From Pseudarthrobacter sp. MM222 (GTDB taxonomy: Bacteria > Actinomycetota > Actinomycetes > Actinomycetales > Micrococcaceae): 64,000 nt of DNA. Positions 1 to 64,000 of this stretch are shown one piece after another; the first letter of the stretch is position 1; every line of letters starts with the position of its first letter. A program made the position numbers and the translations under genes. The stretch is from NCBI RefSeq assembly GCF_947090775.1, contig NZ_OX352321.1:1116001-1180000 (forward strand), read 5' to 3'. The notes beneath the pieces were generated by a model. It ran no database searches, had not been told where the DNA came from, and saw nothing but the letters and a program-made list of their open reading frames with translations.

Positions 1-122
1 CGGGCTGGCTGCGCGGCACGAGCCGGGCCGCGAAGAGGTGGACCCGGCTGTAGTTCGCTCTGAGGTTCGCGCCGAAGCTGATCTCCAGCAGTGACTTCCT
101 TTGGTTGCTGGCGTCGCCGTCG

Positions 123-794
123 TCAGGCGCGGTGAGGGGCAGTGCTTGTTGCAAGGCGGGAGACAGCGGCGTCAATAGGCGTGTCGCCGCTCGTTAGTTC
201 GACGATCAGCCTCGTCAGTAGGGGTTCGCTAACGGCGGCAGCAATGAACTCCGCGACATCGTCCCGGAACACGTCGCCGTGTTCTATGGCCAGCCCGGCC
301 GAAACGCGGCCGGTGCCGGGTTCGTCGCGCAGGATGCCGGGACGAACAATGAGCCAGTCCAGGTCGGTGTGGGTCAGGTAGACGTCGGCGGTCTTTTTGG
401 TGCGCATGTAGTGTTCGAAGCTCTCGACGGGCTCCTTTTCCCGGCCGGACTCGGGGAAGGCCGAGATCAGAACGAAACGGCTTACGCCAGCGCTAGCGGC
501 AGCGTCTGCTGCTTTTTCCAGCCCGCGCCCGTCAATGGCGGTGGTCTGGTCCATGCCCGTTCCGTGAGCGCCGGCGGAGAAAACAATGGCGTCATGTCCG
601 CGGAACTTTTCGGCCAGTTCTCCGACCGAGTCAGCGATGAGGTCACCAACGACGGGTGTTGCGCCGGTGGCACTGACGGCATCAGCCTGGCGAGGGTTGC
701 GGAACATGCCGCTGACCTGGGTTCCGCCAGTGGAGAGGATCCGGCTCAAACGGCTCCCGATTCCTCCGCCGGCTCCGATGATGAATATTTTCAT
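123..794 (-). CDS. NAD(P)-binding atypical SDR (NmrA/YwnB-like)
   Basis: About 223 residues. The protein starts MKIFIIGAGGGIGSRLSRIL, a Rossmann fold with the glycine-rich dinucleotide motif at residues 7-13. LISAF at mid-protein and IVRPGIL further on are typical of the atypical SDR5 group (NAD(P)H-binding, NmrA-like), cytoplasmic enzymes of varied or unknown substrate. A strong AGGAGGG Shine-Dalgarno lies just upstream of the chosen ATG at 794; the longer open frame has no such support. It follows the flavin oxidoreductase by 13 bases, so the two are probably one operon and may act on the same electrophilic compound. The reaction cannot be assigned. Confidence 0.85.
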   Translation of the reverse strand: MKIFIIGAGGGIGSRLSRILSTGGTQVSGMFRNPRQADAVSATGATPVVGDLIADSVGELAEKFRGHDAIVFSAGAHGTGMDQTTAIDGRGLEKAADAAASAGVSRFVLISAFPESGREKEPVESFEHYMRTKKTADVYLTHTDLDWLIVRPGILRDEPGTGRVSAGLAIEHGDVFRDDVAEFIAAAVSEPLLTRLIVELTSGDTPIDAAVSRLATSTAPHRA

Positions 795-807
795 GTTGGT
801 GGCCCTC

Positions 808-1896
808 CTAGAGCGCGTAGTCGTATTGCTCGATGAAGCGTGGTGTCGCCCCGAACTGGCTGGCGGCGTTGTTGACCCACGATGGGTCGCGCAGCAATGC
901 CCGTCCGATAAAGAGTGCGTCGGCGGAGCCCGTCTCGACCAGTTCTGCCGCGTAAGCGGGGTCGGCGATGCGGCCAACTGCTCCGACCGTGATTCCGGCC
1001 TCGGTGCGTACTCGGCGTGCGTACTTTGTCTGGTAGTCCCGGTCGCGGGGAATGGGGACCGAGTCCGTTCCGCCCGAGGAGCAATCGACCAGGTCGATAC
1101 CATGCTCGGTGGCCCAGGTGGCAAGCTTCACGGTGTCCTCAATGGTCCAGGATGACCGGTTGTCGGCGGGGTTCTCTGCGATCCAGTCGGTGGTGGAAAC
1201 CCGGAGGAAGACGGGCCGGTCGTCTGCCCACACTCGGCGGACTGCATCAACGACTTCCAGGACCAGCCGGGCACGATTCTCGAGTGAGCCGCCGTATTCG
1301 TCGGTCCGGAGATTGGAAACGGGGGAGAGGAACGAGTGCAGTAGATAGCCGTGTGCCGCGTGAACTTCTGCCACCTCGAATCCTGCGCTACGGGCGCGCC
1401 GTGCTGCCTGGGAAAATGCCTCCACGACGTCCGATATATCTGCCTGCGTCAGTTCATGCGGGGCAGGGTAGCCGGGAAAGGCGACACCGCTCGGCCCGAC
1501 GGACGGCCAGCCCAGGGCGTCCTTTGCCAGTGGCGCGCCGCCCCGCCACGGACGGTCTACTGAGGCCTTGCGGCCTGCGTGTGCCAGCTGAATCGCGGGC
1601 ACAGCGCCGGCGGCCGAAATGGCGGATGCGAGACGCCGGAAGTCTTCGGTCTGGTCGTTGCTCCAGAGCCCGAGGTCATAAGGCGAAATCCGGCCCTCCG
1701 GGGAGACACCTGTCGCTTCGATCATTACCAGTCCGGCTCCACCGGCTGCACGGGCAACGTAGTGCCCCAGATGGAAGTCCGTCGGCCGGCCCGCCCGTTC
1801 TGGTTCCGGATTGGCGCTGTACGTGCACATTGGCGACATCCATGCCCGGTTGGGTACGGTCAGCCCCCTCAACGTAATTGGATCAAGAACACCCAC
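808..1896 (-). CDS. NADH:flavin oxidoreductase, Old Yellow Enzyme family (YqjM-like)
   Basis: About 362 residues, usual for the short class of OYE enzymes. Visible signatures are MSPMCTYSA near the N-terminus (cysteine that tunes FMN in YqjM relatives), QLAHAGRK, EVHAAHGYLLHSFLSP, the RTDEYGG motif and the phosphate-binding GAVGRIADP / LFIGRALL. The family reduces activated C=C bonds or nitro groups using NAD(P)H and FMN in the cytoplasm. The start is taken as GTG at 1896 because AAGAAGGGA precedes it; a longer frame exists but runs through the promoter palindrome at 1925-1950. It heads an operon with the SDR at 123-794. The physiological substrate is unknown. Confidence 0.9.
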   Translation of the reverse strand: MGVLDPITLRGLTVPNRAWMSPMCTYSANPEPERAGRPTDFHLGHYVARAAGGAGLVMIEATGVSPEGRISPYDLGLWSNDQTEDFRRLASAISAAGAVPAIQLAHAGRKASVDRPWRGGAPLAKDALGWPSVGPSGVAFPGYPAPHELTQADISDVVEAFSQAARRARSAGFEVAEVHAAHGYLLHSFLSPVSNLRTDEYGGSLENRARLVLEVVDAVRRVWADDRPVFLRVSTTDWIAENPADNRSSWTIEDTVKLATWATEHGIDLVDCSSGGTDSVPIPRDRDYQTKYARRVRTEAGITVGAVGRIADPAYAAELVETGSADALFIGRALLRDPSWVNNAASQFGATPRFIEQYDYAL

Positions 1897-1924
1897 AGAT
1901 GTTGTCCCTTCTTGAAGATTATTG

Positions 1925-1950
1925 CGTAGTACGATAACTAACGTACTACG
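1925..1950. promoter_or_regulatory. Perfect 9-bp inverted repeat, likely operator of the OYE-SDR operon
   Basis: CGTAGTACG and its exact reverse complement CGTACTACG are separated by 8 bases, 29 bases upstream of the OYE start. The arrangement is typical for a dimeric TetR- or GntR-type repressor site overlapping a promoter. No matching regulator gene sits beside it and the sequence differs from the AATGTTAACATT sites further right, so a different regulator is implied. The 1897-2142 gap contains nothing else recognisable. Confidence 0.6.
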
Positions 1951-2142
1951 ACAATCACCGTACCATCCTTTGGGGTCCGACCCTGAAATGTCGGTGTGTC
2001 GGCGTCGACGGCGTCCCCTCGCACCATAGGTGCAGGGGAGGGACCGGGCCAACTGGTGCGGGCCCGGTCCCTTGGTCAATCGGTTGAGCCGCTGCGGGCA
2101 TGCTGGATTAGCCCGGGCAGATGGCACATGCCGGTCCTTGCT

Positions 2143-2727
2143 TTAGGCGGCTTGTCCCATGCGGCCGGTGAGCCAGCGGCGGAACCGGTCACCGTGGACC
2201 ACCGGGTCAATGAGAAGGAGTTTCGTCCCCGGTTCGTTGCCGGGTTCCGTGCGGGTGTGGATGAACCAGGGCCCGGGTTCGGTGAGCGACTTCTGCAGGG
2301 CGTCGCTCAGTTCAGAAGGTGTGCTGGCGCGTAGAACTTTTAGATCCACTGACTCTGCGATGCGCCCGAGGTCAAGCTTTTGCGCGTGGGTGGGGATGCT
2401 TGCCGTTGAGGCGTAGACCCCGTTGTCAAGGAGGACGACGACGAGGTTTTCCGGCTGCAGATAGCCGGCTGTGAGGGCTGCGCCGGGGTTCATCAGCAGC
2501 GAACCGTCGCCCTCGATCACGACAGACCGCGTCACGGCTGTGCCGTTGACAGCTTGGGCGATACCTGTGGCGACTGAGACGGCCAGGCCCATAGCGTCGA
2601 GCAGGTAGAGGTGGTTGTCGCGGTCTTCGACCGAGGCTAGTTCACGGCTCGTGGCTGCGCAGGTGGCGACCACGGGAAGATCCGGAGTGGCGGCGACGAT
2701 GGTGCGGAGTGCTTCAATGCGTTTCAT
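2143..2727 (-). CDS. Thiamine-diphosphate decarboxylase, beta (cofactor-binding) subunit, ComE-like
   Basis: 194 residues corresponding to the C-terminal ThDP-binding domain of a 2-oxo acid decarboxylase. The ThDP/Mg motif is clear: EGDGSLLMNPGA, then about 25 residues later LLDNGVYAS (GDG...N pattern). The size and split from a separate alpha subunit match sulfopyruvate decarboxylase ComDE and some phosphonopyruvate decarboxylase-like enzymes. It overlaps the alpha subunit gene by 4 bases (ATGA), implying coupled translation and a heteromeric complex. With the aminotransferase upstream and aldehyde dehydrogenase in the same operon it should decarboxylate the 2-oxo acid made by transamination to an aldehyde. 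Substrate identity is inference. Confidence 0.85.
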   Translation of the reverse strand: MKRIEALRTIVAATPDLPVVATCAATSRELASVEDRDNHLYLLDAMGLAVSVATGIAQAVNGTAVTRSVVIEGDGSLLMNPGAALTAGYLQPENLVVVLLDNGVYASTASIPTHAQKLDLGRIAESVDLKVLRASTPSELSDALQKSLTEPGPWFIHTRTEPGNEPGTKLLLIDPVVHGDRFRRWLTGRMGQAA

Positions 2728-3272
2728 GCTTTTGCCTTTGCATCGGTGTGGTCAAAGAATTCCATGAGCACGACGACGGGCCGAAAGGTCATGCGGGCGT
2801 GCTGGCCGGCTTCGTGGACGGTTGCGCCCCAATCCTTCGCCGAGTTCCGACGGTCAATGCGGAAGACCGGGATGGCGGATGAGCGGAGGATTTCCGGGAC
2901 GGGCTCGGAGATGCTGTGAATCATGGAGTTGTACTCGCCGAGGCCGCCGCGCGTGTTGGCGACGATCAGCATGGGCAAGTGGTACGACACGGCCATGGTC
3001 GTGAGTGCGGTGAGTGCGTTTCCGAAGCCGTTGTCCTGCATCACGATGACACCGAATTTGTCGGCGAACGGGTACGCTCCGACAACTCCAACTGCTTCTT
3101 CTTCGCGGGAGACGGGAAAGACATTGGGTCCTCCGTCGGCGCGGCCGGCCTCCAAGAGTCCGTTGATGATGGGCGCGATGCTGGCACTGGGAACGTAAGC
3201 AATACCGTCCGGGGAGAGTGAGGTGATGGCATTGATCACCTCCTGGTGGCGGTCCTGGGTAATGGTTGTCAC
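2724..3272 (-). CDS. Thiamine-diphosphate decarboxylase, alpha subunit, ComD-like
   Basis: 182 residues forming the N-terminal pyrimidine-binding ThDP domain. VSREEEAVGVVGAY contains the catalytic Glu expected to contact the ThDP aminopyrimidine; VMQDNGFGNALTALTT and IVANTRGGLGEYN follow the pattern of sulfopyruvate decarboxylase alpha subunits. The GTG start at 3272 overlaps the stop of the aminotransferase gene (GTGA), and its own end overlaps the beta subunit start, so three genes are tightly coupled. It is predicted to form the active site together with the 2143-2727 product. Acetolactate-synthase-like or other 2-oxo acid activity is less likely because the central domain is absent. Confidence 0.85.
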   Translation of the reverse strand: MTTITQDRHQEVINAITSLSPDGIAYVPSASIAPIINGLLEAGRADGGPNVFPVSREEEAVGVVGAYPFADKFGVIVMQDNGFGNALTALTTMAVSYHLPMLIVANTRGGLGEYNSMIHSISEPVPEILRSSAIPVFRIDRRNSAKDWGATVHEAGQHARMTFRPVVVLMEFFDHTDAKAKA

Positions 3273-4489
3273 TGCTTTGCTCCTTCGGGCTGGGTGGGCG
3301 TGAGGGTCCGTGCGATGCGCTTGAGGCCCTCTGTCAGGTCATCGATGTTGCAGGCGTAGGAAATTCGGATGGCATGCGTTCCGCCTTCGGGGTCGAACGC
3401 GGTGCCAGGGACGACGGCGACGCGTTCGGTCTCGAGCAGCCGCATGGCCAGTTCTTCAGCGGGTTCTGCCAGTGCCGGAGGGTAGGTAACGTAGAAGTAG
3501 AAGGCCCCGTCCGGTTTACTCACGGAGATTCCTGCCACAGCGGAAAGGATTTTCAGGCCCGCGCGGCGGCGGTCTTCAAATTCCCGGCGCATGTCTTCGG
3601 CGTCCCCGCGTGCCGCGCGGAGTGCGGTGGCCGCGCCGGGCTGGAGAAAGGTTGGCGGGCAGACAGTGGTGTATTGGCGGACGCGCAGGGCCGGCGTGAT
3701 CAGCTCGCGGGGTCCCGCGAGCCATCCGAGCCGCCAGCCGTCCATGGCAAAGGCTTTGGCAAACCCCCCGATGACAAGCGTCCGCCGCCGGAGGTTGCCG
3801 ATAGCGGCGGGGGAGACGTGCTCGATGTCTTCGTAGACGAGGTCGGCGTATATCTCATCGGACATTAGGAGCGCATCAGTTGGTTCGAGGATCTGGGCGA
3901 GTTTCTCGATTTCGCTGTGCGAAGCCACGCCGCCGGTGGGGTTGTTGGGGGTGCAAATAATGACCATGCGGGTGCGTTCAGTCACGGCAGCCGCGATAGC
4001 GTCCAGGTCCAGGCTGAAGTTATCGGCGGCGTTCAGCGGGACCGGCACAGGGGTTGCCCCGGCGAGACGAACGCAGGACTGGTAGTGGGCCCATGCCGGG
4101 ACGGGGACGATCACTTCGTCGCCGGGACCGCAGAATGCCATCAGCGCAAGGAAGACCGCTTCATTGGCGCCGATGGTCACTATGACTTCGGTGTCAGGGT
4201 CATACTCGGTGTTGCGGCGGGACCGAAGATACTCGGCGATCGCCGCGCGAAGGTCGGGTGTACCGGCGTTTGGACCGTAGTGAACCTCACCGCGGTCCAG
4301 CGACGCGGCGGTGGCAGCTTTCACTACGTCCGGGGTGTCGAAATCAGGACGCCCGATTTCGAAGTGGAAGACTTTCTCGCCGGCAGCGTCGAGCGCGGCG
4401 GCTTTGTCGAATATCTGTCGGATGGGGGATGGCTTGATCTTACTCAACCGCTCGGCGGGGCGGCCGAGACTGGTGGTGGCTGTACTCAT
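3269..4489 (-). CDS. PLP-dependent class I/II aminotransferase
   Basis: About 406 residues, normal for an aspartate-aminotransferase-fold enzyme. Motifs seen: FEIGRPDFDTP at the N-terminus, NNPTGGV, SDEIYADLVYE (Asp that binds the PLP ring nitrogen) and the PLP lysine in GGFAKAFAMDGWRLGW; ISYACN near the end holds the carboxylate-binding region seen as R-SYA in relatives. The start is ATG at 4489 with GGAG seven bases upstream; a longer frame lacks support. Placed directly before the ComDE-like decarboxylase, it probably converts the imported amino acid to its 2-oxo acid, with 2-oxoglutarate or pyruvate as acceptor. Confidence 0.9.
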   Translation of the reverse strand: MSTATTSLGRPAERLSKIKPSPIRQIFDKAAALDAAGEKVFHFEIGRPDFDTPDVVKAATAASLDRGEVHYGPNAGTPDLRAAIAEYLRSRRNTEYDPDTEVIVTIGANEAVFLALMAFCGPGDEVIVPVPAWAHYQSCVRLAGATPVPVPLNAADNFSLDLDAIAAAVTERTRMVIICTPNNPTGGVASHSEIEKLAQILEPTDALLMSDEIYADLVYEDIEHVSPAAIGNLRRRTLVIGGFAKAFAMDGWRLGWLAGPRELITPALRVRQYTTVCPPTFLQPGAATALRAARGDAEDMRREFEDRRRAGLKILSAVAGISVSKPDGAFYFYVTYPPALAEPAEELAMRLLETERVAVVPGTAFDPEGGTHAIRISYACNIDDLTEGLKRIARTLTPTQPEGAKQ

Positions 4490-4574
4490 GTGGGGACTCC
4501 AGTAATGAAACTTTGGTTGGGGCCTGTTGGGCGGGACGATCGGCGTCTGTTGAGATCCGGGGATTTTCCCAGAC

Positions 4575-5861
4575 TTAGGGGTAGAGACCGCGGAGCGTAT
4601 GCGCTTCGGCCACGCGGTGGACAGCCAGTGCGGTGGCGGCAGAGCGCATGCTGAGCCGGCGGTCCTTGGCATATGCAGAAACTTCCCGGTATGCCGAAGT
4701 CATCCGGGCTGCGAGTTTCTCCTCAACTTCGTCCTCGGTCCACCAGTAGGCCTGGTTGCCCTGGACCCACTCGAAGTACGAAACGAGGACGCCTCCGGCG
4801 TTGGCCAGGATGTCGGGAACGACAAGCGTTCCCTTATCTGCGAGCATTTGGTCCGCGAGAACAGTGGTGGGGCCGTTGGCGCCCTCCACGACTATGCGCG
4901 CCTTTATGTCGGCTGCGTTATCCGCCGTGATGACGCCTTCCAGCGCTGCGGGGACGAGGACATCCACGTCTGCTTCCAGGACTGCATCGTGTGGGACCGG
5001 TTCGGCGCCGCGGAAACCCACCACGCTGCCGGTCAGCTTGACGTGGTCATCGAGCAGCTGGACATCTATGCCCCCACTGGCGTGAAGGGCGCCGTGTTGG
5101 TCGCTCACGTACTGGATTTTCAGTCCCGCGTCACTCAGAAACTCCGCCGCGCCCGCACCGACTTTTCCGAAACCCTGGACGGATGCGGAACTGCCGGACG
5201 CCCGGATTTTCTGGTCCTCCATGGCGGCAAGCGCACAGTGGACAACACCTCGAGAGGTAGCTGACGCCCGCCCCAATGACCCACCAATGCTGATAGGTTT
5301 GCCGGTGACCACGGCGGGGATGGTGTGTCCCTTGTTGACGGAGTAGGTGTCCATGATCCAGGCCATGGTTTGCTCGTCGGTGCCGATATCGGGTGCCGGA
5401 ATGTCCTTTTCCGGTCCGAGGATCGGCATGATTTCACTGGTAAAGCGACGGGTGAGCCGTTCGAGCTCGGGTTGGGAGTACAGGGCCGTATCGATCCGGA
5501 TTCCTCCCTTGGCGCCTCCGTAGGGAACATCAATGAGGGCACATTTCCAGGTCATCCACATGGCGAGGGCGCGGATTTCATCCAGATCGACGCCGCGGTG
5601 GTAGCGGATGCCGCCTTTGGCCGGGCCGCGGGAGATGTTGTGCTGGACGCGGTGCCCGGTGAGCAGCTCAATGTCCCCGGTGTCCCGACGCAGGGGGATG
5701 CTCACGGTCATTTCGCGGCGGGGTGCCCGAAGCATGGCGTGCTGGCCGGCAGAGTATCCGAGCAGTTCTATGGCTTCGGCGAGCTGTTGGTGGGCCGCTT
5801 CCAGAGGGGCGCCAGACTCCCGGCTGCCTACTGGTGGGGAGAATGCAGTGTTTATGGTCAT
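4575..5861 (-). CDS. Glu/Leu/Phe/Val dehydrogenase family protein (glutamate dehydrogenase-like)
   Basis: About 428 residues, the standard length of hexameric GDH-family enzymes. GPAKGGIRYH (substrate binding), PYGGAKGGI with the catalytic Lys, PAPDIGTDEQTMAW, and the Rossmann motif VQGFGKVGAGAAEFL are all present. The enzyme oxidatively deaminates an amino acid, most often glutamate, with NAD(P)+. The start is ATG at 5861, ten bases after the aldehyde dehydrogenase stop. In this operon it could regenerate 2-oxoglutarate for the aminotransferase and release ammonium, giving the cell nitrogen. Substrate preference cannot be read from sequence here. Confidence 0.9.
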   Translation of the reverse strand: MTINTAFSPPVGSRESGAPLEAAHQQLAEAIELLGYSAGQHAMLRAPRREMTVSIPLRRDTGDIELLTGHRVQHNISRGPAKGGIRYHRGVDLDEIRALAMWMTWKCALIDVPYGGAKGGIRIDTALYSQPELERLTRRFTSEIMPILGPEKDIPAPDIGTDEQTMAWIMDTYSVNKGHTIPAVVTGKPISIGGSLGRASATSRGVVHCALAAMEDQKIRASGSSASVQGFGKVGAGAAEFLSDAGLKIQYVSDQHGALHASGGIDVQLLDDHVKLTGSVVGFRGAEPVPHDAVLEADVDVLVPAALEGVITADNAADIKARIVVEGANGPTTVLADQMLADKGTLVVPDILANAGGVLVSYFEWVQGNQAYWWTEDEVEEKLAARMTSAYREVSAYAKDRRLSMRSAATALAVHRVAEAHTLRGLYP

Positions 5862-5871
5862 GGTCTGCCTG

Positions 5872-7332
5872 CTAGATCTGGATGCCGGTGTACTTGGTTT
5901 CGAGGTAGGCGTCGAGGCCCTCGGTGCCACCTTCCCGGCCCAGACCGGAAGCCTTCACGCCACCAAACGGTGCCGAAGGGTTGCTCACAATTCCCCGGTT
6001 GATGCCGGTCATGCCTGTTTCGAGGGCATCGGCCACGCGGAGTGCCCGGTTGACGTCCCGAGTGAATACGTAGGAGGCAAGGCCGTAGGGAGTGTTGTTG
6101 GCTTCGTCGACAGCTTCGTCTTCGGTATCAAATTCATAGATTGCTGCGACAGGTCCGAAGATTTCCTCTGTGCGGATATCGGCGTCGGACGGGATGCCGT
6201 GAATGACGGTGGGTTCGTAGAAGTAGCCGGCCCTGTCAGCGATGTTGCCGCCCAGGGCGCAGACTGCGCCCTTGTTTACAGCGTCATCGACAAGGGAGCT
6301 GACCTTCGCGAGCTGCTTACCGTCAATTAGCGGTCCCAGTCCCGACGTTGGATTGCTGCCATCACCCATGACGACTTGACGCATCTTGGCGGTAAACCGG
6401 CGAATGAACTCTGCCGCAATGGGCCGATGGACGAAGATCCTATTGGCTGCCACGCAGGATTCGCCTCCGTTCCTGAGTTTGGCCACCATGGCACCCTCGA
6501 GTGCCTGGTCGAGGTCGGCGTCATCAAAGACGATGAGTGGTCCGTTTCCTCCCAGCTCCATGGAGGTGTTGAGCACGCTATCTGCAGCCTGCCGCAGGAG
6601 GATCTGTCCCACCTGGGTCGATCCTGTGAAGGACACCTTCTTCAACCTGCGATCTTCCATGATCGCGGACACGACCGCAGGGGAGTCGCTGGTGGTAACG
6701 ACGTTCACTACGCCGGCAGGGACGCCACAATCATGGAGTACCTCGGCGAGCAGCAGGCTGGTCAACGGGGTTTGTGCCGCGGGTTTCAGGACGACGGTGC
6801 ATCCAGCCGCCAGCGCGGGGGCTATTTTTCGCGCCCCCATCGCCAATGGGAAATTCCAGGGAGTGATGAGAAGACACGGACCGACGGGACGCTTTGACAC
6901 CGCGATGCGGTATTCACCGCCGGGTTCCACGCCGAATTGGCCTTCTGTGTGCAGTCGGCCGGCAGACTCCGCGAACCAGCGGAAAAACCCGGCGCCATAG
7001 TCGACTTCGCCTTGGGCTTCTGCCCATGGTTTGCCCATTTCGGCGACGATTATGGCTGCAAATTCGTTTCGCCTGGCCAGTATTGCCTCATAGGCGGAGC
7101 GTAGTACGTCAGCCCGTTCACGAGCTGGGGTAGCCGCCCACGAGGTTTGCGCAGCTGCGGCGGCGTCCAGGGCGAGCAAGCCGTCGCTGACGCCGGCGTC
7201 GGACACCTCGCCTATGACCTCTTCAGTGGCTGGGTTGACCACCTTGATGGCGGCGCCGGAGGAGGCCGAAACCCAGTCTCCACCGATATACAGGTCGGTT
7301 TTGGGGAGTTGCAGGTTCTTGAGGGCGTTCAC
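5872..7332 (-). CDS. NAD(P)-dependent aldehyde dehydrogenase, succinate-semialdehyde dehydrogenase-like
   Basis: 486 residues. ALDH hallmarks: TPWNFPLAM, FTGSTQVGQ, general base Glu in MELGGNGPLIVF and nucleophile Cys in NGGESCVAANR, and APFGGVKASGLGREGG at the end. Overall it resembles GabD-type succinate semialdehyde dehydrogenases; the related enzymes SafD (sulfoacetaldehyde) and phosphonoacetaldehyde dehydrogenases belong to the same superfamily. The start is GTG at 7332 with a weak GAGAGAGA ribosome site. It is first in the minus-strand operon and should oxidise the aldehyde released by the ComDE-like decarboxylase. Both succinic semialdehyde and a sulfonated or phosphonated aldehyde remain possible. 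Confidence 0.9.
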   Translation of the reverse strand: MNALKNLQLPKTDLYIGGDWVSASSGAAIKVVNPATEEVIGEVSDAGVSDGLLALDAAAAAQTSWAATPARERADVLRSAYEAILARRNEFAAIIVAEMGKPWAEAQGEVDYGAGFFRWFAESAGRLHTEGQFGVEPGGEYRIAVSKRPVGPCLLITPWNFPLAMGARKIAPALAAGCTVVLKPAAQTPLTSLLLAEVLHDCGVPAGVVNVVTTSDSPAVVSAIMEDRRLKKVSFTGSTQVGQILLRQAADSVLNTSMELGGNGPLIVFDDADLDQALEGAMVAKLRNGGESCVAANRIFVHRPIAAEFIRRFTAKMRQVVMGDGSNPTSGLGPLIDGKQLAKVSSLVDDAVNKGAVCALGGNIADRAGYFYEPTVIHGIPSDADIRTEEIFGPVAAIYEFDTEDEAVDEANNTPYGLASYVFTRDVNRALRVADALETGMTGINRGIVSNPSAPFGGVKASGLGREGGTEGLDAYLETKYTGIQI

Positions 7333-7534
7333 GGTGTCTCTCTCGCTCTTGGGATGTAGGTGGAAGTAACAGCGGCGTGACTCTTCCGGAGGACGGCTGG
7401 CCGCGGCGGGAACAGACGACTTGCCTTCCGGGATGGATGTGGGGGCGCTGAGTCACTGCACTCTGCTGTGGGGTCGAAGTCGGTGGGATAAGTTGGGATA
7501 ACCCGCACTAGCGGCCCGAACCTCAAGCTGTAAG

Positions 7535-7546
7535 AATGTTAACATT
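7535..7546. promoter_or_regulatory. Palindrome AATGTTAACATT, probable operator of the FadR-type regulator
   Basis: A perfect 12-bp palindrome ends one base before the start codon of the GntR/FadR gene; the identical 12-mer recurs at 8403-8414 before the ABC importer. FadR-type GntR proteins bind short palindromes with a GT...AC core, which this fits. It lies in the divergent 7333-7546 region, 203 bases from the aldehyde dehydrogenase start, so autoregulation is likely and control of the operon is possible. Confidence 0.7.
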
Positions 7547-8278
7547 ATGGAATCTGGTATGGATGGAAATGTCAAGAGCAAAGCGCTGCGTGCTCCCCTA
7601 AAGCGCCGGGGCATGGCCCAGGACGTCGCCGATCGGCTACGGGCCGCGATTCTGGCCGGGGAAATAGCTCCCGGGGTGCGGCTCAACGAAGTGGACCTGG
7701 CTGCTTCGCTCTCGGTGAGCCGCGGGCCTGTCCGGGACGCTATCGTGCTGCTGCGCCAGGAAGGGCTACTGCAGGGGGACTGGCATCGCGGTTCGAGAGT
7801 CACTGTTTTCACTCGGAAAGACCTTGATGAGATTTATTCGCTGCGCTACATCACGGAACTGCTCGCCGTGCAGCGCCTCATCGAAAACCGCACCGACGCA
7901 GATCTCGAAGTTCTCAAGGCGTGTGCCGAGGACATCGAACGCGCTACGCAAGGCGGCGATCGGAAAAGGATGCTGGAGGCGGACCTGGCCTTCCACGACG
8001 CGGTCTATGCCTGTGGCGGCCACGAACGGCTGACGAACGTCTGGCTTGGTATGCGCTCCCAGATCGCCCTCTTGCTTCTGAACCGCCAGCACGGACATGA
8101 CGATTATCGTGATCTGATCGGTCCGGAACACTGGGATATGTACCGGGTCGTCAGGGACAAAAGGGCGGACCAGGCCGAGGAGCTGGTGCGAACTCACATC
8201 GAAACCGCTTTCACGCGTCTGAAAGCCGATATGGACAATGCTGCTCTCTCCAGCGACGCCGCAGCCGAGGGCAGCTGA
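7547..8278 (+). CDS. GntR-family transcriptional regulator, FadR subfamily (FCD domain)
   Basis: 243 residues. The N-terminal winged helix-turn-helix is seen around residues 22-90 (ADRLRAAILAGEIAPG, then LAASLSVSRGPVRDAI). The C-terminal FCD ligand domain carries LEADLAFHDAVYACGGHERL, with the Asp/His residues that usually bind metal and a carboxylate ligand. No Shine-Dalgarno precedes ATG 7547, so translation may be leaderless or start at ATG 7559. Divergent from the catabolic operon and upstream of the importer, it is the obvious local repressor, likely released by the imported substrate or an intermediate. Confidence 0.9.
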   Translation: MESGMDGNVKSKALRAPLKRRGMAQDVADRLRAAILAGEIAPGVRLNEVDLAASLSVSRGPVRDAIVLLRQEGLLQGDWHRGSRVTVFTRKDLDEIYSLRYITELLAVQRLIENRTDADLEVLKACAEDIERATQGGDRKRMLEADLAFHDAVYACGGHERLTNVWLGMRSQIALLLLNRQHGHDDYRDLIGPEHWDMYRVVRDKRADQAEELVRTHIETAFTRLKADMDNAALSSDAAAEGS

Positions 8279-8289
8279 GCCGGTCCAAG

Positions 8290-8331
8290 GGTTGCCGCCG
8301 AGGTTCCGGGGACACCACGCCGGCGGCAACC
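8290..8331 (+). terminator. 11-bp stem hairpin after the FadR-type gene
   Basis: GGTTGCCGCCG (8290-8300) pairs perfectly with CGGCGGCAACC (8321-8331) around a 20-base loop. It lies 12 bases after the regulator stop and before the importer promoter. There is no good T-run, so it is either a weak or factor-assisted terminator. Confidence 0.45.
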
Positions 8332-8402
8332 GCGGCCCCCTGACGGACCCCGCGGGCATCTAAACAAATTGTGACTTGCATCATCTTTCTTCATCTAGTA
8401 CA

Positions 8403-8414
8403 AATGTTAACATT
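8403..8414. promoter_or_regulatory. Second copy of palindrome AATGTTAACATT before the ABC importer
   Basis: Identical in all 12 positions to the site at 7535-7546. It lies 83 bases upstream of the chosen start of the ATP-binding gene at 8497. Two identical palindromes in one locus, both at promoter positions next to a GntR gene, make a shared regulator operator the simplest explanation. Confidence 0.7.
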
Positions 8415-8496
8415 CCTAACCTAGAACATAGGCGCTGTTGCCACCACGCAGTGGCGGTGCATGGCTGCCTGCGTCTCACAGAAACGAACGGTAGTT

Positions 8497-9276
8497 ATGG
8501 AAATCCACAACGAGGTAGCGGGCGGGCTAGACAGAGATGCTGACGCCATGATTTCGCTGCGAAGTGTGAACAAGCACTTCGGTCCCCTTCATGTCCTGCG
8601 TGACGTCAACCTTGAGGTCGGCCGTGGGCAGGTGGTTGTCATTCTGGGTCCATCAGGGTCCGGAAAGTCCACCCTGTGCCGCACGATCAACCGCCTTGAA
8701 GTCAAGGATTCCGGAACGATTTCTGTCGACGGGCGCCGCCTGCCTGACGAGGGTAAAGCCCTGACCCGGTATCGGGCCGACGTTGGCATGGTCTTTCAGT
8801 CATTCAACCTCTTTGCCCACAAGACAATTATCGAAAATGTCATGTTGGCACCGCAGAAGGTCCGGAAGCTCCCCAAAGCCGTAGCGCGTGCCAAGGGCAT
8901 GGAGCTGCTGGACCGGGTCGGTATCGCCAACCAGGCAGATAAATTGCCCGCCCAGCTCTCCGGGGGACAGCAGCAGCGAGTGGCGATCGCCCGTGCACTC
9001 GCGATGGAACCCAAGGTCATGTTGTTCGATGAACCAACCTCGGCCCTTGACCCGGAAATGGTCACCGAGGTTCTGGAAGTCATGACGTCGCTGGCTAAAG
9101 GCGGCATGACGATGCTGGTGGTCACTCACGAGATGGGCTTCGCCCGCCGGGCCGCTGACAGGGTTGTCTTCATGGCCGACGGGCAGATCCTCGAGGACAC
9201 GACGCCCGAAGAATTTTTCTCCACGCCGTCCACAGCCAGGGCAAGAGATTTTCTCGGCAAAATTCTTAGCCACTAG
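8497..9276 (+). CDS. Polar amino-acid ABC transporter, ATP-binding protein (HisP/GlnQ/GluA type)
   Basis: About 259 residues. Walker [10 protein letters not shown], signature LSGGQQQR, Walker [13 protein letters not shown] and the H-loop [14 protein letters not shown] are intact, with the short form typical for PAAT-family importers. Starts at 8461 (ATG), 8497 (ATG) or 8548 (ATG before [11 protein letters not shown]) are possible; none has a strong ribosome site. It is the first gene of an importer with the binding protein and two permeases downstream. It energises uptake of an amino acid, probably acidic or polar. Confidence 0.93.
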
Positions 9277-9307
9277 CCTTTCCCACCACACTTGAAACGA
9301 GACCACC

Positions 9308-10147
9308 ATGAATTTCAAATCGTTCGCCGCCATGTCTTCCGCGGCCGTCCTGCTTACGCTGTCTGCCACCGGATGCGGCTCGGCCGCCGCTGAAGCCAAG
9401 GGCTTAGAAGCAAGCGCCAAGGCCGGAAAACTGACCATCGGAATTTCCTTCGACCGGCCGGGACTCGGAATGAAGAACCCCGACGGAACGCTCCGGGGTT
9501 TCGACGTCGATATCGCCAAATACGTGGCCGGCAAACTGGGCGTCCAGGAATCGGCCATCACCTGGAAGGAAGCGCCGCCAGCCCAGCGGGAGAATCTGAT
9601 CCAGAACGGCCAGGTTGACTACATCGTAAACACGTACAGCATCAATGATGCTCGCAAGGAACGGATTGCGTTCGCCGGACCGTACTTCCTTGCAGGCCAG
9701 TCATTGCTGGTCCGGGCGGACAACACTGACATCACGGGACCCGAGTCGCTGAATGGCGGAAAGAAGCTATGTTCCGTGACGGGTTCAACACCAGCTCAGA
9801 ACATCAAGAAGAACTACAGCAAAGATGCCCAGCTGCAGGAATACGACACACCCTCCGCCTGTGTGGAAGCCCTGAAGAGCGGGGCCGTCGACGCGATGAC
9901 CACCGATGACATCCAGCTTGCCGGTTATGCTTCGGTCAACCAAGGAAAGCTCAAGGTCGTCGGTAAGCCGTTCAGCAAGGAAAACTATGGCATCGGTCTG
10001 AAGAAGGATGACTCATCGGGCCGCGGAAAGATAAACGATGCCATTGAAGCCATGGTCAAGGACGGCGCTTGGGAAGCGGCATTCAAGTCCAACCTGGGAC
10101 CATCGGGCTACGCCATGCCGGCTGCACCTGCCGTCGACAGGTACTAA
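9308..10147 (+). CDS. Amino-acid ABC transporter substrate-binding lipoprotein (glutamate-binding-like)
   Basis: 279 residues. The signal peptide ends in a lipobox, LSATGC, with Cys at residue 23, so the protein should be anchored outside the membrane. The mature part has the SBP type-3 pattern: GISFDRPGLGMKNPDG, GFDVDIAKYVAGKLG, then QVDYIVNTYSINDARKERI and GAVDAMTTDDIQLAGYA. The pattern is close to GluB/GlnH-type glutamate and glutamine receptors. It follows the ATPase by 31 bases and determines specificity of the importer; the ligand may be glutamate-like, including cysteate-like analogues, but this is not established. Confidence 0.93.
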   Translation: MNFKSFAAMSSAAVLLTLSATGCGSAAAEAKGLEASAKAGKLTIGISFDRPGLGMKNPDGTLRGFDVDIAKYVAGKLGVQESAITWKEAPPAQRENLIQNGQVDYIVNTYSINDARKERIAFAGPYFLAGQSLLVRADNTDITGPESLNGGKKLCSVTGSTPAQNIKKNYSKDAQLQEYDTPSACVEALKSGAVDAMTTDDIQLAGYASVNQGKLKVVGKPFSKENYGIGLKKDDSSGRGKINDAIEAMVKDGAWEAAFKSNLGPSGYAMPAAPAVDRY

Positions 10148-10171
10148 CGGCAACGCCGAACGCGGACCATT

Positions 10172-10852
10172 ATGGAAATCCTCAGCGAATACAGCCCCCA
10201 GCTGCTTAAGGCTTTCGCCACCACCATCCAGCTGACAGTTCTCTCTGCCCTCGGCGCCCTCATCTTCGGAACGTTGCTCGCCGCCATGCGGGTCTCACCG
10301 GTTTGGGCCCTCAGGACTCTTGCCACCGGATACGTCAACATAGTCAGAAACACCCCTCTGACGCTCGTGGTGCTCTTTGCCTCCTTCGGACTAGCCCAGC
10401 AGCTGGGGATCACGTTGGTCGACCCGAAATCAACCACTTCCATCACAGACAGTTCCTTCAGGCTCGCGGTTCTCTCCTTCGTGCTTTATACCGCTACCTT
10501 CGTGTGTGAGGCTCTGCGGGCGGGGGTCAACACCATCCCGGTCGGACAATCGGAGGCCGGCCGATCGCTGGGTCTTAGCTTCACTCAAGGCCTGACGCAC
10601 GTCATCCTTCCTCAGGCGTTCCGCTCGGTCGTGGGCCCCCTGGGCAGTGTACTTATAGCCCTGACCAAGAACACGACAGTTGCCTCGGTCATCGGCGTCG
10701 CCGAAGCCTCCCTTTTGATGAAGGAAGTCATCGAGAACACCTCGGCTCTGATCATCGTCGGCCTGATCTTCGCCCTGGGGTTCATGATTTTGACGATTCC
10801 GACAGGTGCCGTCTTTGGGTACCTCAGCAAGAAACTGGAGATACGCCGATGA
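10172..10852 (+). CDS. Amino-acid ABC transporter permease (GluC-like)
   Basis: 226 residues with about five predicted transmembrane helices. It carries the His/Glu/Gln permease family signature, including the EAA loop EAGRSLGLSFTQGLTHVILPQAFR that couples to the ATPase. The last four bases (ATGA) overlap the second permease gene, so the two probably form a heterodimeric membrane channel. Confidence 0.93.
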   Translation: MEILSEYSPQLLKAFATTIQLTVLSALGALIFGTLLAAMRVSPVWALRTLATGYVNIVRNTPLTLVVLFASFGLAQQLGITLVDPKSTTSITDSSFRLAVLSFVLYTATFVCEALRAGVNTIPVGQSEAGRSLGLSFTQGLTHVILPQAFRSVVGPLGSVLIALTKNTTVASVIGVAEASLLMKEVIENTSALIIVGLIFALGFMILTIPTGAVFGYLSKKLEIRR

Positions 10853-11754
10853 GCGCAGCCCCCGCAATAAGGACCCTTTACGACCTGCCTGGACCCCGCG
10901 GGCGCGCGGTAAACCTCATCGTCAGCGCGGTCAGTCTATTGGCTATCACCGCCGGCGTGCTCTGGGTCATGGCGGCTCTCAATGAGAAAGGGCAGCTCTC
11001 GGCCGATAAATGGCAGCCCTTCATCACGGCCGACATGTGGCGAACCTACCTACTTCCCGGCATCCTCGGGACTCTGCAGGCCGCCGCCCTGTCCGTAGTG
11101 CTGGCCATGGTGCTTGGAATACTGCTCGGCGTCGGACGCCTGGCCTCAAATCGGGCGCTCCGCTACATCTCTGGAGCGTTTATCGAGTTCTTCAGGGCGA
11201 TTCCACTGCTTATCCTGATGATCTTTTGCTTCCAGCTCTTTGCCAACAACTCCCTATTCCCCTCAGAGAACCTCGCATTGGCAGCTGTCGTTACCGGCTT
11301 GACCCTTAGCAACGGCGCAGTCATTGCGGAAATCGTACGAGCCGGGATACGCGCTTTGCCCCGCGGGCAGCAGGAGGCCGCCATGGCCCTCGGTTTGGGT
11401 GGCGGCCAAACGACCAGGCTCATCCTTCTCCCGCAAGCTATCACCGCCATGCTCCCACCACTCGTGGCCCAGTTGGTCGTAGCACTCAAGGACACCGCGC
11501 TGGGCTACCAAATCACCTACGTCGAGGCCGTCCGACAGGGTATCCAGGCCGGTTCAGCCTACGCCAACTACATCCCGGCCTTGCTCGTAATCGCCGCAGT
11601 TATGATTTCAATCAACCTCGCACTCTCAAGGCTCGCCACCGTCGTGGAGAAGAGAATCCGTAACGGTCGGAAGACAGCTGCTCTCCCCGGACCAGAAACG
11701 GTTCTGGTCGTGCAGGAAGCAGAGGAGTCGGTGCTGCCGGCCTCCCGAACCTAG
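10849..11754 (+). CDS. Amino-acid ABC transporter permease (GluD-like)
   Basis: 301 residues. An N-terminal helix is followed by a periplasmic stretch (DKWQPFITADMWRTYLLPG) and the permease core, with EFFRAIPLLILMIF and the EAA loop QQEAAMALGLGGGQTTRLILL. A hydrophilic C-terminal tail of about 40 residues follows the last helix, as in actinobacterial GluD proteins. It overlaps the preceding permease start by 4 bases and ends the importer operon; the SDR gene follows after 146 bases. Confidence 0.93.
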   Translation: MSAAPAIRTLYDLPGPRGRAVNLIVSAVSLLAITAGVLWVMAALNEKGQLSADKWQPFITADMWRTYLLPGILGTLQAAALSVVLAMVLGILLGVGRLASNRALRYISGAFIEFFRAIPLLILMIFCFQLFANNSLFPSENLALAAVVTGLTLSNGAVIAEIVRAGIRALPRGQQEAAMALGLGGGQTTRLILLPQAITAMLPPLVAQLVVALKDTALGYQITYVEAVRQGIQAGSAYANYIPALLVIAAVMISINLALSRLATVVEKRIRNGRKTAALPGPETVLVVQEAEESVLPASRT

Positions 11755-11900
11755 ACCTGGGTCTAATCGATCCTGCCTGCACCACCTGCGGACAGCGACT
11801 TCGCAGGCGGACGCCGCCGAAACGGTGGCTTTGGCGGTCGCGCACAAAACTCTGATAAAACGCGCGGAGGTGTATACCGCCAAGATGATCGTGGGCGGTA

Positions 11901-12734
11901 ATGCGCGGAGAAGTCCCCGAACAAGGCATTTCACGCCCAAAGCACTCGAATTGTCCAGTCAGAAATGAGTTGATTCCCCTGTCCAGAGCCATTCTCGTCA
12001 CCGGTGCCGCGCGCGGCATTGGAAAAGCAGTAGCCGACAAGTTCGCGCGTTCCGGCGACATCGTGATGCTGCATTACGGCCAAAGCCACGCTGCCGCCCA
12101 GGACGCCGTCCAACACCTGCCCGGCCAGGGACATGGGTTGTTCAGCGCCGACCTCCGGGATCCCCGGCAGATTCAGGAACTGGTGGCCGAGACCGTAAAG
12201 CAACTTGGCCGCGTAGACGTTCTCGTTAACTGCGCAGCGGCTCCCATGGTCGCCCACCCCATTGAAAAGGTCAGCTTCGAGGACTGGCAAAACTCGTGGA
12301 AAGCCATGCTGGAAGTCAACCTGACAGGGGCCGCCAACATTACCTACTGCGCTGCTCAACAGATGATTCTTCAAGGCGACGGAGGCCGCATCATAAACAT
12401 TGGCTCCAGAGGAGCGTCTCGCGGCGAACCGGAGCATCCGGCGTACGGCGCAAGCAAAGCGGCGCTGCACTCCATGGGGCAGTCCATGGCCGTGGCCCTC
12501 GCCCCCCACAATGTTGCCGTTACTACTGTGGCACCCGGGTTCGTCGCCACTGAGAGGAACAGCGGGCGACTCGCAGGGGCCGAGGCCGCCGATATTCTGA
12601 GTCAAAGCCCACTCGGTCGTGTGGCTACACCTGAGGAGATAGCTGCGGCCGTATATTTCCTTGCGTCCACCGAGGCAATGTGGGCCACCGGTGCAGTCAT
12701 CGATCTTAACGGCGCCTCGTATCTGAGGGCATAA
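11901..12734 (+). CDS. Classical SDR-family oxidoreductase (FabG-like)
   Basis: Up to 277 residues. Classical SDR motifs are present: LVTGAARGIGKAV, VNCAA, IINIGSRGAS and the active-site pair YGASKAALHSM, plus the C-terminal LASTEAMWATGAVIDLNGA. The start is uncertain: ATG 11901 gives about 23 extra residues before the fold, while a TTG at 11970 would give the usual 254 residues; neither has a clear ribosome site. The location after the importer suggests a role in the same degradation pathway or an accessory alcohol/ketone step, but the substrate is unknown. Confidence 0.85.
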   Translation: MRGEVPEQGISRPKHSNCPVRNELIPLSRAILVTGAARGIGKAVADKFARSGDIVMLHYGQSHAAAQDAVQHLPGQGHGLFSADLRDPRQIQELVAETVKQLGRVDVLVNCAAAPMVAHPIEKVSFEDWQNSWKAMLEVNLTGAANITYCAAQQMILQGDGGRIINIGSRGASRGEPEHPAYGASKAALHSMGQSMAVALAPHNVAVTTVAPGFVATERNSGRLAGAEAADILSQSPLGRVATPEEIAAAVYFLASTEAMWATGAVIDLNGASYLRA

Positions 12735-13009
12735 ACTTCTGCGGCTTCGGCGTTGAATTTCTGTCCTCTCTCTGCGTTTCAGTGCACCGCGGCGACAAGC
12801 CCCCGTGCCTGAGGCTGTGAGCACGTCCATCACCGGCGCTGTCCTCGGCGGCCTTGTGCCGGGACTCGTGCTGCCACTCGATCTCAAAGAGGCTGTCACC
12901 GAACTAAGCTGCGTCGTATCAGCCGGGGGGTGCCCTCTTCGCTCTCACCCTCGCAACACGCCGAAGCGGCTGCCCCTCGGCCACCGCTTCAGGAAGACAA
13001 CAGAAATGA

Positions 13010-13207
13010 CTAGGAGTCGCCGGCCCGTGGCAGCACTTTGACCGCGACGAACTCGTCAAGGTCGGTACCGGCGGCAAAGTACTCTTCGAGGGAAGCGTCG
13101 ACGACAAAACGGATGACGGAAAGATTGTCTGGATCCTTCCCCTCAACGGTCATCGCCGGCTCATCCACATCGAAAATGCCCTGGATTTGGCCAAATTGAA
13201 CGCCTAA
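13010..13207 (+). pseudogene. Start-less C-terminal gene fragment, unknown family
   Basis: The frame ending in TAA at 13205-13207 encodes PWQHFDRDELVKVGTGG, then KVLFEGSVDDKTDDGKIVW and ends DLAKLNA. The composition (balanced charged residues, hydrophobic periodicity) is that of genuine protein, yet an in-frame TGA at 13007 and the absence of any start codon show the 5' part is missing. I do not recognise the family. It is probably the tail of a gene cut by recombination. Confidence 0.5.
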
Positions 13208-13324
13208 TGGCCCTTGCCATCAAATGGCCAAAAATTCCAGCAATTAAAGTCGAGCCCGGTATGCGTTGCGAGGCTATCCCGATACCAAGTACAGCGCATC
13301 GAGCTCTAGGAGCTGACCCAGACC

Positions 13325-13362
13325 GCCCGGCAGGACCTCTTTGGGGGAGAGTCCTGCCGGGC
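13325..13362. terminator. 12-bp perfect hairpin
   Basis: GCCCGGCAGGAC at 13325-13336 pairs with GTCCTGCCGGGC at 13351-13362 around a 14-base loop. No T-run follows. It could end transcription of the degraded gene at 13010-13207 or of the convergent OYE gene ending at 13554. Confidence 0.45.
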
Positions 13363-13553
13363 AGCTCACCGACCCCGATGCCGAAAGCAGGAGTGAAGAA
13401 GCATGGCTACCGTCGGAACACCGTCTCACGGCGGCCTAGATCCCGGGATTCCGTGGCGCTTCATTTCAGTGCCGCACCCGGGGAGTTCGCCGGTCAAGCG
13501 TGCTTCACCATGTTCGATTTCCCCCCGGGCGGGCCGCACGAGCGGTGTGAATC

Positions 13554-14633
13554 TTACGCAGCGACCGTTTCGTCGAGCGGGGCCGCGGGCAGCGGAGGCT
13601 GGGTGCGCTGCCACGCAGAGCCGTACCGGGTGTACTGGGCCGGAGCTTGGATCGGCTGCCGGAGGTCGTCGGCGGCGGTGCGTGCCCAGAACGGGTCCTT
13701 GAGCATCTCGCGGCCGATGAACACGAGGTCGGCGCGTCCATTGCGGAGGATGTCCTCGGCCTGCTGGCCGGTCTCGATGCGGCCGACGGCGCCGGTGAGA
13801 ATACCGACCTCCCGACGGATGAGCTCCGCAGCGGGAACCTGGAATCCCGGGAACGAGGACACCTTGACGGGCGCGGTGCCGCCGGAGGAGGCGTCGATGA
13901 GGTCCACGCCCTGCTCCTTCATCCAAGTGCCGAAGATCACGAAGTCCTGCGGGGTGTTGCCGCCCTCGACGTAGTCGGTCGAGGAGATGCGCACGAAGAG
14001 CGGCCCGCTCCAGACGCCGCGGACGGCGTCGAGGACTTCACGGACGATGCGGTACCGTCCGGCATGATCGCCTCCATACTCGTCGGTGCGCTTGTTCGAG
14101 ATCGGGGAGAGGAATTCGTTCAACAGGAAGCCGTGGGCGGCGTGCACCTCGATGACGTCGAACCCTGCCTCCGTCGCGCGCACGGCGGCGGTACGGAACG
14201 CCTCGACGATCTCCGCAATACCCTCCTGAGTGAGTTCCTCCGGGATGCGGGAGCCCGGTCCCCACGCGATCGCGGAGGGAGCGACGGCAGTCAGCTCGGG
14301 GAGACCGAGCTGTCGGCCGGCGTGGCCGATCTGCACACCCATCCGGCCGCCGACCAGGTGGACGGCGTCCACGATGCGGCGGAGGTTCGGGATGTGCGTG
14401 TCATCCCAGATCCCGAGGTCGCCAGGGCCGATCGGGCCGTTGGGAGTGACCGCTGCGGTCTCGGTCATGACCAGGCCCGCACCGCCGAGGGCGCGGGATC
14501 CGTAGTGCATGACGTGGAAGTCGGTGGCGAATCCCTCGGCCGTCGCGGAGTGCATGCACATCGGCGACATGGCGATGCGGTTCCGGAAGGACACCCCGCG
14601 GATCGTGTAGGACTCGAGAAGTGTTGTAGACAA
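13554..14633 (-). CDS. NADH:flavin oxidoreductase, Old Yellow Enzyme family (second copy)
   Basis: 359 residues with the OYE/YqjM signatures MSPMCMHSA, QIGHAGRQ, EVHAAHGFLLNEFLSP, RTDEYGG and FIGREML. It starts with TTG at 14633, supported by AAGGAG eight bases upstream. It is similar in architecture to the 808-1896 product but clearly a separate lineage. The NTF2-like gene and a TetR regulator lie next to it, forming a compact inducible cassette. Likely role: reduction of an electrophilic enone or nitro compound; substrate unknown. Confidence 0.92.
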   Translation of the reverse strand: MSTTLLESYTIRGVSFRNRIAMSPMCMHSATAEGFATDFHVMHYGSRALGGAGLVMTETAAVTPNGPIGPGDLGIWDDTHIPNLRRIVDAVHLVGGRMGVQIGHAGRQLGLPELTAVAPSAIAWGPGSRIPEELTQEGIAEIVEAFRTAAVRATEAGFDVIEVHAAHGFLLNEFLSPISNKRTDEYGGDHAGRYRIVREVLDAVRGVWSGPLFVRISSTDYVEGGNTPQDFVIFGTWMKEQGVDLIDASSGGTAPVKVSSFPGFQVPAAELIRREVGILTGAVGRIETGQQAEDILRNGRADLVFIGREMLKDPFWARTAADDLRQPIQAPAQYTRYGSAWQRTQPPLPAAPLDETVAA

Positions 14634-14810
14634 GAAAGCTCCTTAAAAGGGCCAGTGACAGGCTGATGGATTGAGCGTGTGTCAGACATGGCGGATGCCG
14701 ACAGCACGGTCATGTTGTGTTGGTAATGCTTTTTTTGGGGGAGGGCTACCGAGTGGGTTCCACGTCAAGCGCAGCCCTCATTCTTCATTTCCCGTCGGGA
14801 ACGAGGAGGA

Positions 14811-14842
14811 CATCGGGGCGGCACGAAGAGGCCGCCCCGATG
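14811..14842 (-). terminator. 12-bp hairpin downstream of the NTF2-like gene
   Basis: CATCGGGGCGGC and GCCGCCCCGATG form a perfect stem with an 8-base loop, 10 bases after the stop of the minus-strand gene at 14853. This is the natural terminator position, though the following T-run is poor. The remaining bases to the OYE start hold nothing else recognisable. Confidence 0.55.
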
Positions 14843-14852
14843 CCGGCGGGCG

Positions 14853-15239
14853 TCAGCCCGCGGGGGTGGAGTGCGTGTAGAACGTCTTCGCCACGATCTG
14901 CCACTCACCGTTCGCCTTGAGCAGGTGGAAGAAGTCGCTGAAGCGGAACCCGTCGAGGTCGTCGGTATCGACCCGCGCACTGGCCACATCGCCCACGATG
15001 TCCACGGTCACGACCGCGGAGTTCGGGTTCGATGGCTTGAAGTCGTTGTCAATCCCGTCGAACAGTGCATTGTGCGCGGACACGCGGGTCACCGCGGAGT
15101 CGGCGGTCGTGAACATCACCGCGTCAGCGTGGAAGGCAGGCCGCATGATCGAGCCGTCGGCTTTTGCGCAGCCCTCAATGTACTTGGACAGGGTCTCCAG
15201 CACTGCGTTGTATTCCTGGACGTAGGTCTTCTCGGACAC
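14853..15239 (-). CDS. NTF2-like / putative lumazine-binding family protein
   Basis: About 128 residues with a cystatin-like alpha+beta fold pattern: a helical N-terminus (YVQEYNAVLETLSKYIEGC), RPAFHADAVMF, then strands ending WQIVAKTFYTH. It resembles the Lumazine_bd_2/SnoaL-type small proteins, some of which are isomerases or binding proteins. GTG at 15239 (MSEKTY) is preferred to GTG at 15245 because AAGGAG lies at proper distance only from the former. It is divergent from the TetR gene and shares the double-palindrome promoter region. Function is unknown. Confidence 0.75.
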   Translation of the reverse strand: MSEKTYVQEYNAVLETLSKYIEGCAKADGSIMRPAFHADAVMFTTADSAVTRVSAHNALFDGIDNDFKPSNPNSAVVTVDIVGDVASARVDTDDLDGFRFSDFFHLLKANGEWQIVAKTFYTHSTPAG

Positions 15240-15266
15240 CTTCACTCCTTGCGTTCAGTCGTATTC

Positions 15267-15282
15267 TGTAGCGGTCGCTACA
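15267..15282. promoter_or_regulatory. TetR-type operator 1
   Basis: TGTAGCGGTCGCTACA: 7-bp perfect arms around GT. It lies in the short divergent space between the NTF2-like gene and the TetR gene, six bases from a second longer palindrome with the same TGTAG...CTACA frame. Confidence 0.7.
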
Positions 15283-15287
15283 AATGT

Positions 15288-15309
15288 TACTGTAGTGGTC
15301 ACTACAGTA
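15288..15309. promoter_or_regulatory. TetR-type operator 2
   Basis: A 22-bp perfect palindrome with arms TACTGTAGTG and CACTACAGTA around GT, 24 bases upstream of the TetR start. It shares TGTAG-GT-CTACA spacing with the site at 15267-15282, so both are likely bound by the adjacent TetR protein. Confidence 0.75.
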
Positions 15310-15333
15310 AGTGGTCAACTCCGGGAGGAACCT

Positions 15334-15954
15334 ATGTCCACCGCTAAGCCGCGAGACCCCACGCGCGGGCGACGCCGGGGCTTCGACGAGAAGCAGGCAC
15401 TTGAGGCCGCAATGGACATGTTCTGGGTGCACGGCTACGAGGGGACCTCGGTGAGCCAGCTGTGCGCGGGCATCGGGATCAACCCGCCGAGCCTGTATTC
15501 GGCGTTCGGCAGCAAAGCACAGCTGTTCATAGACGTCGTTGACCACTACGAGCGGACCTTCTGGGATCCAGTGTGGGACGCCTTCGGTCAAGAACCGCAG
15601 GTCGTAGATGCATTCCGTCGATTCTTCAACGACTTCGTGGGCGTGATATCGGTCCCGGGGACCCATCTCGGATGTCTCGTCGTCCAGTCCGCAGTGAGCT
15701 TGGAGGACCGCGACAGCGACGTCGCGCGCGCACTTGCAGCTATCGGCGATGACGGGGTTCGCCGTTTTCAAGGCAAACTCGAGTTCGGTATCCGAGACGG
15801 GCAGATCCCCGCGGGCACTGACACTCTCGCACTCGCGCACGCCATCAACATGATCTCCGAGGGACTCGCTCTCCGTGCGCATGACGGCGTCCCACCAGAG
15901 ATGTTGCGACGACTGGTGGCGGCGGGGCTCCGCATGATCCCGGAAGCCGAATAG
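15334..15954 (+). CDS. TetR-family transcriptional regulator
   Basis: About 206 residues. The N-terminal TetR DNA-binding domain is clear: ALEAAMDMFWVHGYEGTSVS, then LCAGIGINPPSLYSAFGSKAQLF. The C-terminal half resembles the TetR_C group seen in AcrR/YvdT-like repressors (GTHLGCLVVQSAVSLEDRDSDVA). ATG at 15334 has GGGAGG upstream; a longer frame from 15295 would run through the operator. It probably represses itself and the NTF2-like gene, and perhaps the OYE gene, until a toxic ligand binds. Confidence 0.9.
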   Translation: MSTAKPRDPTRGRRRGFDEKQALEAAMDMFWVHGYEGTSVSQLCAGIGINPPSLYSAFGSKAQLFIDVVDHYERTFWDPVWDAFGQEPQVVDAFRRFFNDFVGVISVPGTHLGCLVVQSAVSLEDRDSDVARALAAIGDDGVRRFQGKLEFGIRDGQIPAGTDTLALAHAINMISEGLALRAHDGVPPEMLRRLVAAGLRMIPEAE

Positions 15955-15990
15955 GAGACTGAGGGGCCGGCACGGGGGCGAGTGCCCGCA

Positions 15991-16140
15991 GGCCGGTCGC
16001 TGCGTGACGCTAAAGACATTGAGGACGAGCTCACCCTCCGCGAAGTCAAGCTCAGCATTGGCGGCTCCGTCCACGATCCGAACGATCCGGTGGGTCGACT
16101 CCTCTTTAACGTCCTGGCCATGGTCGCAGAATCTGAAGCA
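15991..16140 (+). pseudogene. Serine recombinase (Tn3-type resolvase) fragment
   Basis: The plus strand encodes RSLRDAKDIEDELTLREVKL followed by SIGGSVHDPNDPVGRLLFNV and LAMVAESEA. This is the conserved region of Tn3-family resolvases just after the catalytic domain. The catalytic serine part and the C-terminal helix-turn-helix are both missing. The similarity stops near 16140, where a galactosidase remnant on the opposite strand begins. It is a relic of a mobile element. Confidence 0.75.
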
Positions 16141-16390
16141 GCGTGTTCCGGGTTGAGGGCGGGCATGGGCAGTCCGACCTCGGCAAGGAACCGCCCGTTG
16201 GCGGCGGCACCGTCCGCCAGCCAGGCCGGGGGCGGACCTGCGTGAAGGTGTGCGCGTAGTCTGCATCGGCCGGGGCCGGGAAGATTGCTTTCACCCGGTA
16301 GTCCCGCTCCGGGTCCAGTTCGGGGACGGCGATCCGCCCCGGCTGTTCCGAGAAGGCGGTGCGTGTGTTCTCGTTCGACGGCCGCCCGAA
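16141..16390 (-). pseudogene. GH36 alpha-galactosidase C-terminal fragment with frameshift
   Basis: The minus strand encodes SEQPGRIAVPELDPERDYRV, matching the C-terminal beta-domain of GH36 alpha-galactosidases. After TFTQVRP the frame shifts: restoring one base in the C-run near 16233 gives PPAWLADGAAANGRFLAEVG then LPMPALNPEHA, again family-like. Only the last 80 or so residues remain. Its end abuts the resolvase fragment at about 16140. Assignment rests on motif recognition only. Confidence 0.6.
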
Positions 16391-16552
16391 TCTGAATACA
16401 CCTGGCCCCGGCTCAGCACTGTCGCCCAACCCTTAAAGGACTTGGCGCAGGCCGCCCTGGACGCTCTCCTAACTCCGGATCCCGGACAGGACGCCCAAAC
16501 CAAAATCTTCCCCGCCGAGCTGGTACTGCGCGCATCCTGCGGCTCCCACTGA
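16391..16552 (+). pseudogene. LacI-family regulator C-terminal fragment
   Basis: The plus frame ending at TGA 16550-16552 reads WPRLSTVAQPLKDLAQAALD, a gap, then FPAELVLRASCGSH. The LSTV-QP and LP-EL-V-RAS patterns close the ligand-binding domain of LacI regulators. The DNA-binding domain and most of the sensor are absent. It is convergent with the galactosidase fragment, suggesting both derive from a lost sugar-utilisation locus. The remaining bases to 16689 hold nothing recognisable. Confidence 0.6.
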
Positions 16553-16689
16553 CATAGAGGCTCAGGACATAAGGAAGCTGGTGCAGCCGCTGCGTTTCCG
16601 CGGAACAACTACACCAGCAGGTAGTACGAATTTTCAGATTGCTATGAAACGTTACTCATTCGCGGCTCCCTTTATCCCGGTTGTTTGCA

Positions 16690-17157
16690 TTACCGGGTCC
16701 TTGCGTCGTCAGCCAGATGCCTTGCCATCAGCCAACCGGCGCCAATCATCACGATGCCCAGCACCATCAGGGTCCAGTTGTCCATGGTGTTCAGCGACAG
16801 GAAGTTAGCAGCCGACCCCACGCCGACAATAAGCCCGTAAATGCTAAGGACGATGTACAGCAGGCCGAAGCCCATGAGGAAGTTCCTTGCACCCATGGCG
16901 TTCCGGGACATGCCAACGCCGGTGGCACCGATTACCAGTTGGACGATGTTCAGCAACATCGACACCTGGAACAGGCCCAGGAACATGGCCCTGGAATCGG
17001 GCCCGAAGAACCTCAGTTCGCTGTACTGCGTGGTGATGCCCGGGATGAACCCCAGGATGCCCACGATTATCAGGACAATACCCACACCCATGCCGACATT
17101 CTGAACATCTGTCCGTCCGAAGTGAACGCCGTGTGCATGTGGAGATGCGGTTGTCAT
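16690..17157 (-). CDS. DUF4383 membrane protein
   Basis: 155 residues with four hydrophobic segments: VGMGVGIVLIIVGILGFIPG, a second around MFLGLFQVSMLLNIVQLVIG, a third FLMGFGLLYIVLSIYGLIVG and a C-terminal one ending GAGWLMARHL. This is the DUF4383 family found in actinobacteria, function unknown. ATG at 17157 has GGAGG ten bases upstream, so the longer TTG frame is rejected. It stands alone between the debris region and the divergent perM-like gene. Confidence 0.85.
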   Translation of the reverse strand: MTTASPHAHGVHFGRTDVQNVGMGVGIVLIIVGILGFIPGITTQYSELRFFGPDSRAMFLGLFQVSMLLNIVQLVIGATGVGMSRNAMGARNFLMGFGLLYIVLSIYGLIVGVGSAANFLSLNTMDNWTLMVLGIVMIGAGWLMARHLADDARTR

Positions 17158-17309
17158 TTCTGCCTCCAACCACTGATTGCGGACATTACAATTTTACGGC
17201 GGCCCCCCGGAAAAAGCTCCGCCAACGTCCAACGTCACAGGGCGGAAATCCGGCCGTTTGAGCCTGTCGCAACGGTCCCGGACGACCTCGCGTGGCACCA
17301 TGGAACACG

Positions 17310-18626
17310 ATGAAACTGCGCGCTGATCAGACCGGAGAACGTGGACTTCCGATGCCCTTGTGGCTGCAGGGAGCCCTCGAGTCCGCACAGGCTGCGGTCA
17401 TCTCGGCCCTCGTGGTGGTCGCACCGATCATTGCGGTGTGGGCCACCGCCGGTTTCCAGAACGGCGGCGCCGATGTCCTGGCCCGTCTCGCCGGCCAGGC
17501 CTGGCTCCTGATCCATGGCGTTCCGCTGCTCTTGGACACCGTGGGATCCGGCGCCGCGGCCCGTCCGGAATCCGGCGTCCTCTCGCTGATCCCGCTGGGG
17601 CTGACGCTTATTCCGTTCCTGCTGGCGTGGCGTGCGGGCCGCCGCCTGGCCCGGGCCTCGTACACGGACCAGCTCTGGCAGGCGCTGCTGGGCTCCTGGC
17701 TCGCCTACGCCGGGTTCGGCCTGACCACGGGCTTCGTCTGCCGCACGTCCGACGTCGGCATCAGCCTTTGGTCTGCTGCCCTCGCCCCGCTGGTCCCGTT
17801 CGCGCTCGGGATGGTGGTCGGCGCCCGCCGGGAGGCCGGCTCCTGGAGCCGGCTGATCGGCGTCGACGCGGTGGCCTGGCTCTCCCGGACCAGCCAGCAC
17901 TCGCGCTGGGCCGGTTCCTACCTCGGCTCCGTGGTCAAGGCCGGCTACGTGGCGCTGATGGCGAGCCTGGCGATGTCCGCGCTCATGCTCGCCGTCGACC
18001 TCTTCATCCACTGGAACCTGATCGTCGCCGTCTATGAAGCGCTCGACGCCGGCGCCATGGGAGGCGCGGTGCTCACCATCGCGCAGCTCGGCTTCCTGCC
18101 CAACCTCGTGGTGTTCGCCCTGGCCTGGATCTCCGGCGCGGGGTTCGCGCTGGGGGTGGGTTCGCAGGCGGGCGCGCTGGGCACTGCCGTCGGTCCGCTG
18201 CCCTCCATCCCGGTCTTCGCGGCCCTGCCCGCCGGTTCGCTGGACTTGGGCTTTGCGGCCCTCGTGGTGCCGGTGCTCGCCGGAATCCTGGCCGGCTGGT
18301 GGTTCCTGCGCGAGGGCGAAAACCACTTCGACGAATGGTTGTCGATCAAGATCCATGCCCGCTGGTTCACGGCTGCGGTCTCGACCGTCGTCCTGGGCGT
18401 CATGATCGGCAGCGTTGCCGGGCTGCTCGCCGCGGGACTGGCCTGGCTGGCCCGGGGCTCCGCCGGCATCGGGCGGCTGACCGAGATCGGCCCGGACCCG
18501 CTCCGGACGGCGCTGTTCGTGGCCGCGGAAGTGGGGATCGGCGTCGTCATCGGTTACGCGGCGGGACCCTGGCTGGAACGCCAGCAGAAACTGCGCGAAG
18601 CGGACCTGGAACCCGCCGCCAACTGA
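17310..18626 (+). CDS. PerM-like integral membrane protein (DUF6350)
   Basis: About 438 residues with around ten transmembrane helices. The length, the many Ala/Gly/Leu helices, the position before purN and segments such as WLSRTSQHSRWAGSYLG place it in the DUF6350 family, whose mycobacterial member PerM is linked to divisome stability. A GTG at 17292 would add six residues; ATG 17310 is preferred. The role in cell division here is inferred from the family. Confidence 0.8.
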   Translation: MKLRADQTGERGLPMPLWLQGALESAQAAVISALVVVAPIIAVWATAGFQNGGADVLARLAGQAWLLIHGVPLLLDTVGSGAAARPESGVLSLIPLGLTLIPFLLAWRAGRRLARASYTDQLWQALLGSWLAYAGFGLTTGFVCRTSDVGISLWSAALAPLVPFALGMVVGARREAGSWSRLIGVDAVAWLSRTSQHSRWAGSYLGSVVKAGYVALMASLAMSALMLAVDLFIHWNLIVAVYEALDAGAMGGAVLTIAQLGFLPNLVVFALAWISGAGFALGVGSQAGALGTAVGPLPSIPVFAALPAGSLDLGFAALVVPVLAGILAGWWFLREGENHFDEWLSIKIHARWFTAAVSTVVLGVMIGSVAGLLAAGLAWLARGSAGIGRLTEIGPDPLRTALFVAAEVGIGVVIGYAAGPWLERQQKLREADLEPAAN

Positions 18627-18661
18627 GGGGGTCTGGCGGGCGCGGCTGGCCCGCCGCTAAG

Positions 18662-19093
18662 CTAGCGCAGCTGCACCGGCATCGACTTTTCCAGCTGGGT
18701 CCGGCACTGGGAGGCGGCCTGCTGGGTGAGGGCCTGGCGGGCGCACTGCTGGTAGTCCCGCACCTGGCTGAAGAACAACGCCGAGGACACGACCAGCAGC
18801 ACCTGCACAGCCGCGACCACCAGTCCGCAGATCGCGCCGATCAGCACGAGCCGGGACTCCTTGAGCTTCACGGCCCGGACCAGCACCATAATGCCGAGCA
18901 CGATGGAGGCCGCGGTCAGGATGGCGCTCAGCCAGAGGTAGTCGATGTCCAGCTGGTACACGAAGAACGATCCCAGGACCACGACGATGAAGGTGCGGAA
19001 CAGATTGTGTGTCTTCACCAGTGAGTCTTTGGCCGCGTCGCTGAGCGGCTGCTGGCTCCGCTGGCCGGTGTCGGAGTCGTTCGGGGGATTCAT
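18662..19093 (-). CDS. Small membrane protein of unknown function
   Basis: 143 residues. A polar N-terminus of about 30 residues is followed by three hydrophobic segments (LFRTFIVVVLGSFFVYQLDI, LWLSAILTAASIVLGIMVLV, LVLIGAICGLVVAAVQVLLV) and a C-terminal soluble tail with two Cys (QCARQAL and SQCRTQL). ATG at 19093 is chosen because GGAAAA precedes it; a longer frame overlaps purN. No family is recognised. Confidence 0.75.
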   Translation of the reverse strand: MNPPNDSDTGQRSQQPLSDAAKDSLVKTHNLFRTFIVVVLGSFFVYQLDIDYLWLSAILTAASIVLGIMVLVRAVKLKESRLVLIGAICGLVVAAVQVLLVVSSALFFSQVRDYQQCARQALTQQAASQCRTQLEKSMPVQLR

Positions 19094-19132
19094 GTTTTCC
19101 AGCCTACGCGAGCGGCCCCATAAGCTAGGACA

Positions 19133-19720
19133 ATGCGCATCGTAGTCCTCGTTTCCGGCACCGGCTCCAACCTCCAGTCCGTCATTGACGCCGTAAAAGA
19201 GGGCAGGCTGGACGTCGACATCGCCGCGGTGGGTGCGGACCGGCCGGGGACCTACGGGGTGGAGCGCTCGGCCGCGGCCGGCATTCCGACCTTCGTGGTG
19301 GACTTCAAGGCCTACCCGGACCGGGCGGCCTGGAACGCAGCGCTCACCGAAGCCGTGGCCGCGTACCAGCCGGACGTCGTCGTCTCCTCGGGGTTCATGC
19401 GGATTGTCAGTGCGGACTTCATCGACGCCTTCGGCGGCAAATACCTCAACACCCACCCGGCGCTGCTGCCGTCCTTCCCCGGCGCCCACGGGGTGCGCGA
19501 TGCCCTTGCCTACGGCGTGAAAGTCACCGGCTGCACGGTGCACTGGGCCGACGCTGGCGTGGACACCGGCCCCATCATCGCGCAGGAGGCGGTGGCGATC
19601 GGCGACGGCGAGTCCGAGGAGTCGCTGCACGAGCGCATCAAGGTGGTGGAGCGCCGGCTGCTCGTCTCCACCCTGGCCTCGCTCGCCGCGGGTCAGAAGG
19701 CCGCAGCCTCACCCAGCTAG
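19133..19720 (+). CDS. purN: Phosphoribosylglycinamide formyltransferase
   Basis: 195 residues, the usual size of GAR transformylase. SGTGSNLQSVIDAV near the start, the formyl-folate site with NTHPALLPSFPGAHGVRDAL (catalytic Asn and His) and DAGVDTGPIIAQE (catalytic Asp) are all intact. It transfers a formyl group from 10-formyl-THF to glycinamide ribonucleotide in step 3 of purine synthesis. In related genomes purH usually follows directly; here two unrelated genes intervene. Confidence 0.97.
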   Translation: MRIVVLVSGTGSNLQSVIDAVKEGRLDVDIAAVGADRPGTYGVERSAAAGIPTFVVDFKAYPDRAAWNAALTEAVAAYQPDVVVSSGFMRIVSADFIDAFGGKYLNTHPALLPSFPGAHGVRDALAYGVKVTGCTVHWADAGVDTGPIIAQEAVAIGDGESEESLHERIKVVERRLLVSTLASLAAGQKAAASPS

Positions 19721-19868
19721 CCCCCACTCTGGGGCAAGCACGTAATGCCCCTTTAAACCGAGTACTCACTATCAAAAGACACGTACAACCTCTGAGAAGT
19801 CGGGTATCTGTCCCTCGCAAAAGCGCTGGGTGAACTGAAAACCGGCACATAGGCTGACGCCCTCCTAG

Positions 19869-20915
<1,047 letters not shown>

Positions 20916-20937
20916 TTCCTTGGTCCGCCACAAACTC

Positions 20938-20975
20938 GACGGCGCCCCTCAGCAACGAAGCTGAGGGGCGCCGTC
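20938..20975. terminator. 16-bp hairpin between convergent collagen-like and MFS genes
   Basis: GACGGCGCCCCTCAGC and its exact complement flank the loop AACGAA. It lies 23 bases after the collagen-like stop and 48 bases from the end of the minus-strand MFS gene, so it can act in both directions. Confidence 0.8.
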
Positions 20976-21022
20976 GTCCGTTCCGGTCCGCGCCACACTC
21001 ATCTCTTGCGGGTGAGGGGACC

Positions 21023-22375
21023 CTATTCGAGCCGGCGCTGCTTGGTTTCGGGGGAGAAGAAGGCCATCCACAGCACGGAGACCAGCACCAGCCCGCCGGC
21101 CAGGGCGAACGACGTCGCAAGTCCCAGTTCGGGCCACAGGAACGCGGCAAAGATCAGCGGACCGAAGCCGGCGCCGAGCCGGGAAAACGTCGAGGCCCAG
21201 CCGAAGCCCGAGCCGCGCAGTTCCGTCGGGTACAGCTCGGACACGTAGGCGTAGAGCACGGGGATGGCCACCTGCACCACGAAGCCGAACACCAGCAGCC
21301 AGAACACGGCCGCCGTCGGGATATCCACCACGATCGCCACGATCACCAGGGTCAGGGCGGACAGCGGGCCGGTGATCGCCAGGATCCATTTCCGGCCGAC
21401 GCGCTCCACCAGCAGGGCCGCCACCACGACGCCGAGGAGCCCGACGGCGGCCATCGAGGCGGTGGTGAGGAAGGCCTTGTACTCCGCGAAGCCGGCGCCG
21501 ATCAGGATCCGCGGCATCCAGGTCAGCGACAGGTAGTAGACCAGCAGGATGCTGAAGAACAGGGACCAGGCCGCCGTCGTAATCTTCCAGTTGAACTTCC
21601 ACAGCAGGCTCAGCTGCGTCCACGCGCTCCCGGCGGAAAGCCGCGGGGCGTCCTGGGCCTCCGGCAGGCTGTAGGCGCGCGGCTCGGCGCCGGTGGCGTC
21701 GACCAGGTCGTCGATCACCTTGGCGGCCTCCTCGCGGCGGCCCTTCCGGATCAAAAACAGCGGCGACTCGGGGACGCTGCGCCGCACCCAGAACACCAGC
21801 AGGGCCGGCAGCACCATCACGAGCATGGTCAGGCGCCAGTCCGCGAAGGCAGCGATAAGGCCGGCGGAGACGAAGCCGCACAGGGCCGCGCCGATCGGCC
21901 ACCAGCCGTCCATAGCCGTCAGGACCCGGCCGCGCTGCTTGCGGGGTGTGAACTCGCCCACCAGCGCGTAGTCCACCGGGATGCAGCCGCCCAGGCCGAA
22001 GCCGGCCAGGAAGCGGAACATGCAGAACCAGAGGAAATCGGGGGAGAAGGCACCCAGCACGGTGAAGACCGAGAAGATCAGCAAGGTGGCCGTGAAGGCC
22101 TTTTTGCGTCCGATGGTGTCCGCAATGGTGCCCCAGATGAAGGCGCCCAGGGCCATGCCGATGAGGTTGGAGGCGCCGATCCAGGCGGCCTCGCCCGGGC
22201 TGAGCTGCCAGTGTGAGGAGAGCAGCGGGATGAGGATGCCGTTGAGCGTCACGTCCCAGGCGTCGAACATGAAGCCGAGGCCGCCGATCAGGAAGATCCG
22301 TCCCTGCACTTTCCAGCGCCAGGGCAGTTCCTGCACCACCTGTTCGCCGCTGGGCACAGTTGTGTATGTGTTCAT
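21023..22375 (-). CDS. MFS transporter (sugar-porter / aromatic acid:H+ symporter-like)
   Basis: About 450 residues and 12 transmembrane helices. GFMFDAWDVTLNGILIPLL is the TM1 motif, D-R-x-G-R/K type loops appear as ADTIGRKKAF and VERVGRKW, and YVSELYPTELRGSG is the MFS loop motif after TM10. AGGAGG lies before ATG 22375. Substrate is unknown: sugar, aromatic acid or metabolite are all possible. It stands between purN and purH on the opposite strand, divergent from purH. Confidence 0.9.
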   Translation of the reverse strand: MNTYTTVPSGEQVVQELPWRWKVQGRIFLIGGLGFMFDAWDVTLNGILIPLLSSHWQLSPGEAAWIGASNLIGMALGAFIWGTIADTIGRKKAFTATLLIFSVFTVLGAFSPDFLWFCMFRFLAGFGLGGCIPVDYALVGEFTPRKQRGRVLTAMDGWWPIGAALCGFVSAGLIAAFADWRLTMLVMVLPALLVFWVRRSVPESPLFLIRKGRREEAAKVIDDLVDATGAEPRAYSLPEAQDAPRLSAGSAWTQLSLLWKFNWKITTAAWSLFFSILLVYYLSLTWMPRILIGAGFAEYKAFLTTASMAAVGLLGVVVAALLVERVGRKWILAITGPLSALTLVIVAIVVDIPTAAVFWLLVFGFVVQVAIPVLYAYVSELYPTELRGSGFGWASTFSRLGAGFGPLIFAAFLWPELGLATSFALAGGLVLVSVLWMAFFSPETKQRRLE

Positions 22376-22526
22376 CAAAGCCTCCTGAGAAAACTCTACG
22401 TTGAGTCGCCGGCCCCCGGTGAGCGCTTCACACTCCGGCGCGCGGGAAGCCCCGGAGCCGGGACGCGATAAACTGGCCGCATCCCCACCACCCGCGGCCG
22501 CGCCGCGATCTAAGACGGAGACTTTT

Positions 22527-24212
22527 GTGAGCTTTACGCAGCTTGACCGTGAATCCATCGACCGTGTTCCCATCCGCCGGGCCCTCATCTCGGTCTACGA
22601 CAAAACCGGTCTGGAGGAGCTCGCCACGGGCCTGCACGCGGCCGGCGTCAAGATCGTCTCCACCGGCTCCACCGCCAAGAAGATCGCCGCTGCGGGGATC
22701 CCGGTCCAGGAGGTCGAGGAAGTCACAGGCTCGCCCGAGATGCTCGATGGCCGCGTCAAGACGCTGCACCCGCGCGTGCACGGCGGGATCCTCGCGGACC
22801 GCCGCGTCCGGGCGCACATGGAAACCCTGCAGTCGATGGACATCGAGCCGTTCGACCTCGTCGTCGTGAACCTCTACCCCTTCGTCGAGACCGTGAAGTC
22901 CGGCGCCGCGCAGGACGACGTCGTCGAGCAGATCGACATCGGCGGCCCCGCGATGGTGCGCTCGGCCGCGAAGAACCACGCCGCCGTCGCGATCGTGGTG
23001 GACCCGTCCTCCTACCACGACGTCGTTGCTGCCGCCGCGTCCGGCGGTTTTGACCTGAAGACCCGACGCCGGCTCGCCGCGAAGGCCTTCGCGCACACCG
23101 CTGCGTACGACAACGCCGTGGCGACCTGGACCGCGAGCCAGTTCCTCGATGAGGACGGCGACGGCGTGATCGACTGGCCCGCCTACGCCGGTCTCTCCTT
23201 GGAGCGCTCCGAGGTGCTTCGCTACGGCGAAAACCCGCACCAGCAGGCTGCACTCTACGTGGACAAGGCCGCGCCGGCAGGCATCGCGCAGGCGGACCAG
23301 CTGCACGGCAAGGCCATGAGCTACAACAACTTCGTCGACGCCGATGCGGCCCTGCGCGCCGCTTTCGACTTCGCCGAGCCGGCCGTGGCCATCATCAAGC
23401 ACGCCAACCCCTGCGGCGTGGCGGTGGGCTCCGCCTCGGCCGCCGACCCGATCGCCGACGCCCACGCCAAGGCGCACGCCTGCGACCCTGTCTCCGCGTT
23501 CGGCGGCGTGATCGCGGCCAACCGCACAGTGACCGCCGGGATGGCCAGGACCGTGGCGGACATCTTCACGGAGGTCGTCATCGCCCCCGGCTTCGAGGAC
23601 GAGGCCGTGGAAATCCTGTCCAAGAAGAAGAACATCCGCCTGCTCGCGCTGCCCGAGGGCTACGGCCGCTACCCGTCCGAGATCCGCCAGGTCTCCGGCG
23701 GCGTGCTGGTCCAGGTGACTGACAGGGTCGACGCCGACGGTGACAACCCGGCCAACTGGACCCTCGCCGCGGGTTCGGCGGCGGATGAGGCCACTTTGGC
23801 GGATCTCGCCTTCGCCTGGACCGCGTGCCGCGCGGCCAAGTCCAACGCCATCCTGCTGGCCTCCGACGGCGCGGCTGTCGGCATCGGCATGGGCCAGGTC
23901 AACCGGCTGGACTCCTGCAAGCTCGCCGTGGAGCGCGCCAACTCGCTGGGCGTCACGGTGACCTCCGACGTCGATGCCGCCGGCGGAGCTTCCGGCGCCG
24001 ACGCGAGCGGGGCCCCCGAGCGCGCCCGCGGTGCCGTGGCGGCATCGGACGCGTTCTTCCCGTTTGCCGACGGCTTGCAGATCCTGATCGACGCCGGCGT
24101 CCGTGCCGTGGTCCAGCCCGGCGGATCCGTCCGGGACGAGGAAGTCGTTGCCGCAGCCAACGCCGCCGGCATCACGATGTACTTCACCGGAGCACGCCAC
24201 TTCTTCCACTAG
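22527..24212 (+). CDS. purH: Bifunctional AICAR transformylase / IMP cyclohydrolase
   Basis: About 561 residues. The N-terminal IMP cyclohydrolase has [30 protein letters not shown] and [16 protein letters not shown]; the C-terminal AICAR transformylase has [24 protein letters not shown] and [13 protein letters not shown] with the catalytic Lys-His pair, ending [19 protein letters not shown]. It carries a low-complexity insertion ([17 protein letters not shown]) before the final conserved block. GTG 22527 is preferred over the longer frame because GGAG precedes it by eight bases. It performs the last two steps of IMP synthesis. Confidence 0.97.
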
Positions 24213-24249
24213 GGGCTGCTGCTTCATCAGGGGCTCCGCGCTCACTAAG

Positions 24250-24291
24250 AATGGACATGCCCTCCCGTTCCCGGGGGGCATGTCCATTTTT
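24250..24291 (+). terminator. purH terminator built from the GGACATGCC palindromic repeat
   Basis: AATGGACATGCCC (24250-24262) pairs with GGGCATGTCCATT (24276-24288), and a T-run to 24291 follows, giving a classical intrinsic terminator 37 bases after purH. The same GGACATG core recurs at 24311-24354 and at 31461-31646, so the terminator seems to be a member of a repeat family. Confidence 0.8.
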
Positions 24292-24310
24292 CGTGGTGGC
24301 GAGTGGGCAG

Positions 24311-24354
24311 AATGGGCATATGTCCATTCCCTGCGCTGAACGGAGGACATGTCC
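24311..24354. repeat. Additional GGACATG-type palindromes
   Basis: AATGGGCATATGTCCATT (24311-24328) is palindromic apart from one G-U pair, and GGACATGTCC (24345-24354) is a perfect palindrome followed by AGTGGCGG. The text GGACATGTCCAGTGG matches the repeat units at 31539-31647. Beyond this, 24213-24546 holds no gene that I can support. Confidence 0.6.
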
Positions 24355-24546
24355 AGTGGCGGCTGGGGATCGGGCGCGCATGAGTGGTCCACCCTGTCTG
24401 TCGCAGCCCGGGAAATCGTGCCCTGGTCCGTGCGTGACCTACCTGTTCGTCTTTGGCGAGGCAGCGCCGCTGAAGAATCCCGTGGCGGCCTCGGCGGAGG
24501 CTGCCTCTGGCCCGGCCGCGTGTGGCGGCCCGGCCGCCGTCGGGCT

Positions 24547-27150
24547 TTAACCAAGATCGGGCGACGAAGCCGGGAGCCCGGAGGCGGCTTTGCGCCGCCG
24601 GGCCCGAAGCAGGCGCTCGGCCGCGCTCATTGCACGGCTAGCCACCAGCCAGTAGGCGATGCCGACCGCCAGGGACGCCGCGACCGCCAAGCCTTTGCCG
24701 GCCTGATCGAACAGCGGATACACCAGCCAATGCGTCACGTAGGCATAGAGGGATGAACTGGCCAGGAGGCCCGTGAGCCGGTGCACCACGCGGGGCACGA
24801 ACACCGTTGGCAGCCAGAGCAGGATGAGGAATCCGGCCAGGATTGTGGCACTGCGGTATTCGTCGTCGAACGCCCCGGGGATGGTCAGCAGGGCCAGTGC
24901 CGTCACGGCGGCCCGCTGCCACACGTTGCGTACCGCGGCTGCCGCCCAGCCAAGGGCGAAAAGCCACAGCACCGGGCCTTGCCCCGGGTAGGGGAGGTCA
25001 ATGATGCGGAAGCGCAGCAGCAGGTCCGCCCCGAAAAGGACAAGCGGGAAGGCCAACGGCCACCGGCGCTGGGCGCGGTCGGCCGCCGGTATCGCCAGGA
25101 GGGCAGCGACGCCGAGCAGGATGTGTACCAGCATCTCCACGAACCAGAAGCGGGAGAAGTCGTTCCACCCCTCGGGACCGAGCAGGGAGTTGAGCAGGAA
25201 AACGTTGGCCCAGCTGTAGGTGTCGGTCACGGCGAAAGCCAAGCCAATCACAGCAACGCTTGGCACCACGATCCGGGCGATGCTGCGCAGTTGCCGTCCC
25301 AGCCGCGCCCGGGGCGGGCCGCTCAGCTGGAAGCGGGCGAAGTTGAATCCGGCGACGGCCATCAGCACGTGGGCCGTGCCCTCCCAGGAGAACCACCCGA
25401 CGTGGGTGGAAATGATGAAGAAGATGGCCACGGCGCGCAGCACGATCCCGGTTTCCATCGGTGCGAGCAACCGCTGGCGCCATTTCCGGAGCGACCCTCC
25501 GGCCGGAACGGGGGCCCCACCGCCCGTTAAGTCCGGCGTACCTCCAGGGGCGGTGAGCTCGCAGACGGGCATCAGGTGCCATCCGCGCGGAAGGTCGCCC
25601 AGCGCGCGTTCAAGCCGGACCGATGCCGCGACATAGGACAGCGAGTCTCCGCCCAGGGACACGAACGTGTCCGTCCCGGTGACGTCGTCGCGTTCGAGCA
25701 CGTCGGCGAAGATGCTCCGCGCATCCTCCGAAGCTCCGGGTGTATCGGGGTCGTCGGCCTTTTCCTGAGCGTGCTTGTCTTCCACGCCCAGGGCCAGGAC
25801 GGCGGGATAGTTCGGCTTTCCGCTGCTCAAACGCGGGATGGCCGTCACGGAGCGGAGCTGGACGGCACCGCGCGGGACACCCAGGTCCTGGGCAAGCGTC
25901 TTGGCGATCAGGGGAAGGTCATGGCCCCCCTCGACAGCGGCGACCACATGGCCATCCGCGCCGGCCGCCGCCGCGGGAACGCCTAGGCCCGCAAGGATCC
26001 GCTCCACCTGTCCGAGGTCAACCCGGAGCCCGACGATTTTCACGAAACGGCTCCGCCGCCCGACGATTTCGTACAGGCCATCAGCCGTGCCCCTTGCAAG
26101 ATCCCCGGTGTGAAGTTCCGTTACTGTGCGCCCCAGGGCGAGGTCTTCCGGGCGTTCGGCGTAGCCCAGCATCACGTTGGGCCCGCTGTAGACCAGTTCG
26201 CAATCATCGAGCCCCGGGACCGGGGCGAGTCTGAACGCGCCGCCCGGGATGGGCACGCCTATGGCCTGTGGATGTTCCGCGGCGAGGTCGGGCGGCAGGT
26301 AGGCCATTCGGGCCGTTGCTTCGGTCTGCCCGTACATGACAAACAGGTCCCAGCCCCGGCGCCGCCCCAACTGTGCGTAGGCGCGCACCCTTTCCGGTTC
26401 CAGCCGGCCTCCCGCCTGCGTGATGTACCGCAGGCTCGGCAACTCCATGCTCTCGAATCCCACCCGCTCCAGCAGGTCAAACGTGTACGGTACGGCTGCG
26501 AACGACGTCGCGCCCTCGTTGCGGACAAGCTCCCAGAAGCAGGGGTCCACAACGGAGAGGTCGGTGAGCGCAACCGATGCTCCGACCGAGAGGTGGCTGT
26601 TCACCACCGACATTCCATAGCAATAGGACAAGGAAAGTGTGGTTGCGGCCTTATCGTCGGGGCGCAACTGCAAGTACTCGGCGATTGCGCCCGCGTTGGC
26701 CTGGACGGAGTCGGCAGAGAGCCGCACGAGTTTGGGAGCGCCCGTGGAACCGGAGGTGCTCAACAGGAGCGCCAGTTCCGGATGCAGTTCGTGGCGCGTC
26801 CCGTCCCGTCGTATCTCCAGCACCGACTCACCACCCACCGCGCGGGCGACAATATCGGGATCGTAGGCGGCAACGAGCGACTCCGAGGCCTGCCCTCCAC
26901 CCGCAGGCAGGATTAGCAAGGGATGACCGGAGGACAGTGCAGCCAGATACACGACGAGCGAGGGCAGGGAATTGTCCGCTTCCAGGGCCACCAGACGCCG
27001 CACGGGCCCGAAGGCACGGGCGGTGGCGTCAACCTGGTCAGCCAGTTCGCGGTACGTTACCGACCCGCCGTCAACGCGAACGGCGGTCCGGCCTCCGAAC
27101 GCGGCCAGGCCGGCGGCGAATGAGACACCCGCCAAAGTTGGTTCAATCAC
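24547..27150 (-). CDS. Adenylation domain - carrier protein - membrane acyltransferase fusion
   Basis: 867 residues. Residues 1-450 are an AMP-binding domain: LSTSGSTGAPK (about 130-140), YGQTEATARM (273-282), ELHTGDLARG, GRRSRFVKIVGLRVDLG and SSGKPNY with the catalytic Lys near 445. A carrier domain follows with the phosphopantetheine Ser in LGGDSLSY (Ser 503). From about 570 to 850 come some ten hydrophobic helices resembling acyltransferase-3 proteins. GTG 27150 has AAGGTG upstream. It probably activates an acid, loads it on its own carrier and transfers it to a membrane or exported acceptor. A DtxR-like box upstream suggests iron control. No condensation or thioesterase domain is present. 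Confidence 0.85.
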   Translation of the reverse strand: MIEPTLAGVSFAAGLAAFGGRTAVRVDGGSVTYRELADQVDATARAFGPVRRLVALEADNSLPSLVVYLAALSSGHPLLILPAGGGQASESLVAAYDPDIVARAVGGESVLEIRRDGTRHELHPELALLLSTSGSTGAPKLVRLSADSVQANAGAIAEYLQLRPDDKAATTLSLSYCYGMSVVNSHLSVGASVALTDLSVVDPCFWELVRNEGATSFAAVPYTFDLLERVGFESMELPSLRYITQAGGRLEPERVRAYAQLGRRRGWDLFVMYGQTEATARMAYLPPDLAAEHPQAIGVPIPGGAFRLAPVPGLDDCELVYSGPNVMLGYAERPEDLALGRTVTELHTGDLARGTADGLYEIVGRRSRFVKIVGLRVDLGQVERILAGLGVPAAAAGADGHVVAAVEGGHDLPLIAKTLAQDLGVPRGAVQLRSVTAIPRLSSGKPNYPAVLALGVEDKHAQEKADDPDTPGASEDARSIFADVLERDDVTGTDTFVSLGGDSLSYVAASVRLERALGDLPRGWHLMPVCELTAPGGTPDLTGGGAPVPAGGSLRKWRQRLLAPMETGIVLRAVAIFFIISTHVGWFSWEGTAHVLMAVAGFNFARFQLSGPPRARLGRQLRSIARIVVPSVAVIGLAFAVTDTYSWANVFLLNSLLGPEGWNDFSRFWFVEMLVHILLGVAALLAIPAADRAQRRWPLAFPLVLFGADLLLRFRIIDLPYPGQGPVLWLFALGWAAAAVRNVWQRAAVTALALLTIPGAFDDEYRSATILAGFLILLWLPTVFVPRVVHRLTGLLASSSLYAYVTHWLVYPLFDQAGKGLAVAASLAVGIAYWLVASRAMSAAERLLRARRRKAASGLPASSPDLG

Positions 27151-27162
27151 TGACGCACCTTA

Positions 27163-27181
27163 ATAGGGAAACGTAACCTAA
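27163..27181 (-). promoter_or_regulatory. Putative DtxR/IdeR iron box before the adenylation-acyltransferase fusion
   Basis: Read on the minus strand the site is TTAGGTTACGTTTCCCTAT, 14 of 19 positions matching the palindromic consensus TTAGGTTAGSCTAACCTAA, with one half-site (TTAGGTTA) intact. It lies 12 bases upstream of the GTG start. Weaker than the efeU site but well placed. Confidence 0.5.
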
Positions 27182-27258
27182 CTCGAATGGACAAGATCTT
27201 TCTCTGGAACGCGGAACCCCTGTCACCGCCTCCAGCCGGGGGACATCCAACGCCAGTC

Positions 27259-27822
27259 CTAGCGCCGGCTCATGCTGTTTGCAAAGCCGACAATGATGGC
27301 CGTCCACCAGAACGCCTGCGACAGCACCAATGCCACCAGGAGGCGTGCGCGCAGGTTGCCGCACACTTCCTTGAAATTGGTGCCATCCGGCAGGGCATGC
27401 AGGCGCCGCATGACCGGGATCAGCGAGATTCCGTTCAGCATCAGGCCCAGGACGCAGCACATCTTCAGCTGTGTGGCCGAACTGGTGATGTCAGGGTGGA
27501 TGAAGGCGCCGGTGAACAGCAGGCCTGCCAGGCCGATCCAGATCAGCGGGGCGGCCGCTGATTCCAGGCGGCTGGTGTCGTGCAGCCTGCGCTTGCCGAT
27601 CAGCCAGAGAAACCCGACCCAGTCGACCACGATCACCGAACCGAACGCCAGCACCATGGCCAGGACGTGGGCGGCCAGGGCCAACCTGTGGACGCCGGGG
27701 TCGAACGTGAGCGCCGAGCCCACCGCCACGGACGCGCCCCACGCAGCTGTTGCCGCCAACGAGAGGACGGGCATCAGAACACCGGGCCGGGACAGTGCCG
27801 GGCGCACCGCGGGGGCGCTCAC
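27259..27822 (-). CDS. Membrane protein downstream of efeUOB, four predicted helices
   Basis: About 187 residues. Hydrophobic segments include LALAAHVLAMVLAFGSVIVV, WIGLAGLLFTGAFIH and MCCVLGLMLNGISLIPVM; His residues in the first two (LAAHVL and FIHPD) and a Cys pair (KMCCVL) are noticeable. The arrangement recalls CopD-like or cytochrome-linked membrane proteins but I do not assign a family. The start is taken at GTG 27822, 14 bases after efeB; ATG 27774 is an alternative. Operon position suggests a role in iron or heme-linked electron flow at the membrane. Confidence 0.7.
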   Translation of the reverse strand: MSAPAVRPALSRPGVLMPVLSLAATAAWGASVAVGSALTFDPGVHRLALAAHVLAMVLAFGSVIVVDWVGFLWLIGKRRLHDTSRLESAAAPLIWIGLAGLLFTGAFIHPDITSSATQLKMCCVLGLMLNGISLIPVMRRLHALPDGTNFKEVCGNLRARLLVALVLSQAFWWTAIIVGFANSMSRR

Positions 27823-27835
27823 CCCGGGCCCGCCA

Positions 27836-29248
27836 TCACTGGAAGAGGCCTTCGCCGACGAACCCGCCGGGCTCAACGCCAGGGGGTACCGCGGCCAGGG
27901 CCGAACCGGTGTGCTTGAGGTACTCCAGAGCCAGAGTGTCCTGCTTGGCCATGGCCATCTGCATGGGGACATAGTGCGTGCGGGGATCCTTGACGAAGGC
28001 CACGAAGAACAGGCCGGCGTCGAGGTGCCCGAGCCCGTCGGAACCGTCGGTGTAGTTGTATCCGCGGCGGAGCATCCGCACGCCGTCGTTCTGGTCCGCG
28101 TGGGCGAGCCGCACATGCGAATCCATGCCGATCAGCGGTTCGCCGTCCTTGCCTTGGAGGGAGAAGTCCGGCGCTGTGAATTCCTTGCCGCCGGACAGCG
28201 GCGAGCCCTCGGACTTGGTCCGCCCGATCAGCTGCTCCTGTTCCCGCAGTGAGGTGCGGTCCCAAATCTCGATGTGCATGCGGATGCGGCGCGCCACCAG
28301 GTAGCTGCCGCCCTGCATCCATGCTTCCTCCGGGCGGGAACCCGGCCCGGCCCAGACATGCTGGTTCAGCAACGTAGTGTCTTCGGCCTTGAGGTTGTTG
28401 GTGCCGTCCTTGAAGCCGAAGAGGTTTCGGGGCGTCTGCTGGTTCCGGGACGTGGAAGACGTCCGGCCGAAGCCCAGCTGGGACCAGCGGACCCGGACCC
28501 GGCCAAAGCCGATCCTGGCCAGGTTGCGGATCGCGTGGACCGCAACCTGGGGGTCGTCGGCGCAGGCCTGGACAATGATGTCGCCGCCGCTGCGGTTGGC
28601 CTGGAGGTCATCTCCGGGGAAATGCGGCAGTTCGATCAGGGCGTCAGGACGACGGCCCGCCAGGCCGAAGCGCGCCTTGCCGTCCTTTTCGAACAGGCTG
28701 GCCCCGAACCCGAAGGTCACAGTGAGCTTCCCGGCGCTAAGCCCCAGGGCCTCGCCAGTGTCTTCCGGTGGAGCGTCGTAGGGCCCGTCCGCGGCGCCGG
28801 TGGCTCCGGTTTCGCGGCCCTGGGTCATGGCCTCGGCGGCTGCCGTCCAGTCCTTCAGGAGCTGGATGAGCGTGGCGCGGTCCTCGGTGATGACATCGAA
28901 AGCGGCCATGTGCAGGCGGTCCTGCGCGGCGGTGATGATGCCGGCCTGGATCGGTCCGTGGAACGGCACGACATCGCCCTCGACCTGGGCGGGGGCCGCC
29001 GCGGCCGCCAGTGCGTCGTGGCTGAGCAGCCCGGCGGCGATGCCGGCCACGGCTCCGGCGCCGCCGACGCCGGCCAGGGACAGCAGTCCCCGGCGGGAAA
29101 GGCGCGACGCCGGAGCGTCACCGGTAGCGTAAGCCGCAGCGCCGGCGTCGGGCTGATGGGCGACGCCCGGCTCAGCGCCGGGCTGGGCGCCCGGCTGGCT
29201 GCCGGGCTGGGCGTCCTGCTGGCCGCCGCCGAAAGGGCATCCGCTCAC
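27836..29248 (-). CDS. efeB: Iron uptake Dyp-type peroxidase / deferrochelatase
   Basis: 470 residues. The N-terminus is Gly/Pro/Gln-rich, then a Tat signal SRRGLLSLAGVGGAG, so it is exported folded. The Dyp-peroxidase signature LFGFKDGTNN and the proximal heme region RRIRMHIEIWDR are present. The GTG start overlaps the efeO stop (GTGA). In EfeUOB systems this heme enzyme acts outside the membrane, oxidising Fe(II) for permeation or extracting iron from heme. Confidence 0.95.
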   Translation of the reverse strand: MSGCPFGGGQQDAQPGSQPGAQPGAEPGVAHQPDAGAAAYATGDAPASRLSRRGLLSLAGVGGAGAVAGIAAGLLSHDALAAAAAPAQVEGDVVPFHGPIQAGIITAAQDRLHMAAFDVITEDRATLIQLLKDWTAAAEAMTQGRETGATGAADGPYDAPPEDTGEALGLSAGKLTVTFGFGASLFEKDGKARFGLAGRRPDALIELPHFPGDDLQANRSGGDIIVQACADDPQVAVHAIRNLARIGFGRVRVRWSQLGFGRTSSTSRNQQTPRNLFGFKDGTNNLKAEDTTLLNQHVWAGPGSRPEEAWMQGGSYLVARRIRMHIEIWDRTSLREQEQLIGRTKSEGSPLSGGKEFTAPDFSLQGKDGEPLIGMDSHVRLAHADQNDGVRMLRRGYNYTDGSDGLGHLDAGLFFVAFVKDPRTHYVPMQMAMAKQDTLALEYLKHTGSALAAVPPGVEPGGFVGEGLFQ

Positions 29249-30408
29249 AGGACGACGGCGGCGGTGAGGTTGGACAGCGGCTCGCCCAGTGCATCCACCA
29301 GGGCGGCGAGCTTCTGGACCTGCTCCGGGCTCAGCTCGTTGTAGTACACGAAGCCCTCGCCGCGGGTGTGCTGCTTGAGCTCGGCCTGCAGGGCGGCGAA
29401 CTTTTCGTCGAGGGACGTGGCGAGCCCGGGGTTCTTCTGCTCGAGCACGGGCTTGAGGTTCTCGAAAGCGATCCGTGCGCCGTCGACGTTGGCCTGGAAG
29501 TCCCAGAGGTCCGTGTGGGACCAGATCTCCTCCTCGCCGGTGACCTTGCCGGTGGCTACTTCGTCGAGCAGCTCCTTGGCCCCGTTACCCAGATTGTCCG
29601 CCGAGAGTTCCACGGTGCGGGTGCGGGTGGCCAGATCCTCGGTGTCGGCGACCAGCTGCGCGGCAAGCTTCTCACGCTCGGGCGCCGTCAGGGCGGCAAA
29701 ACCCGCCGGCGGGAAGAGGTCCTTCTCGGCCCGGTGCCAGCCAGTCCACTCTTCGTCCGGGGCAAGGTCCGCCTCGCGGGCGTCCAGCTTCGGGTCAAGG
29801 TCGCCGAAGGACTCCGCGATGGGCTCGATCCGCTCCCAGTGCATACGGGTTGCGGCGTAGAGTTCGCGGGCCTTTGCCGTGTCACCGGCGGCGTACGCCG
29901 TGGCGAAGTCCTTGGTGCCGGCGAGGAGCTGCTCGGTCTGGTCCTTGACGTAGGACAGGTACTGGGCCGTGCCCTTGTCCGCGAGGGCTTGGACGTTGGT
30001 GTCGTCGGCGGGTTTCTCGCCGGACTCGGTGACCTCGAAGGCGGCGCGGATGCCGTCGCCCTGCATGCCGGGCTTGCACGCCGTCGTGTATTTTCCGGCC
30101 GGCGCCGTGACTACCAGGTTGCGGGTCAGGCCGGGTCCGATGTTCTCGACTTCGCCGATGATCCGCAGTCCGTCTTCGGCCAGCAGGTAGAACTCCGTGA
30201 CCTGGTTGCCTTCGTTCTGGATGGCGAAGGTGAGGTTGCCGCTCTTGGTGGTCCCGCTCGAGAGGGTGCAGGCATCGTTGGTGCTGGAGACTTTGATGGG
30301 CCCGGTGGCGGCCGGGGCGCTGTTGTCCGTGCAGGCGGCGAGTGTCAGCGGCAGGAAGGCGGCCGCCAGCAGGGATCGGAAGCGGGTGGTCTTGGGGAAA
30401 TTGGGCAC
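29245..30408 (-). CDS. efeO: Iron uptake system lipoprotein EfeO
   Basis: About 387 residues. A lipoprotein signal ends LTLAAC; an N-terminal cupredoxin-like domain (about residues 40-130, GNLTFAIQNEGNQVTEFYLL) is followed by a helical M75 peptidase-like domain with the conserved HWERIEPIAESFGDLDP and EWTGWHRAEK. GTG 30408 is chosen with AAGGA upstream. It binds iron outside the membrane and works between efeU and efeB. The efeU stop lies 43 bases upstream. Confidence 0.95.
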   Translation of the reverse strand: MPNFPKTTRFRSLLAAAFLPLTLAACTDNSAPAATGPIKVSSTNDACTLSSGTTKSGNLTFAIQNEGNQVTEFYLLAEDGLRIIGEVENIGPGLTRNLVVTAPAGKYTTACKPGMQGDGIRAAFEVTESGEKPADDTNVQALADKGTAQYLSYVKDQTEQLLAGTKDFATAYAAGDTAKARELYAATRMHWERIEPIAESFGDLDPKLDAREADLAPDEEWTGWHRAEKDLFPPAGFAALTAPEREKLAAQLVADTEDLATRTRTVELSADNLGNGAKELLDEVATGKVTGEEEIWSHTDLWDFQANVDGARIAFENLKPVLEQKNPGLATSLDEKFAALQAELKQHTRGEGFVYYNELSPEQVQKLAALVDALGEPLSNLTAAVVL

Positions 30409-30451
30409 GGGGATTCCTTCGGGGGTGCGTTGCGGGTAGTGGGGGAGTGCT

Positions 30452-31306
30452 TTAGGAGCCGGCGGCAACGGTGCCGATGAGCTCCGGGGTAGCCGCCGCG
30501 GGGTGGCTGCGGCGGTTGGAACGGAGGTAGAAAAACACCACCGGCGGGACGTACAGCAGCCAGGCGGCCGCCTCAAGCCACGTCGTGGCGGGGGAGAAGT
30601 TCAGGGTGCCCTTGAGCAGCGTGCCGTACCAGGACGACGGCGGTACTGCTGCTGAGACGTCAAAGGCCAGGTTGTGCAGGCCCGGCAGGATGCCGGCCTC
30701 CTGGAAATCGTGGATGGCGTAGGCCAGCACGCCGCCGGCAATGACGATCAGTGCGGCGCCGCTCCAGGTGAAGAATTTCCCGAGGTTGATCGTCAGGACA
30801 CCGCGGTGCAGCAAGCAGCCGAACGCTACCGCGGTGGCCATCCCCAGCAGCGCCCCGATCAGGGGCGAACTGGAGGAGCCCGCGGATTGCGCCGCGGCCC
30901 AGAGAAAGAGGGCGGTCTCGAGGCCTTCGCGGCCCACGGCCACGGCGCCGACCAGGGCCAGTCCCCATCCGGATCGGCCAGCCTGCTGGTCCACGCGGGA
31001 ACGGAGTTCGCTGCCCAGGGTCCGTGCAGTCCGGGCCATCCAGAAGACCATCCAGGTGACCAGGCCGACGGCCAGGACGGACAAGCTGCCGCCGATTGCC
31101 TCCTGCGCCTCGAAGGTCAGTCCGCGCGGCCCGAAGCTGAGCAGCGCGCCGAAGCCGAACGACGCAGCGACAGCGATGCCGACGCCGGCCCACAGCTCGG
31201 GGAGCAGATGGGAGCGGCCGCTCTTGACCAGGTAGGCCATCAGCAGGACGACGATCAGCGTCGCCTCCAGGCCCTCGCGGAGGCCAATCAGGTAATTTGC
31301 GGTCAT
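30452..31306 (-). CDS. efeU: FTR1-family ferrous/ferric iron permease
   Basis: 284 residues, seven predicted helices. The two iron-binding REXXE motifs typical of FTR1 proteins are seen: LREGLEATL near residue 10 and VGREGLETALFLW near residue 150. It is the membrane channel of the EfeUOB system. It begins the operon, and a DtxR/IdeR-type box lies 30 bases upstream of its start. Confidence 0.95.
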   Translation of the reverse strand: MTANYLIGLREGLEATLIVVLLMAYLVKSGRSHLLPELWAGVGIAVAASFGFGALLSFGPRGLTFEAQEAIGGSLSVLAVGLVTWMVFWMARTARTLGSELRSRVDQQAGRSGWGLALVGAVAVGREGLETALFLWAAAQSAGSSSSPLIGALLGMATAVAFGCLLHRGVLTINLGKFFTWSGAALIVIAGGVLAYAIHDFQEAGILPGLHNLAFDVSAAVPPSSWYGTLLKGTLNFSPATTWLEAAAWLLYVPPVVFFYLRSNRRSHPAAATPELIGTVAAGS

Positions 31307-31335
31307 TTTGGTAGTGCACCTCGGCTCGTGGAAGC

Positions 31336-31354
31336 CGAAGTTAGGCTTACCTAA
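31336..31354 (-). promoter_or_regulatory. DtxR/IdeR iron box upstream of efeU
   Basis: The 14-base part TTAGGCTTACCTAA (31341-31354) matches the consensus inner and right half exactly; over 19 positions 16 agree. It sits 30 bases before the efeU start, where an iron-bound repressor would block transcription. Confidence 0.75.
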
Positions 31355-31460
31355 TCACGTAGATTACCGAGATCTGGCAATTATGCAAAGTTTCTGTGCG
31401 CTAATTACGGGCACTTTGGCGTCCGCGCTCGAGGGGGCATCCTCATTCTTCGGGGCGATG

Positions 31461-31489
31461 AGTGGACATATGGGGAGTATGTCCACTCC
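31461..31489. repeat. GGACAT palindrome, 11-bp arms
   Basis: GAGTGGACATA (31461-31471) and TATGTCCACTC (31479-31489) are perfect complements with a 7-base loop. The GGACAT core matches the repeats after purH at 24250-24354, 7 kb away. The stretch 31307-31734 otherwise contains the iron box and the 32-bp array, with no gene supported. Confidence 0.7.
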
Positions 31490-31505
31490 AAGGGACGAGC
31501 GTGTG

Positions 31506-31647
31506 GCATGCCCAGCGGTGCGGGAGGCGGCGGGAGGGCATGTCCAGTGGTGCGGGAGGCGGCGGGAGGGCATGTCCAGTGGTGCGGGAGGCGGCGGGAG
31601 GGCATGTCCAGTGGTGCGGGAGGCGAGCGGGGGCATGTCCAGTGGCG
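31506..31647 (+). repeat. 32-bp tandem repeat, five units
   Basis: The GCATG of each unit begins at 31507, 31539, 31571, 31603 and 31634, so the period is 32, 32, 32 and 31. The unit contains GGCATGTCCAGTGGTGCGGG followed by AGGCGGCGGGAG; the first copy differs by two bases and the last is degenerate. It lies between the efeU promoter and the protease 3' end. Short frames through it are repeat artefacts. Confidence 0.85.
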
Positions 31648-31734
31648 GGGGAAGGTCAGGCGGATGGGCGGGCGCACACGAACGGCGGCCGCCCGGGATG
31701 GGGGCGGCCGCCGTCGTGCGCTGGTCCGGCTGGG

Positions 31735-32787
31735 CTAGGAAGCGGCAGCCGACGTGTAGGTCGACTGGATGACCGAGCCCCAGTACGGGCCGTACATCGT
31801 GGTGGAGTTGCTGCCGTACCCGTAGCTGTTCACGGAGTTCTGGTAGCCCGAGGAGCTGGTGCCGATGAACCAGGGGCCGCCGGAGGAACCGCCGGTCATG
31901 TTGCAGGGGATGCCCTGGGAGTTGAACTGCGGGTTGTAGGGATCGTTCGTGGCGGTGCCGCTGCAGCTCTTAAGGGACTCGCCGTTGAATGGCGCAGCCG
32001 CCGGATAGCCGTATGCCTTGTAGCTCAGGCCGCGGGCCGCGTTGAACTGCAGGCCCGAGGACCCCACGACGTCGGACAGATACTGGCCGTTGAGCGTGGA
32101 CATCACCGCGAACCCGGTGTCGTACTGCATGTTCCCGGACGAGCTCCACTGGGTGGGGGCGTACAGGGCCCGGGCGGTCCACTTGCCGTAGGGAGCGGAG
32201 CCGTTGAGGTAGGCCGGGACAAAGGTGAACTTCGTGGCGAACGCGCCGGGGCCTTCGTTGACGCAGTGCCCGGCCGTGGAGACGGTGCTCTTGTTTCCGG
32301 CGGAAACCGAGTTGCCCGAGCAGACGTAGTTGGCGCCGCCGAGCGTGAAGAAAACCTTGCCGATGCGCGGGACGGGGGATTCGCTGGCGTTGGCCCTGGT
32401 CTGGACGTCCGGCGCCTGAAGCCCCGGCGCCGCCCCCGCCGCCGGGGCCGCCGCCGCAGCGCCGGCCGCAGTGCTCGTCCCCGCCGCTTCGATCCTGCTC
32501 GGCGCGCCCGCTTCAACCGGACGGTTCAGGGCCGCCTTGGAATTGTTGGCGCGCTGCATGGCCTTGCCGGCCAGGATGTCGCCCGGGATCGCGTTGCGCA
32601 TCCGTTCTTCAGTCCAGTAGTCGGCCGCACCGGTCTCGGTGACGGTATGGCTCGTGACGCCCGACGTTTCGGTCGGTGCCTTCCCGGGCGCCGGGGCGGC
32701 GGTGGCCGCTCCGGCAGCGCTCAGCGCAAGCAGGGCTGCGGCCGAGAGGGCGAGAAGGCTGGTGGCCAGAGTCTTGGGTGTTCTCAT
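31735..32787 (-). CDS. Secreted trypsin-like serine protease
   Basis: About 350 residues. A Sec signal (LLALSAAALLALSAAGAATA) is followed by a propeptide and an Ala-rich linker of some 30 residues, then a chymotrypsin-fold domain. The triad is visible: His in STAGHC, Asp in QYDTGFAVM, Ser in MTGGSSGGPW. Two Cys pairs (CSGN/HC and CSGT/CNM) probably form disulfides. The start MRTPKTL (32787) is chosen from the signal peptide; a longer frame adds an unlikely leader. Resembles V8/glutamyl-endopeptidase-like and actinobacterial secreted trypsins. Substrate unknown. Confidence 0.9.
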   Translation of the reverse strand: MRTPKTLATSLLALSAAALLALSAAGAATAAPAPGKAPTETSGVTSHTVTETGAADYWTEERMRNAIPGDILAGKAMQRANNSKAALNRPVEAGAPSRIEAAGTSTAAGAAAAAPAAGAAPGLQAPDVQTRANASESPVPRIGKVFFTLGGANYVCSGNSVSAGNKSTVSTAGHCVNEGPGAFATKFTFVPAYLNGSAPYGKWTARALYAPTQWSSSGNMQYDTGFAVMSTLNGQYLSDVVGSSGLQFNAARGLSYKAYGYPAAAPFNGESLKSCSGTATNDPYNPQFNSQGIPCNMTGGSSGGPWFIGTSSSGYQNSVNSYGYGSNSTTMYGPYWGSVIQSTYTSAAAS

Positions 32788-32853
32788 GGTTGTCCTAACC
32801 GGTGGAAAGCGGGGCGGCGCCAAGGGTTGGCCGCTGCGATGGGAATGAAACTA

Positions 32854-32866
32854 CGTCAAATTGACG
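32854..32866. promoter_or_regulatory. Palindrome CGTCAAATTGACG in the protease-icd divergent region
   Basis: A 13-base palindrome with 6-bp arms, 67 bases from the protease start and 166 bases from icd. TTGTCAATTCTTGTCA follows about 15 bases on, repeating the GTCAA word. It may be an operator or promoter -35 region; no regulator is adjacent. Confidence 0.35.
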
Positions 32867-33031
32867 AACTAGTAAAGCACTTTGTCAATTCTTGTCACAG
32901 CGCGCCGGAGTCATGGAATCCGCGGCTGCCGACGCCGGTAGGCGGCAATCCGGCCACCTCGGGTAAGTTAGGACTGTTGAGATAACACCCGATTCCGGAT
33001 ATCCGCAGACCTTCAGGGAGACGCCCGAGCA

Positions 33032-35254
<2,223 letters not shown>

Positions 35255-35285
35255 CCTGGCCCCGGGCGCGAGAGCACTGGAGCCC

Positions 35286-35323
35286 GGAACGCCCCGCCTC
35301 CCGAATGGGAGGCGGGGCGTTCC
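35286..35323 (+). terminator. icd terminator, 17-bp stem
   Basis: GGAACGCCCCGCCTCCC and its exact complement flank a GAAT loop, 31 bases after the icd stop, with a T-rich run (CATTTCTGTT) following. It also lies close to the end of the convergent SRPBCC gene. Confidence 0.85.
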
Positions 35324-35350
35324 GCATTTCTGTTCAGGACAAGCCGCGGC

Positions 35351-35995
35351 TCAGCGTCCCGGATCCTGCCTCAGGGGTGGCTCCGTTGCCATGTCAGGGT
35401 CGGTATCGACTCGCCCCAAGTTCGGCGCTGCCCCGTAATCCGCTTCCTCCTCAAGCGGAACCGCGGTCCTTGCGTCGGCACTGACAGCGCCGGTACCGGC
35501 GCCGGTACCGGTACCGGTGCCCGTTTCGGTACCGACGGCGGCGCCGTCGTCGACGCGGCCGCGCCAAGCACCAGTCTCGGTGCCGCGCTCTTCGATAAAC
35601 GTCTTGAACTTCTTCAGGTCCGATCCCACCTGCCTGGAATCCAGGCCAACAGCGGCGCCGACCTTCTCCGCGGCCGTGTCAGGCTCCCACGAGAGCTCGA
35701 CGCTGACCTTCGTCCTTGTCACGTCGATCGGTTCAAACCAGACGGTTCCGGCGTTGCGGGGCTCATCCAAGCTTTCCCACGTGACCCGCTGGTCCGGCTC
35801 CTGGACGGATATCCGGGCATCGTATTCCCGTTTGACGCCGGCGATGCTGGTTTTAAAATGGACCGTCGTGTCGTCGAGTTGGGTGACGGAATCGACTCCG
35901 CTCATGAAATGTGGAAAGTCCTCGAACTGGGTCCATTGGTTGTAGGCCTGGCTCAGTGGAACATCGACTTCAATGGATTCCTGGACAGTTGCCAT
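35351..35995 (-). CDS. SRPBCC / polyketide-cyclase-like protein
   Basis: 214 residues. The first 145 form a START-like fold: VPLSQAYNQWTQFEDFPHFM, VTWESLDEP, then LKKFKTFIEERG at the C-terminal helix. This is the cyclase/dehydrase family found as stress or lipid-binding proteins in actinobacteria. The tail is low complexity (TGTGTGTGAGTG) encoded by ACCGGT-type repeats at about 35490-35525, then acidic and disordered. AAGGAG precedes ATG 35995. Ligand unknown. Confidence 0.85.
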   Translation of the reverse strand: MATVQESIEVDVPLSQAYNQWTQFEDFPHFMSGVDSVTQLDDTTVHFKTSIAGVKREYDARISVQEPDQRVTWESLDEPRNAGTVWFEPIDVTRTKVSVELSWEPDTAAEKVGAAVGLDSRQVGSDLKKFKTFIEERGTETGAWRGRVDDGAAVGTETGTGTGTGAGTGAVSADARTAVPLEEEADYGAAPNLGRVDTDPDMATEPPLRQDPGR

Positions 35996-36199
35996 GCGTA
36001 CTTCGCTCCTTCAGCTGGCGGGCTGCGGCCCGCGGCTCTGATCGTCGTCGCGGCTCGCGCCACATTTCCACGCTAGCGCGAATTCCGGCAATTAGTAAGC
36101 TTGCTGATGACAGCCGTTGGCGGGCGCCGACGTGGGCTGGCCGTCACGGTCCAGCACTCCTCCAGCTCCGGACGCCCTTCGAAAAAAAGGAGACGGACC

Positions 36200-36730
36200 T
36201 CAGCCGTCCTTGTCCTTGCCCTTGGCCTTGCCGCCCTTTCCAGGATTCTCCTGGACGGGTGCGGGCGCGGGCGCGATCACGACCGGGCGCGGGGCGGCCG
36301 CAGCATCGGCAGCTGCCTTCGCGGCGGCCTGCGCCGCCGCTTCCTTTTCCGCCGCCACCCGGGCCGCTTCGGCAGCCGCAGCCGCAGCAGCCTGCTGCGC
36401 CGCGAGGTCGGTACGGACAGCTTCGGCCGATGCCCTGATGCTCTGGTGGCGCTTGAACGACACCTCACCCCGGGTGGCGGCGTCGTCCAGTTTGACCACG
36501 AGTTCGTCCAGGAGCTTCAGGGAGCCGGCAACGTCATTGGCCGCGGCTGCCTCGGTGACGGCGAGGACCTGGGACTGGAGCTGCTTGGCCGCATCCTGGC
36601 CAAGTTCCGCCGTCGGAGCGGAGCAGCCGGCCAGCACTGCGGCCAGAACGGCAGCTGCCAGCAATCCAGCGGCCGGCATCCGGCCGGGGCTGCGGCGTCC
36701 GGCGTCGTGCAGGGGCCTGCGCCGGCTCAT
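36200..36730 (-). CDS. Ala-rich lipoprotein coupled to the Ser/Thr kinase
   Basis: 176 residues. A signal with lipobox LAGC (Cys about residue 36) suggests a surface lipoprotein. The body is helical, with a coiled-coil-like stretch (QQAAAAAAAEAARVAAEKEA) and ends in a disordered Pro/Lys/Gly tail (GKGGKAKGKDKDG). Its ATG overlaps the kinase stop (ATGA), so the two are translated together. It may be a sensor partner or substrate of the kinase; family unknown. The gap 35996-36199 holds nothing recognised. Confidence 0.75.
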   Translation of the reverse strand: MSRRRPLHDAGRRSPGRMPAAGLLAAAVLAAVLAGCSAPTAELGQDAAKQLQSQVLAVTEAAAANDVAGSLKLLDELVVKLDDAATRGEVSFKRHQSIRASAEAVRTDLAAQQAAAAAAAEAARVAAEKEAAAQAAAKAAADAAAAPRPVVIAPAPAPVQENPGKGGKAKGKDKDG

Positions 36731-37974
36731 GGCTGCACGCTTTTCTGCAGCTCCGCCAGGTGTTCGCCCAGGCTGCCGGTCACGGACGGATAGGGAACGA
36801 CGGCGGGTGCCGGCGGCGCCGTGAGCGAGGGAACGGCGGCCGCGGCCACCGCCAGCACTGCAAGGACAGCAACCACAGCGGCCAGGACCGCGACCCGGGT
36901 GCGCCGGCGCGCGTGCCGGAAGCGGGCTACCGTCCGGGTTGCAAGGGAGGGTGTTTCCGGCCGGGGAGCAGCTGTCCCTGTGGGTTGCGACGGGGCATCA
37001 GGATCCAGCCGGGGAAGGGGGCGGGTCCCGGCCTTGTACTCCGGCGGCAGCGGCAGCCCCGGAGGTCTGGCGGGCGGAGCCGGCAGAACCCGGGTAGGTT
37101 CCGCGGCCAGCATGCCGGGCAGCGACTGGGGCGAGATGAGGGCATGGCGTAGAGCGATTTCCAGGTCCGCGGCCTCGGGGCGGTCCGCAGGATCGAGGGC
37201 GGTCATGGACCGGAACAGCTGTGCCCACTCGGCCGGGACAGTGTCCGGAATGGACGGGGCCCGGTGCAGGCGTGCCACGGCCGATTCCACCGCGCTGCCG
37301 GGGAACTCGACCTCGCCCTTGAGGCATTCGAGCATCACGAGGCCCAGCGAGTAGACGTCACTCGCCGGTCCGAGGTCGGCGCCCCGGGCCTGTTCCGGAC
37401 TCAGATAGGCGGCAGTGCCCACCATGGTGCCGGTCGCGGTGAGCCGGGTGCCGTCCATTATCCGGGCGATCCCGAAGTCAGTAAGCTTTGGCCGCAACGG
37501 TTCACCGGGGCGTCCGGGCACCAGCAGGATGTTGGCCGGTTTGATGTCCCGATGGATGATGCCAAGCGCATGGACGTAGGCCAGCGCGGCGGCCACACCG
37601 GCACCCACGACGGCGAGTTCGTTCAGCGAGAGAGGGGTGTGCCTGATCCGGGTCCGGAGATCCTGGCCGTCCACTAACTCCATGGTCAGGAAGGGCCGGG
37701 GCTCGTCCGGGATCCGGCTGTCGATGCCGGCGTCGAAGAGCGTCACCAGGCTCGGGTGATTCAACGTCGCCAATAGTTCAATCTCGGCCTCCTGACGCCT
37801 GAGTTCGTCAGGGTCGGCCGACTGTGGGGCAAAGAGCTTGAGTGCAACGTCCCGGCCGAGGTTTAAGTCCCTGGCGGCATAGACGGAGGCCATGCCGCCC
37901 CGGCCGATGACTTCGCCCAGCCGGTAGCGGCCACCCACGAGATCAACCGCGACGCTGTTGGGCGAACTGTCCAC
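36727..37974 (-). CDS. Membrane Ser/Thr protein kinase (PknB-like)
   Basis: 415 residues. Kinase motifs are intact: Gly loop GRGGMASVY (about 24-32), VAIK Lys in VALKLF, HRDIKPANI, DFGIAR and SPEQARG. A Pro-rich juxtamembrane region and one transmembrane helix (VAVLAAVVAVLAVLAVAAAA, near 370) follow, and only about 30 extracellular residues remain, so there is no PASTA domain. It starts GTG. Signal sensing likely depends on the partner lipoprotein. Confidence 0.92.
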   Translation of the reverse strand: MDSSPNSVAVDLVGGRYRLGEVIGRGGMASVYAARDLNLGRDVALKLFAPQSADPDELRRQEAEIELLATLNHPSLVTLFDAGIDSRIPDEPRPFLTMELVDGQDLRTRIRHTPLSLNELAVVGAGVAAALAYVHALGIIHRDIKPANILLVPGRPGEPLRPKLTDFGIARIMDGTRLTATGTMVGTAAYLSPEQARGADLGPASDVYSLGLVMLECLKGEVEFPGSAVESAVARLHRAPSIPDTVPAEWAQLFRSMTALDPADRPEAADLEIALRHALISPQSLPGMLAAEPTRVLPAPPARPPGLPLPPEYKAGTRPLPRLDPDAPSQPTGTAAPRPETPSLATRTVARFRHARRRTRVAVLAAVVAVLAVLAVAAAAVPSLTAPPAPAVVPYPSVTGSLGEHLAELQKSVQP

Positions 37975-38480
37975 GTTCCCGTCCTTTTCCAGTGCGCCGC
38001 CGTGGCGCTCCTAAAGAATAGTACGGGGCGGGTTTGCGCCGCGTTCACACCGTGGCCGCCGGGGCGGCCACGGTGTGGGGCGCGTACTCCGCCGGAGTCT
38101 GTGAATGCCGTTGAGTCCCCCAGCGGACCCAACGACTTCGCTCCGGCGGTCAGGGGACCACAGCGGGAGCGGTTGGCTCACTAGGGCGGATGTTCATCCT
38201 GCCGGCGGGACGGTTTTCGGCGCGCCAGCTGACGGGCGCTGCAGGACCAGTGCGGTTTCTGCAATTCGGCCGACCGGTGCCGTTGCGGAACGGCCACCGG
38301 TCGCCGCGGGACCGAGGGCCCGGCCGAACGGGGGGCGTCTGAACGCGGGACGGTGGAAAGAGGGGTGCCGGAAGTCCGGGCGGGGACGGGGGCGTCCATT
38401 GGGAATCTCCTGAATGACTGGTGGCGGGCGCCTCAAGGCAGCCCGATTGGCCGTGCTCTGTGGAGGGCAGAGACGGCTAA
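37975..38480. other. Intergenic stretch upstream of the kinase
   Basis: About 500 bases between the kinase start and the end of the Pro/Asp-rich secreted protein gene. It holds one strong hairpin (38046-38077). Short frames on both strands have no ribosome sites and read as GC-rich noise. It presumably carries the kinase promoter. Confidence 0.5.
38046..38077. terminator. 12-bp hairpin
   Basis: CACACCGTGGCC (38046-38057) pairs with GGCCACGGTGTG (38066-38077) around an 8-base loop. No T-run follows. It lies 72 bases upstream of the kinase start, so it could be an attenuator or regulatory stem rather than a terminator. Confidence 0.4.
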
Positions 38481-40199
38481 CTAGTCAGGAGATGAACCGG
38501 GGTCAGCTGCGAATGCTGAGTGCTCTATTTGCAGCGGACCTCGGATTGGGTCGGCATCGGCCGTGGGGATGAACAAGTACAGGTTGGGCAACCAGGCAGC
38601 AGCGCCTGCAGGACCGTTGGACGCGTGGGCGTTGCCCGAGCCGGAACCGGTGCCGGCAGGGAGGGCGTCGGGCGCGGGTAGTCCAGGACCGCCGCGCCAC
38701 GGGCTGGGTCCACGCTCGGACGGACCGGGGTCAGCGGGGGCAGCCGGAGGAACCGTATCGGGCGCGGCCGGTGCGCCCGACGGCGGCTGAGGAGCCGGGG
38801 CAGTACCGGAGGCTCGCGGCGGAACGGAGGCGTTCCGGAGGAGACGGACGGGCTCGGCGCTGGCCGTCATCACTTCCCGCGGAGGGGGCGCGGCTTGTGC
38901 CTGGGCGTCGCAATCGGAGCTGACACCGCCCGCGGCAGGCGCCACAGGCTCGGCCACGCCGACGGTGTCAGCGACGGGCGTCAGCGGGGCGGAAGGCCGG
39001 GGGACCACGGAATCCGGCAGCGCGGGATCCGTTGCGGGGGCGCCGGGAACGGGGTTGGCCGGATCTGGAATCGCAGGGCCTGGATTCTCAGGGTCTGGAG
39101 TTGCTGGGGCGGCAACTGGAGGCTCACCGCCCGGGGCCGGTGTGGCAGGGGCGCTCGGGTCGGGCGTGGGCTTGGCTGGATCCGGCGCGGGGGTGGTGGG
39201 GTCAGTGTCAGTGTTCGAATCGGGGTTCGGTGCAGGCGCCGGCTTCGTGGGGTCCGAGTCCGGGGCCGGTTCAGAGTCCGAATCCGAGTCCGAGCCGGGG
39301 CGTGGTGCAGTAGGAGGCTTGGTTGGGTCAGAGTCCGGGACCGGTTCAGAATCCGCATCATCATCCGAGTCAGCCGGGTCTGTGGGATCAGGCGCGGGCT
39401 TGGCCGGGTCGCCGGAGTCCGAATCGCGGTCGGGGGCAGGCTTTGGCGTGTCAGTTGCCGGCTTGGACGGGTCAGGCGCAGGCTTCGTTGCACCGGGCGC
39501 GGGCTTGGCCGGGCTGGAGTCGGGGGCCGGGCCGGGGGCAGGCTTCGATGAGTCAGGCTCGGGCGCGGGCTTCGCGGGGTCTGGGACGGGCACAGGCTTC
39601 GCGGGGGCAACCGGCGCGGGCTTGGCCGGGTCTGCAACTGGCACGGGTGACGAACCCGGGACCGGAGGCGGAGTTTCGGGGCGCTTGGCCGGTGCGTTGG
39701 GGTCTGGAACGGTCGGCGCGGCCGAGGCCTTGGGGGCGGCCGCGGACCGCGACGGAGCAGGGATGGCCGCTGGCTGGTCGGCCGGTGCCGGGGGTGACAC
39801 CGCCGAGCTTGGCGCGGCGTGCCCCGGGGTTGCGGCATGCCCCACAGCTGCATGCCCTACAGCCGGAACAGAGGCGGGTGGGATGGGAACGGATGCAACC
39901 GCGGCAGGTATTGCCGCCGCCTGGACCGGCTGAAGGGCCGGCGCTGGAAGCGGAGCTGGTATCCCTGGCGTGTCGGTCGCCGGATACGCGTACACCAACA
40001 TCCCGAGGATGTCGGCCGGTAGCGCAAGCGCCGTCGAGATCGACGTCTTGGTGCTGCCGGTCATGCCGACTGAAGTGGCGGCGTCGTCGGCGTTGGCAGC
40101 TGTCGCAGTGAGCGCCAGCCAGGCGAATCCGGCGACGCCGGCCAGAATCACCCGCCGGATTGGGCGGCGCGCGCGCAACAGGTCCAATGCTGGGTCCAT
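38481..40199 (-). CDS. Secreted Pro/Asp/Ser/Ala-rich repeat protein
   Basis: About 572 residues. A signal peptide (VILAGVAGFAWLALTATAANA) ends near residue 37. About 300 central residues are degenerate repeats of PAKPAPDP, DSDSDSEPAPDSDP and similar, giving an acidic, extended, probably cell-wall-spanning region. A conserved-looking C-terminus (WLPNLYLFIPTADADPIRG) ends the protein; no LPXTG, lipobox or membrane anchor is seen. ATG 40199 is chosen over GTG 40208. Function is unknown; surface or adhesin-like role is a guess. Confidence 0.75.
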   Translation of the reverse strand: MDPALDLLRARRPIRRVILAGVAGFAWLALTATAANADDAATSVGMTGSTKTSISTALALPADILGMLVYAYPATDTPGIPAPLPAPALQPVQAAAIPAAVASVPIPPASVPAVGHAAVGHAATPGHAAPSSAVSPPAPADQPAAIPAPSRSAAAPKASAAPTVPDPNAPAKRPETPPPVPGSSPVPVADPAKPAPVAPAKPVPVPDPAKPAPEPDSSKPAPGPAPDSSPAKPAPGATKPAPDPSKPATDTPKPAPDRDSDSGDPAKPAPDPTDPADSDDDADSEPVPDSDPTKPPTAPRPGSDSDSDSEPAPDSDPTKPAPAPNPDSNTDTDPTTPAPDPAKPTPDPSAPATPAPGGEPPVAAPATPDPENPGPAIPDPANPVPGAPATDPALPDSVVPRPSAPLTPVADTVGVAEPVAPAAGGVSSDCDAQAQAAPPPREVMTASAEPVRLLRNASVPPRASGTAPAPQPPSGAPAAPDTVPPAAPADPGPSERGPSPWRGGPGLPAPDALPAGTGSGSGNAHASNGPAGAAAWLPNLYLFIPTADADPIRGPLQIEHSAFAADPGSSPD

Positions 40200-40336
40200 T
40201 GCGCACACCCCATTTCCCCGATGGCTCGACGATTGCCTACAGGGTAAGTCCGGCCGCCCGGGTCAGTCCAGAGTGCGGAGAAAAAAGCCGCGGAATCCGG
40301 CGGTAAAAGGCCGGATTTCCGCCAGTCGAGGCGCCG

Positions 40337-41407
40337 TCAGCGGGCGTCGTTCGCATAGCTCACGCCGAGCTGGGCGCGCACCCCGTCGAAGAGCCGCATC
40401 GTGTTCAGCGAGTCCTCCAGCGGCATGACCGGGCTCTCCGTCAGGCCGTGTTGGATGCAGCGGGTCACCTCGCGGAGCTCGTAGCTGTAGCCTCTCCCGA
40501 CAACCTCGAAGCGCTCGCTGCGGACGTCGTCGAAGCCGACCCGGACATGGAGTTCCTTGGGGTTGTTGATCGAGCCGATCGCCTGCAGGAACCCGGCGCT
40601 GCCGGCCACGGTGGCGGTGCGGGGTCCGTGCGCCAGCAACGAGGAGGTCAGCTGCGCCTGCGCGCCATGGTGATAGCCGAGCGTGAGGGCGTTCTGGGCG
40701 TCCACGCCGTCGTCGTTGACCCAGCCTGTGGCACTCACGGTCTGCGGGAAACCCAAGGTGCCGAGCGCCCACAGCAGCGGATACACGGTGATGTCCAGCA
40801 GGGCGCCGCCGCCGTCCCGGCGGGCCCACAGCCGGGACGTGGGCGAATACGGTGCGGGGAAGCCGAGATCGGCCCCCACCCATTTGACCTCGCCGATTTC
40901 GCCCGAGGCCGCGATTTCGAAGGCGCGCTGCATGCTGGGCAGGAAGCGGCTCCACATGGCCTCCATCAGGAACAGCCCCCTGGCCCGGGCCAGGGCCACC
41001 AGCTCACTGGCCTCGCGCGCGTTCACGGTCAGGGCCTTCTCGCAGAGCACGTGCTTGCCGGCGGTCAGGGCAGCCAAAGCGATCTCGTGGTGATGGGCGT
41101 GCGGCGTCGCCACATAAACGACGTCCACAGCCTCATCGGCCAGCAGCCGCTCGTAGCCGGATTGCCCGACGTCGTCCCCGTAAGCCCGCGCAAAGCCGTA
41201 GTCGGCGGCGAAGGCGTCCGCTGCCGCCTGGGTGCGCGAACTGACGGCGTAGAGCTCGGCGTCCGGCAGCAGCTCCAGGTCCCGGGTGACTGCCGCGGCG
41301 ATGCCGCCGGTGGCGATGACGCCCCAGCGCAGTCGGGCGCCGGTGGCTGTCCGGGGGTCCTGGTCCGGCTGGTCGGACAGCCAAGGTTTCGCGATGAGGG
41401 CAGTCAT
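40337..41407 (-). CDS. Gfo/Idh/MocA-family oxidoreductase
   Basis: 356 residues. The Rossmann fold starts at WGVIATGGIAAAVTRDLELL, followed by VDVVYVATPHAHHHEIALAAL and the family motif GKHVLCEKAL (Lys of the EKP-type motif, here EKA). The C-terminal beta-sheet domain contains DITVYPLLWALG. Members oxidise sugars, inositol or dihydrodiols with NAD(P). It lies next to a sugar ABC locus but on its own transcript, with direct repeats just upstream. Substrate unknown. Confidence 0.9.
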   Translation of the reverse strand: MTALIAKPWLSDQPDQDPRTATGARLRWGVIATGGIAAAVTRDLELLPDAELYAVSSRTQAAADAFAADYGFARAYGDDVGQSGYERLLADEAVDVVYVATPHAHHHEIALAALTAGKHVLCEKALTVNAREASELVALARARGLFLMEAMWSRFLPSMQRAFEIAASGEIGEVKWVGADLGFPAPYSPTSRLWARRDGGGALLDITVYPLLWALGTLGFPQTVSATGWVNDDGVDAQNALTLGYHHGAQAQLTSSLLAHGPRTATVAGSAGFLQAIGSINNPKELHVRVGFDDVRSERFEVVGRGYSYELREVTRCIQHGLTESPVMPLEDSLNTMRLFDGVRAQLGVSYANDAR

Positions 41408-41434
41408 GGTGCCATCCTCTCACCCCGGTGCCGA

Positions 41435-41510
41435 AGGGTTCCGGATTCGACGGCGGAAGCTGGGGGAGGGTTCCGGATTCGACGGCGGAAGCTGCGGGAG
41501 GGTTCCGCCG
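41435..41510 (+). repeat. 32-bp direct repeats upstream of the Gfo/Idh/MocA gene
   Basis: AGGGTTCCGGATTCGACGGC begins at 41435 and again at 41467, followed by GGAAGCTG; the two 32-base units differ by one base, and a third partial copy starts at 41499. The array is 28 bases from the oxidoreductase start. The region 41408-41879 otherwise has a doubtful small frame (41533-41706) and the terminator at 41800-41831. Confidence 0.75.
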
Positions 41511-41532
41511 CCGGCTTCCGCCGCCGCCCCGG

Positions 41533-41706
41533 CTAGCCCGCCATCCCGACCGTGGCCCGGCTGCGCGCGGCTTCCTCGGTGAGCCGGCCCTGCTGGAGCC
41601 GGAACCGCCGGTCCATCTTGTTGGCCAGCGACCGGTCTAGGATCAGGCCGGCTCGAACGTCCGGCGTCTTCTTCCACAGTTGTACGGACTGCTGTGCGGA
41701 GGTCAC
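41533..41706 (-). CDS. Possible small basic protein, unknown
   Basis: 57 residues from GTG 41706: VTSAQQSVQLWKKTPDVRAG, then LDRSLANKMDRRFRLQQGRL and a short Arg/Ala-rich end. Balanced amino-acid use makes it look like protein rather than a shadow frame, but no ribosome site or family is recognised. It could be a fragment of a larger gene. Confidence 0.3.
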   Translation of the reverse strand: MTSAQQSVQLWKKTPDVRAGLILDRSLANKMDRRFRLQQGRLTEEAARSRATVGMAG

Positions 41707-41799
41707 AGCCAAGCTATGGATGGGCTGTGAAGGCACACGGAGGGCGTGCAGGAACCTCCGGGAAGGCGCCCGGCAAGGGCGCACAGGGCACACGCAAGA

Positions 41800-41831
41800 G
41801 CCCCGGCCCTCCCTTGCGGGGGAGCCGGGGC
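41800..41831 (-). terminator. Hairpin terminating the sugar ABC operon
   Basis: GCCCCGGCCCTCCC and GGGGGAGCCGGGGC form a long GC-rich stem with a short TTGC loop and one or two mismatches, 49 bases downstream of the binding-protein stop on the minus strand. Confidence 0.6.
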
Positions 41832-41879
41832 CCTGGTGTTGCCTGGGGCTCAGCGCCCATGAAAGGCGCGGAACCGGAA

Positions 41880-42989
41880 CTACTTCGTCAGCGGGCCGAG
41901 TACCGGATCGTCGGCGTAGGCCGTCTTGACGTTTTCCTTCGTCACGATGACCGGCTCCAGCAGGTAGGCCGGAACAACCTTGACAGTGTTGTTGTAGGAC
42001 TTGTCATCGTTGATCTCGGGCTTCTTGCCTGCCTGGATGTCCTTGACCATGGTGATCGCGTGCTCAACGAGCTTGCGGGTGTCCTTGTTGATGGTGGAGT
42101 ACTGCTCACCGGCGAGGATGGACTTGACGGACTCAACCTCGGAGTCCTGGCCCGTGATGACCGGAAGCGGCTTGCCGGCGGCCTTGACCGAGGTCAGGAC
42201 TGCGCGGGCCAGCGTGTCGTTCGGGGAAAGCACGCCGTCCAGCGAGGCGCTGCCGTAGGTGCCGCTCAGGAGGGTGTCGGCCCGACGCTGGGCGTTCTCC
42301 GCCTTCCAGCCCTGGGTGACGGCCTGTTCGAACGTGTTCTGGCCGGACAGCACCTTGAGGGTGCCGTCGTCGATCTTCGGCTTCAGGACGCTCATGGCGC
42401 CGTCGAAGAAGACCTTCGCGTTGGCGTCATCCGGAGAACCGGCGAACAGCTCGATGTTGTACGGACCCGCCGCCTTCTTCGCCTGCATGCCCTTGAGCAG
42501 GGCCTCGCCCTGGAGGACACCGACCTTGAAGTTGTCGTAGGCCACGTAGTAATCGACGTTTTCGGTGTTCAGGAGCAGACGGTCATACGCGATGATCGTG
42601 GCGCCGGAGTCCTTGGCCTGCTTGAGCTGGGTGCCCAGCTGCGCACCGTCGATGGCACCGACGATGATGACCTTGGCACCCTTGGTGACCATGGCGCTGA
42701 TCTGGTTCTGCTGCTCCGAGACGCCGCCGTTGGCGAACTGCACATCGGCCTTGAAGCCGGCACCGTTGAGGCCGTCATTGAACAGCTTCTCCGCCAGGAC
42801 CCAGTTTTCCGAGGTCTTCTGGGGGAGCGCGACGCCGATCGAGGAGTTCTTGGGGAACGCCTCGCCGCCGGCGGTGGAACCGCCGGTGGCTGTTTCGGAA
42901 CGGCCGCAGGCTGTCAGCGCCAGTGCCGCAATAGCAGCAATCGCTGCTGCCTTTCCTGCTTTACCAATCAGTTGCATTGCTTGGTTCAC
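41880..42989 (-). CDS. Sugar ABC transporter substrate-binding lipoprotein (ChvE-like)
   Basis: 369 residues. Lipobox LALTAC near residue 28 indicates a membrane-anchored receptor. The mature protein is a type-1 periplasmic-binding fold: IGVALPQKTSENWVLAEKLF, VIIVGAIDGAQLG, IAYDRLLLNTENVDYYVAYDN, and VLSPNDTLARAVLTSVKAAG then ITGQDSEVESVKSI. The pattern follows ChvE/MmsE multiple-sugar receptors (galactose, arabinose, xylose type). ATG 42977 is an alternative start. It is last in a three-gene import operon whose order is ATPase, permease, receptor. Confidence 0.92.
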   Translation of the reverse strand: MNQAMQLIGKAGKAAAIAAIAALALTACGRSETATGGSTAGGEAFPKNSSIGVALPQKTSENWVLAEKLFNDGLNGAGFKADVQFANGGVSEQQNQISAMVTKGAKVIIVGAIDGAQLGTQLKQAKDSGATIIAYDRLLLNTENVDYYVAYDNFKVGVLQGEALLKGMQAKKAAGPYNIELFAGSPDDANAKVFFDGAMSVLKPKIDDGTLKVLSGQNTFEQAVTQGWKAENAQRRADTLLSGTYGSASLDGVLSPNDTLARAVLTSVKAAGKPLPVITGQDSEVESVKSILAGEQYSTINKDTRKLVEHAITMVKDIQAGKKPEINDDKSYNNTVKVVPAYLLEPVIVTKENVKTAYADDPVLGPLTK

Positions 42990-43039
42990 TTTCTTTAGAT
43001 GGTGTGGGGAGAATCAGGGGATCTCGGACCGGGAGCCGC

Positions 43040-44311
43040 TCAGGCACCCTTCGAGATGACCTCTTTGGTGGACGTGGTTTCGTCGGGCTGGAGCTCGGTG
43101 CTGCTGCGGTTGAAGTTCTTCATCATCATGCCGATGATCGACTTCTTGCCCTGGGTCTTGTTGTAGACGTCGAACGCGACGGCGATCAGCAGCACGAGGC
43201 CCTTGATGATCTGGGTCAGGTCGGCGCCGACGCCGAGGAGCTGAAGACCGTTGTTCAGCACGGCCATCACCAGGCCACCGACGATCGAGCCGATCACGGT
43301 GCCCACGCCGCCGGTCACGGCGGCGCCGCCGATGAACACAGCCGCGATGGCGTCCAGTTCCCAGCCGACGCCGTCGAACGGGCCGGAGGCGGTGGAACGG
43401 CCGACGAAGATCATGCCGGCGAGGCCGGCCAGGATCGACATGTTCATCATGACCAGGAAGTTGACCTTCTTGGACTGGACGCCGGAGAGCTCCGCGGCGT
43501 GGCGGTTACCGCCGACCGCGTAAATGTGGCGCCCGATGATGGTCTTCGAGGAGATGAAGCCGTAGACGATGACCAGGACCGCGAGGATGAGTCCCGGGAT
43601 GGGGAACGAGGTGCCCGGGCGGCCGGTGGCGAACAGGTATGTCGCGTACAGGATGGCGCCGCAGATCAGGACCAGCTTGGTGACGGAGACCCAGGCTTCG
43701 GGCACCTCGGCGCCGAGGGCTTTGGCGTTGCGGCGGGAGCGGATCTCGCTGAAGACCACGAAGGCGACGGCGAGCAGGCCCAGCAGCAGGGTGAGGTTGT
43801 TAAAGCCGGTGTTGGGGCCGACTTCCGGCAGGTAGCCGGAACCGAGGTACTGGAAGTCCGCGGGGACCGGGATGGTGTTGGACTTGCCGACGAACTGGTT
43901 GAAGCCGCGGAAGAGGAGCATGCCGGCCAGCGTCACGATGAACGCCGGAATGCCGACATACGCGGTCCAGAACCCCTGCCAGGCCCCGATCACCGCTCCC
44001 AGCAGCAGCCCCAGCAGGACGGCCAGGTACCAGGGGGTGTCCCAGTCACGCATGATCAGCGCCACCGTGACGCCCACGAAGGCAGCGACCGACCCCACCG
44101 AAAGATCGATGTGGCCGGCGATGATCACGAGGACCATGCCGATCGCGAGGATCAGGATGTAGGAGTTGCCGTTGAAGAGGTTGATGACGTTACCCGGGGT
44201 GAGCGTGCGGCCCTCCGTGAAAATCTGGAAGAAGACGATCAGCGCAACCAGGGCGAAGATCATGCCGAATTGGCGGGTGTTGCCGCCAAAGAGCTTCTTG
44301 AGCGCGTTCAT
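43040..44311 (-). CDS. Sugar ABC transporter permease (GguB/MmsB-like)
   Basis: 423 residues, longer than RbsC-type permeases, as in the GguB/XylH group. About ten helices; ILILAIGMVLVIIAGHIDLS and VGSVAAFVGV carry the family signature, and the coupling region GRHIYAVGGNRHAAELSGVQ is intact. It lies between the receptor and ATPase genes, 56 bases after the ATPase stop. Confidence 0.93.
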   Translation of the reverse strand: MNALKKLFGGNTRQFGMIFALVALIVFFQIFTEGRTLTPGNVINLFNGNSYILILAIGMVLVIIAGHIDLSVGSVAAFVGVTVALIMRDWDTPWYLAVLLGLLLGAVIGAWQGFWTAYVGIPAFIVTLAGMLLFRGFNQFVGKSNTIPVPADFQYLGSGYLPEVGPNTGFNNLTLLLGLLAVAFVVFSEIRSRRNAKALGAEVPEAWVSVTKLVLICGAILYATYLFATGRPGTSFPIPGLILAVLVIVYGFISSKTIIGRHIYAVGGNRHAAELSGVQSKKVNFLVMMNMSILAGLAGMIFVGRSTASGPFDGVGWELDAIAAVFIGGAAVTGGVGTVIGSIVGGLVMAVLNNGLQLLGVGADLTQIIKGLVLLIAVAFDVYNKTQGKKSIIGMMMKNFNRSSTELQPDETTSTKEVISKGA

Positions 44312-44367
44312 TTTTTCAGTCCTTATTTTCCGTCAGTGATCGGATTGTTCTGGAAGGTCACGGAGGG

Positions 44368-45924
44368 TCATGCAGTCTTGCGGGCGGAGGTCATGAGTTT
44401 CATGAGGCTTTCCTGGCTGGCTTCGTCCTTGTCGAGCACGCCGGTGATGGCGCCCTCGAAGATCGTGTAGATCCGGTCCGAGAGGCCGAGCAGCTCGGGC
44501 AATTCGGAGGAGATAACGATGACGCCTTTCCCCTGGTTGGCGAGCTGCTGAATGATGCCGTAAATCTCGTATTTGGCGCCGACGTCGATCCCGCGGGTGG
44601 GTTCGTCCAGGATCAGCAGGTCCGGGTCGGTGAACATCCACTTCGCCAGCACCACCTTCTGCTGGTTTCCGCCGGAGAGCTTGGCTACTCCCTCCTCCAC
44701 GGACGGCGCCTTGGTGCGCAGCGACTTGCGGTACTGCTCGGCCACGGTGAATTCCTGGTTGGCGTCCACCACGCTGTGCTTGCTGATCTTGCGCAGGTTG
44801 GCCGAGACGGTGGTGGCCTTGATGTCGTCGAGCAGGTTCAGCCCGAGGGACTTGCGGTCCTCGGTGACGTAGCCGAGGCCGGAGTCGATGGCCTGGCGCA
44901 CGTTCTTGAGCGTGATCTCCTTGCCCTCCTTGTAGACCTGCCCGGAGATGAAGCGGCCATAGGACCGGCCGAAGACGGAGCGGGCGAGCTCGGTGCGCCC
45001 GGCACCCATGAGGCCGGCGAAGCCGACGATCTCGCCGCGGCGGACGAAGAAGTTCGAGCTCTTACAAACCAGGCGGTCCTGGATCTGCGGGTGCCCCACG
45101 TTCCAGTTCTTGACCTCAAAGAAGACGTCGCCGATCTTGGGCTCGTGATCCGGGAAACGCGACTCCAGGGTCCGGCCCACCATGCCCTTGATGATGCGGT
45201 CCTCGTCGACGCCGTCGGCCTTGACGTCAAGCGTCTCGATCGACTTTCCGTCGCGGATGATGGTGATGGAGTCCGCGATCTGCTCAATCTCGTTGAGCTT
45301 GTGGGAAATGATGATGGACGTGATACCACGGCCCTTCAGGCCGAGCATGAGGTCCAGCAGGTGCTGGGAGTCTGACTCGTTCAGCGCCGCGGTGGGCTCG
45401 TCCAGGATCAGGAGCTTCACGGACTTGTTCAGCGCCTTCGCGATTTCCACGAGCTGCTGCTTGCCGACGCCGATTTCCTTGATCGGGGTGTCCGGGTCCT
45501 CGCGCAGGCCCACCCTGGCAAGCAGTTCGGTGGAGCGGGTCCGGGCCTCGGCCCAGTCGATCACCCCGCGCTTGGTGGGCTCGTTGCCGAGGAAGATGTT
45601 CTCCATGATGGACAGCTCGGGGATCAGCGCGAGTTCCTGGTGGATGATCACGATGCCGGCGTGCTCGCTGGCCCGGATGTCCTTGAACTGCTGGACTTCG
45701 TTCTGGTACACGATGTCGCCGGTGTAGCTGCCGAAGGGGTAGACCCCGGAGAGGACCTTCATGAGGGTGGACTTGCCGGCGCCGTTTTCACCGCAGATGG
45801 CGTGGATCTCACCGGCTTTCGCCCGGAGGTTCACCTCCGACAATGCTTTAACGCCGGGGAATTCCTTGGTGATGGAGCGCATCTCGAGAATTATCGGATC
45901 GCTGTGCGTGTTGAGGGACGTCAT
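44368..45924 (-). CDS. Sugar ABC transporter, double ATP-binding protein (GguA/MmsA-like)
   Basis: 518 residues with two fused ATPase domains. The N-terminal domain has Walker [12 protein letters not shown], signature [15 protein letters not shown] and Walker [14 protein letters not shown]; the C-terminal one has [15 protein letters not shown] and [16 protein letters not shown] with a degenerate Walker A ([12 protein letters not shown]), as usual in this family. It begins the operon, and an operator-like motif shared with the ROK gene lies 95 bases upstream. Confidence 0.94.
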
Positions 45925-46018
45925 CTGCCCTTACGCCTCCAATGCGTGACTTCGTTGTCCGCCCCTGCAAACCGCAGGGTCGTCTGATGCAAAAGTAAAC
46001 TCGGTCCCGCCCATTGTC

Positions 46019-46036
46019 GTCAAGTCTTTAACGCAA
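46019..46036. promoter_or_regulatory. Putative ROK operator upstream of the sugar ABC operon
   Basis: GTCAAGTCTTTAACGCAA matches GTCAAGAAGTTAACGCAA at 47277-47294 in 15 of 18 positions, in the same orientation relative to the downstream gene. The complementary view, TTGCGTTAA...CTTGAC, resembles the split-palindrome sites used by ROK/XylR-type repressors. Confidence 0.6.
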
Positions 46037-46054
46037 CGGCCCGGTAACGAAAAC

Positions 46055-47245
46055 TCAGTTCCGCCGGATTCCGGCGTGCTGGAAGACCAGCGAGGTGGCT
46101 CCGAGGGCCTCGGCCCGGTTGCCCAGCGAGGACATGGTGAGCATGGTTGTCTCGCCGATGATGGGCACTGCGTGGCGGACCAGGCCCCGCCGGATCGGGT
46201 CCAGCAGCAGCTCGCCGAGATCCGCCAGCGGACCGCCCACCACGATCACTTCGGGGTTGATCAGGTTCGCCACATTGCCCAAGGCGCGGCCGACGGCCAG
46301 TCCGGCGTCGTCCACCACGCGCAGGGTCGCGGAGTCCCGGGCGAGGGCGTTGCGGACGATGTCATCGGGCGCCAGCAGCGTGTTCCCGCCGCGGCCCAGG
46401 AGCTCGATCATGGTGGTGGTGGAAGCGATGGTCTCCAGGCAGCCGCGGTTTCCGCAGCGGCACACCAGGCCGTGCTCGTGGATGGTGGCGTGGCCGATTT
46501 CGCCGGTGATCCCGACGCTGCCGTAGTAGGGCACGCCATTGAGGATCAGCCCGGCGCCGATGCCCGATCCGATCTTGAGGAACATCAGGTTGCTGATCCC
46601 GCTGTGCGGCCCCCAGGTCACCTCGGACAGCGCGCCGAGGTTGGCGTCGTTGTCCACGAAGACCGGCAGGTCCAGCGCGTCCTCGAGCCGTTGCAGGATG
46701 TTGATGCCCACCCATTCGGGGAGGATGGCGCCCTGCGCCACCGTGCCCGTGCGGCGGTCGATGGGCCCCGGGATGCCGACGCCGGCCCCGACGACGGCGC
46801 TGCGTTCCACGCCGCCGTCCACCAGCAGCCGGTCCAGCAGGCCGACGGCGGCGGAGATGCCTTCCTCGGCATGGTGGCCCAGCGGCAGCAGCACGGACTC
46901 CTCTGCGATGACGTGGTAGCTGAGGGATGCGAGGACCACGCGCAGGTGGCGGCGGCCGAAGTCGATGCCGACAGCCACGGCCCCGTTGCTGTTGAGCCGG
47001 ACGTTGAGGGCGCGCCGCCCGGAGCTGGTGATCGGCTCGGTCGAGGCGAGGCCGGCGTCCTGCATGATGCGGACGATGTTGGACACGGTCGCGGTGGACA
47101 GGCCCGTCTGCCGCGCCAGTTCGGCCTGGGTGGAAGGCCCCGCCAGGAGGCATTCGATTATCCGCTGCTGGTTCAGATGCCGGAGCGCGGATTGCGATCC
47201 GGGGTTTTTGGTTCGGCTCCTCGTTGAGCTCGTTGATGAGGGCAT
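46055..47245 (-). CDS. ROK-family transcriptional regulator (NagC/XylR type)
   Basis: About 396 residues. A helix-turn-helix (TQAELARQTGLSTATVSNIV, about residues 38-58) is followed by a ROK sugar-kinase fold: GVGIPGPIDRRTG, FVDNDANLGAL, GITGEIGHATI and the zinc Cys cluster CRCGNRGCLE. ATG 47245 is preferred over the longer frame. It sits upstream of the sugar ABC operon on the same strand, and a matching operator motif lies before each, so it probably represses both until a sugar is present. Confidence 0.93.
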   Translation of the reverse strand: MPSSTSSTRSRTKNPGSQSALRHLNQQRIIECLLAGPSTQAELARQTGLSTATVSNIVRIMQDAGLASTEPITSSGRRALNVRLNSNGAVAVGIDFGRRHLRVVLASLSYHVIAEESVLLPLGHHAEEGISAAVGLLDRLLVDGGVERSAVVGAGVGIPGPIDRRTGTVAQGAILPEWVGINILQRLEDALDLPVFVDNDANLGALSEVTWGPHSGISNLMFLKIGSGIGAGLILNGVPYYGSVGITGEIGHATIHEHGLVCRCGNRGCLETIASTTTMIELLGRGGNTLLAPDDIVRNALARDSATLRVVDDAGLAVGRALGNVANLINPEVIVVGGPLADLGELLLDPIRRGLVRHAVPIIGETTMLTMSSLGNRAEALGATSLVFQHAGIRRN

Positions 47246-47276
47246 GCAATGAAGCGTGACGCATCCCGCGCTTGTA

Positions 47277-47294
47277 GTCAAGAAGTTAACGCAA
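47277..47294. promoter_or_regulatory. Putative ROK operator upstream of its own gene
   Basis: GTCAAGAAGTTAACGCAA lies 32 bases before the ROK start and is the partner of the site at 46019-46036. Autoregulation is inferred. Confidence 0.6.
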
Positions 47295-47451
47295 GGCATG
47301 GCGGGGACCGCAGGGGACCGGCAGGGCATTCCGCCCCACCGCCGCCCCCACCGGGGCGAAATGCACCGGAAGAGCGGTTGCCCCGCGTGGCTAGGCTGAG
47401 GGGGACGATCGTCCGCCGCCCGGTGCGGACGCCTGGAGATGCTGAGGTGGA

Positions 47452-48282
47452 ATGGTGCTGCTGGCCCTGATGCAGGCGAACGCCGCCGTGCTGGACGTGG
47501 AGGCGAACTGCGCCGCGGTGGACGAGGCGGCCGGGAAGGCCGCCGCGGCCGGCGCCCACGTGCTGCTCACCCCGGAGCTGTTTCCCGTGGGCTACGCGCC
47601 ACGAACGATCCGCGCGGAGTTTGATCCGGCCACGCTTCCGGCCATCCGCCGGACCCTGGCCGGACTCGCCGCCCGCCACGGCATCGCCCTGGTCTACAGC
47701 CTGCCGGCCGTCACCCCCGAGGGGGCCTGGCAGATCACGGCCACCCTCGTGGACGAGCGGGGCACCGAGTTGCTCAGCTATGCGAAAGTCCAGTTGTTCG
47801 GAGCGGAGGAACGGAATGCGTTCTCGCCGGCCGACGCAGCCCCCGCGGTGGTTGACCTCCACGGGGTTCCGACCTCCCTGGTGATCTGCTACGACGTCGA
47901 ATTCCCCGAAACGGTCCGCGCCGCCGCCGTCCGCGGCGCCCGGCTGGTGCTGGTCCCGACAGCGCTCTCCGAGGGTTTTGAGGCCGTCCCGCAGCTGCTG
48001 GTCCGGGCCCGGGCGCTGGAAAACCAGGTCACTGTGGCCTACGCCAACCATTCCGGCACGGAGGACGACTGCGATTTCCTGGGCGGCAGCGTGATCGCCG
48101 CCCCGGACGGCTCGCTGCTGGCCGCAGCCGGGGCCGGGCCCGAACTGCTGTTCGCCGAGCTGCCCGAACCGGCTGCGCCCGCGGAAGCCGGGGAAGGTGC
48201 GGAAGCCGGGGAAGCCCCGGAAACCGCCGTCGCGTACCTGGCCGACCGCCGCTCGGAGACCTACCGCTCCTGGGGCGCCTGA
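47452..48282 (+). CDS. davA: Carbon-nitrogen hydrolase, 5-aminovaleramide amidohydrolase-like
   Basis: 276 residues of the nitrilase superfamily. The catalytic triad is seen: Glu in LTPELFPVGY, Lys in YAKVQLFGAEERNAFSP, Cys in VICYDVEFPE. LVRARALENQVTVAYANHSG and the PDGSLLAAAG stretch closely follow the known DavA pattern. In the lysine monooxygenase route DavA hydrolyses 5-aminovaleramide to 5-aminovalerate and ammonia. It lies convergent with the PucR-type gene (22-bp overlap at the 3' ends) near davB. ATG 47452 or the adjacent GTG 47455 may start the protein. Other omega-amidase activity is possible. Confidence 0.8.
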   Translation: MVLLALMQANAAVLDVEANCAAVDEAAGKAAAAGAHVLLTPELFPVGYAPRTIRAEFDPATLPAIRRTLAGLAARHGIALVYSLPAVTPEGAWQITATLVDERGTELLSYAKVQLFGAEERNAFSPADAAPAVVDLHGVPTSLVICYDVEFPETVRAAAVRGARLVLVPTALSEGFEAVPQLLVRARALENQVTVAYANHSGTEDDCDFLGGSVIAAPDGSLLAAAGAGPELLFAELPEPAAPAEAGEGAEAGEAPETAVAYLADRRSETYRSWGA

Positions 48283-49928
48283 CCGGCAGCGGACTCCAGC
48301 GCGGCGGGCGTGTCGGGCGGCATACCCGGAAGCGCGTCCGTGTACTGCAGGGCAATCCATAGTTCGGCGCGCGCCTGGGCCTCGTTGAGGTCCAGGTCCA
48401 GCAGTTCCGCGAGCGTCCCGATGTGGCGGCGCACGCTGTTGCGGTGCAGCCCCGTGGCCTTCGCCGTCGCGTCCCAGCTGCCGTTCGCGCCCAGCCACGC
48501 GCGCAGGATCCCCAGCAGGGAATCGCGGCGCTCGGCTTCCAGGCCGAGGACCGGCGCGAGCAGCCGCTCCGCCAGCATGGCCCCCGCCTCGCCCCCCAGC
48601 AGCCCGGCGAGCGAAAAGGTCACGTCGTCCACGCGGATGCTGCGCCCGCTTGTCCGCACCCGGCCGCGGAGGGAGGAGCTCCGCCGGTAGGCCTCCGCGA
48701 GGCCGGTGAACTCGGTCGTGCTTCCCACCACCAGCCGCCAGCCAAGGCGCTCAACCTCGGCCAGCAGGGCGTCGTCGACCTTCAGCCGGGTGATGGCCGC
48801 AAAACCGTAGTCGGTAATTTCCACCAGCTTGGTGTCGAACATCCTGCGCCACTCCAGCAGTTCGCGGACCGGGCTCTCGCCGGCGCGGCGCACGGCGGCC
48901 GTCAGGTTGACCCCCTGGACAACGCGGAGCTGTCCGGAGCGGGCGGAGGAAACACTTTGCGCGACGAGGTCTTTGATACCGTTGACGTGCTCGGTGCCGC
49001 CCGGCCTGCTGAGGCTTTCCGGGTGCAGGAGCAGCGCCGTGGCCAGCTGGCTGGGTGCCAGCGAGCCGCTGGTACGCTGGCGGACCAGGAGCTCCAGGAG
49101 GCCGACGGCGGCCGAAACCACGCTGTTCTGCGCCGGAGTCAGCGGCGCGTCCGCGCCAAGGACGAGCGCGCCCAGGTTGGCGTCGCGGGAGCTGCGCAGG
49201 GGATGGCCGAACACGAGGGCCGAACCGGCGTCGTCGAAAGAGTCCAGCTCCACGCGGGGGCCGCTGCCCCTGAGGAGCTTCGCCAGCAGCGGCTGGAGCG
49301 CGGCCGGTTCCCGGCCGGGCGAGGGTCCGGTGCCGTGGGCGCCGCCGGAGCCGCGGGCCCGGATCCGCCCGTCCGCGCCGACGAGGATGGCCCACACCGG
49401 GACCCGCTGCACGAGCGCCGCGAGCAGCTCGTGCTCGGGCCGGGCCGACAACACGGCGCGCATGAGCTGCCGGTTGGCGTCGGCCAGCTGCCGGAAGGTC
49501 GTGGCGTTCTCGGATTCCAGCAACTGCGAGAACTCGAGCCCGATCGCGGCGAACGGGATGGACTGGGGGATGGCGACGAGCGTGAGGTTGCGCCGCCGGC
49601 AGGCCTCAACGACGGCCTCGGGCACGGCGTCGAAGTAGGGTTCCAAGCCGAACCCCAGCGCGCCCACCCCGGCCCCGACGAGGCGCTCCACGTAAGCCTC
49701 GACGCGGTCCGCGCCGCCGCCGTCGCCCAGGAACGGCAGCCCTGCGGTCAACAGGAATTCCCCGTCGAGCAGGTACGGCGTCGGGTCCTCGAGTTCGCTC
49801 GGCTCCACCCAGCGCAGCCGGCCGGCGCCGTTGCCGCCATCGTGCAGGATGGTGAGTTCCTCCGGCAGCTGCCGGAGGAACTGCCCCAGCGTGACGAAGC
49901 CGAGCCGTTCCGCGGCGTCAGCAGCCAT
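48261..49928 (-). CDS. PucR-family transcriptional regulator
   Basis: About 555 residues. The N-terminal PucR domain (FVTLGQFLRQLPEELTILHD, PTPYLLDGEFLLTAGLPF) is followed by a GGDEF-like middle and a C-terminal HTH_30, WDATAKATGLHRNSVRRHIG. ATG 49928 has GGAGG upstream; a TTG start at 50039 is rejected. The gene is divergent from the permease-davB operon and convergent with davA, so it is likely the local activator responding to lysine or a derivative. Confidence 0.88.
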   Translation of the reverse strand: MAADAAERLGFVTLGQFLRQLPEELTILHDGGNGAGRLRWVEPSELEDPTPYLLDGEFLLTAGLPFLGDGGGADRVEAYVERLVGAGVGALGFGLEPYFDAVPEAVVEACRRRNLTLVAIPQSIPFAAIGLEFSQLLESENATTFRQLADANRQLMRAVLSARPEHELLAALVQRVPVWAILVGADGRIRARGSGGAHGTGPSPGREPAALQPLLAKLLRGSGPRVELDSFDDAGSALVFGHPLRSSRDANLGALVLGADAPLTPAQNSVVSAAVGLLELLVRQRTSGSLAPSQLATALLLHPESLSRPGGTEHVNGIKDLVAQSVSSARSGQLRVVQGVNLTAAVRRAGESPVRELLEWRRMFDTKLVEITDYGFAAITRLKVDDALLAEVERLGWRLVVGSTTEFTGLAEAYRRSSSLRGRVRTSGRSIRVDDVTFSLAGLLGGEAGAMLAERLLAPVLGLEAERRDSLLGILRAWLGANGSWDATAKATGLHRNSVRRHIGTLAELLDLDLNEAQARAELWIALQYTDALPGMPPDTPAALESAAGQAPQER

Positions 49929-50030
49929 GGCTGCCTCCGGCCGGCGCGGAGGCCGATACGGAGGCCGACACGGCCCGTCCGGCCGAGCGCCCGGCCGGGC
50001 GCCCGGCCGAGTGGGAGGGGACGGGTCGTT

Positions 50031-50078
50031 TTGGTGCAATACATCTCATGCCAGAACACTATAGGTCATTTTGCACAA
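50031..50078. promoter_or_regulatory. Inverted TTGGTGCAAT / ATTTTGCACAA pair in the PucR-permease divergent region
   Basis: TTGGTGCAAT (50031-50040) and TTTTGCACAA (50069-50078, reading TTGTGCAAAA on the other strand) are inverted similar words about 28 bases apart. They may be the two half-sites of the PucR regulator. The evidence is positional only. Confidence 0.35.
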
Positions 50079-50151
50079 CCCTGAGAGCCAGCTCACAGCC
50101 CTAGGCTGAACCGGGGACACAACAACCACTACTCACGAACGGACGTCAACG

Positions 50152-51696
50152 ATGACTGTGCCTACTCTTACCGGCGAACGGCCCCCGGCCCTTGCCAGCC
50201 GTCCCGGCCTGACAGCGCAGCTGCTTCGCCGGAAGCCGATCGGACAGCTGGTCAGCGAAGCCGAAACCGGCCACGGCGGCACCCGGCTGGTCCGCAGCTT
50301 CGGCGTCCTGCAGCTGACGATGATCAGCGTCGGCGCCACGCTCGGCACCGGCATTCTGGTGATCCTGGGCGAATCGGTGCCGCTGGCCGGCCCGGCGATC
50401 TGGATCTCCTTTGCCATCGCCGGGTTCGCGGCGCTGCTCTCCGCCGTCTCCTACGCCGAGATGGCCGGACTGGTCCCCGCGGCCGGCTCCAGCTACTCCT
50501 ACACCTACGCGACCATGGGCGAAGGAATGGCCTGGATCTGCGGCTGGTGCCTGGTGCTGGAATACGCCGTCTCCGTGGCCGCCGTCGCCGTCGGGGCAGG
50601 GCAGTACGTCAACGAAGCACTGGGCGTCTTCGGCCTGTCCCTCCCGGACGCCATTTCGCAGCCGCCCGGCGACGGCGGAGTGATGAACATTCCCGCCATG
50701 GTCATTGTGCTGCTGGCCATGATCCTGCTGGTCCGAGGGGCCAAGGAAAGCGCCTGGATCAACACCGCCATCGTGGTGATCAAGGTCGGGATTCTGATCT
50801 TCTTCTGCGCCGTGGCCTTCACCGCCTTCAACGCCGGCCACTTCGAGCCGCTCCTGCCCATGGGTGCTGCCGGGGTCTCGGCCGCCGCCTCCAGCGTTTT
50901 CTTCTCGTACATTGGCTTCGACGCGGCCTCCACCGCCGGAGAGGAGGCCCGCAACCCCAAGCGCGACCTGCCGAGGGCCATTTTGCTGTCCATGCTGATC
51001 GTCACCACCATCTACGTGCTCGTCGCCGTCGCGGCCATCGGGGCCCGGCCCTGGGGCTGGTTCGACGGCACCGAAGCCGCCCTCGTGAAAATCCTCGAGG
51101 AGACCACCGGCCAGCCGTGGATCGCCCTGGTCTTCGCCATCGGAGCCGTCCTGGCCATCGCCAGCATCGTACTGACCGTCCTCTACGGCCAGACCCGGAT
51201 CCTGTTGTCCATGGCCCGGGACGGAATGATCCCCAAGATCTTCGGCCGGGTCTCGGCGCGGACCGGCACCCCGGCAGCCGGCACCCTGATCGTCGGCACC
51301 CTGGTGGCCCTCGCCGCCGGACTGGTTCCGCTTGGCGCCTTGGCCGACGCCACCAGCATCGGCACGCTCTTCGCCTTCGCCCTGGTGAACGTGGCCGTCA
51401 TCTATCTGCGCCGCAAGCGGCCGGAGCTCAAGCGGACCTTCCGGGTTCCGCTGTTTCCGCTCACGCCCATCCTGGGAGCGCTCATGTGCGCCTTCCTGAT
51501 GGCCAACCTCGGCGCGGACACGTGGGCGACGTTCGGCATCTGGATGCTCGTCGGCGTTGCCGCCTACTTCGGCTACGGCCGCCGGAACTCGAGGGTAGCG
51601 GCCCTGAGCTCCGAGGAATACCGTGAGCTATCCGCCGGACAAGCCACCGACACCGCTGACCCCAGCCCCGAACCGACGAAAGCCAACCACTCATGA
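50152..51696 (+). CDS. APC-family amino-acid permease
   Basis: 514 residues with about 12 helices. LRSF-type entry RLVRSFGVLQLTMISVGATL and GTGILVILGE (the APC TM1 bend), FFSYIGFDAASTAGEEARNP (TM6) are all typical. Divergent from the PucR gene and overlapping davB by 4 bases (ATGA), it most likely imports lysine or a related cationic amino acid for the DavB route. Confidence 0.92.
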   Translation: MTVPTLTGERPPALASRPGLTAQLLRRKPIGQLVSEAETGHGGTRLVRSFGVLQLTMISVGATLGTGILVILGESVPLAGPAIWISFAIAGFAALLSAVSYAEMAGLVPAAGSSYSYTYATMGEGMAWICGWCLVLEYAVSVAAVAVGAGQYVNEALGVFGLSLPDAISQPPGDGGVMNIPAMVIVLLAMILLVRGAKESAWINTAIVVIKVGILIFFCAVAFTAFNAGHFEPLLPMGAAGVSAAASSVFFSYIGFDAASTAGEEARNPKRDLPRAILLSMLIVTTIYVLVAVAAIGARPWGWFDGTEAALVKILEETTGQPWIALVFAIGAVLAIASIVLTVLYGQTRILLSMARDGMIPKIFGRVSARTGTPAAGTLIVGTLVALAAGLVPLGALADATSIGTLFAFALVNVAVIYLRRKRPELKRTFRVPLFPLTPILGALMCAFLMANLGADTWATFGIWMLVGVAAYFGYGRRNSRVAALSSEEYRELSAGQATDTADPSPEPTKANHS

Positions 51697-53399
51697 CCAC
51701 CGCCACCGAACTGCCCGCCCCCGGCCCTGACGCGCGGGGCCGTGGCGCCGCCGAGGCACCGATCACCATGCTGAATCCGGACTTCCCGTTCAGCTACGAC
51801 CACTACCTGGCGCACCCCGACGGCCTGGGGACGATCCCCGCCGAGCTGCACGGGACCGAAGTGGCAGTGGTTGGCGCCGGCCTCTCCGGGCTGGTCACGG
51901 CCTACGAGCTGATGAAGCTCGGCCTGCGCCCCGTGGTCTACGAAGCGGACCAGATCGGCGGCCGCCTCCGCACCGCGGGCTTCCCTTCCGCGGCCGGCGT
52001 CGTCGCAGACCTTGGCGGGATGCGGTTCCCGGTTTCCGGCAAGGCCTTCTACCACTACGTGGACCTGCTCGGGCTGGAGACCCAGGACTTCCCCAACCCG
52101 CTGGCGGGCGTCACCTCCAGCACGGTGATCGAACTCGCCGGGGAGAAGTTCTACGCCGAAACCCCCGCGGACCTCCCGCCGTTCTTCCGCGAGGTGGCCG
52201 ACGCCTGGAAGGCCGCCGTCAACGACGGCGCCAGCTTCACCGAGATGCAGGACGCCATCCGCGCCCGGGACACGGCCCGGATCAAGGAACTCTGGAACGA
52301 GCTGCTCCCGTTGCTGGACGAGCAGACGTTCTACGGCTTCATCGCCGGCAGCGACTCGTTCAAACAGGCCGGCTTCGCCCATCGTGAGGCCTTCGGCCAG
52401 GTGGGATTCGGGACCGGCGGCTGGGACACGGACTTTCCCAACTCCATCCTGGAAATCCTGCGGGTCGTCTACACGGATGCCGACGACCAGCACCGGCTCA
52501 TCGCCGGCGGAGCGCAGCGCCTTCCCGAGGCACTCTGGCAGCACGCGCCGTCGGGCATGGCCCACTGGCCCGACGGGACCTCCCTCGCGTCGCTGCACGC
52601 CGGGGCACCGCGCGGCGCGGTGAACCGGATCGCCCGGGACGGGGACGGCAACTTCCGGGTCCGGGAACGGTGGGGCCGCGAGTCCGCGTTCCCCGCCGTG
52701 GTGACCACCTGCCAGTCGTGGCTCTTGTCCACCCGGATCCACACCGAAGAGAACCTGTTTCCCGCCGAGCTCTGGACGGCGATCGAGCGTTCGCACTACA
52801 TGCAGTCGTCCAAGACCTTCGTGATGGTGGACCGGCCCTTCTGGAAGGACATCGATCCCGCCACCGGCCGCGAGGTCCTGTCCATGACGCTGACGGACCG
52901 GCTGAACCGGGCCACCTACCTGCTGGACAACGGCCCGGACCAGCCGGCGGTGATCCTGCTGTCCTACACCTGGAACGACGACGCGCTGAAATGGCTGGCG
53001 CTCGACGCCGACGAGCGCGTGGAGCTGATGCTGCACTCGCTCGCCCAGATTTACCCCGACGTCGACATCGCCGGACACATCGTGGGCCAGCCCATCACGG
53101 TCTCCTGGGAAGCGGACCCCAACTTCATGGGCGCGTTCAAGGCCAACCTGCCGGGGCATTACCGCTACCAGCAGCGGCTCTTCACCCACTTCAAACAGGA
53201 CTCGCTGGCGGAGCACCAACGCGGGATCTTCCTCGCCGGCGACGACGTCTCCTTCACGGCCGGCTGGGCCGAAGGTGCCGTCACCACCGGGCTGAACGCG
53301 GTATGGGGCGTCGTCAACCACCTGGGCGGACGCACGGCACCGGGCAACCCGGGCCCGGGGGAGCTGCTGGCCGAGTTCGGCCCGATCGCGCTGGACTAG
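51693..53399 (+). CDS. davB: Flavin amino-acid monooxygenase, lysine 2-monooxygenase-like
   Basis: 568 residues. The FAD motif VAVVGAGLSGLVTAYELMKL opens the protein after FPFSYDHYL; ADLGGMRFPVSGKAFYHYVD, FGQVGFGTGGWDTDFPNS and MQSSKTFVMVDRPFWKD follow the P. putida L-lysine 2-monooxygenase (DavB) very closely, and the C-terminus has GIFLAGDDVSFTAGWAEGAV. The family oxidatively decarboxylates an L-amino acid to the amide; the best match is lysine to 5-aminovaleramide. Coupled to the APC permease, with davA 3.4 kb to the left. Confidence 0.88.
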   Translation: MTTATELPAPGPDARGRGAAEAPITMLNPDFPFSYDHYLAHPDGLGTIPAELHGTEVAVVGAGLSGLVTAYELMKLGLRPVVYEADQIGGRLRTAGFPSAAGVVADLGGMRFPVSGKAFYHYVDLLGLETQDFPNPLAGVTSSTVIELAGEKFYAETPADLPPFFREVADAWKAAVNDGASFTEMQDAIRARDTARIKELWNELLPLLDEQTFYGFIAGSDSFKQAGFAHREAFGQVGFGTGGWDTDFPNSILEILRVVYTDADDQHRLIAGGAQRLPEALWQHAPSGMAHWPDGTSLASLHAGAPRGAVNRIARDGDGNFRVRERWGRESAFPAVVTTCQSWLLSTRIHTEENLFPAELWTAIERSHYMQSSKTFVMVDRPFWKDIDPATGREVLSMTLTDRLNRATYLLDNGPDQPAVILLSYTWNDDALKWLALDADERVELMLHSLAQIYPDVDIAGHIVGQPITVSWEADPNFMGAFKANLPGHYRYQQRLFTHFKQDSLAEHQRGIFLAGDDVSFTAGWAEGAVTTGLNAVWGVVNHLGGRTAPGNPGPGELLAEFGPIALD

Positions 53400-53445
53400 G
53401 TGACTGCGGCCCAGGCGTCCGCGGGTCAGGCGCCCTGCGGGCCCG

Positions 53446-53967
53446 TCAGGAGCTGTGCAGCTCCCGGTGGGCCCGGGCCAGGTCCTGGTAGTGCGCCGCG
53501 TTGCGCTGCACCCCGGCGAACTCGTCGTCGCTGAGTTCGCGGCGGACTTTGGCGGGCACCCCGGCGACCAGGGAGCGGGGCGGCACGACGGTGCCCTCCA
53601 GCACCACCGCTCCGGCCGCGACCAGGGACCCGGCGCCGATCACGGCGCCGTTGAGGATCGTGGCACTCATGCCAATCAGGCAGTCGTCCTCGACCGTGCA
53701 GCCATGCACCACGGCGCTGTGGCCCACGCTGACCCGCGCTCCGACCGTGCACGGGAAGCCGGGATCGGCGTGCAGCACCACGTTGTCCTGCAGGTTGGTG
53801 CCGGCGCCGACAGTGATCGCGGCGGTGTCGGCCCGGACGGAGACCCCGTAGAAGGCGCTGGAGTTTTCCGCCAGCGTGGCCTTGCCGATCACCGAGGCCG
53901 TCGGCGCGATGAAGGCGGAGTCATGGACGGCCGGGGTGTCGCCGGCGAACGCGTAGAGGGGAGCCAT
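53446..53967 (-). CDS. Gamma-carbonic-anhydrase-like hexapeptide protein
   Basis: 173 residues of left-handed beta-helix repeats. Zinc-ligand pattern His residues are visible: VVLHADPG, VGHSAVVHGC; GMSATILNGAVIGAGSLVAAGAV closes the helix, and a C-terminal helix (AGVQRNAAHYQDLARAHR) follows. Members include carbonic anhydrases and acyltransferase-like proteins; activity is not certain. It stands alone. Confidence 0.9.
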   Translation of the reverse strand: MAPLYAFAGDTPAVHDSAFIAPTASVIGKATLAENSSAFYGVSVRADTAAITVGAGTNLQDNVVLHADPGFPCTVGARVSVGHSAVVHGCTVEDDCLIGMSATILNGAVIGAGSLVAAGAVVLEGTVVPPRSLVAGVPAKVRRELSDDEFAGVQRNAAHYQDLARAHRELHSS

Positions 53968-54069
53968 GCCCCCAGCCTAGAACACGCCGCCGCCCCGTTG
54001 AGCTATCAGTTGTGGTCCCTCACAGGGCCGGATAGGCACCAGAACTGATGGCGCAACGGGGAAGTTGGG

Positions 54070-54468
54070 TCAGGCGGGGGAGCGGAGGATCGTGAAGCCC
54101 TGGTCGGGGTCGGGGAGCACGACGGCGATCGGCGCGCCCGGCGCGGTCACCCGCTCCAGCTCGCGGACGACGCCGTCCCACTGCTCCGGCGGCAACCCCG
54201 CCAGGGCGTCCGCAGCCCACGCAGAGGCGAACGCCGCGTCCGCGAAGGGCAGGGACTCGGGCCCGGCGACGGCAACGTCCAGCCCCCGGGCGCGCGCGGA
54301 ATGGACGTTCTCCTCGGACGGGTCCACCCCGGTGAAATGGATGCCGGACTGGACGAACAGCAGCCCGTCCGAACCCAGGGCGCAGTTGAGCCCCAGCACG
54401 CCGCGCCGGCCTTCAGCCTTGAGCAGCGCGACGAATTCCGAAAGCAGTTCCTGCCGCAAAGCTGCCAC
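54070..54468 (-). CDS. Short SAM-dependent methyltransferase-like protein
   Basis: 132 residues, about half of a class I methyltransferase. VLGLNCALGSDGLLF corresponds to motif I, VDPSEENV to post I, and LPFADAAFASAWAADALAGL to motif II/III. The glycine-rich loop is degenerate and the C-terminal half is absent, so catalysis is doubtful. GTG 54468 start, 21 bases downstream of purU. It could be a decayed methyltransferase. Confidence 0.55.
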   Translation of the reverse strand: MAALRQELLSEFVALLKAEGRRGVLGLNCALGSDGLLFVQSGIHFTGVDPSEENVHSARARGLDVAVAGPESLPFADAAFASAWAADALAGLPPEQWDGVVRELERVTAPGAPIAVVLPDPDQGFTILRSPA

Positions 54469-54489
54469 GCTTCCAGTAAAGAACCGACG

Positions 54490-55347
54490 TCAGTTAAAGA
54501 CAACCGTCCGGTTGCCGTCCAGCAGGACGCGGTGTTCGGCGTGCCACTGCACCGCCTGGGCCAGCGTCCGGCCCTCCACGTCCCGGCCCATCTGGACGAA
54601 CTGCTCGGCGGTGCGCCGGTGGTCCACCCGGATGACTTCCTGCTCGATGATCGGTCCCTCGTCCAGGGCCGCCGTGACGTAGTGTGCGGTGGCGCCGATG
54701 AGCTTCACGCCGCGGGCGTGGGCCTGGTGGTACGGCTTGGCGCCCTTGAAGGACGGCAGGAAAGAGTGGTGAATGTTGATGGCCTTGCCGGTGAGCTCGG
54801 TGCAGAGCTCGTCGGAGAGGATCTGCATGTAGCGGGCCAGGACGGTGAGTTCGATGTCGTGCTCCGCCATCAGGGCGCGCAGCTCGTCCTCGGCCCGCGT
54901 CTTCGTGTCCCGCGTGACCGGGACATAGTGGAACGGGATGCCGTAGAACTCGGCCAGGCCGGCCAGGTCCTTGTGGTTGGAGACGATCGCCGGGATCTCG
55001 ATGGGCAGGGTCCCGGAGCGCTGCAGGAAGAGCAGGTCATTGAGGCAGTGGGCCGAGGTGCTCGCCATCAGCAGGGTGCGCACCTTCCGGCCGGCCGGGT
55101 TAAGGCTCCACTGCATGCCGAAGGCCTGCGCCACCGGCTCCAGCGCGGCGTGCAGCTCGGCCTGGGCGGACGACGTCGTGGCCTCGACCCGCATGAAGAA
55201 GGTCCCGGTTCCCTGGCTGCCGTACTGCTGCGAATCCGTAATATTGCAGCCCGCGACGAGGAGGGCGCCGGCGACGGCGTGCACAATCCCGGGCCGGTCC
55301 GGGCAGGAGAGGGTGAGGATGTAGGAATCAGTCAGCTGGTCAGTCAC
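54490..55347 (-). CDS. purU: Formyltetrahydrofolate deformylase
   Basis: About 285 residues. An N-terminal ACT domain (YILTLSCPDRPGIVHAVAGA) precedes a formyl-transferase fold: AIVSNHKDLAGLAEFYGIPF, NIHHSFLPSFKGAKPYHQA with the catalytic Asn-His-Ser, and TAALDEGPIIEQEV (catalytic Asp). It hydrolyses 10-formyl-THF to formate and THF. The start is GTG 55347; a longer frame is unsupported. It is divergent from the ZTP riboswitch and glyA. Confidence 0.95.
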   Translation of the reverse strand: MTDQLTDSYILTLSCPDRPGIVHAVAGALLVAGCNITDSQQYGSQGTGTFFMRVEATTSSAQAELHAALEPVAQAFGMQWSLNPAGRKVRTLLMASTSAHCLNDLLFLQRSGTLPIEIPAIVSNHKDLAGLAEFYGIPFHYVPVTRDTKTRAEDELRALMAEHDIELTVLARYMQILSDELCTELTGKAINIHHSFLPSFKGAKPYHQAHARGVKLIGATAHYVTAALDEGPIIEQEVIRVDHRRTAEQFVQMGRDVEGRTLAQAVQWHAEHRVLLDGNRTVVFN

Positions 55348-55391
55348 GACGTACAGCCTACCTGCGTGCGGGGCACCGGCTGCGGTAGGCT

Positions 55392-55472
55392 TGAACGGTC
55401 GCAACTGGCGTTGGGTGGTTAACCACCAGGGAGCGGCACTCACGAAGACCACGGATCGTACGCCTGGGCCGA
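55392..55472 (+). ncRNA. ZTP (pfl) riboswitch upstream of glyA-folD
   Basis: The first half has GTCGCAACTGGCG then GGTGGTTAACCACCAGGGAGCG; after a short linker comes CGCCTGGGC at 55461-55469. This order (CGNGACUGGCG, ACCACCGGGGAGCG, CGCCUGGGC) is the conserved core of the ZTP/Z-nucleotide riboswitch, which turns on one-carbon genes when 10-formyl-THF is short. It is followed by a 7-bp stem (CGGCAGC/GCTGCCG at 55491-55508) and then glyA. Boundaries are approximate. Confidence 0.8.
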
Positions 55473-55644
55473 GGGTCATGTTTTGCCGGTCGGCAGCTCC
55501 CGCTGCCGCCCCGCCGTCGGCATCCCTGAACGGTGCCTGCCCTTGCTGCGCGCCGCATTGCCGGCCCGTAATCTAGGGGCGCCGCGACGGGCCAGCCGGT
55601 AACCTGACCTTAAGCAGTGCCCGTTGCCTAGCCAGGAGTTCTTC

Positions 55645-56946
55645 GTGACTACTTCCGTTAACCTTTCTTCGACCGCCGTGAGCAACCAGCCGCTGGCCGA
55701 GCTCGATCCCGAAATCGCCGCCGTCCTCGCCCAGGAACTTGGCCGCCAGCGCGGCACCTTGGAGATGATCGCCTCCGAGAACTTCGCCCCGCGCGCCGTG
55801 ATGGAAGCCCAGGGCTCGGTCCTGACCAACAAGTACGCCGAAGGCTACCCGGGACGCCGCTACTACGGCGGCTGCGAATACGTCGACATCGCCGAGCAGC
55901 TCGCGATCGACCGGGTCAAGGACCTCTTCGGCGCCGAATACGCCAACGTCCAGCCGCACTCCGGCGCCCAGGCCAACGCCGCGGCGCTCTCCGCCATGAT
56001 CAAGCCGGGCGAAAAGATCCTCGGCCTGTCGCTGGCGCACGGCGGCCACCTGACCCACGGCATGAAGCTGAACTTTTCCGGCAAGCTCTACGACGTCGCC
56101 GCCTACCAGGTCGAGGAAGACAACTTCCGGATCGACATGGACAAGCTGCGCGAACAGGCCATCGCCGAGAAGCCGCAGGTCATCATCGCCGGCTGGTCCG
56201 CGTACCCCCGCCACCTCGACTTCGCGGCGTTCCGCTCGATCGCGGATGAGGTCGGCGCACTGCTCTGGACCGACATGGCGCACTTCGCGGGCCTCGTCGC
56301 CGCAGGTCTGCACCCGAGCCCGGTGCCGTACTCCGACGTCGTCACCTCCACCGTGCACAAGACCCTCGCCGGCCCGCGCTCCGGCGTGATCCTGGCCAAG
56401 CAGGAGTGGGCCAAGAAGATCAACTCCAACGTCTTCCCGGGCCAGCAGGGCGGCCCGCTCATGCACGTGATCGCCGCCAAGGCCGTGGCGTTCAAGATCG
56501 CCGGCACCGAGGAATTCAAGGAACGCCAGGAGCGCGTCCTGGAAGGCGCCCGGATCATCGCCGACCGCCTCAGCCAGGCGGACGTCTCCGACGCCGGCGT
56601 CTCGGTCCTCACCGGCGGTACCGACGTGCACCTGGTCCTGGTGGACCTGCGCAACTCCCAGCTCGACGGCCAGCAGGCCGAAGACCTGCTGCACTCCGTG
56701 GGCATCACCGTCAACCGCAACGCCGTGCCGTTCGATCCCCGCCCGCCGATGGTCACCTCCGGCCTGCGCATCGGCACCCCGGCCCTGGCCACCCGCGGCT
56801 TCGGCGCCGAGGAGTTCACCGAGGTGGCGGACATCATCGCCACCGCGCTGAAGTCCGGCTCTGCCACGGACGTCGAGGCCCTGCAGTACCGCGTGGACAA
56901 GCTGGCCGCAGACTTCCCGCTGTACCCGCAGCACGAGCAGTGGTGA
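55645..56946 (+). CDS. glyA: Serine hydroxymethyltransferase
   Basis: About 433 residues. Diagnostic segments: [39 protein letters not shown], and the PLP lysine in [19 protein letters not shown] 55645 has AGGAG seven bases upstream. It converts serine and THF to glycine and methylene-THF. It is the first gene after the ZTP riboswitch and is followed by folD four bases on, forming a one-carbon operon. Confidence 0.97.
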
Positions 56947-56950
56947 CCCT

Positions 56951-57883
56951 ATGACCTCTGCAGAGACTGCAACGCCGGCAACTCCAGCAACAAACACGGC
57001 ACGGATCCTGGACGGCAAAGCCACCGCCGCCACCATCAAGGCCGAGCTGACCGAACGCGTGGCCGCGCTCAAGGCCAGGGGGATCGTGCCGGGCCTCGGC
57101 ACCATCCTGGTGGGCTCCGACCCGGGCAGCACCTGGTACGTGGGCGGCAAGCACAAGGACTGCGCCGAGGTTGGTATCACCTCGATCCGCCGCGACCTGC
57201 CCGAGGACACCACGCAGGAGGACCTGCTGGCCGTGGTCCGGGAGCTCAACGAGAACCCGGAATGCACCGGCTACATCGTCCAGCTGCCGCTGCCCAAGCA
57301 CATCGACCAGGACGTCATCCTGGAGGCGATGGATCCGGACAAGGACGCCGACGGCCTGCACCCGACGAATCTCGGGCGGCTCGTCGCCAACGTCAGCGGA
57401 CCCCTGAAGTCGCCGCTGCCCTGCACGCCCAAGGGCTGCGTGGAACTGCTCACCCGGCACGGGATCGAGCTCAAGGGCAAGCGCGTGCTGGTGGTGGGAC
57501 GCGGTGTCACCATCGGCCGTCCGGTGGGGCTGCTGCTCACCCGCAAGGACGTCAACGCCACGGTCATCCTGGCGCACACCGGAACGGTGGACCTGCCTGC
57601 CGAACTCCGGCAGGCCGACGTCGTGATCGCTGCGGCCGGCCAGCCGCACATGATCAAGGCCGAAGACCTCAAGCCCGGCGCAATCGTGCTCGACGTCGGC
57701 GTCAGCCGCGTCGACGACGGTTCCGGCAAGGCCGTGGTCACCGGAGACGTGGACCCCGCGGCGGCCGACGTCGCCGCCTGGCTCTCACCGAATCCCGGGG
57801 GAGTGGGTCCGATGACGCGGGCCATGCTGCTGGCCAACGTGGTGGAAACCGCCGAGCGCCATTTGGCAGAAGCCAGCGCCTAG
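56951..57883 (+). CDS. folD: Bifunctional methylene-THF dehydrogenase / methenyl-THF cyclohydrolase
   Basis: 310 residues. [20 protein letters not shown] carries the catalytic Tyr and Lys (Y-x3-K); [34 protein letters not shown] and the NADP loop [16 protein letters not shown] are standard, and [15 protein letters not shown] closes the fold. It oxidises methylene-THF and hydrolyses methenyl-THF to 10-formyl-THF. Four bases after glyA; the terminator at 57947-57991 ends the operon. Confidence 0.97.
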
Positions 57884-57946
57884 CCTGCACCGCGGGCGGC
57901 GCCTGAGAAACTCGGCCCGGCACCGTCCGCACCGCCCGGCACCGCC

Positions 57947-57991
57947 CGGCAGGGCGCCTTCTCCTTCGGGAGCCGGCGCCCTGCCGTTTTT
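57947..57991 (+). terminator. glyA-folD terminator, UUCG-capped
   Basis: CGGCAGGGCGCC and GGCGCCCTGCCG form a 12-bp stem, within which CTCC-TTCG-GGAG makes a second stem with a TTCG tetraloop, followed by TTTTT. It is 63 bases after folD. Confidence 0.9.
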
Positions 57992-58074
57992 GTGCCGGCA
58001 ATATCCCGTGTGCCACCGGGCGGCGGGCGGATCTTGCGGTCCGGCTCTTCTCAGGGCAGGGCGCAGCTACTAGC

Positions 58075-59079
58075 GTGGTGCGGGTGGCTGAACTCGTCTC
58101 CAAAGATTCCGCCCGGAAGGAAGCCGGCCTGGGCAGCGCCTCCGAAGCCGGCGCGCCGCAGTACGTCATTACGGCCGAAAACCTCACCAAAAGCTACGGC
58201 GAGGTAACCGCCGTCGACGGCATCTCCTTCCGCGTCACCGCCGGTGAGGCGTTCGGGCTGCTGGGCCCCAACGGCGCCGGCAAGTCCACCACCATGAAGA
58301 TGATCGGCGCGGTCTCCCAGCGGACCTCCGGCAGCCTCAGCATTCTGGGCCTGGACCCGGACCTGAACGGTCCGGAGGTACGGGCCCACCTGGGCGTCGT
58401 CCCGCAGCAGGACAACCTCGACGAGGAGCTCAAGGTCCGGGACAACCTGCTGGTCTATGGGCGCTACTTCGGCCTGCCGATGAGTTATCTGAAGCCCAAG
58501 GCCGACGAGCTGCTGGAGTTCGCGCAGCTCACGGACAAGGCCAAGTCCAAGGTGGACGCGCTCTCCGGCGGCATGAAGCGCCGGCTCACCATCGCGCGTT
58601 CGCTCATCAACGAGCCGCGGATCCTGCTGCTGGACGAACCAACCACCGGGCTGGACCCGCAGGCCCGCCACATTCTCTGGGACCGGCTGTTCCGGCTCAA
58701 GGAGCAGGGCGTCACCCTGATCCTGACCACGCACTACATGGATGAGGCCGAGCAGCTCTGCGACCGCCTGATTGTGGTGGACAAGGGCAGGATCATGGCC
58801 GAGGGCTCGCCCGCCAGCCTGATCCGCGAGTACTCTCCGCGCGAGGTCCTTGAGCTCCGCTTCGGCTCCGAGCGCAACGCCACGGTCGGCGCCGAGCTCA
58901 ACGGCATCGGCGAGCGGGTGGAGACGCTGCCGGACCGCGTCCTCATCTACGCGCACGACGGCGAAGCTGCGCTCGAGCAGGTCTCGGCCCGGGGACTCCG
59001 GCCGGTCACCTCGCTGGTGCGGCGCTCCTCACTGGAGGACGTCTTCCTGCGCCTGACCGGCAGGAGCCTCGTTGACTGA
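58075..59079 (+). CDS. ABC transporter ATP-binding protein (DrrA/daunorubicin-resistance type)
   Basis: 334 residues. Walker A GPNGAGKST, signature LSGGMKRRLTIARSL and Walker B ILLLDEPTTGLD are intact; the extra C-terminal domain (about residues 240-330, containing SPREVLELRF) is usual in the DrrA family. GTG 58075 is a tentative start with no clear ribosome site. Two ABC-2 permeases follow. Exported substrate unknown: drug, lipid or polysaccharide. Confidence 0.92.
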   Translation: MVRVAELVSKDSARKEAGLGSASEAGAPQYVITAENLTKSYGEVTAVDGISFRVTAGEAFGLLGPNGAGKSTTMKMIGAVSQRTSGSLSILGLDPDLNGPEVRAHLGVVPQQDNLDEELKVRDNLLVYGRYFGLPMSYLKPKADELLEFAQLTDKAKSKVDALSGGMKRRLTIARSLINEPRILLLDEPTTGLDPQARHILWDRLFRLKEQGVTLILTTHYMDEAEQLCDRLIVVDKGRIMAEGSPASLIREYSPREVLELRFGSERNATVGAELNGIGERVETLPDRVLIYAHDGEAALEQVSARGLRPVTSLVRRSSLEDVFLRLTGRSLVD

Positions 59080-59938
59080 GAAGGAAGGGTTGACTGAGGC
59101 AGCGCCGGCTGGGGTGCCGCTGCGCGCCCATTCCCCGGCGGTTTCGGCGGCCCGGGCGCGGAAGTGGGGCGCCTTCTACTACGCCGAGCAGGTCCTGCGG
59201 GTCATGAAAGGCTACGGCTGGACCATCGTCCTGTACGGCGTCGGGCAGCCGGTCGCGTACCTGTTCGCGATGGGCGTGGGCCTGGCGACCCTGGTGGACA
59301 CGAACAGCACCACGGCCTTCGGCGGCGCCAGCTACCTCGCCTTCATCGCCCCGGCGCTGCTCATTTCGGCGGCGGTCATGACGGCGGCGACCGAGTTCAC
59401 CTTTCCCGTGATGGACGGCTTCAAGTGGCGCCGGGTCTATTACGGTCCGCACGCCTCGCCGCTGACGCCGGGGCAGATCGCCGGCGGCCAGATCATCGCG
59501 GTCACCCTGCGCCTGGTGCTGCAGTCCGCGATCTACTTCGGGGTGGTGGCGCTGTTCGGTGCCGCCCCCGGCGGCTGGGGGTGGGTCTCGATCGTCGTCG
59601 CCACCCTCGCCGGGCTGTCCTTCGGCCTGCCGCTGATGGCCTACGCGGCCTCGATCACGGACGACAAAGGCCAGTTCGCCATGGTCATGCGGTTCATCGT
59701 CACGCCGCTGTTCCTGTTCTCCGGCACGTTCTTCCCGCTGGACACCCTGCCGCTGGCCGTGCGCTGGACCGGCTGGATCTCACCGATCTGGCACGGCACC
59801 GAGCTGGGCCGGGTGTTCAGCTACGGCTACCCGGAGACACCGCTGCTCACTCTGGCACACGCCGGGTTCCTGCTGGGCCTGGCAGTGCTGGGCTGGATGC
59901 TCAGCAAACGCCAGTTCGTCCGCAGGATGGGCGCATGA
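59072..59938 (+). CDS. ABC-2 type exporter permease 1
   Basis: 288 residues, six predicted helices. The fold follows the ABC-2 family: VLRVMKGYGWTIVLYGVGQP opens the membrane part, and FSGTFFPLDTLPLAVRWTGW carries the late-helix signature with the F-PLD-LP motif. It overlaps the ATPase end by 8 bases if TTG 59072 starts it; TTG 59090, with AAGGA upstream, is equally plausible. Confidence 0.88.
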   Translation: MTEKEGLTEAAPAGVPLRAHSPAVSAARARKWGAFYYAEQVLRVMKGYGWTIVLYGVGQPVAYLFAMGVGLATLVDTNSTTAFGGASYLAFIAPALLISAAVMTAATEFTFPVMDGFKWRRVYYGPHASPLTPGQIAGGQIIAVTLRLVLQSAIYFGVVALFGAAPGGWGWVSIVVATLAGLSFGLPLMAYAASITDDKGQFAMVMRFIVTPLFLFSGTFFPLDTLPLAVRWTGWISPIWHGTELGRVFSYGYPETPLLTLAHAGFLLGLAVLGWMLSKRQFVRRMGA

Positions 59939-60750
59939 GCAGCGTCACCGAGGCCGCCCGCAACCGGCATTTCGGGCCGCTCTACTCCCGCAACGTCCGC
60001 GCCGTCGTCGCACGGGGACTGATGGCCACCAAGAGCAGCAACTGGCTGGTGATGCTCTCGGGGTTCTTCGAGCCCGTGCTGTACCTGATCTCGATGGGCG
60101 TGGGCCTCGGCGCAATCGTCGGCTCCGTGCAGGGACCGGGCGGCCAGGACATCTCCTACGCCGCCTACATCGCCCCGGCGCTGCTGGCCGTGTCCGCGAT
60201 GAACGGCGCCGTGTATGACTCCACCTGGAACGTGTTCTTCAAGATGAACTTCGCAAAGCTCTACCAGGGCATGCTCTACACCTCGCTCGGCCCGCTGGAC
60301 GTCGCCATGGGCGAGATCTTCCTGGCCCTGCTGCGCGGGATGCTCTATGCCACCGGCTTCACCGCCGTGATGGGGTTGCTGGGGCTCATCACCACGCCGT
60401 GGGCCGTCCTGATGATCCCCGCCTCGGTGCTCATCGCGTTCGGCTTCGCGAGCTTCGGGATGGGCATCACCAGCTTCCTGAAGACCTTCCAGCAGATGGA
60501 CTGGATCAGCTTCATCCTGCTGCCGATGTTCCTGTTCAGCGCCACCTTCTACCCGCTCAGCGTGTACCCGGACTACATCCAGTGGCTGATCCAGGCTCTG
60601 CCGCTGTGGCACGGCGTGGAGTTGCTCCGCCAGATCAGCGTGGGCGTCTTCACCCCGGCCACGGCCGTGCACGTCGGCTACTACCTCGGGATGATCATCC
60701 TTGGCGTACTCCTGACCACCGGGCGGCTGCGCGCGCTGTTCCTCAGGTAA
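59935..60750 (+). CDS. ABC-2 type exporter permease 2
   Basis: 271 residues, six helices. LMATKSSNWLVMLSGFFEPV, YAAYIAPALLAVSAMNGAVY and FLFSATFYPLSVYP are the family landmarks. ATG 59935 overlaps the first permease stop (ATGA). The two permeases should pair with the 58075 ATPase. Confidence 0.9.
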   Translation: MSSVTEAARNRHFGPLYSRNVRAVVARGLMATKSSNWLVMLSGFFEPVLYLISMGVGLGAIVGSVQGPGGQDISYAAYIAPALLAVSAMNGAVYDSTWNVFFKMNFAKLYQGMLYTSLGPLDVAMGEIFLALLRGMLYATGFTAVMGLLGLITTPWAVLMIPASVLIAFGFASFGMGITSFLKTFQQMDWISFILLPMFLFSATFYPLSVYPDYIQWLIQALPLWHGVELLRQISVGVFTPATAVHVGYYLGMIILGVLLTTGRLRALFLR

Positions 60751-60832
60751 CGCGGTCCCGGACCGGGCAGCGAAACGTTCGCCCGGGGTGGAAGCGGCCG
60801 GGAGCGCGGCCGGGGTTTGCGATAATGGAGAA

Positions 60833-61405
60833 ATGCAATCTCTGGGCAACTCCGCGTCTTCCAAGCCGTCCGCGTACAACGCCGCCACGGGCAAGTTTTC
60901 GATGTTCCGGATCGGCGGACTTGGCATGACCGTGTTCATCATCGCGTTCCTGGTCGCGGTCATCTTTGCGGCGAACCAGAACGACGTCGTGGGCTGGGTC
61001 GTGGCGATCATCGCCGCCTTCTGGCTGGCGCTGGCATCGTTCGTCGTCTTCAGCATCCAGAAGGCCGCGAAGAAGGCCACGGCGAAGCTCAACGAGGCGC
61101 AGAACGCCTTCAACGCAGCAACCGGCCGGGCGCCGGCGTCCGGCGTTGACGCCGGCGGCACCCGCCTCGTGGGCGAACGGCGCCAGGCCGACGAGGTGCG
61201 TGACCTGAAGCTGGACCACTCCTTCAAGATCGTCCAGGTGCAGGTCCGCGTCGTGGAGCAGGAGCGCGCCAAGGGCGCCGCTGGGGACCAGGACACCATC
61301 CGCCGTGCCCTGGAAACCATCGAGATCACCGCCACCAACGCGCGGGACATGATCAAGTCCTCCGGCGGAAGCGACGAGCCCGTCCGCGGAACCATCATCG
61401 ACTAG
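60833..61405 (+). CDS. Membrane protein with soluble C-terminal domain, unknown
   Basis: About 190 residues. A polar N-terminus precedes two helices (GMTVFIIAFLVAVIFAA and VVGWVVAIIAAFWLALASFV), then a charged C-terminal half (LDHSFKIVQVQVRVVEQERA). ATG 60833 has GGAG closely upstream. It ends two bases before the xth frame, so they may be cotranscribed. No family recognised. Confidence 0.75.
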   Translation: MQSLGNSASSKPSAYNAATGKFSMFRIGGLGMTVFIIAFLVAVIFAANQNDVVGWVVAIIAAFWLALASFVVFSIQKAAKKATAKLNEAQNAFNAATGRAPASGVDAGGTRLVGERRQADEVRDLKLDHSFKIVQVQVRVVEQERAKGAAGDQDTIRRALETIEITATNARDMIKSSGGSDEPVRGTIID

Positions 61406-61406
61406 A

Positions 61407-62249
61407 GTGGATCGGGTGAGCTCGGCATTGGAGAAGGACCACCTTCGCATCGCATCAGTCAACGTCAATGGCCTTCGCGCCGCCTACAAGAAGGGCATGG
61501 CGGAATGGCTGGAGCCCCGCGAAGTGGACATCCTCTGCCTTCAGGAAGTCCGCGCGCCTGACGCGATCGTCCACGAACTGCTCGGCGACGGCTGGTACAT
61601 CCTGCACGCCGAAGCCGAGGCCAAGGGCCGGGCCGGCGTCGCGATTGCCTCCCGCGAAGAGCCGGTGGACACCAGGGTGGGCATCGGGGAGGACTACTTC
61701 GCCACCGCCGGCCGCTGGGTCGAGGCCGACTACACGGTGCGGAACGCCGAGGGCGAAGCATCCCGGCTGACCGTGGCCAGCGCCTACGTGCACTCCGGTG
61801 AGGCCGGCAGCCCCAAGCAGGACGACAAGTTCCGCTTCCTGGACGTCATGTCCAGCCGGTTGCCCGAGCTGGCCAAGCACAGTGACCATGCCCTCGTCGT
61901 CGGCGACCTCAACGTGGGACACACGGAGCTGGATATCCGGAACTGGAAGGGCAACGTCAAAAAAGCCGGCTTCCTTCCGGAGGAGCGTGCCTACTTTGAC
62001 CGCTTCTTCGGGGAGGATATCGGCTGGAAGGATGTTCACAGGGGCCTGGCGGGTAACGTCGACGGCCCCTACACTTGGTGGTCGCAACGGGGACAGGCCT
62101 TCGACAACGACACCGGCTGGCGCATTGACTACCACATGGCCACGCCCGCCCTCGCTGCTGCCGCAGTGTCGGCCGTTGTTGACCGGGCGCCGTCCTGGGA
62201 CACCCGCTTCTCCGACCACGCCCCGCTGGTAGTGGACTACCGGCTCTAG
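61407..62249 (+). CDS. xth: Exodeoxyribonuclease III (AP endonuclease)
   Basis: 280 residues. Catalytic elements: RIASVNVNGLRAA, DILCLQEVRA (metal Glu), GDLNVGHTELD, RIDYHMATP and SDHAPLVVDY (His/Asp). GTG 61407 or GTG 61416 may start it. It repairs abasic sites and 3'-blocked ends in DNA. The trpS gene follows after 18 bases. Confidence 0.95.
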   Translation: MDRVSSALEKDHLRIASVNVNGLRAAYKKGMAEWLEPREVDILCLQEVRAPDAIVHELLGDGWYILHAEAEAKGRAGVAIASREEPVDTRVGIGEDYFATAGRWVEADYTVRNAEGEASRLTVASAYVHSGEAGSPKQDDKFRFLDVMSSRLPELAKHSDHALVVGDLNVGHTELDIRNWKGNVKKAGFLPEERAYFDRFFGEDIGWKDVHRGLAGNVDGPYTWWSQRGQAFDNDTGWRIDYHMATPALAAAAVSAVVDRAPSWDTRFSDHAPLVVDYRL

Positions 62250-62255
62250 TTTTAA

Positions 62256-63389
<1,134 letters not shown>

Positions 63390-63393
63390 GCCG

Positions 63394-64000
63394 ATGTCCC
63401 CCGTCAGCAAAGTCACCCCGACAGACGCCCCGCGAGCCGGCAGGTCCCCCGCCGGCAACGGAAAGTCCCCCAGCGAGGGCATCAGCGTCGGAGTGATCCT
63501 GAAGTTCCCGCCGGAGGTCGCCGAGGAACTCCAGCGCTGGCGGGCCTCCTTCGGTGACCCCATGGCCGGCATCATCCCCGCCCACATCACGCTCGTGACC
63601 ACCACCATGACGCAGGACTGGGAGGCGACCCGCAGCCATGTGCGGACGGTCGCGAGCAAGCAGGAACCGTTCACAGTGACGATCGCCGGCACCGGATCCT
63701 TCCGGCCGGTCTCTCCCGTGGTCTTCCTCAAGGTCGACGACGGCTTCGGCCAGTGCGTCAGCCTGCACGAACAGCTCCAGACCGGCCCCCTGGAGCGCGA
63801 ACTGCCGTTTGCCTACCACCCGCACGTCACGGTTGCCCACGACGTCGCCCCCGAAAGCCTCGACGAGGCCGAAACGGTGCTCAAGGATTACCGGGCCACC
63901 TTCCCGGTGGCTAGCATGGGACTTTACGAGCACGACGACAACGGCATATGGCAGCTACGGGAAGAGCTTGACTTTGGGACCGAACGCGACGACGACAGAG
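63394..64000 (+). CDS. 2H phosphoesterase / 2'-5' RNA ligase-like protein (partial at window end)
   Basis: ATG 63394, four bases after trpS, runs open to the window end (about 202 codons). After a disordered start, ISVGVILKFPPEVAEELQRW begins the fold; the two catalytic H-x-T/S motifs are HITLV (in IIPAHITLVT) and HVTVA (in YHPHVTVAHD). The family acts on cyclic or 2'-5' phosphodiesters of RNA. The 3' end is outside the window. Confidence 0.85.
   Translation, partial: MSPVSKVTPTDAPRAGRSPAGNGKSPSEGISVGVILKFPPEVAEELQRWRASFGDPMAGIIPAHITLVTTTMTQDWEATRSHVRTVASKQEPFTVTIAGTGSFRPVSPVVFLKVDDGFGQCVSLHEQLQTGPLERELPFAYHPHVTVAHDVAPESLDEAETVLKDYRATFPVASMGLYEHDDNGIWQLREELDFGTERDDDR

What the first reader, a model, noticed from the sequence alone, without database searches (positions are those of the whole stretch)
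2143..11754. Possible new amino-acid degradation route through a split ThDP decarboxylase
One locus combines a polar amino-acid importer, a class I aminotransferase, a GDH-family enzyme, a two-subunit ComDE-like 2-oxo acid decarboxylase and an aldehyde dehydrogenase, with a FadR regulator. Known pathways use parts of this set (cysteate or taurine via sulfopyruvate/sulfoacetaldehyde, phosphonoalanine via phosphonopyruvate, glutamate via succinic semialdehyde), but I know of no described cluster with exactly this content and no Xsc, phosphonatase or sulfoacetate exporter is nearby. The expected end product would be a plain, sulfonated or phosphonated carboxylate.
Basis: partly seen in the sequence, partly recalled or inferred. 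Interest (0 to 1): 0.78.

Follow-up and report, generated by a model that had tools for sequence, protein, structure and literature searches.

The report
New split-decarboxylase route for acidic amino acids
A soil bacterium carries what looks like one co-regulated gene set that imports an acidic amino acid and probably turns it, through a two-part vitamin B1 enzyme of a so far unstudied branch, into succinate, which would be a side road around a key step of central metabolism.

Summary
The gene content at 2143-11754 is confirmed. On the minus strand: aldehyde dehydrogenase, glutamate dehydrogenase, aminotransferase, and both subunits of a split ThDP decarboxylase. Diverging: a FadR/FCD regulator and a GluABCD-like importer. 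Two perfect 12-bp palindromes (AATGTTAACATT) stand before the regulator and the importer and nowhere else in the window. They recur at the same places in two related loci, so the set looks like one regulon.

The decarboxylase is not a member of the curated ComDE or phosphonopyruvate decarboxylase families. It misses their cut-offs and lies in a separate clade (29 of 43 tree rows, 100/99) with its own motifs. Synteny shows that aminotransferase, decarboxylase and aldehyde dehydrogenase are the core; the GDH is a local addition. The aldehyde dehydrogenase is GabD/SSADH-like and keeps all three succinic-semialdehyde carboxylate ligands. Two relatives sit near 5-oxoprolinase genes or an L-2-hydroxyglutarate oxidase.

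Best reading: acidic amino acid to 2-oxoglutarate (or a close C5 analogue) to succinic semialdehyde to succinate; no sulfonate or phosphonate is needed. The substrate is inferred, not shown. Sister-clade relatives sit with sugar-acid or beta-hydroxyamino-acid dehydratase-like genes. New variant of a known kind; moderate interest.

The parts
2143..2727 (-). beta (PP-domain) subunit of split ThDP decarboxylase
   Evidence: PF02775; TIGR03846 123 bits (cut-off 221.5), TIGR03297 113 bits (cut-off 312.5); AlphaFold2 model pLDDT 90.9, best Foldseek hit RhiF 9iz3
2724..3272 (-). alpha (PYR-domain) subunit of split ThDP decarboxylase, GTG start, with SREEEAVG segment holding the presumed catalytic Glu (role recalled)
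   Evidence: TIGR03845 78 bits (cut-off 148); RhiE 9iz3_A E 2.8e-9
3269..4489 (-). class I aminotransferase
   Evidence: PF00155; best solved relatives aspartate/aromatic aminotransferases
4575..5861 (-). glutamate dehydrogenase, accessory to the module
   Evidence: PF00208/PF02812; 37 of 37 solved chains at E<=1e-80 are glutamate dehydrogenases; only match in the genome at E<=1e-10
5872..7332 (-). GabD/SSADH-type aldehyde dehydrogenase; SSA-carboxylate ligand equivalents R168, R287, S450; catalytic C293
   Evidence: TIGR01780 536 bits (cut-off 646); 8 of 11 solved chains at E<=1e-100 named succinate-semialdehyde dehydrogenase
7547..8278 (+). FadR-type GntR/FCD regulator
   Evidence: PF00392 + PF07729
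7535..7546 (.). perfect palindrome AATGTTAACATT, candidate operator between divergent ALDH operon and fadR
   Evidence: 2 exact matches in 64 kb, 0.02 expected with 1 mismatch allowed, 0 of 100 shuffles with 2
8403..8414 (.). second copy of the palindrome, upstream of the importer genes
   Evidence: same positions in L043 and L044
8461..9276 (+). polar amino-acid ABC importer ATPase
   Evidence: NF007027 GlnQ 310 bits (cut-off 379); 72% to the genome's own GluA-like paralogue
9308..10147 (+). periplasmic-type binding protein of the Asp/Glu class
   Evidence: TIGR01096 (below cut-off), PF00497; R94 and T109 match side-chain carboxylate ligands of M. tuberculosis GlnH (PMC6069109)
10172..10852 (+). 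ABC permease 1
   Evidence: 39% to the genome's GluABCD-like paralogue
10849..11754 (+). ABC permease 2
   Evidence: 42% to the genome's GluABCD-like paralogue

Best explanation
A FadR-controlled catabolic regulon for an acidic amino acid. The ABC importer takes up a glutamate-like amino acid. The aminotransferase, helped in this genome by the GDH that recycles glutamate to 2-oxoglutarate, turns it into the 2-oxo acid. The alpha/beta ThDP enzyme, a new clade of the ComDE/RhiEF superfamily, decarboxylates a dicarboxylic 2-oxo acid, most likely 2-oxoglutarate, to succinic semialdehyde. The GabD-type dehydrogenase oxidises that to succinate, which enters the TCA cycle with no further genes. The net effect is a bypass of 2-oxoglutarate dehydrogenase. 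Shown: gene content, families, shared candidate operator, conserved core, separate clade, conserved SSADH ligand residues. Inferred: every substrate, the direction of flow, and the regulator-operator pairing.
For: (1) Core synteny and a shared palindrome tie importer and enzymes together. (2) ALDH: best family model SSADH; 8 of 11 solved chains at E<=1e-100 are SSADH; the human SSADH carboxylate ligands Arg213/Arg334/Ser498 (PMC10599462 and PMC11353897, passages read) are kept in 6 of 6 ALDHs found in the window's subclade. (3) S. spinosa L003: the same AT-alpha-beta is followed by PxpA, whose open frame can start at a TTG overlapping the beta stop by 4 nt, then PxpB/C-like genes and a PF07286 D-glutamate cyclase domain gene. 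(4) L056: L-2-hydroxyglutarate oxidase over its curated cut-off (500 vs 299 bits) within 4 kb of alpha/beta, with a TAXI-TRAP importer between. (5) SBP keeps two of three direct side-chain carboxylate contacts of GlnH. (6) All 31 clade loci have Ile or Leu at the Gln of the STGGQ motif; 25 of 28 non-clade relatives keep Gln.
Against: 2-Oxoglutarate is already a TCA intermediate, so a dedicated decarboxylase is energetically wasteful. If glutamate were the substrate, GDH alone could deaminate it and the conserved aminotransferase would be superfluous. Relatives in the sister subclade sit with enolase-superfamily dehydratase-like genes (L072 and L105 scored, L104 by N-terminus) or with a threo-3-hydroxyaspartate ammonia-lyase-like enzyme plus RidA (L107 scored, below cut-offs; L106, L109, L110, L113 by N-terminus), which suggests other 2-oxo acids there. 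Those sister loci use another ALDH subfamily that lacks the Arg334 equivalent (0 of 12). L002 lies within about 8 kb of sulfonate-type genes (TauD, luciferase-like monooxygenase, NMT1-type binding protein). Compared with the genome's own GluB-like protein, the SBP has Arg50 for Gln and Pro182 for Tyr, so the ligand may not be glutamate itself. TIGR01780 is below its cut-off. Whether the genome has OGDH, Kgd or other SSADH genes was not searched.
Confidence: 0.5

Rival explanations
1. The substrate is a substituted or longer glutamate analogue: 4-hydroxyglutamate via 4-hydroxy-2-oxoglutarate to malate semialdehyde and malate, or 2-aminoadipate via 2-oxoadipate to glutarate.
For: Explains why both AT and GDH are present and why the SBP pocket differs from the GluB-like paralogue. 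A. baumannii malic semialdehyde dehydrogenase uses the same Arg/Arg/Ser triad (PMC11353897, passages). L043 has homoserine-dehydrogenase-like and HpcH/HpaI-type aldolase genes on the same strand beyond the ALDH. Needs a decarboxylase, unlike 2-oxoglutarate.
Against: 5-oxoprolinase and L-2-hydroxyglutarate oxidase neighbours point to unsubstituted C5 compounds. No glutarate-handling gene was recognised at the locus; not searched genome-wide.
Confidence: 0.2
2. Cysteate route: cysteate to sulfopyruvate to sulfoacetaldehyde to sulfoacetate, which is exported.
For: Homology of alpha/beta to ComDE; a GabD-type sulfolactaldehyde dehydrogenase has the same two arginines, proposed to bind its sulfonate (PMC10599462, passages), so the ALDH does not exclude it; L002 lies near sulfonate-type genes.
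Against: ComE and ComD cut-offs missed; Gln of the STGGQ motif absent in 31 of 31 clade loci; SafD model 260 bits against a 700 cut-off while SSADH gives 536; no Xsc over cut-off in the genome, in a search without a positive control.
Confidence: 0.12
3. Aspartate route: aspartate to oxaloacetate to malonate semialdehyde to malonate. Would fit AT plus GDH and tartrate- or hydroxyaspartate-type dehydratases of sister loci.
For: AT nearest solved relatives include aspartate aminotransferases; L107 lyase scores best to threo-3-hydroxyaspartate ammonia-lyase (331 vs cut-off 452).
Against: Oxaloacetate needs no such step; no malonate-activating gene was recognised, though not all neighbours were annotated; the ALDH is SSADH-like; 5-oxoprolinase and 2-hydroxyglutarate oxidase contexts do not fit.
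Confidence: 0.1
4. Phosphonoalanine route: phosphonoalanine to phosphonopyruvate to phosphonoacetaldehyde to phosphonoacetate.
For: Closest solved enzyme is the phosphonopyruvate decarboxylase RhiEF; the regulator scores 115 bits to a phosphonate-associated PhnR model (cut-off 271.5).
Against: TIGR03297 cut-off missed by 200 bits, motif differences as above, PhnAcAld_DH model 263 bits against 636; no phosphonate gene recognised at the locus.
Confidence: 0.03

Closest known systems
RhiEF, phosphonopyruvate decarboxylase of Bacillus subtilis ATCC 6633 (PDB 9iz3/9iz4)
   Same: Two small subunits carrying PYR and PP domains; best sequence and fold match
   Different: 30% identity in the Foldseek alignment of beta; has GSMG and STGGQRT where the window has DAMG and STASIPT
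ComDE, sulfopyruvate decarboxylase
   Same: Split alpha/beta ThDP decarboxylase
   Different: The window misses both curated cut-offs; different operon partners
LumKL (riboflavin degradation, PMC12746152) and AzcBC (PDB 9u8q, alpha-imino acid decarboxylase)
   Same: Other split ThDP decarboxylases recently given new substrates
   Different: Weak sequence similarity for AzcBC (E 1.6e-8 for beta); LumKL sequence not compared; unrelated pathways
2-oxoglutarate decarboxylases: cyanobacterial KGD (PMC10418658) and actinobacterial Kgd/OdhA
   Same: Would catalyse the same reaction followed by SSADH
   Different: Single long chains of other ThDP families (MaKGD 550 aa; Kgd/OdhA recalled); not compared by sequence here
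GluABCD glutamate importer and GabD SSADH
   Same: Family-level relatives of the importer and ALDH
   Different: Importer is a diverged paralogue with an altered pocket; ALDH is below the TIGR01780 cut-off

Membership tests
Sulfopyruvate decarboxylase ComDE | Scores over TIGR03846 and TIGR03845 cut-offs | tested here: not met
   123 of 221.5 and 78 of 148 bits
Sulfopyruvate decarboxylase ComDE | Decarboxylates sulfopyruvate | not testable with these tools
   needs assay
Phosphonopyruvate decarboxylase (AepY/RhiEF) | Scores over TIGR03297 cut-off and keeps the STGGQ motif seen in AepY (L088, L089) and RhiF | tested here: not met
   113 of 312.5 bits; STASIPT instead
Split ThDP 2-oxo acid decarboxylase superfamily | alpha with catalytic-Glu segment, beta with GDG(X)nDN Mg/ThDP motif, adjacent genes | tested here: met
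   SREEEAVG; EGDGSL...LLDN; 4-nt gene overlap; fold match of beta to RhiF. Motif roles recalled; activity not tested
2-Oxoglutarate decarboxylase (functional class) | Forms succinic semialdehyde from 2-oxoglutarate | not testable with these tools
   inferred from context only
Succinate-semialdehyde dehydrogenase (GabD type) | Arg213/Arg334/Ser498 ligands of human SSADH | tested here: met
   R168, R287, S450
Succinate-semialdehyde dehydrogenase (GabD type) | Over TIGR01780 cut-off | tested here: not met
   536 of 646 bits
Asp/Glu-specific solute-binding protein (GlnH/GluB class) | Arg147, Thr162, Trp232 side-chain contacts of GlnH | tested here: inconclusive
   first two kept (R94, T109), third is Pro182
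Glutamate dehydrogenase | ELFV domains, nearest solved relatives all GDH | tested here: met
   below NCBIfam equivalog cut-offs

The most novel reading that the evidence does not exclude
A further, independent class of 2-oxoglutarate (or 4-hydroxy-2-oxoglutarate) decarboxylase, derived from the ComDE/RhiEF two-subunit lineage, forms in actinobacteria an inducible bypass of the tightly regulated 2-oxoglutarate dehydrogenase, fed by its own importer; sister clades have retuned the same enzyme to other dicarboxylic 2-oxo acids from sugar acids and hydroxy-amino acids.
Probability: 0.4. Interest if true: 0.66.

Novelty: new variant of a known kind. Interest (0 to 1): 0.5.

Why it matters
It would add a new clade, recognisable by sequence motifs, to the small set of split ThDP decarboxylases. 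Several listed members are now named sulfopyruvate or phosphonopyruvate decarboxylase in databases and so are probably misannotated. If the substrate is 2-oxoglutarate it gives actinobacteria a regulated detour around a central control point, and it makes a clear, cheap enzyme test possible.

Tried and rejected
Cysteate and phosphonoalanine routes: weighed by family cut-offs, pocket motifs and a genome search for Xsc (no positive control among the 14 control genomes); kept as low-probability rivals. Oxaloacetate: kept at 0.1. I looked for one 2-oxo acid that fits every relative locus and found none, so substrate uniformity across the whole clade is not claimed.

Residue mapping: I placed the Arg213 equivalent on the wrong arginine. 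One search corrects this with the Trp162-Asn163-Phe164/Arg171 anchor given in PMC10599462. One search ended with a script error on its last row (L039, a distant control) after printing all clade rows. Ser498 was placed by the alignment to E. coli GabD and by my recall of the human C-terminus. GlnH residues were mapped through the DIGSN 99-103 anchor of PMC6069109 onto the alignment.

Paper searches were aimed at the cluster or its reaction; two returned no paper, and of 24, 6, 1, 1, 19 and 198 papers in the others I saw 20, 6, 1, 1, 10 and 15 listed, none of whose titles or opening abstracts describes it. Searches served the residue tests. All cover open-licence PMC only. Passages were read in PMC12746152 (also its section 11), PMC12141560, PMC10418658, PMC10599462, PMC6069109 and PMC11353897; the others I saw only as listings.

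Not done: a genome-wide look for OGDH, Kgd or other SSADH genes; modelling of the alpha/beta complex; ligand docking; the context of the second clade copy of G1093 (C8).

L071 is a second contig copy of L070; L070 and L074 come from one genome. The tree holds 29 clade rows (L053, L074 and duplicate or short stretches left out) and 14 others: 13 of the 28 non-clade rows, plus L036 standing for L018. Its program warns of long branches (L036, L031, L087), so the place of L087 next to the clade is unsure.
Full report
Observation. [quoted passage not shown] Diverging from them stand a FadR-type GntR/FCD regulator (7547-8278) and a polar amino-acid ABC importer (8461-11754). The aminotransferase/alpha and alpha/beta pairs overlap by four bases, the GDH starts ten bases after the ALDH stop, and 85 bases separate GDH and aminotransferase, so the five enzyme genes look like one operon.

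Is it one unit? I think so, on two independent grounds. First, synteny: L043 and L044, from genomes the tool places in the same genus, carry the ALDH, both ThDP subunits, the aminotransferase, the regulator and all four importer genes at 70-82% identity, with the ALDH gene in another place and without the GDH. L070, from another family, has aminotransferase, alpha, beta and the regulator (57-77%), with a tripartite tricarboxylate-type transporter instead of the ABC importer (TctC domain found, the other parts judged by N-terminus). Second, a perfect palindrome AATGTTAACATT occurs exactly twice in the 64 kb, at 7535-7546 (between the divergent enzyme operon and fadR) and 8403-8414 (before the importer). 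With one mismatch allowed, 0.02 matches are expected, and none of 100 shuffles had two. The two copies are at the same places in L043 and L044. In L070 one copy, extended to a 24-bp perfect palindrome, stands before the aminotransferase gene. Of 113 loci, the 12-mer is found only in L043, L044, L070, its duplicate L071, and L058, which is the window's own stretch; L002, L003 and L045, which show no gene closely matching this FadR, lack it. I infer that it is the FadR operator and that importer and enzymes form one regulon.

How common is it? The ThDP beta subunit is accessory. Own genome included, matches were found in 5 of 206 genomes of the genus at E <= 1e-30; 5 of 295 of the family at 1e-10, of which one (G277) is only a distant relative; 6 of 248 of the order at 1e-25; and 13 of 394 of the class at 1e-10, where all but the window's own are distant, at 40% identity or less. 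Further: 9 of 57 in the genus of G892 and 12 of 345 in the order of G643, both at 1e-35. In PLSDB plasmids 83 records matched, none at 60% identity or more. Of 404 proteins found in the protein database at 1e-10, 120 were listed; named ones are called sulfopyruvate decarboxylase, phosphonopyruvate decarboxylase or ThDP-dependent enzyme. One relative, L002, lies on a plasmid of Pseudarthrobacter sp. NamE5. The first 17 kb of the window have 61.9% G+C against 67.9% for the rest, which would fit acquisition.

What is the decarboxylase? The beta subunit scores 123 bits to sulfopyruvate decarboxylase beta (cut-off 221.5) and 113 to phosphonopyruvate decarboxylase (cut-off 312.5); the alpha subunit scores 78 (cut-off 148) and 36. 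It is therefore a member of neither curated family. In the whole genome it is the best match to TIGR03846; the other seven matches lie at 47.8 bits or less (in that search 2 of 14 control genomes passed the cut-off). The predicted beta structure (pLDDT 90.9) is closest to RhiF, the PP subunit of the phosphonopyruvate decarboxylase RhiEF, then to AzcBC, an alpha-imino acid decarboxylase. In a tree of 43 beta sequences the window lies in a clade of 29 rows with 100/99 support on a long stem. Its own subclade has 8 rows (92/66), or 7 without L004 (99/98), and the sister subclade has 21 (100/98); the program warns of long branches for L036, L031 and L087. The alpha motif MQDNGFGN is present in 31 of 31 clade loci. 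At the position of Gln in the STGGQ motif of the beta subunit, 31 of 31 clade loci have Ile or Leu. Of the 28 non-clade relatives, 25 have Gln; the exceptions are L029 (not aligned there), L030 (Ile) and L032 (Arg). That these segments line the substrate pocket follows from my recall of other ThDP enzymes; it was not tested here.

What does the aldehyde dehydrogenase say? Of the 11 solved chains at E <= 1e-100, 8 are named succinate-semialdehyde dehydrogenase, two simply aldehyde dehydrogenase and one alpha-ketoglutaric semialdehyde dehydrogenase. The three groups that hold the carboxylate of succinic semialdehyde in human SSADH (Arg213, Arg334, Ser498; PMC10599462 and PMC11353897, passages) correspond to R168, R287 and S450 and are kept in all 6 ALDHs found in the window's subclade (window, L002, L003, L043, L044, L045); the other two loci of that subclade, L004 and L070, showed no ALDH within 6.5 kb. 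A caution: a GabD-type sulfolactaldehyde dehydrogenase has the same two arginines and a malic semialdehyde dehydrogenase the whole triad (same papers), so the triad shows a small anionic aldehyde, not succinic semialdehyde alone. In the sister subclade, 12 of 23 loci have an adjacent ALDH, 6 have a different one 4-6 kb away and 5 have none within 6.5 kb. The three adjacent ones that I scored (L051, L072, L107) fit two SSADH models best, below cut-off (NF006915, NF010575). All 12 keep the Arg213 equivalent and a Ser or Thr at 498, and none keeps Arg334.

What does the importer say? The ABC genes are paralogues of the genome's own GluABCD-like cluster (72, 45, 39 and 42%). Against M. tuberculosis GlnH (PMC6069109, passages) the binding protein keeps the alpha-amino and carboxylate contacts (S111, R116, D200) and two of the three direct side-chain carboxylate contacts (R94, T109), but has Pro182 for Trp232. 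Against the paralogue it has Arg50 for Gln and Pro182 for Tyr, both conserved in L043 and L044. So the ligand should be an acidic amino acid, perhaps not glutamate itself.

What do other contexts say? The aminotransferase accompanies alpha and beta in 5 of the 8 loci of the window's subclade (window, L003, L043, L044, L070) and, at 57%, in L113 of the sister subclade. For C5 compounds: in Saccharopolyspora spinosa (L003) alpha and beta are followed by PxpA (over a PxpA model cut-off), whose frame can begin at a TTG that overlaps the beta stop codon by four bases, then by PxpB-like (below cut-off) and PxpC-like genes (over a domain model, below the PxpC model), a metabolite/H+ symporter-type gene and a D-glutamate cyclase domain gene. 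In L056 an L-2-hydroxyglutarate oxidase scores 500 bits (cut-off 299) within 4 kb of alpha/beta, with a TAXI-TRAP importer between. L045 and L051 have D-2-hydroxyacid dehydrogenase family genes, below all cut-offs. Against a single substrate: L072, L104 and L105 have enolase-superfamily sugar-acid dehydratase-like genes (L072 and L105 scored, below cut-offs; L104 by its N-terminus), and L107 has a RidA-like gene plus a threo-3-hydroxyaspartate ammonia-lyase-like enzyme, both below cut-offs, with lookalikes of the latter in L106, L109, L110 and L113 judged by their N-termini only. L002 has TauD, luciferase-like monooxygenase and NMT1-type genes within about 8 kb. Of the nine ~50% loci examined from the genus of G892, seven (L052-L055, L073-L075) show no aminotransferase or aldehyde dehydrogenase beside alpha/beta; three of them have an SDR-family gene there.

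Mechanism. The simplest scheme that needs no further genes is: import of an acidic amino acid; transamination, with GDH regenerating 2-oxoglutarate in this genome; ThDP decarboxylation of 2-oxoglutarate to succinic semialdehyde; oxidation to succinate. All substrates are inferred. The weak points are that 2-oxoglutarate does not need such a step and that glutamate does not need both an aminotransferase and a GDH. 4-Hydroxyglutamate (to malate semialdehyde and malate) or 2-aminoadipate remain real alternatives. Cysteate and phosphonoalanine are disfavoured by the missed cut-offs and motif changes; the genome has no Xsc over cut-off, though that search had no positive control.

Known or new? Split ThDP decarboxylases are known: ComDE, RhiEF, LumKL, AzcBC. 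2-Oxoglutarate decarboxylases are known as single long chains (PMC10418658, passages; actinobacterial OdhA/Kgd from the listing and recall). I saw no paper describing this cluster or a split 2-oxoglutarate decarboxylase among the hits listed by searches, which cover open-licence PMC only. I rate it a new variant of a known kind.

Noticed in passing
window 1-17000: G+C is 61.9% against 67.9% in the rest of the window, so the locus may sit in an acquired stretch.
   Followed up: partly
window 123-812: An NmrA-like gene (name from its look, not scored) whose relatives (69-71%) also lie near the module in L043 and L044.
   Followed up: no
window 808-2127 and 13554-14633: Two Old Yellow Enzyme family flavoproteins (45% identical) lie one on each side of the module (first scored; second recognised by similarity).
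   Followed up: no
window 47452-53399: Nitrilase-like, APC-permease-like and FAD amine-oxidase-like genes that resemble an amino-acid 2-monooxygenase/amidase degradation set; judged from N-termini and recall only.
   Followed up: no
L036 1663-4354: A distant (26-31%) alpha/beta ThDP pair followed by an ALDH with quite different pocket residues, beside a LysR-like gene; possibly another undescribed split-decarboxylase route.
   Followed up: partly
L087: Leisingera plasmid comDE (as annotated) beside a HisD-family gene, SDR, alcohol dehydrogenase and alpha-hydroxy acid oxidase, which may be a dihydroxypropanesulfonate/sulfolactate cluster (interpretation recalled).
   Followed up: no
L043 4839-6980: HpcH/HpaI aldolase and homoserine-dehydrogenase-like genes on the same strand beyond the ALDH of the module; a homoserine-dehydrogenase-like gene also follows the ALDH in L107.
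   Followed up: partly
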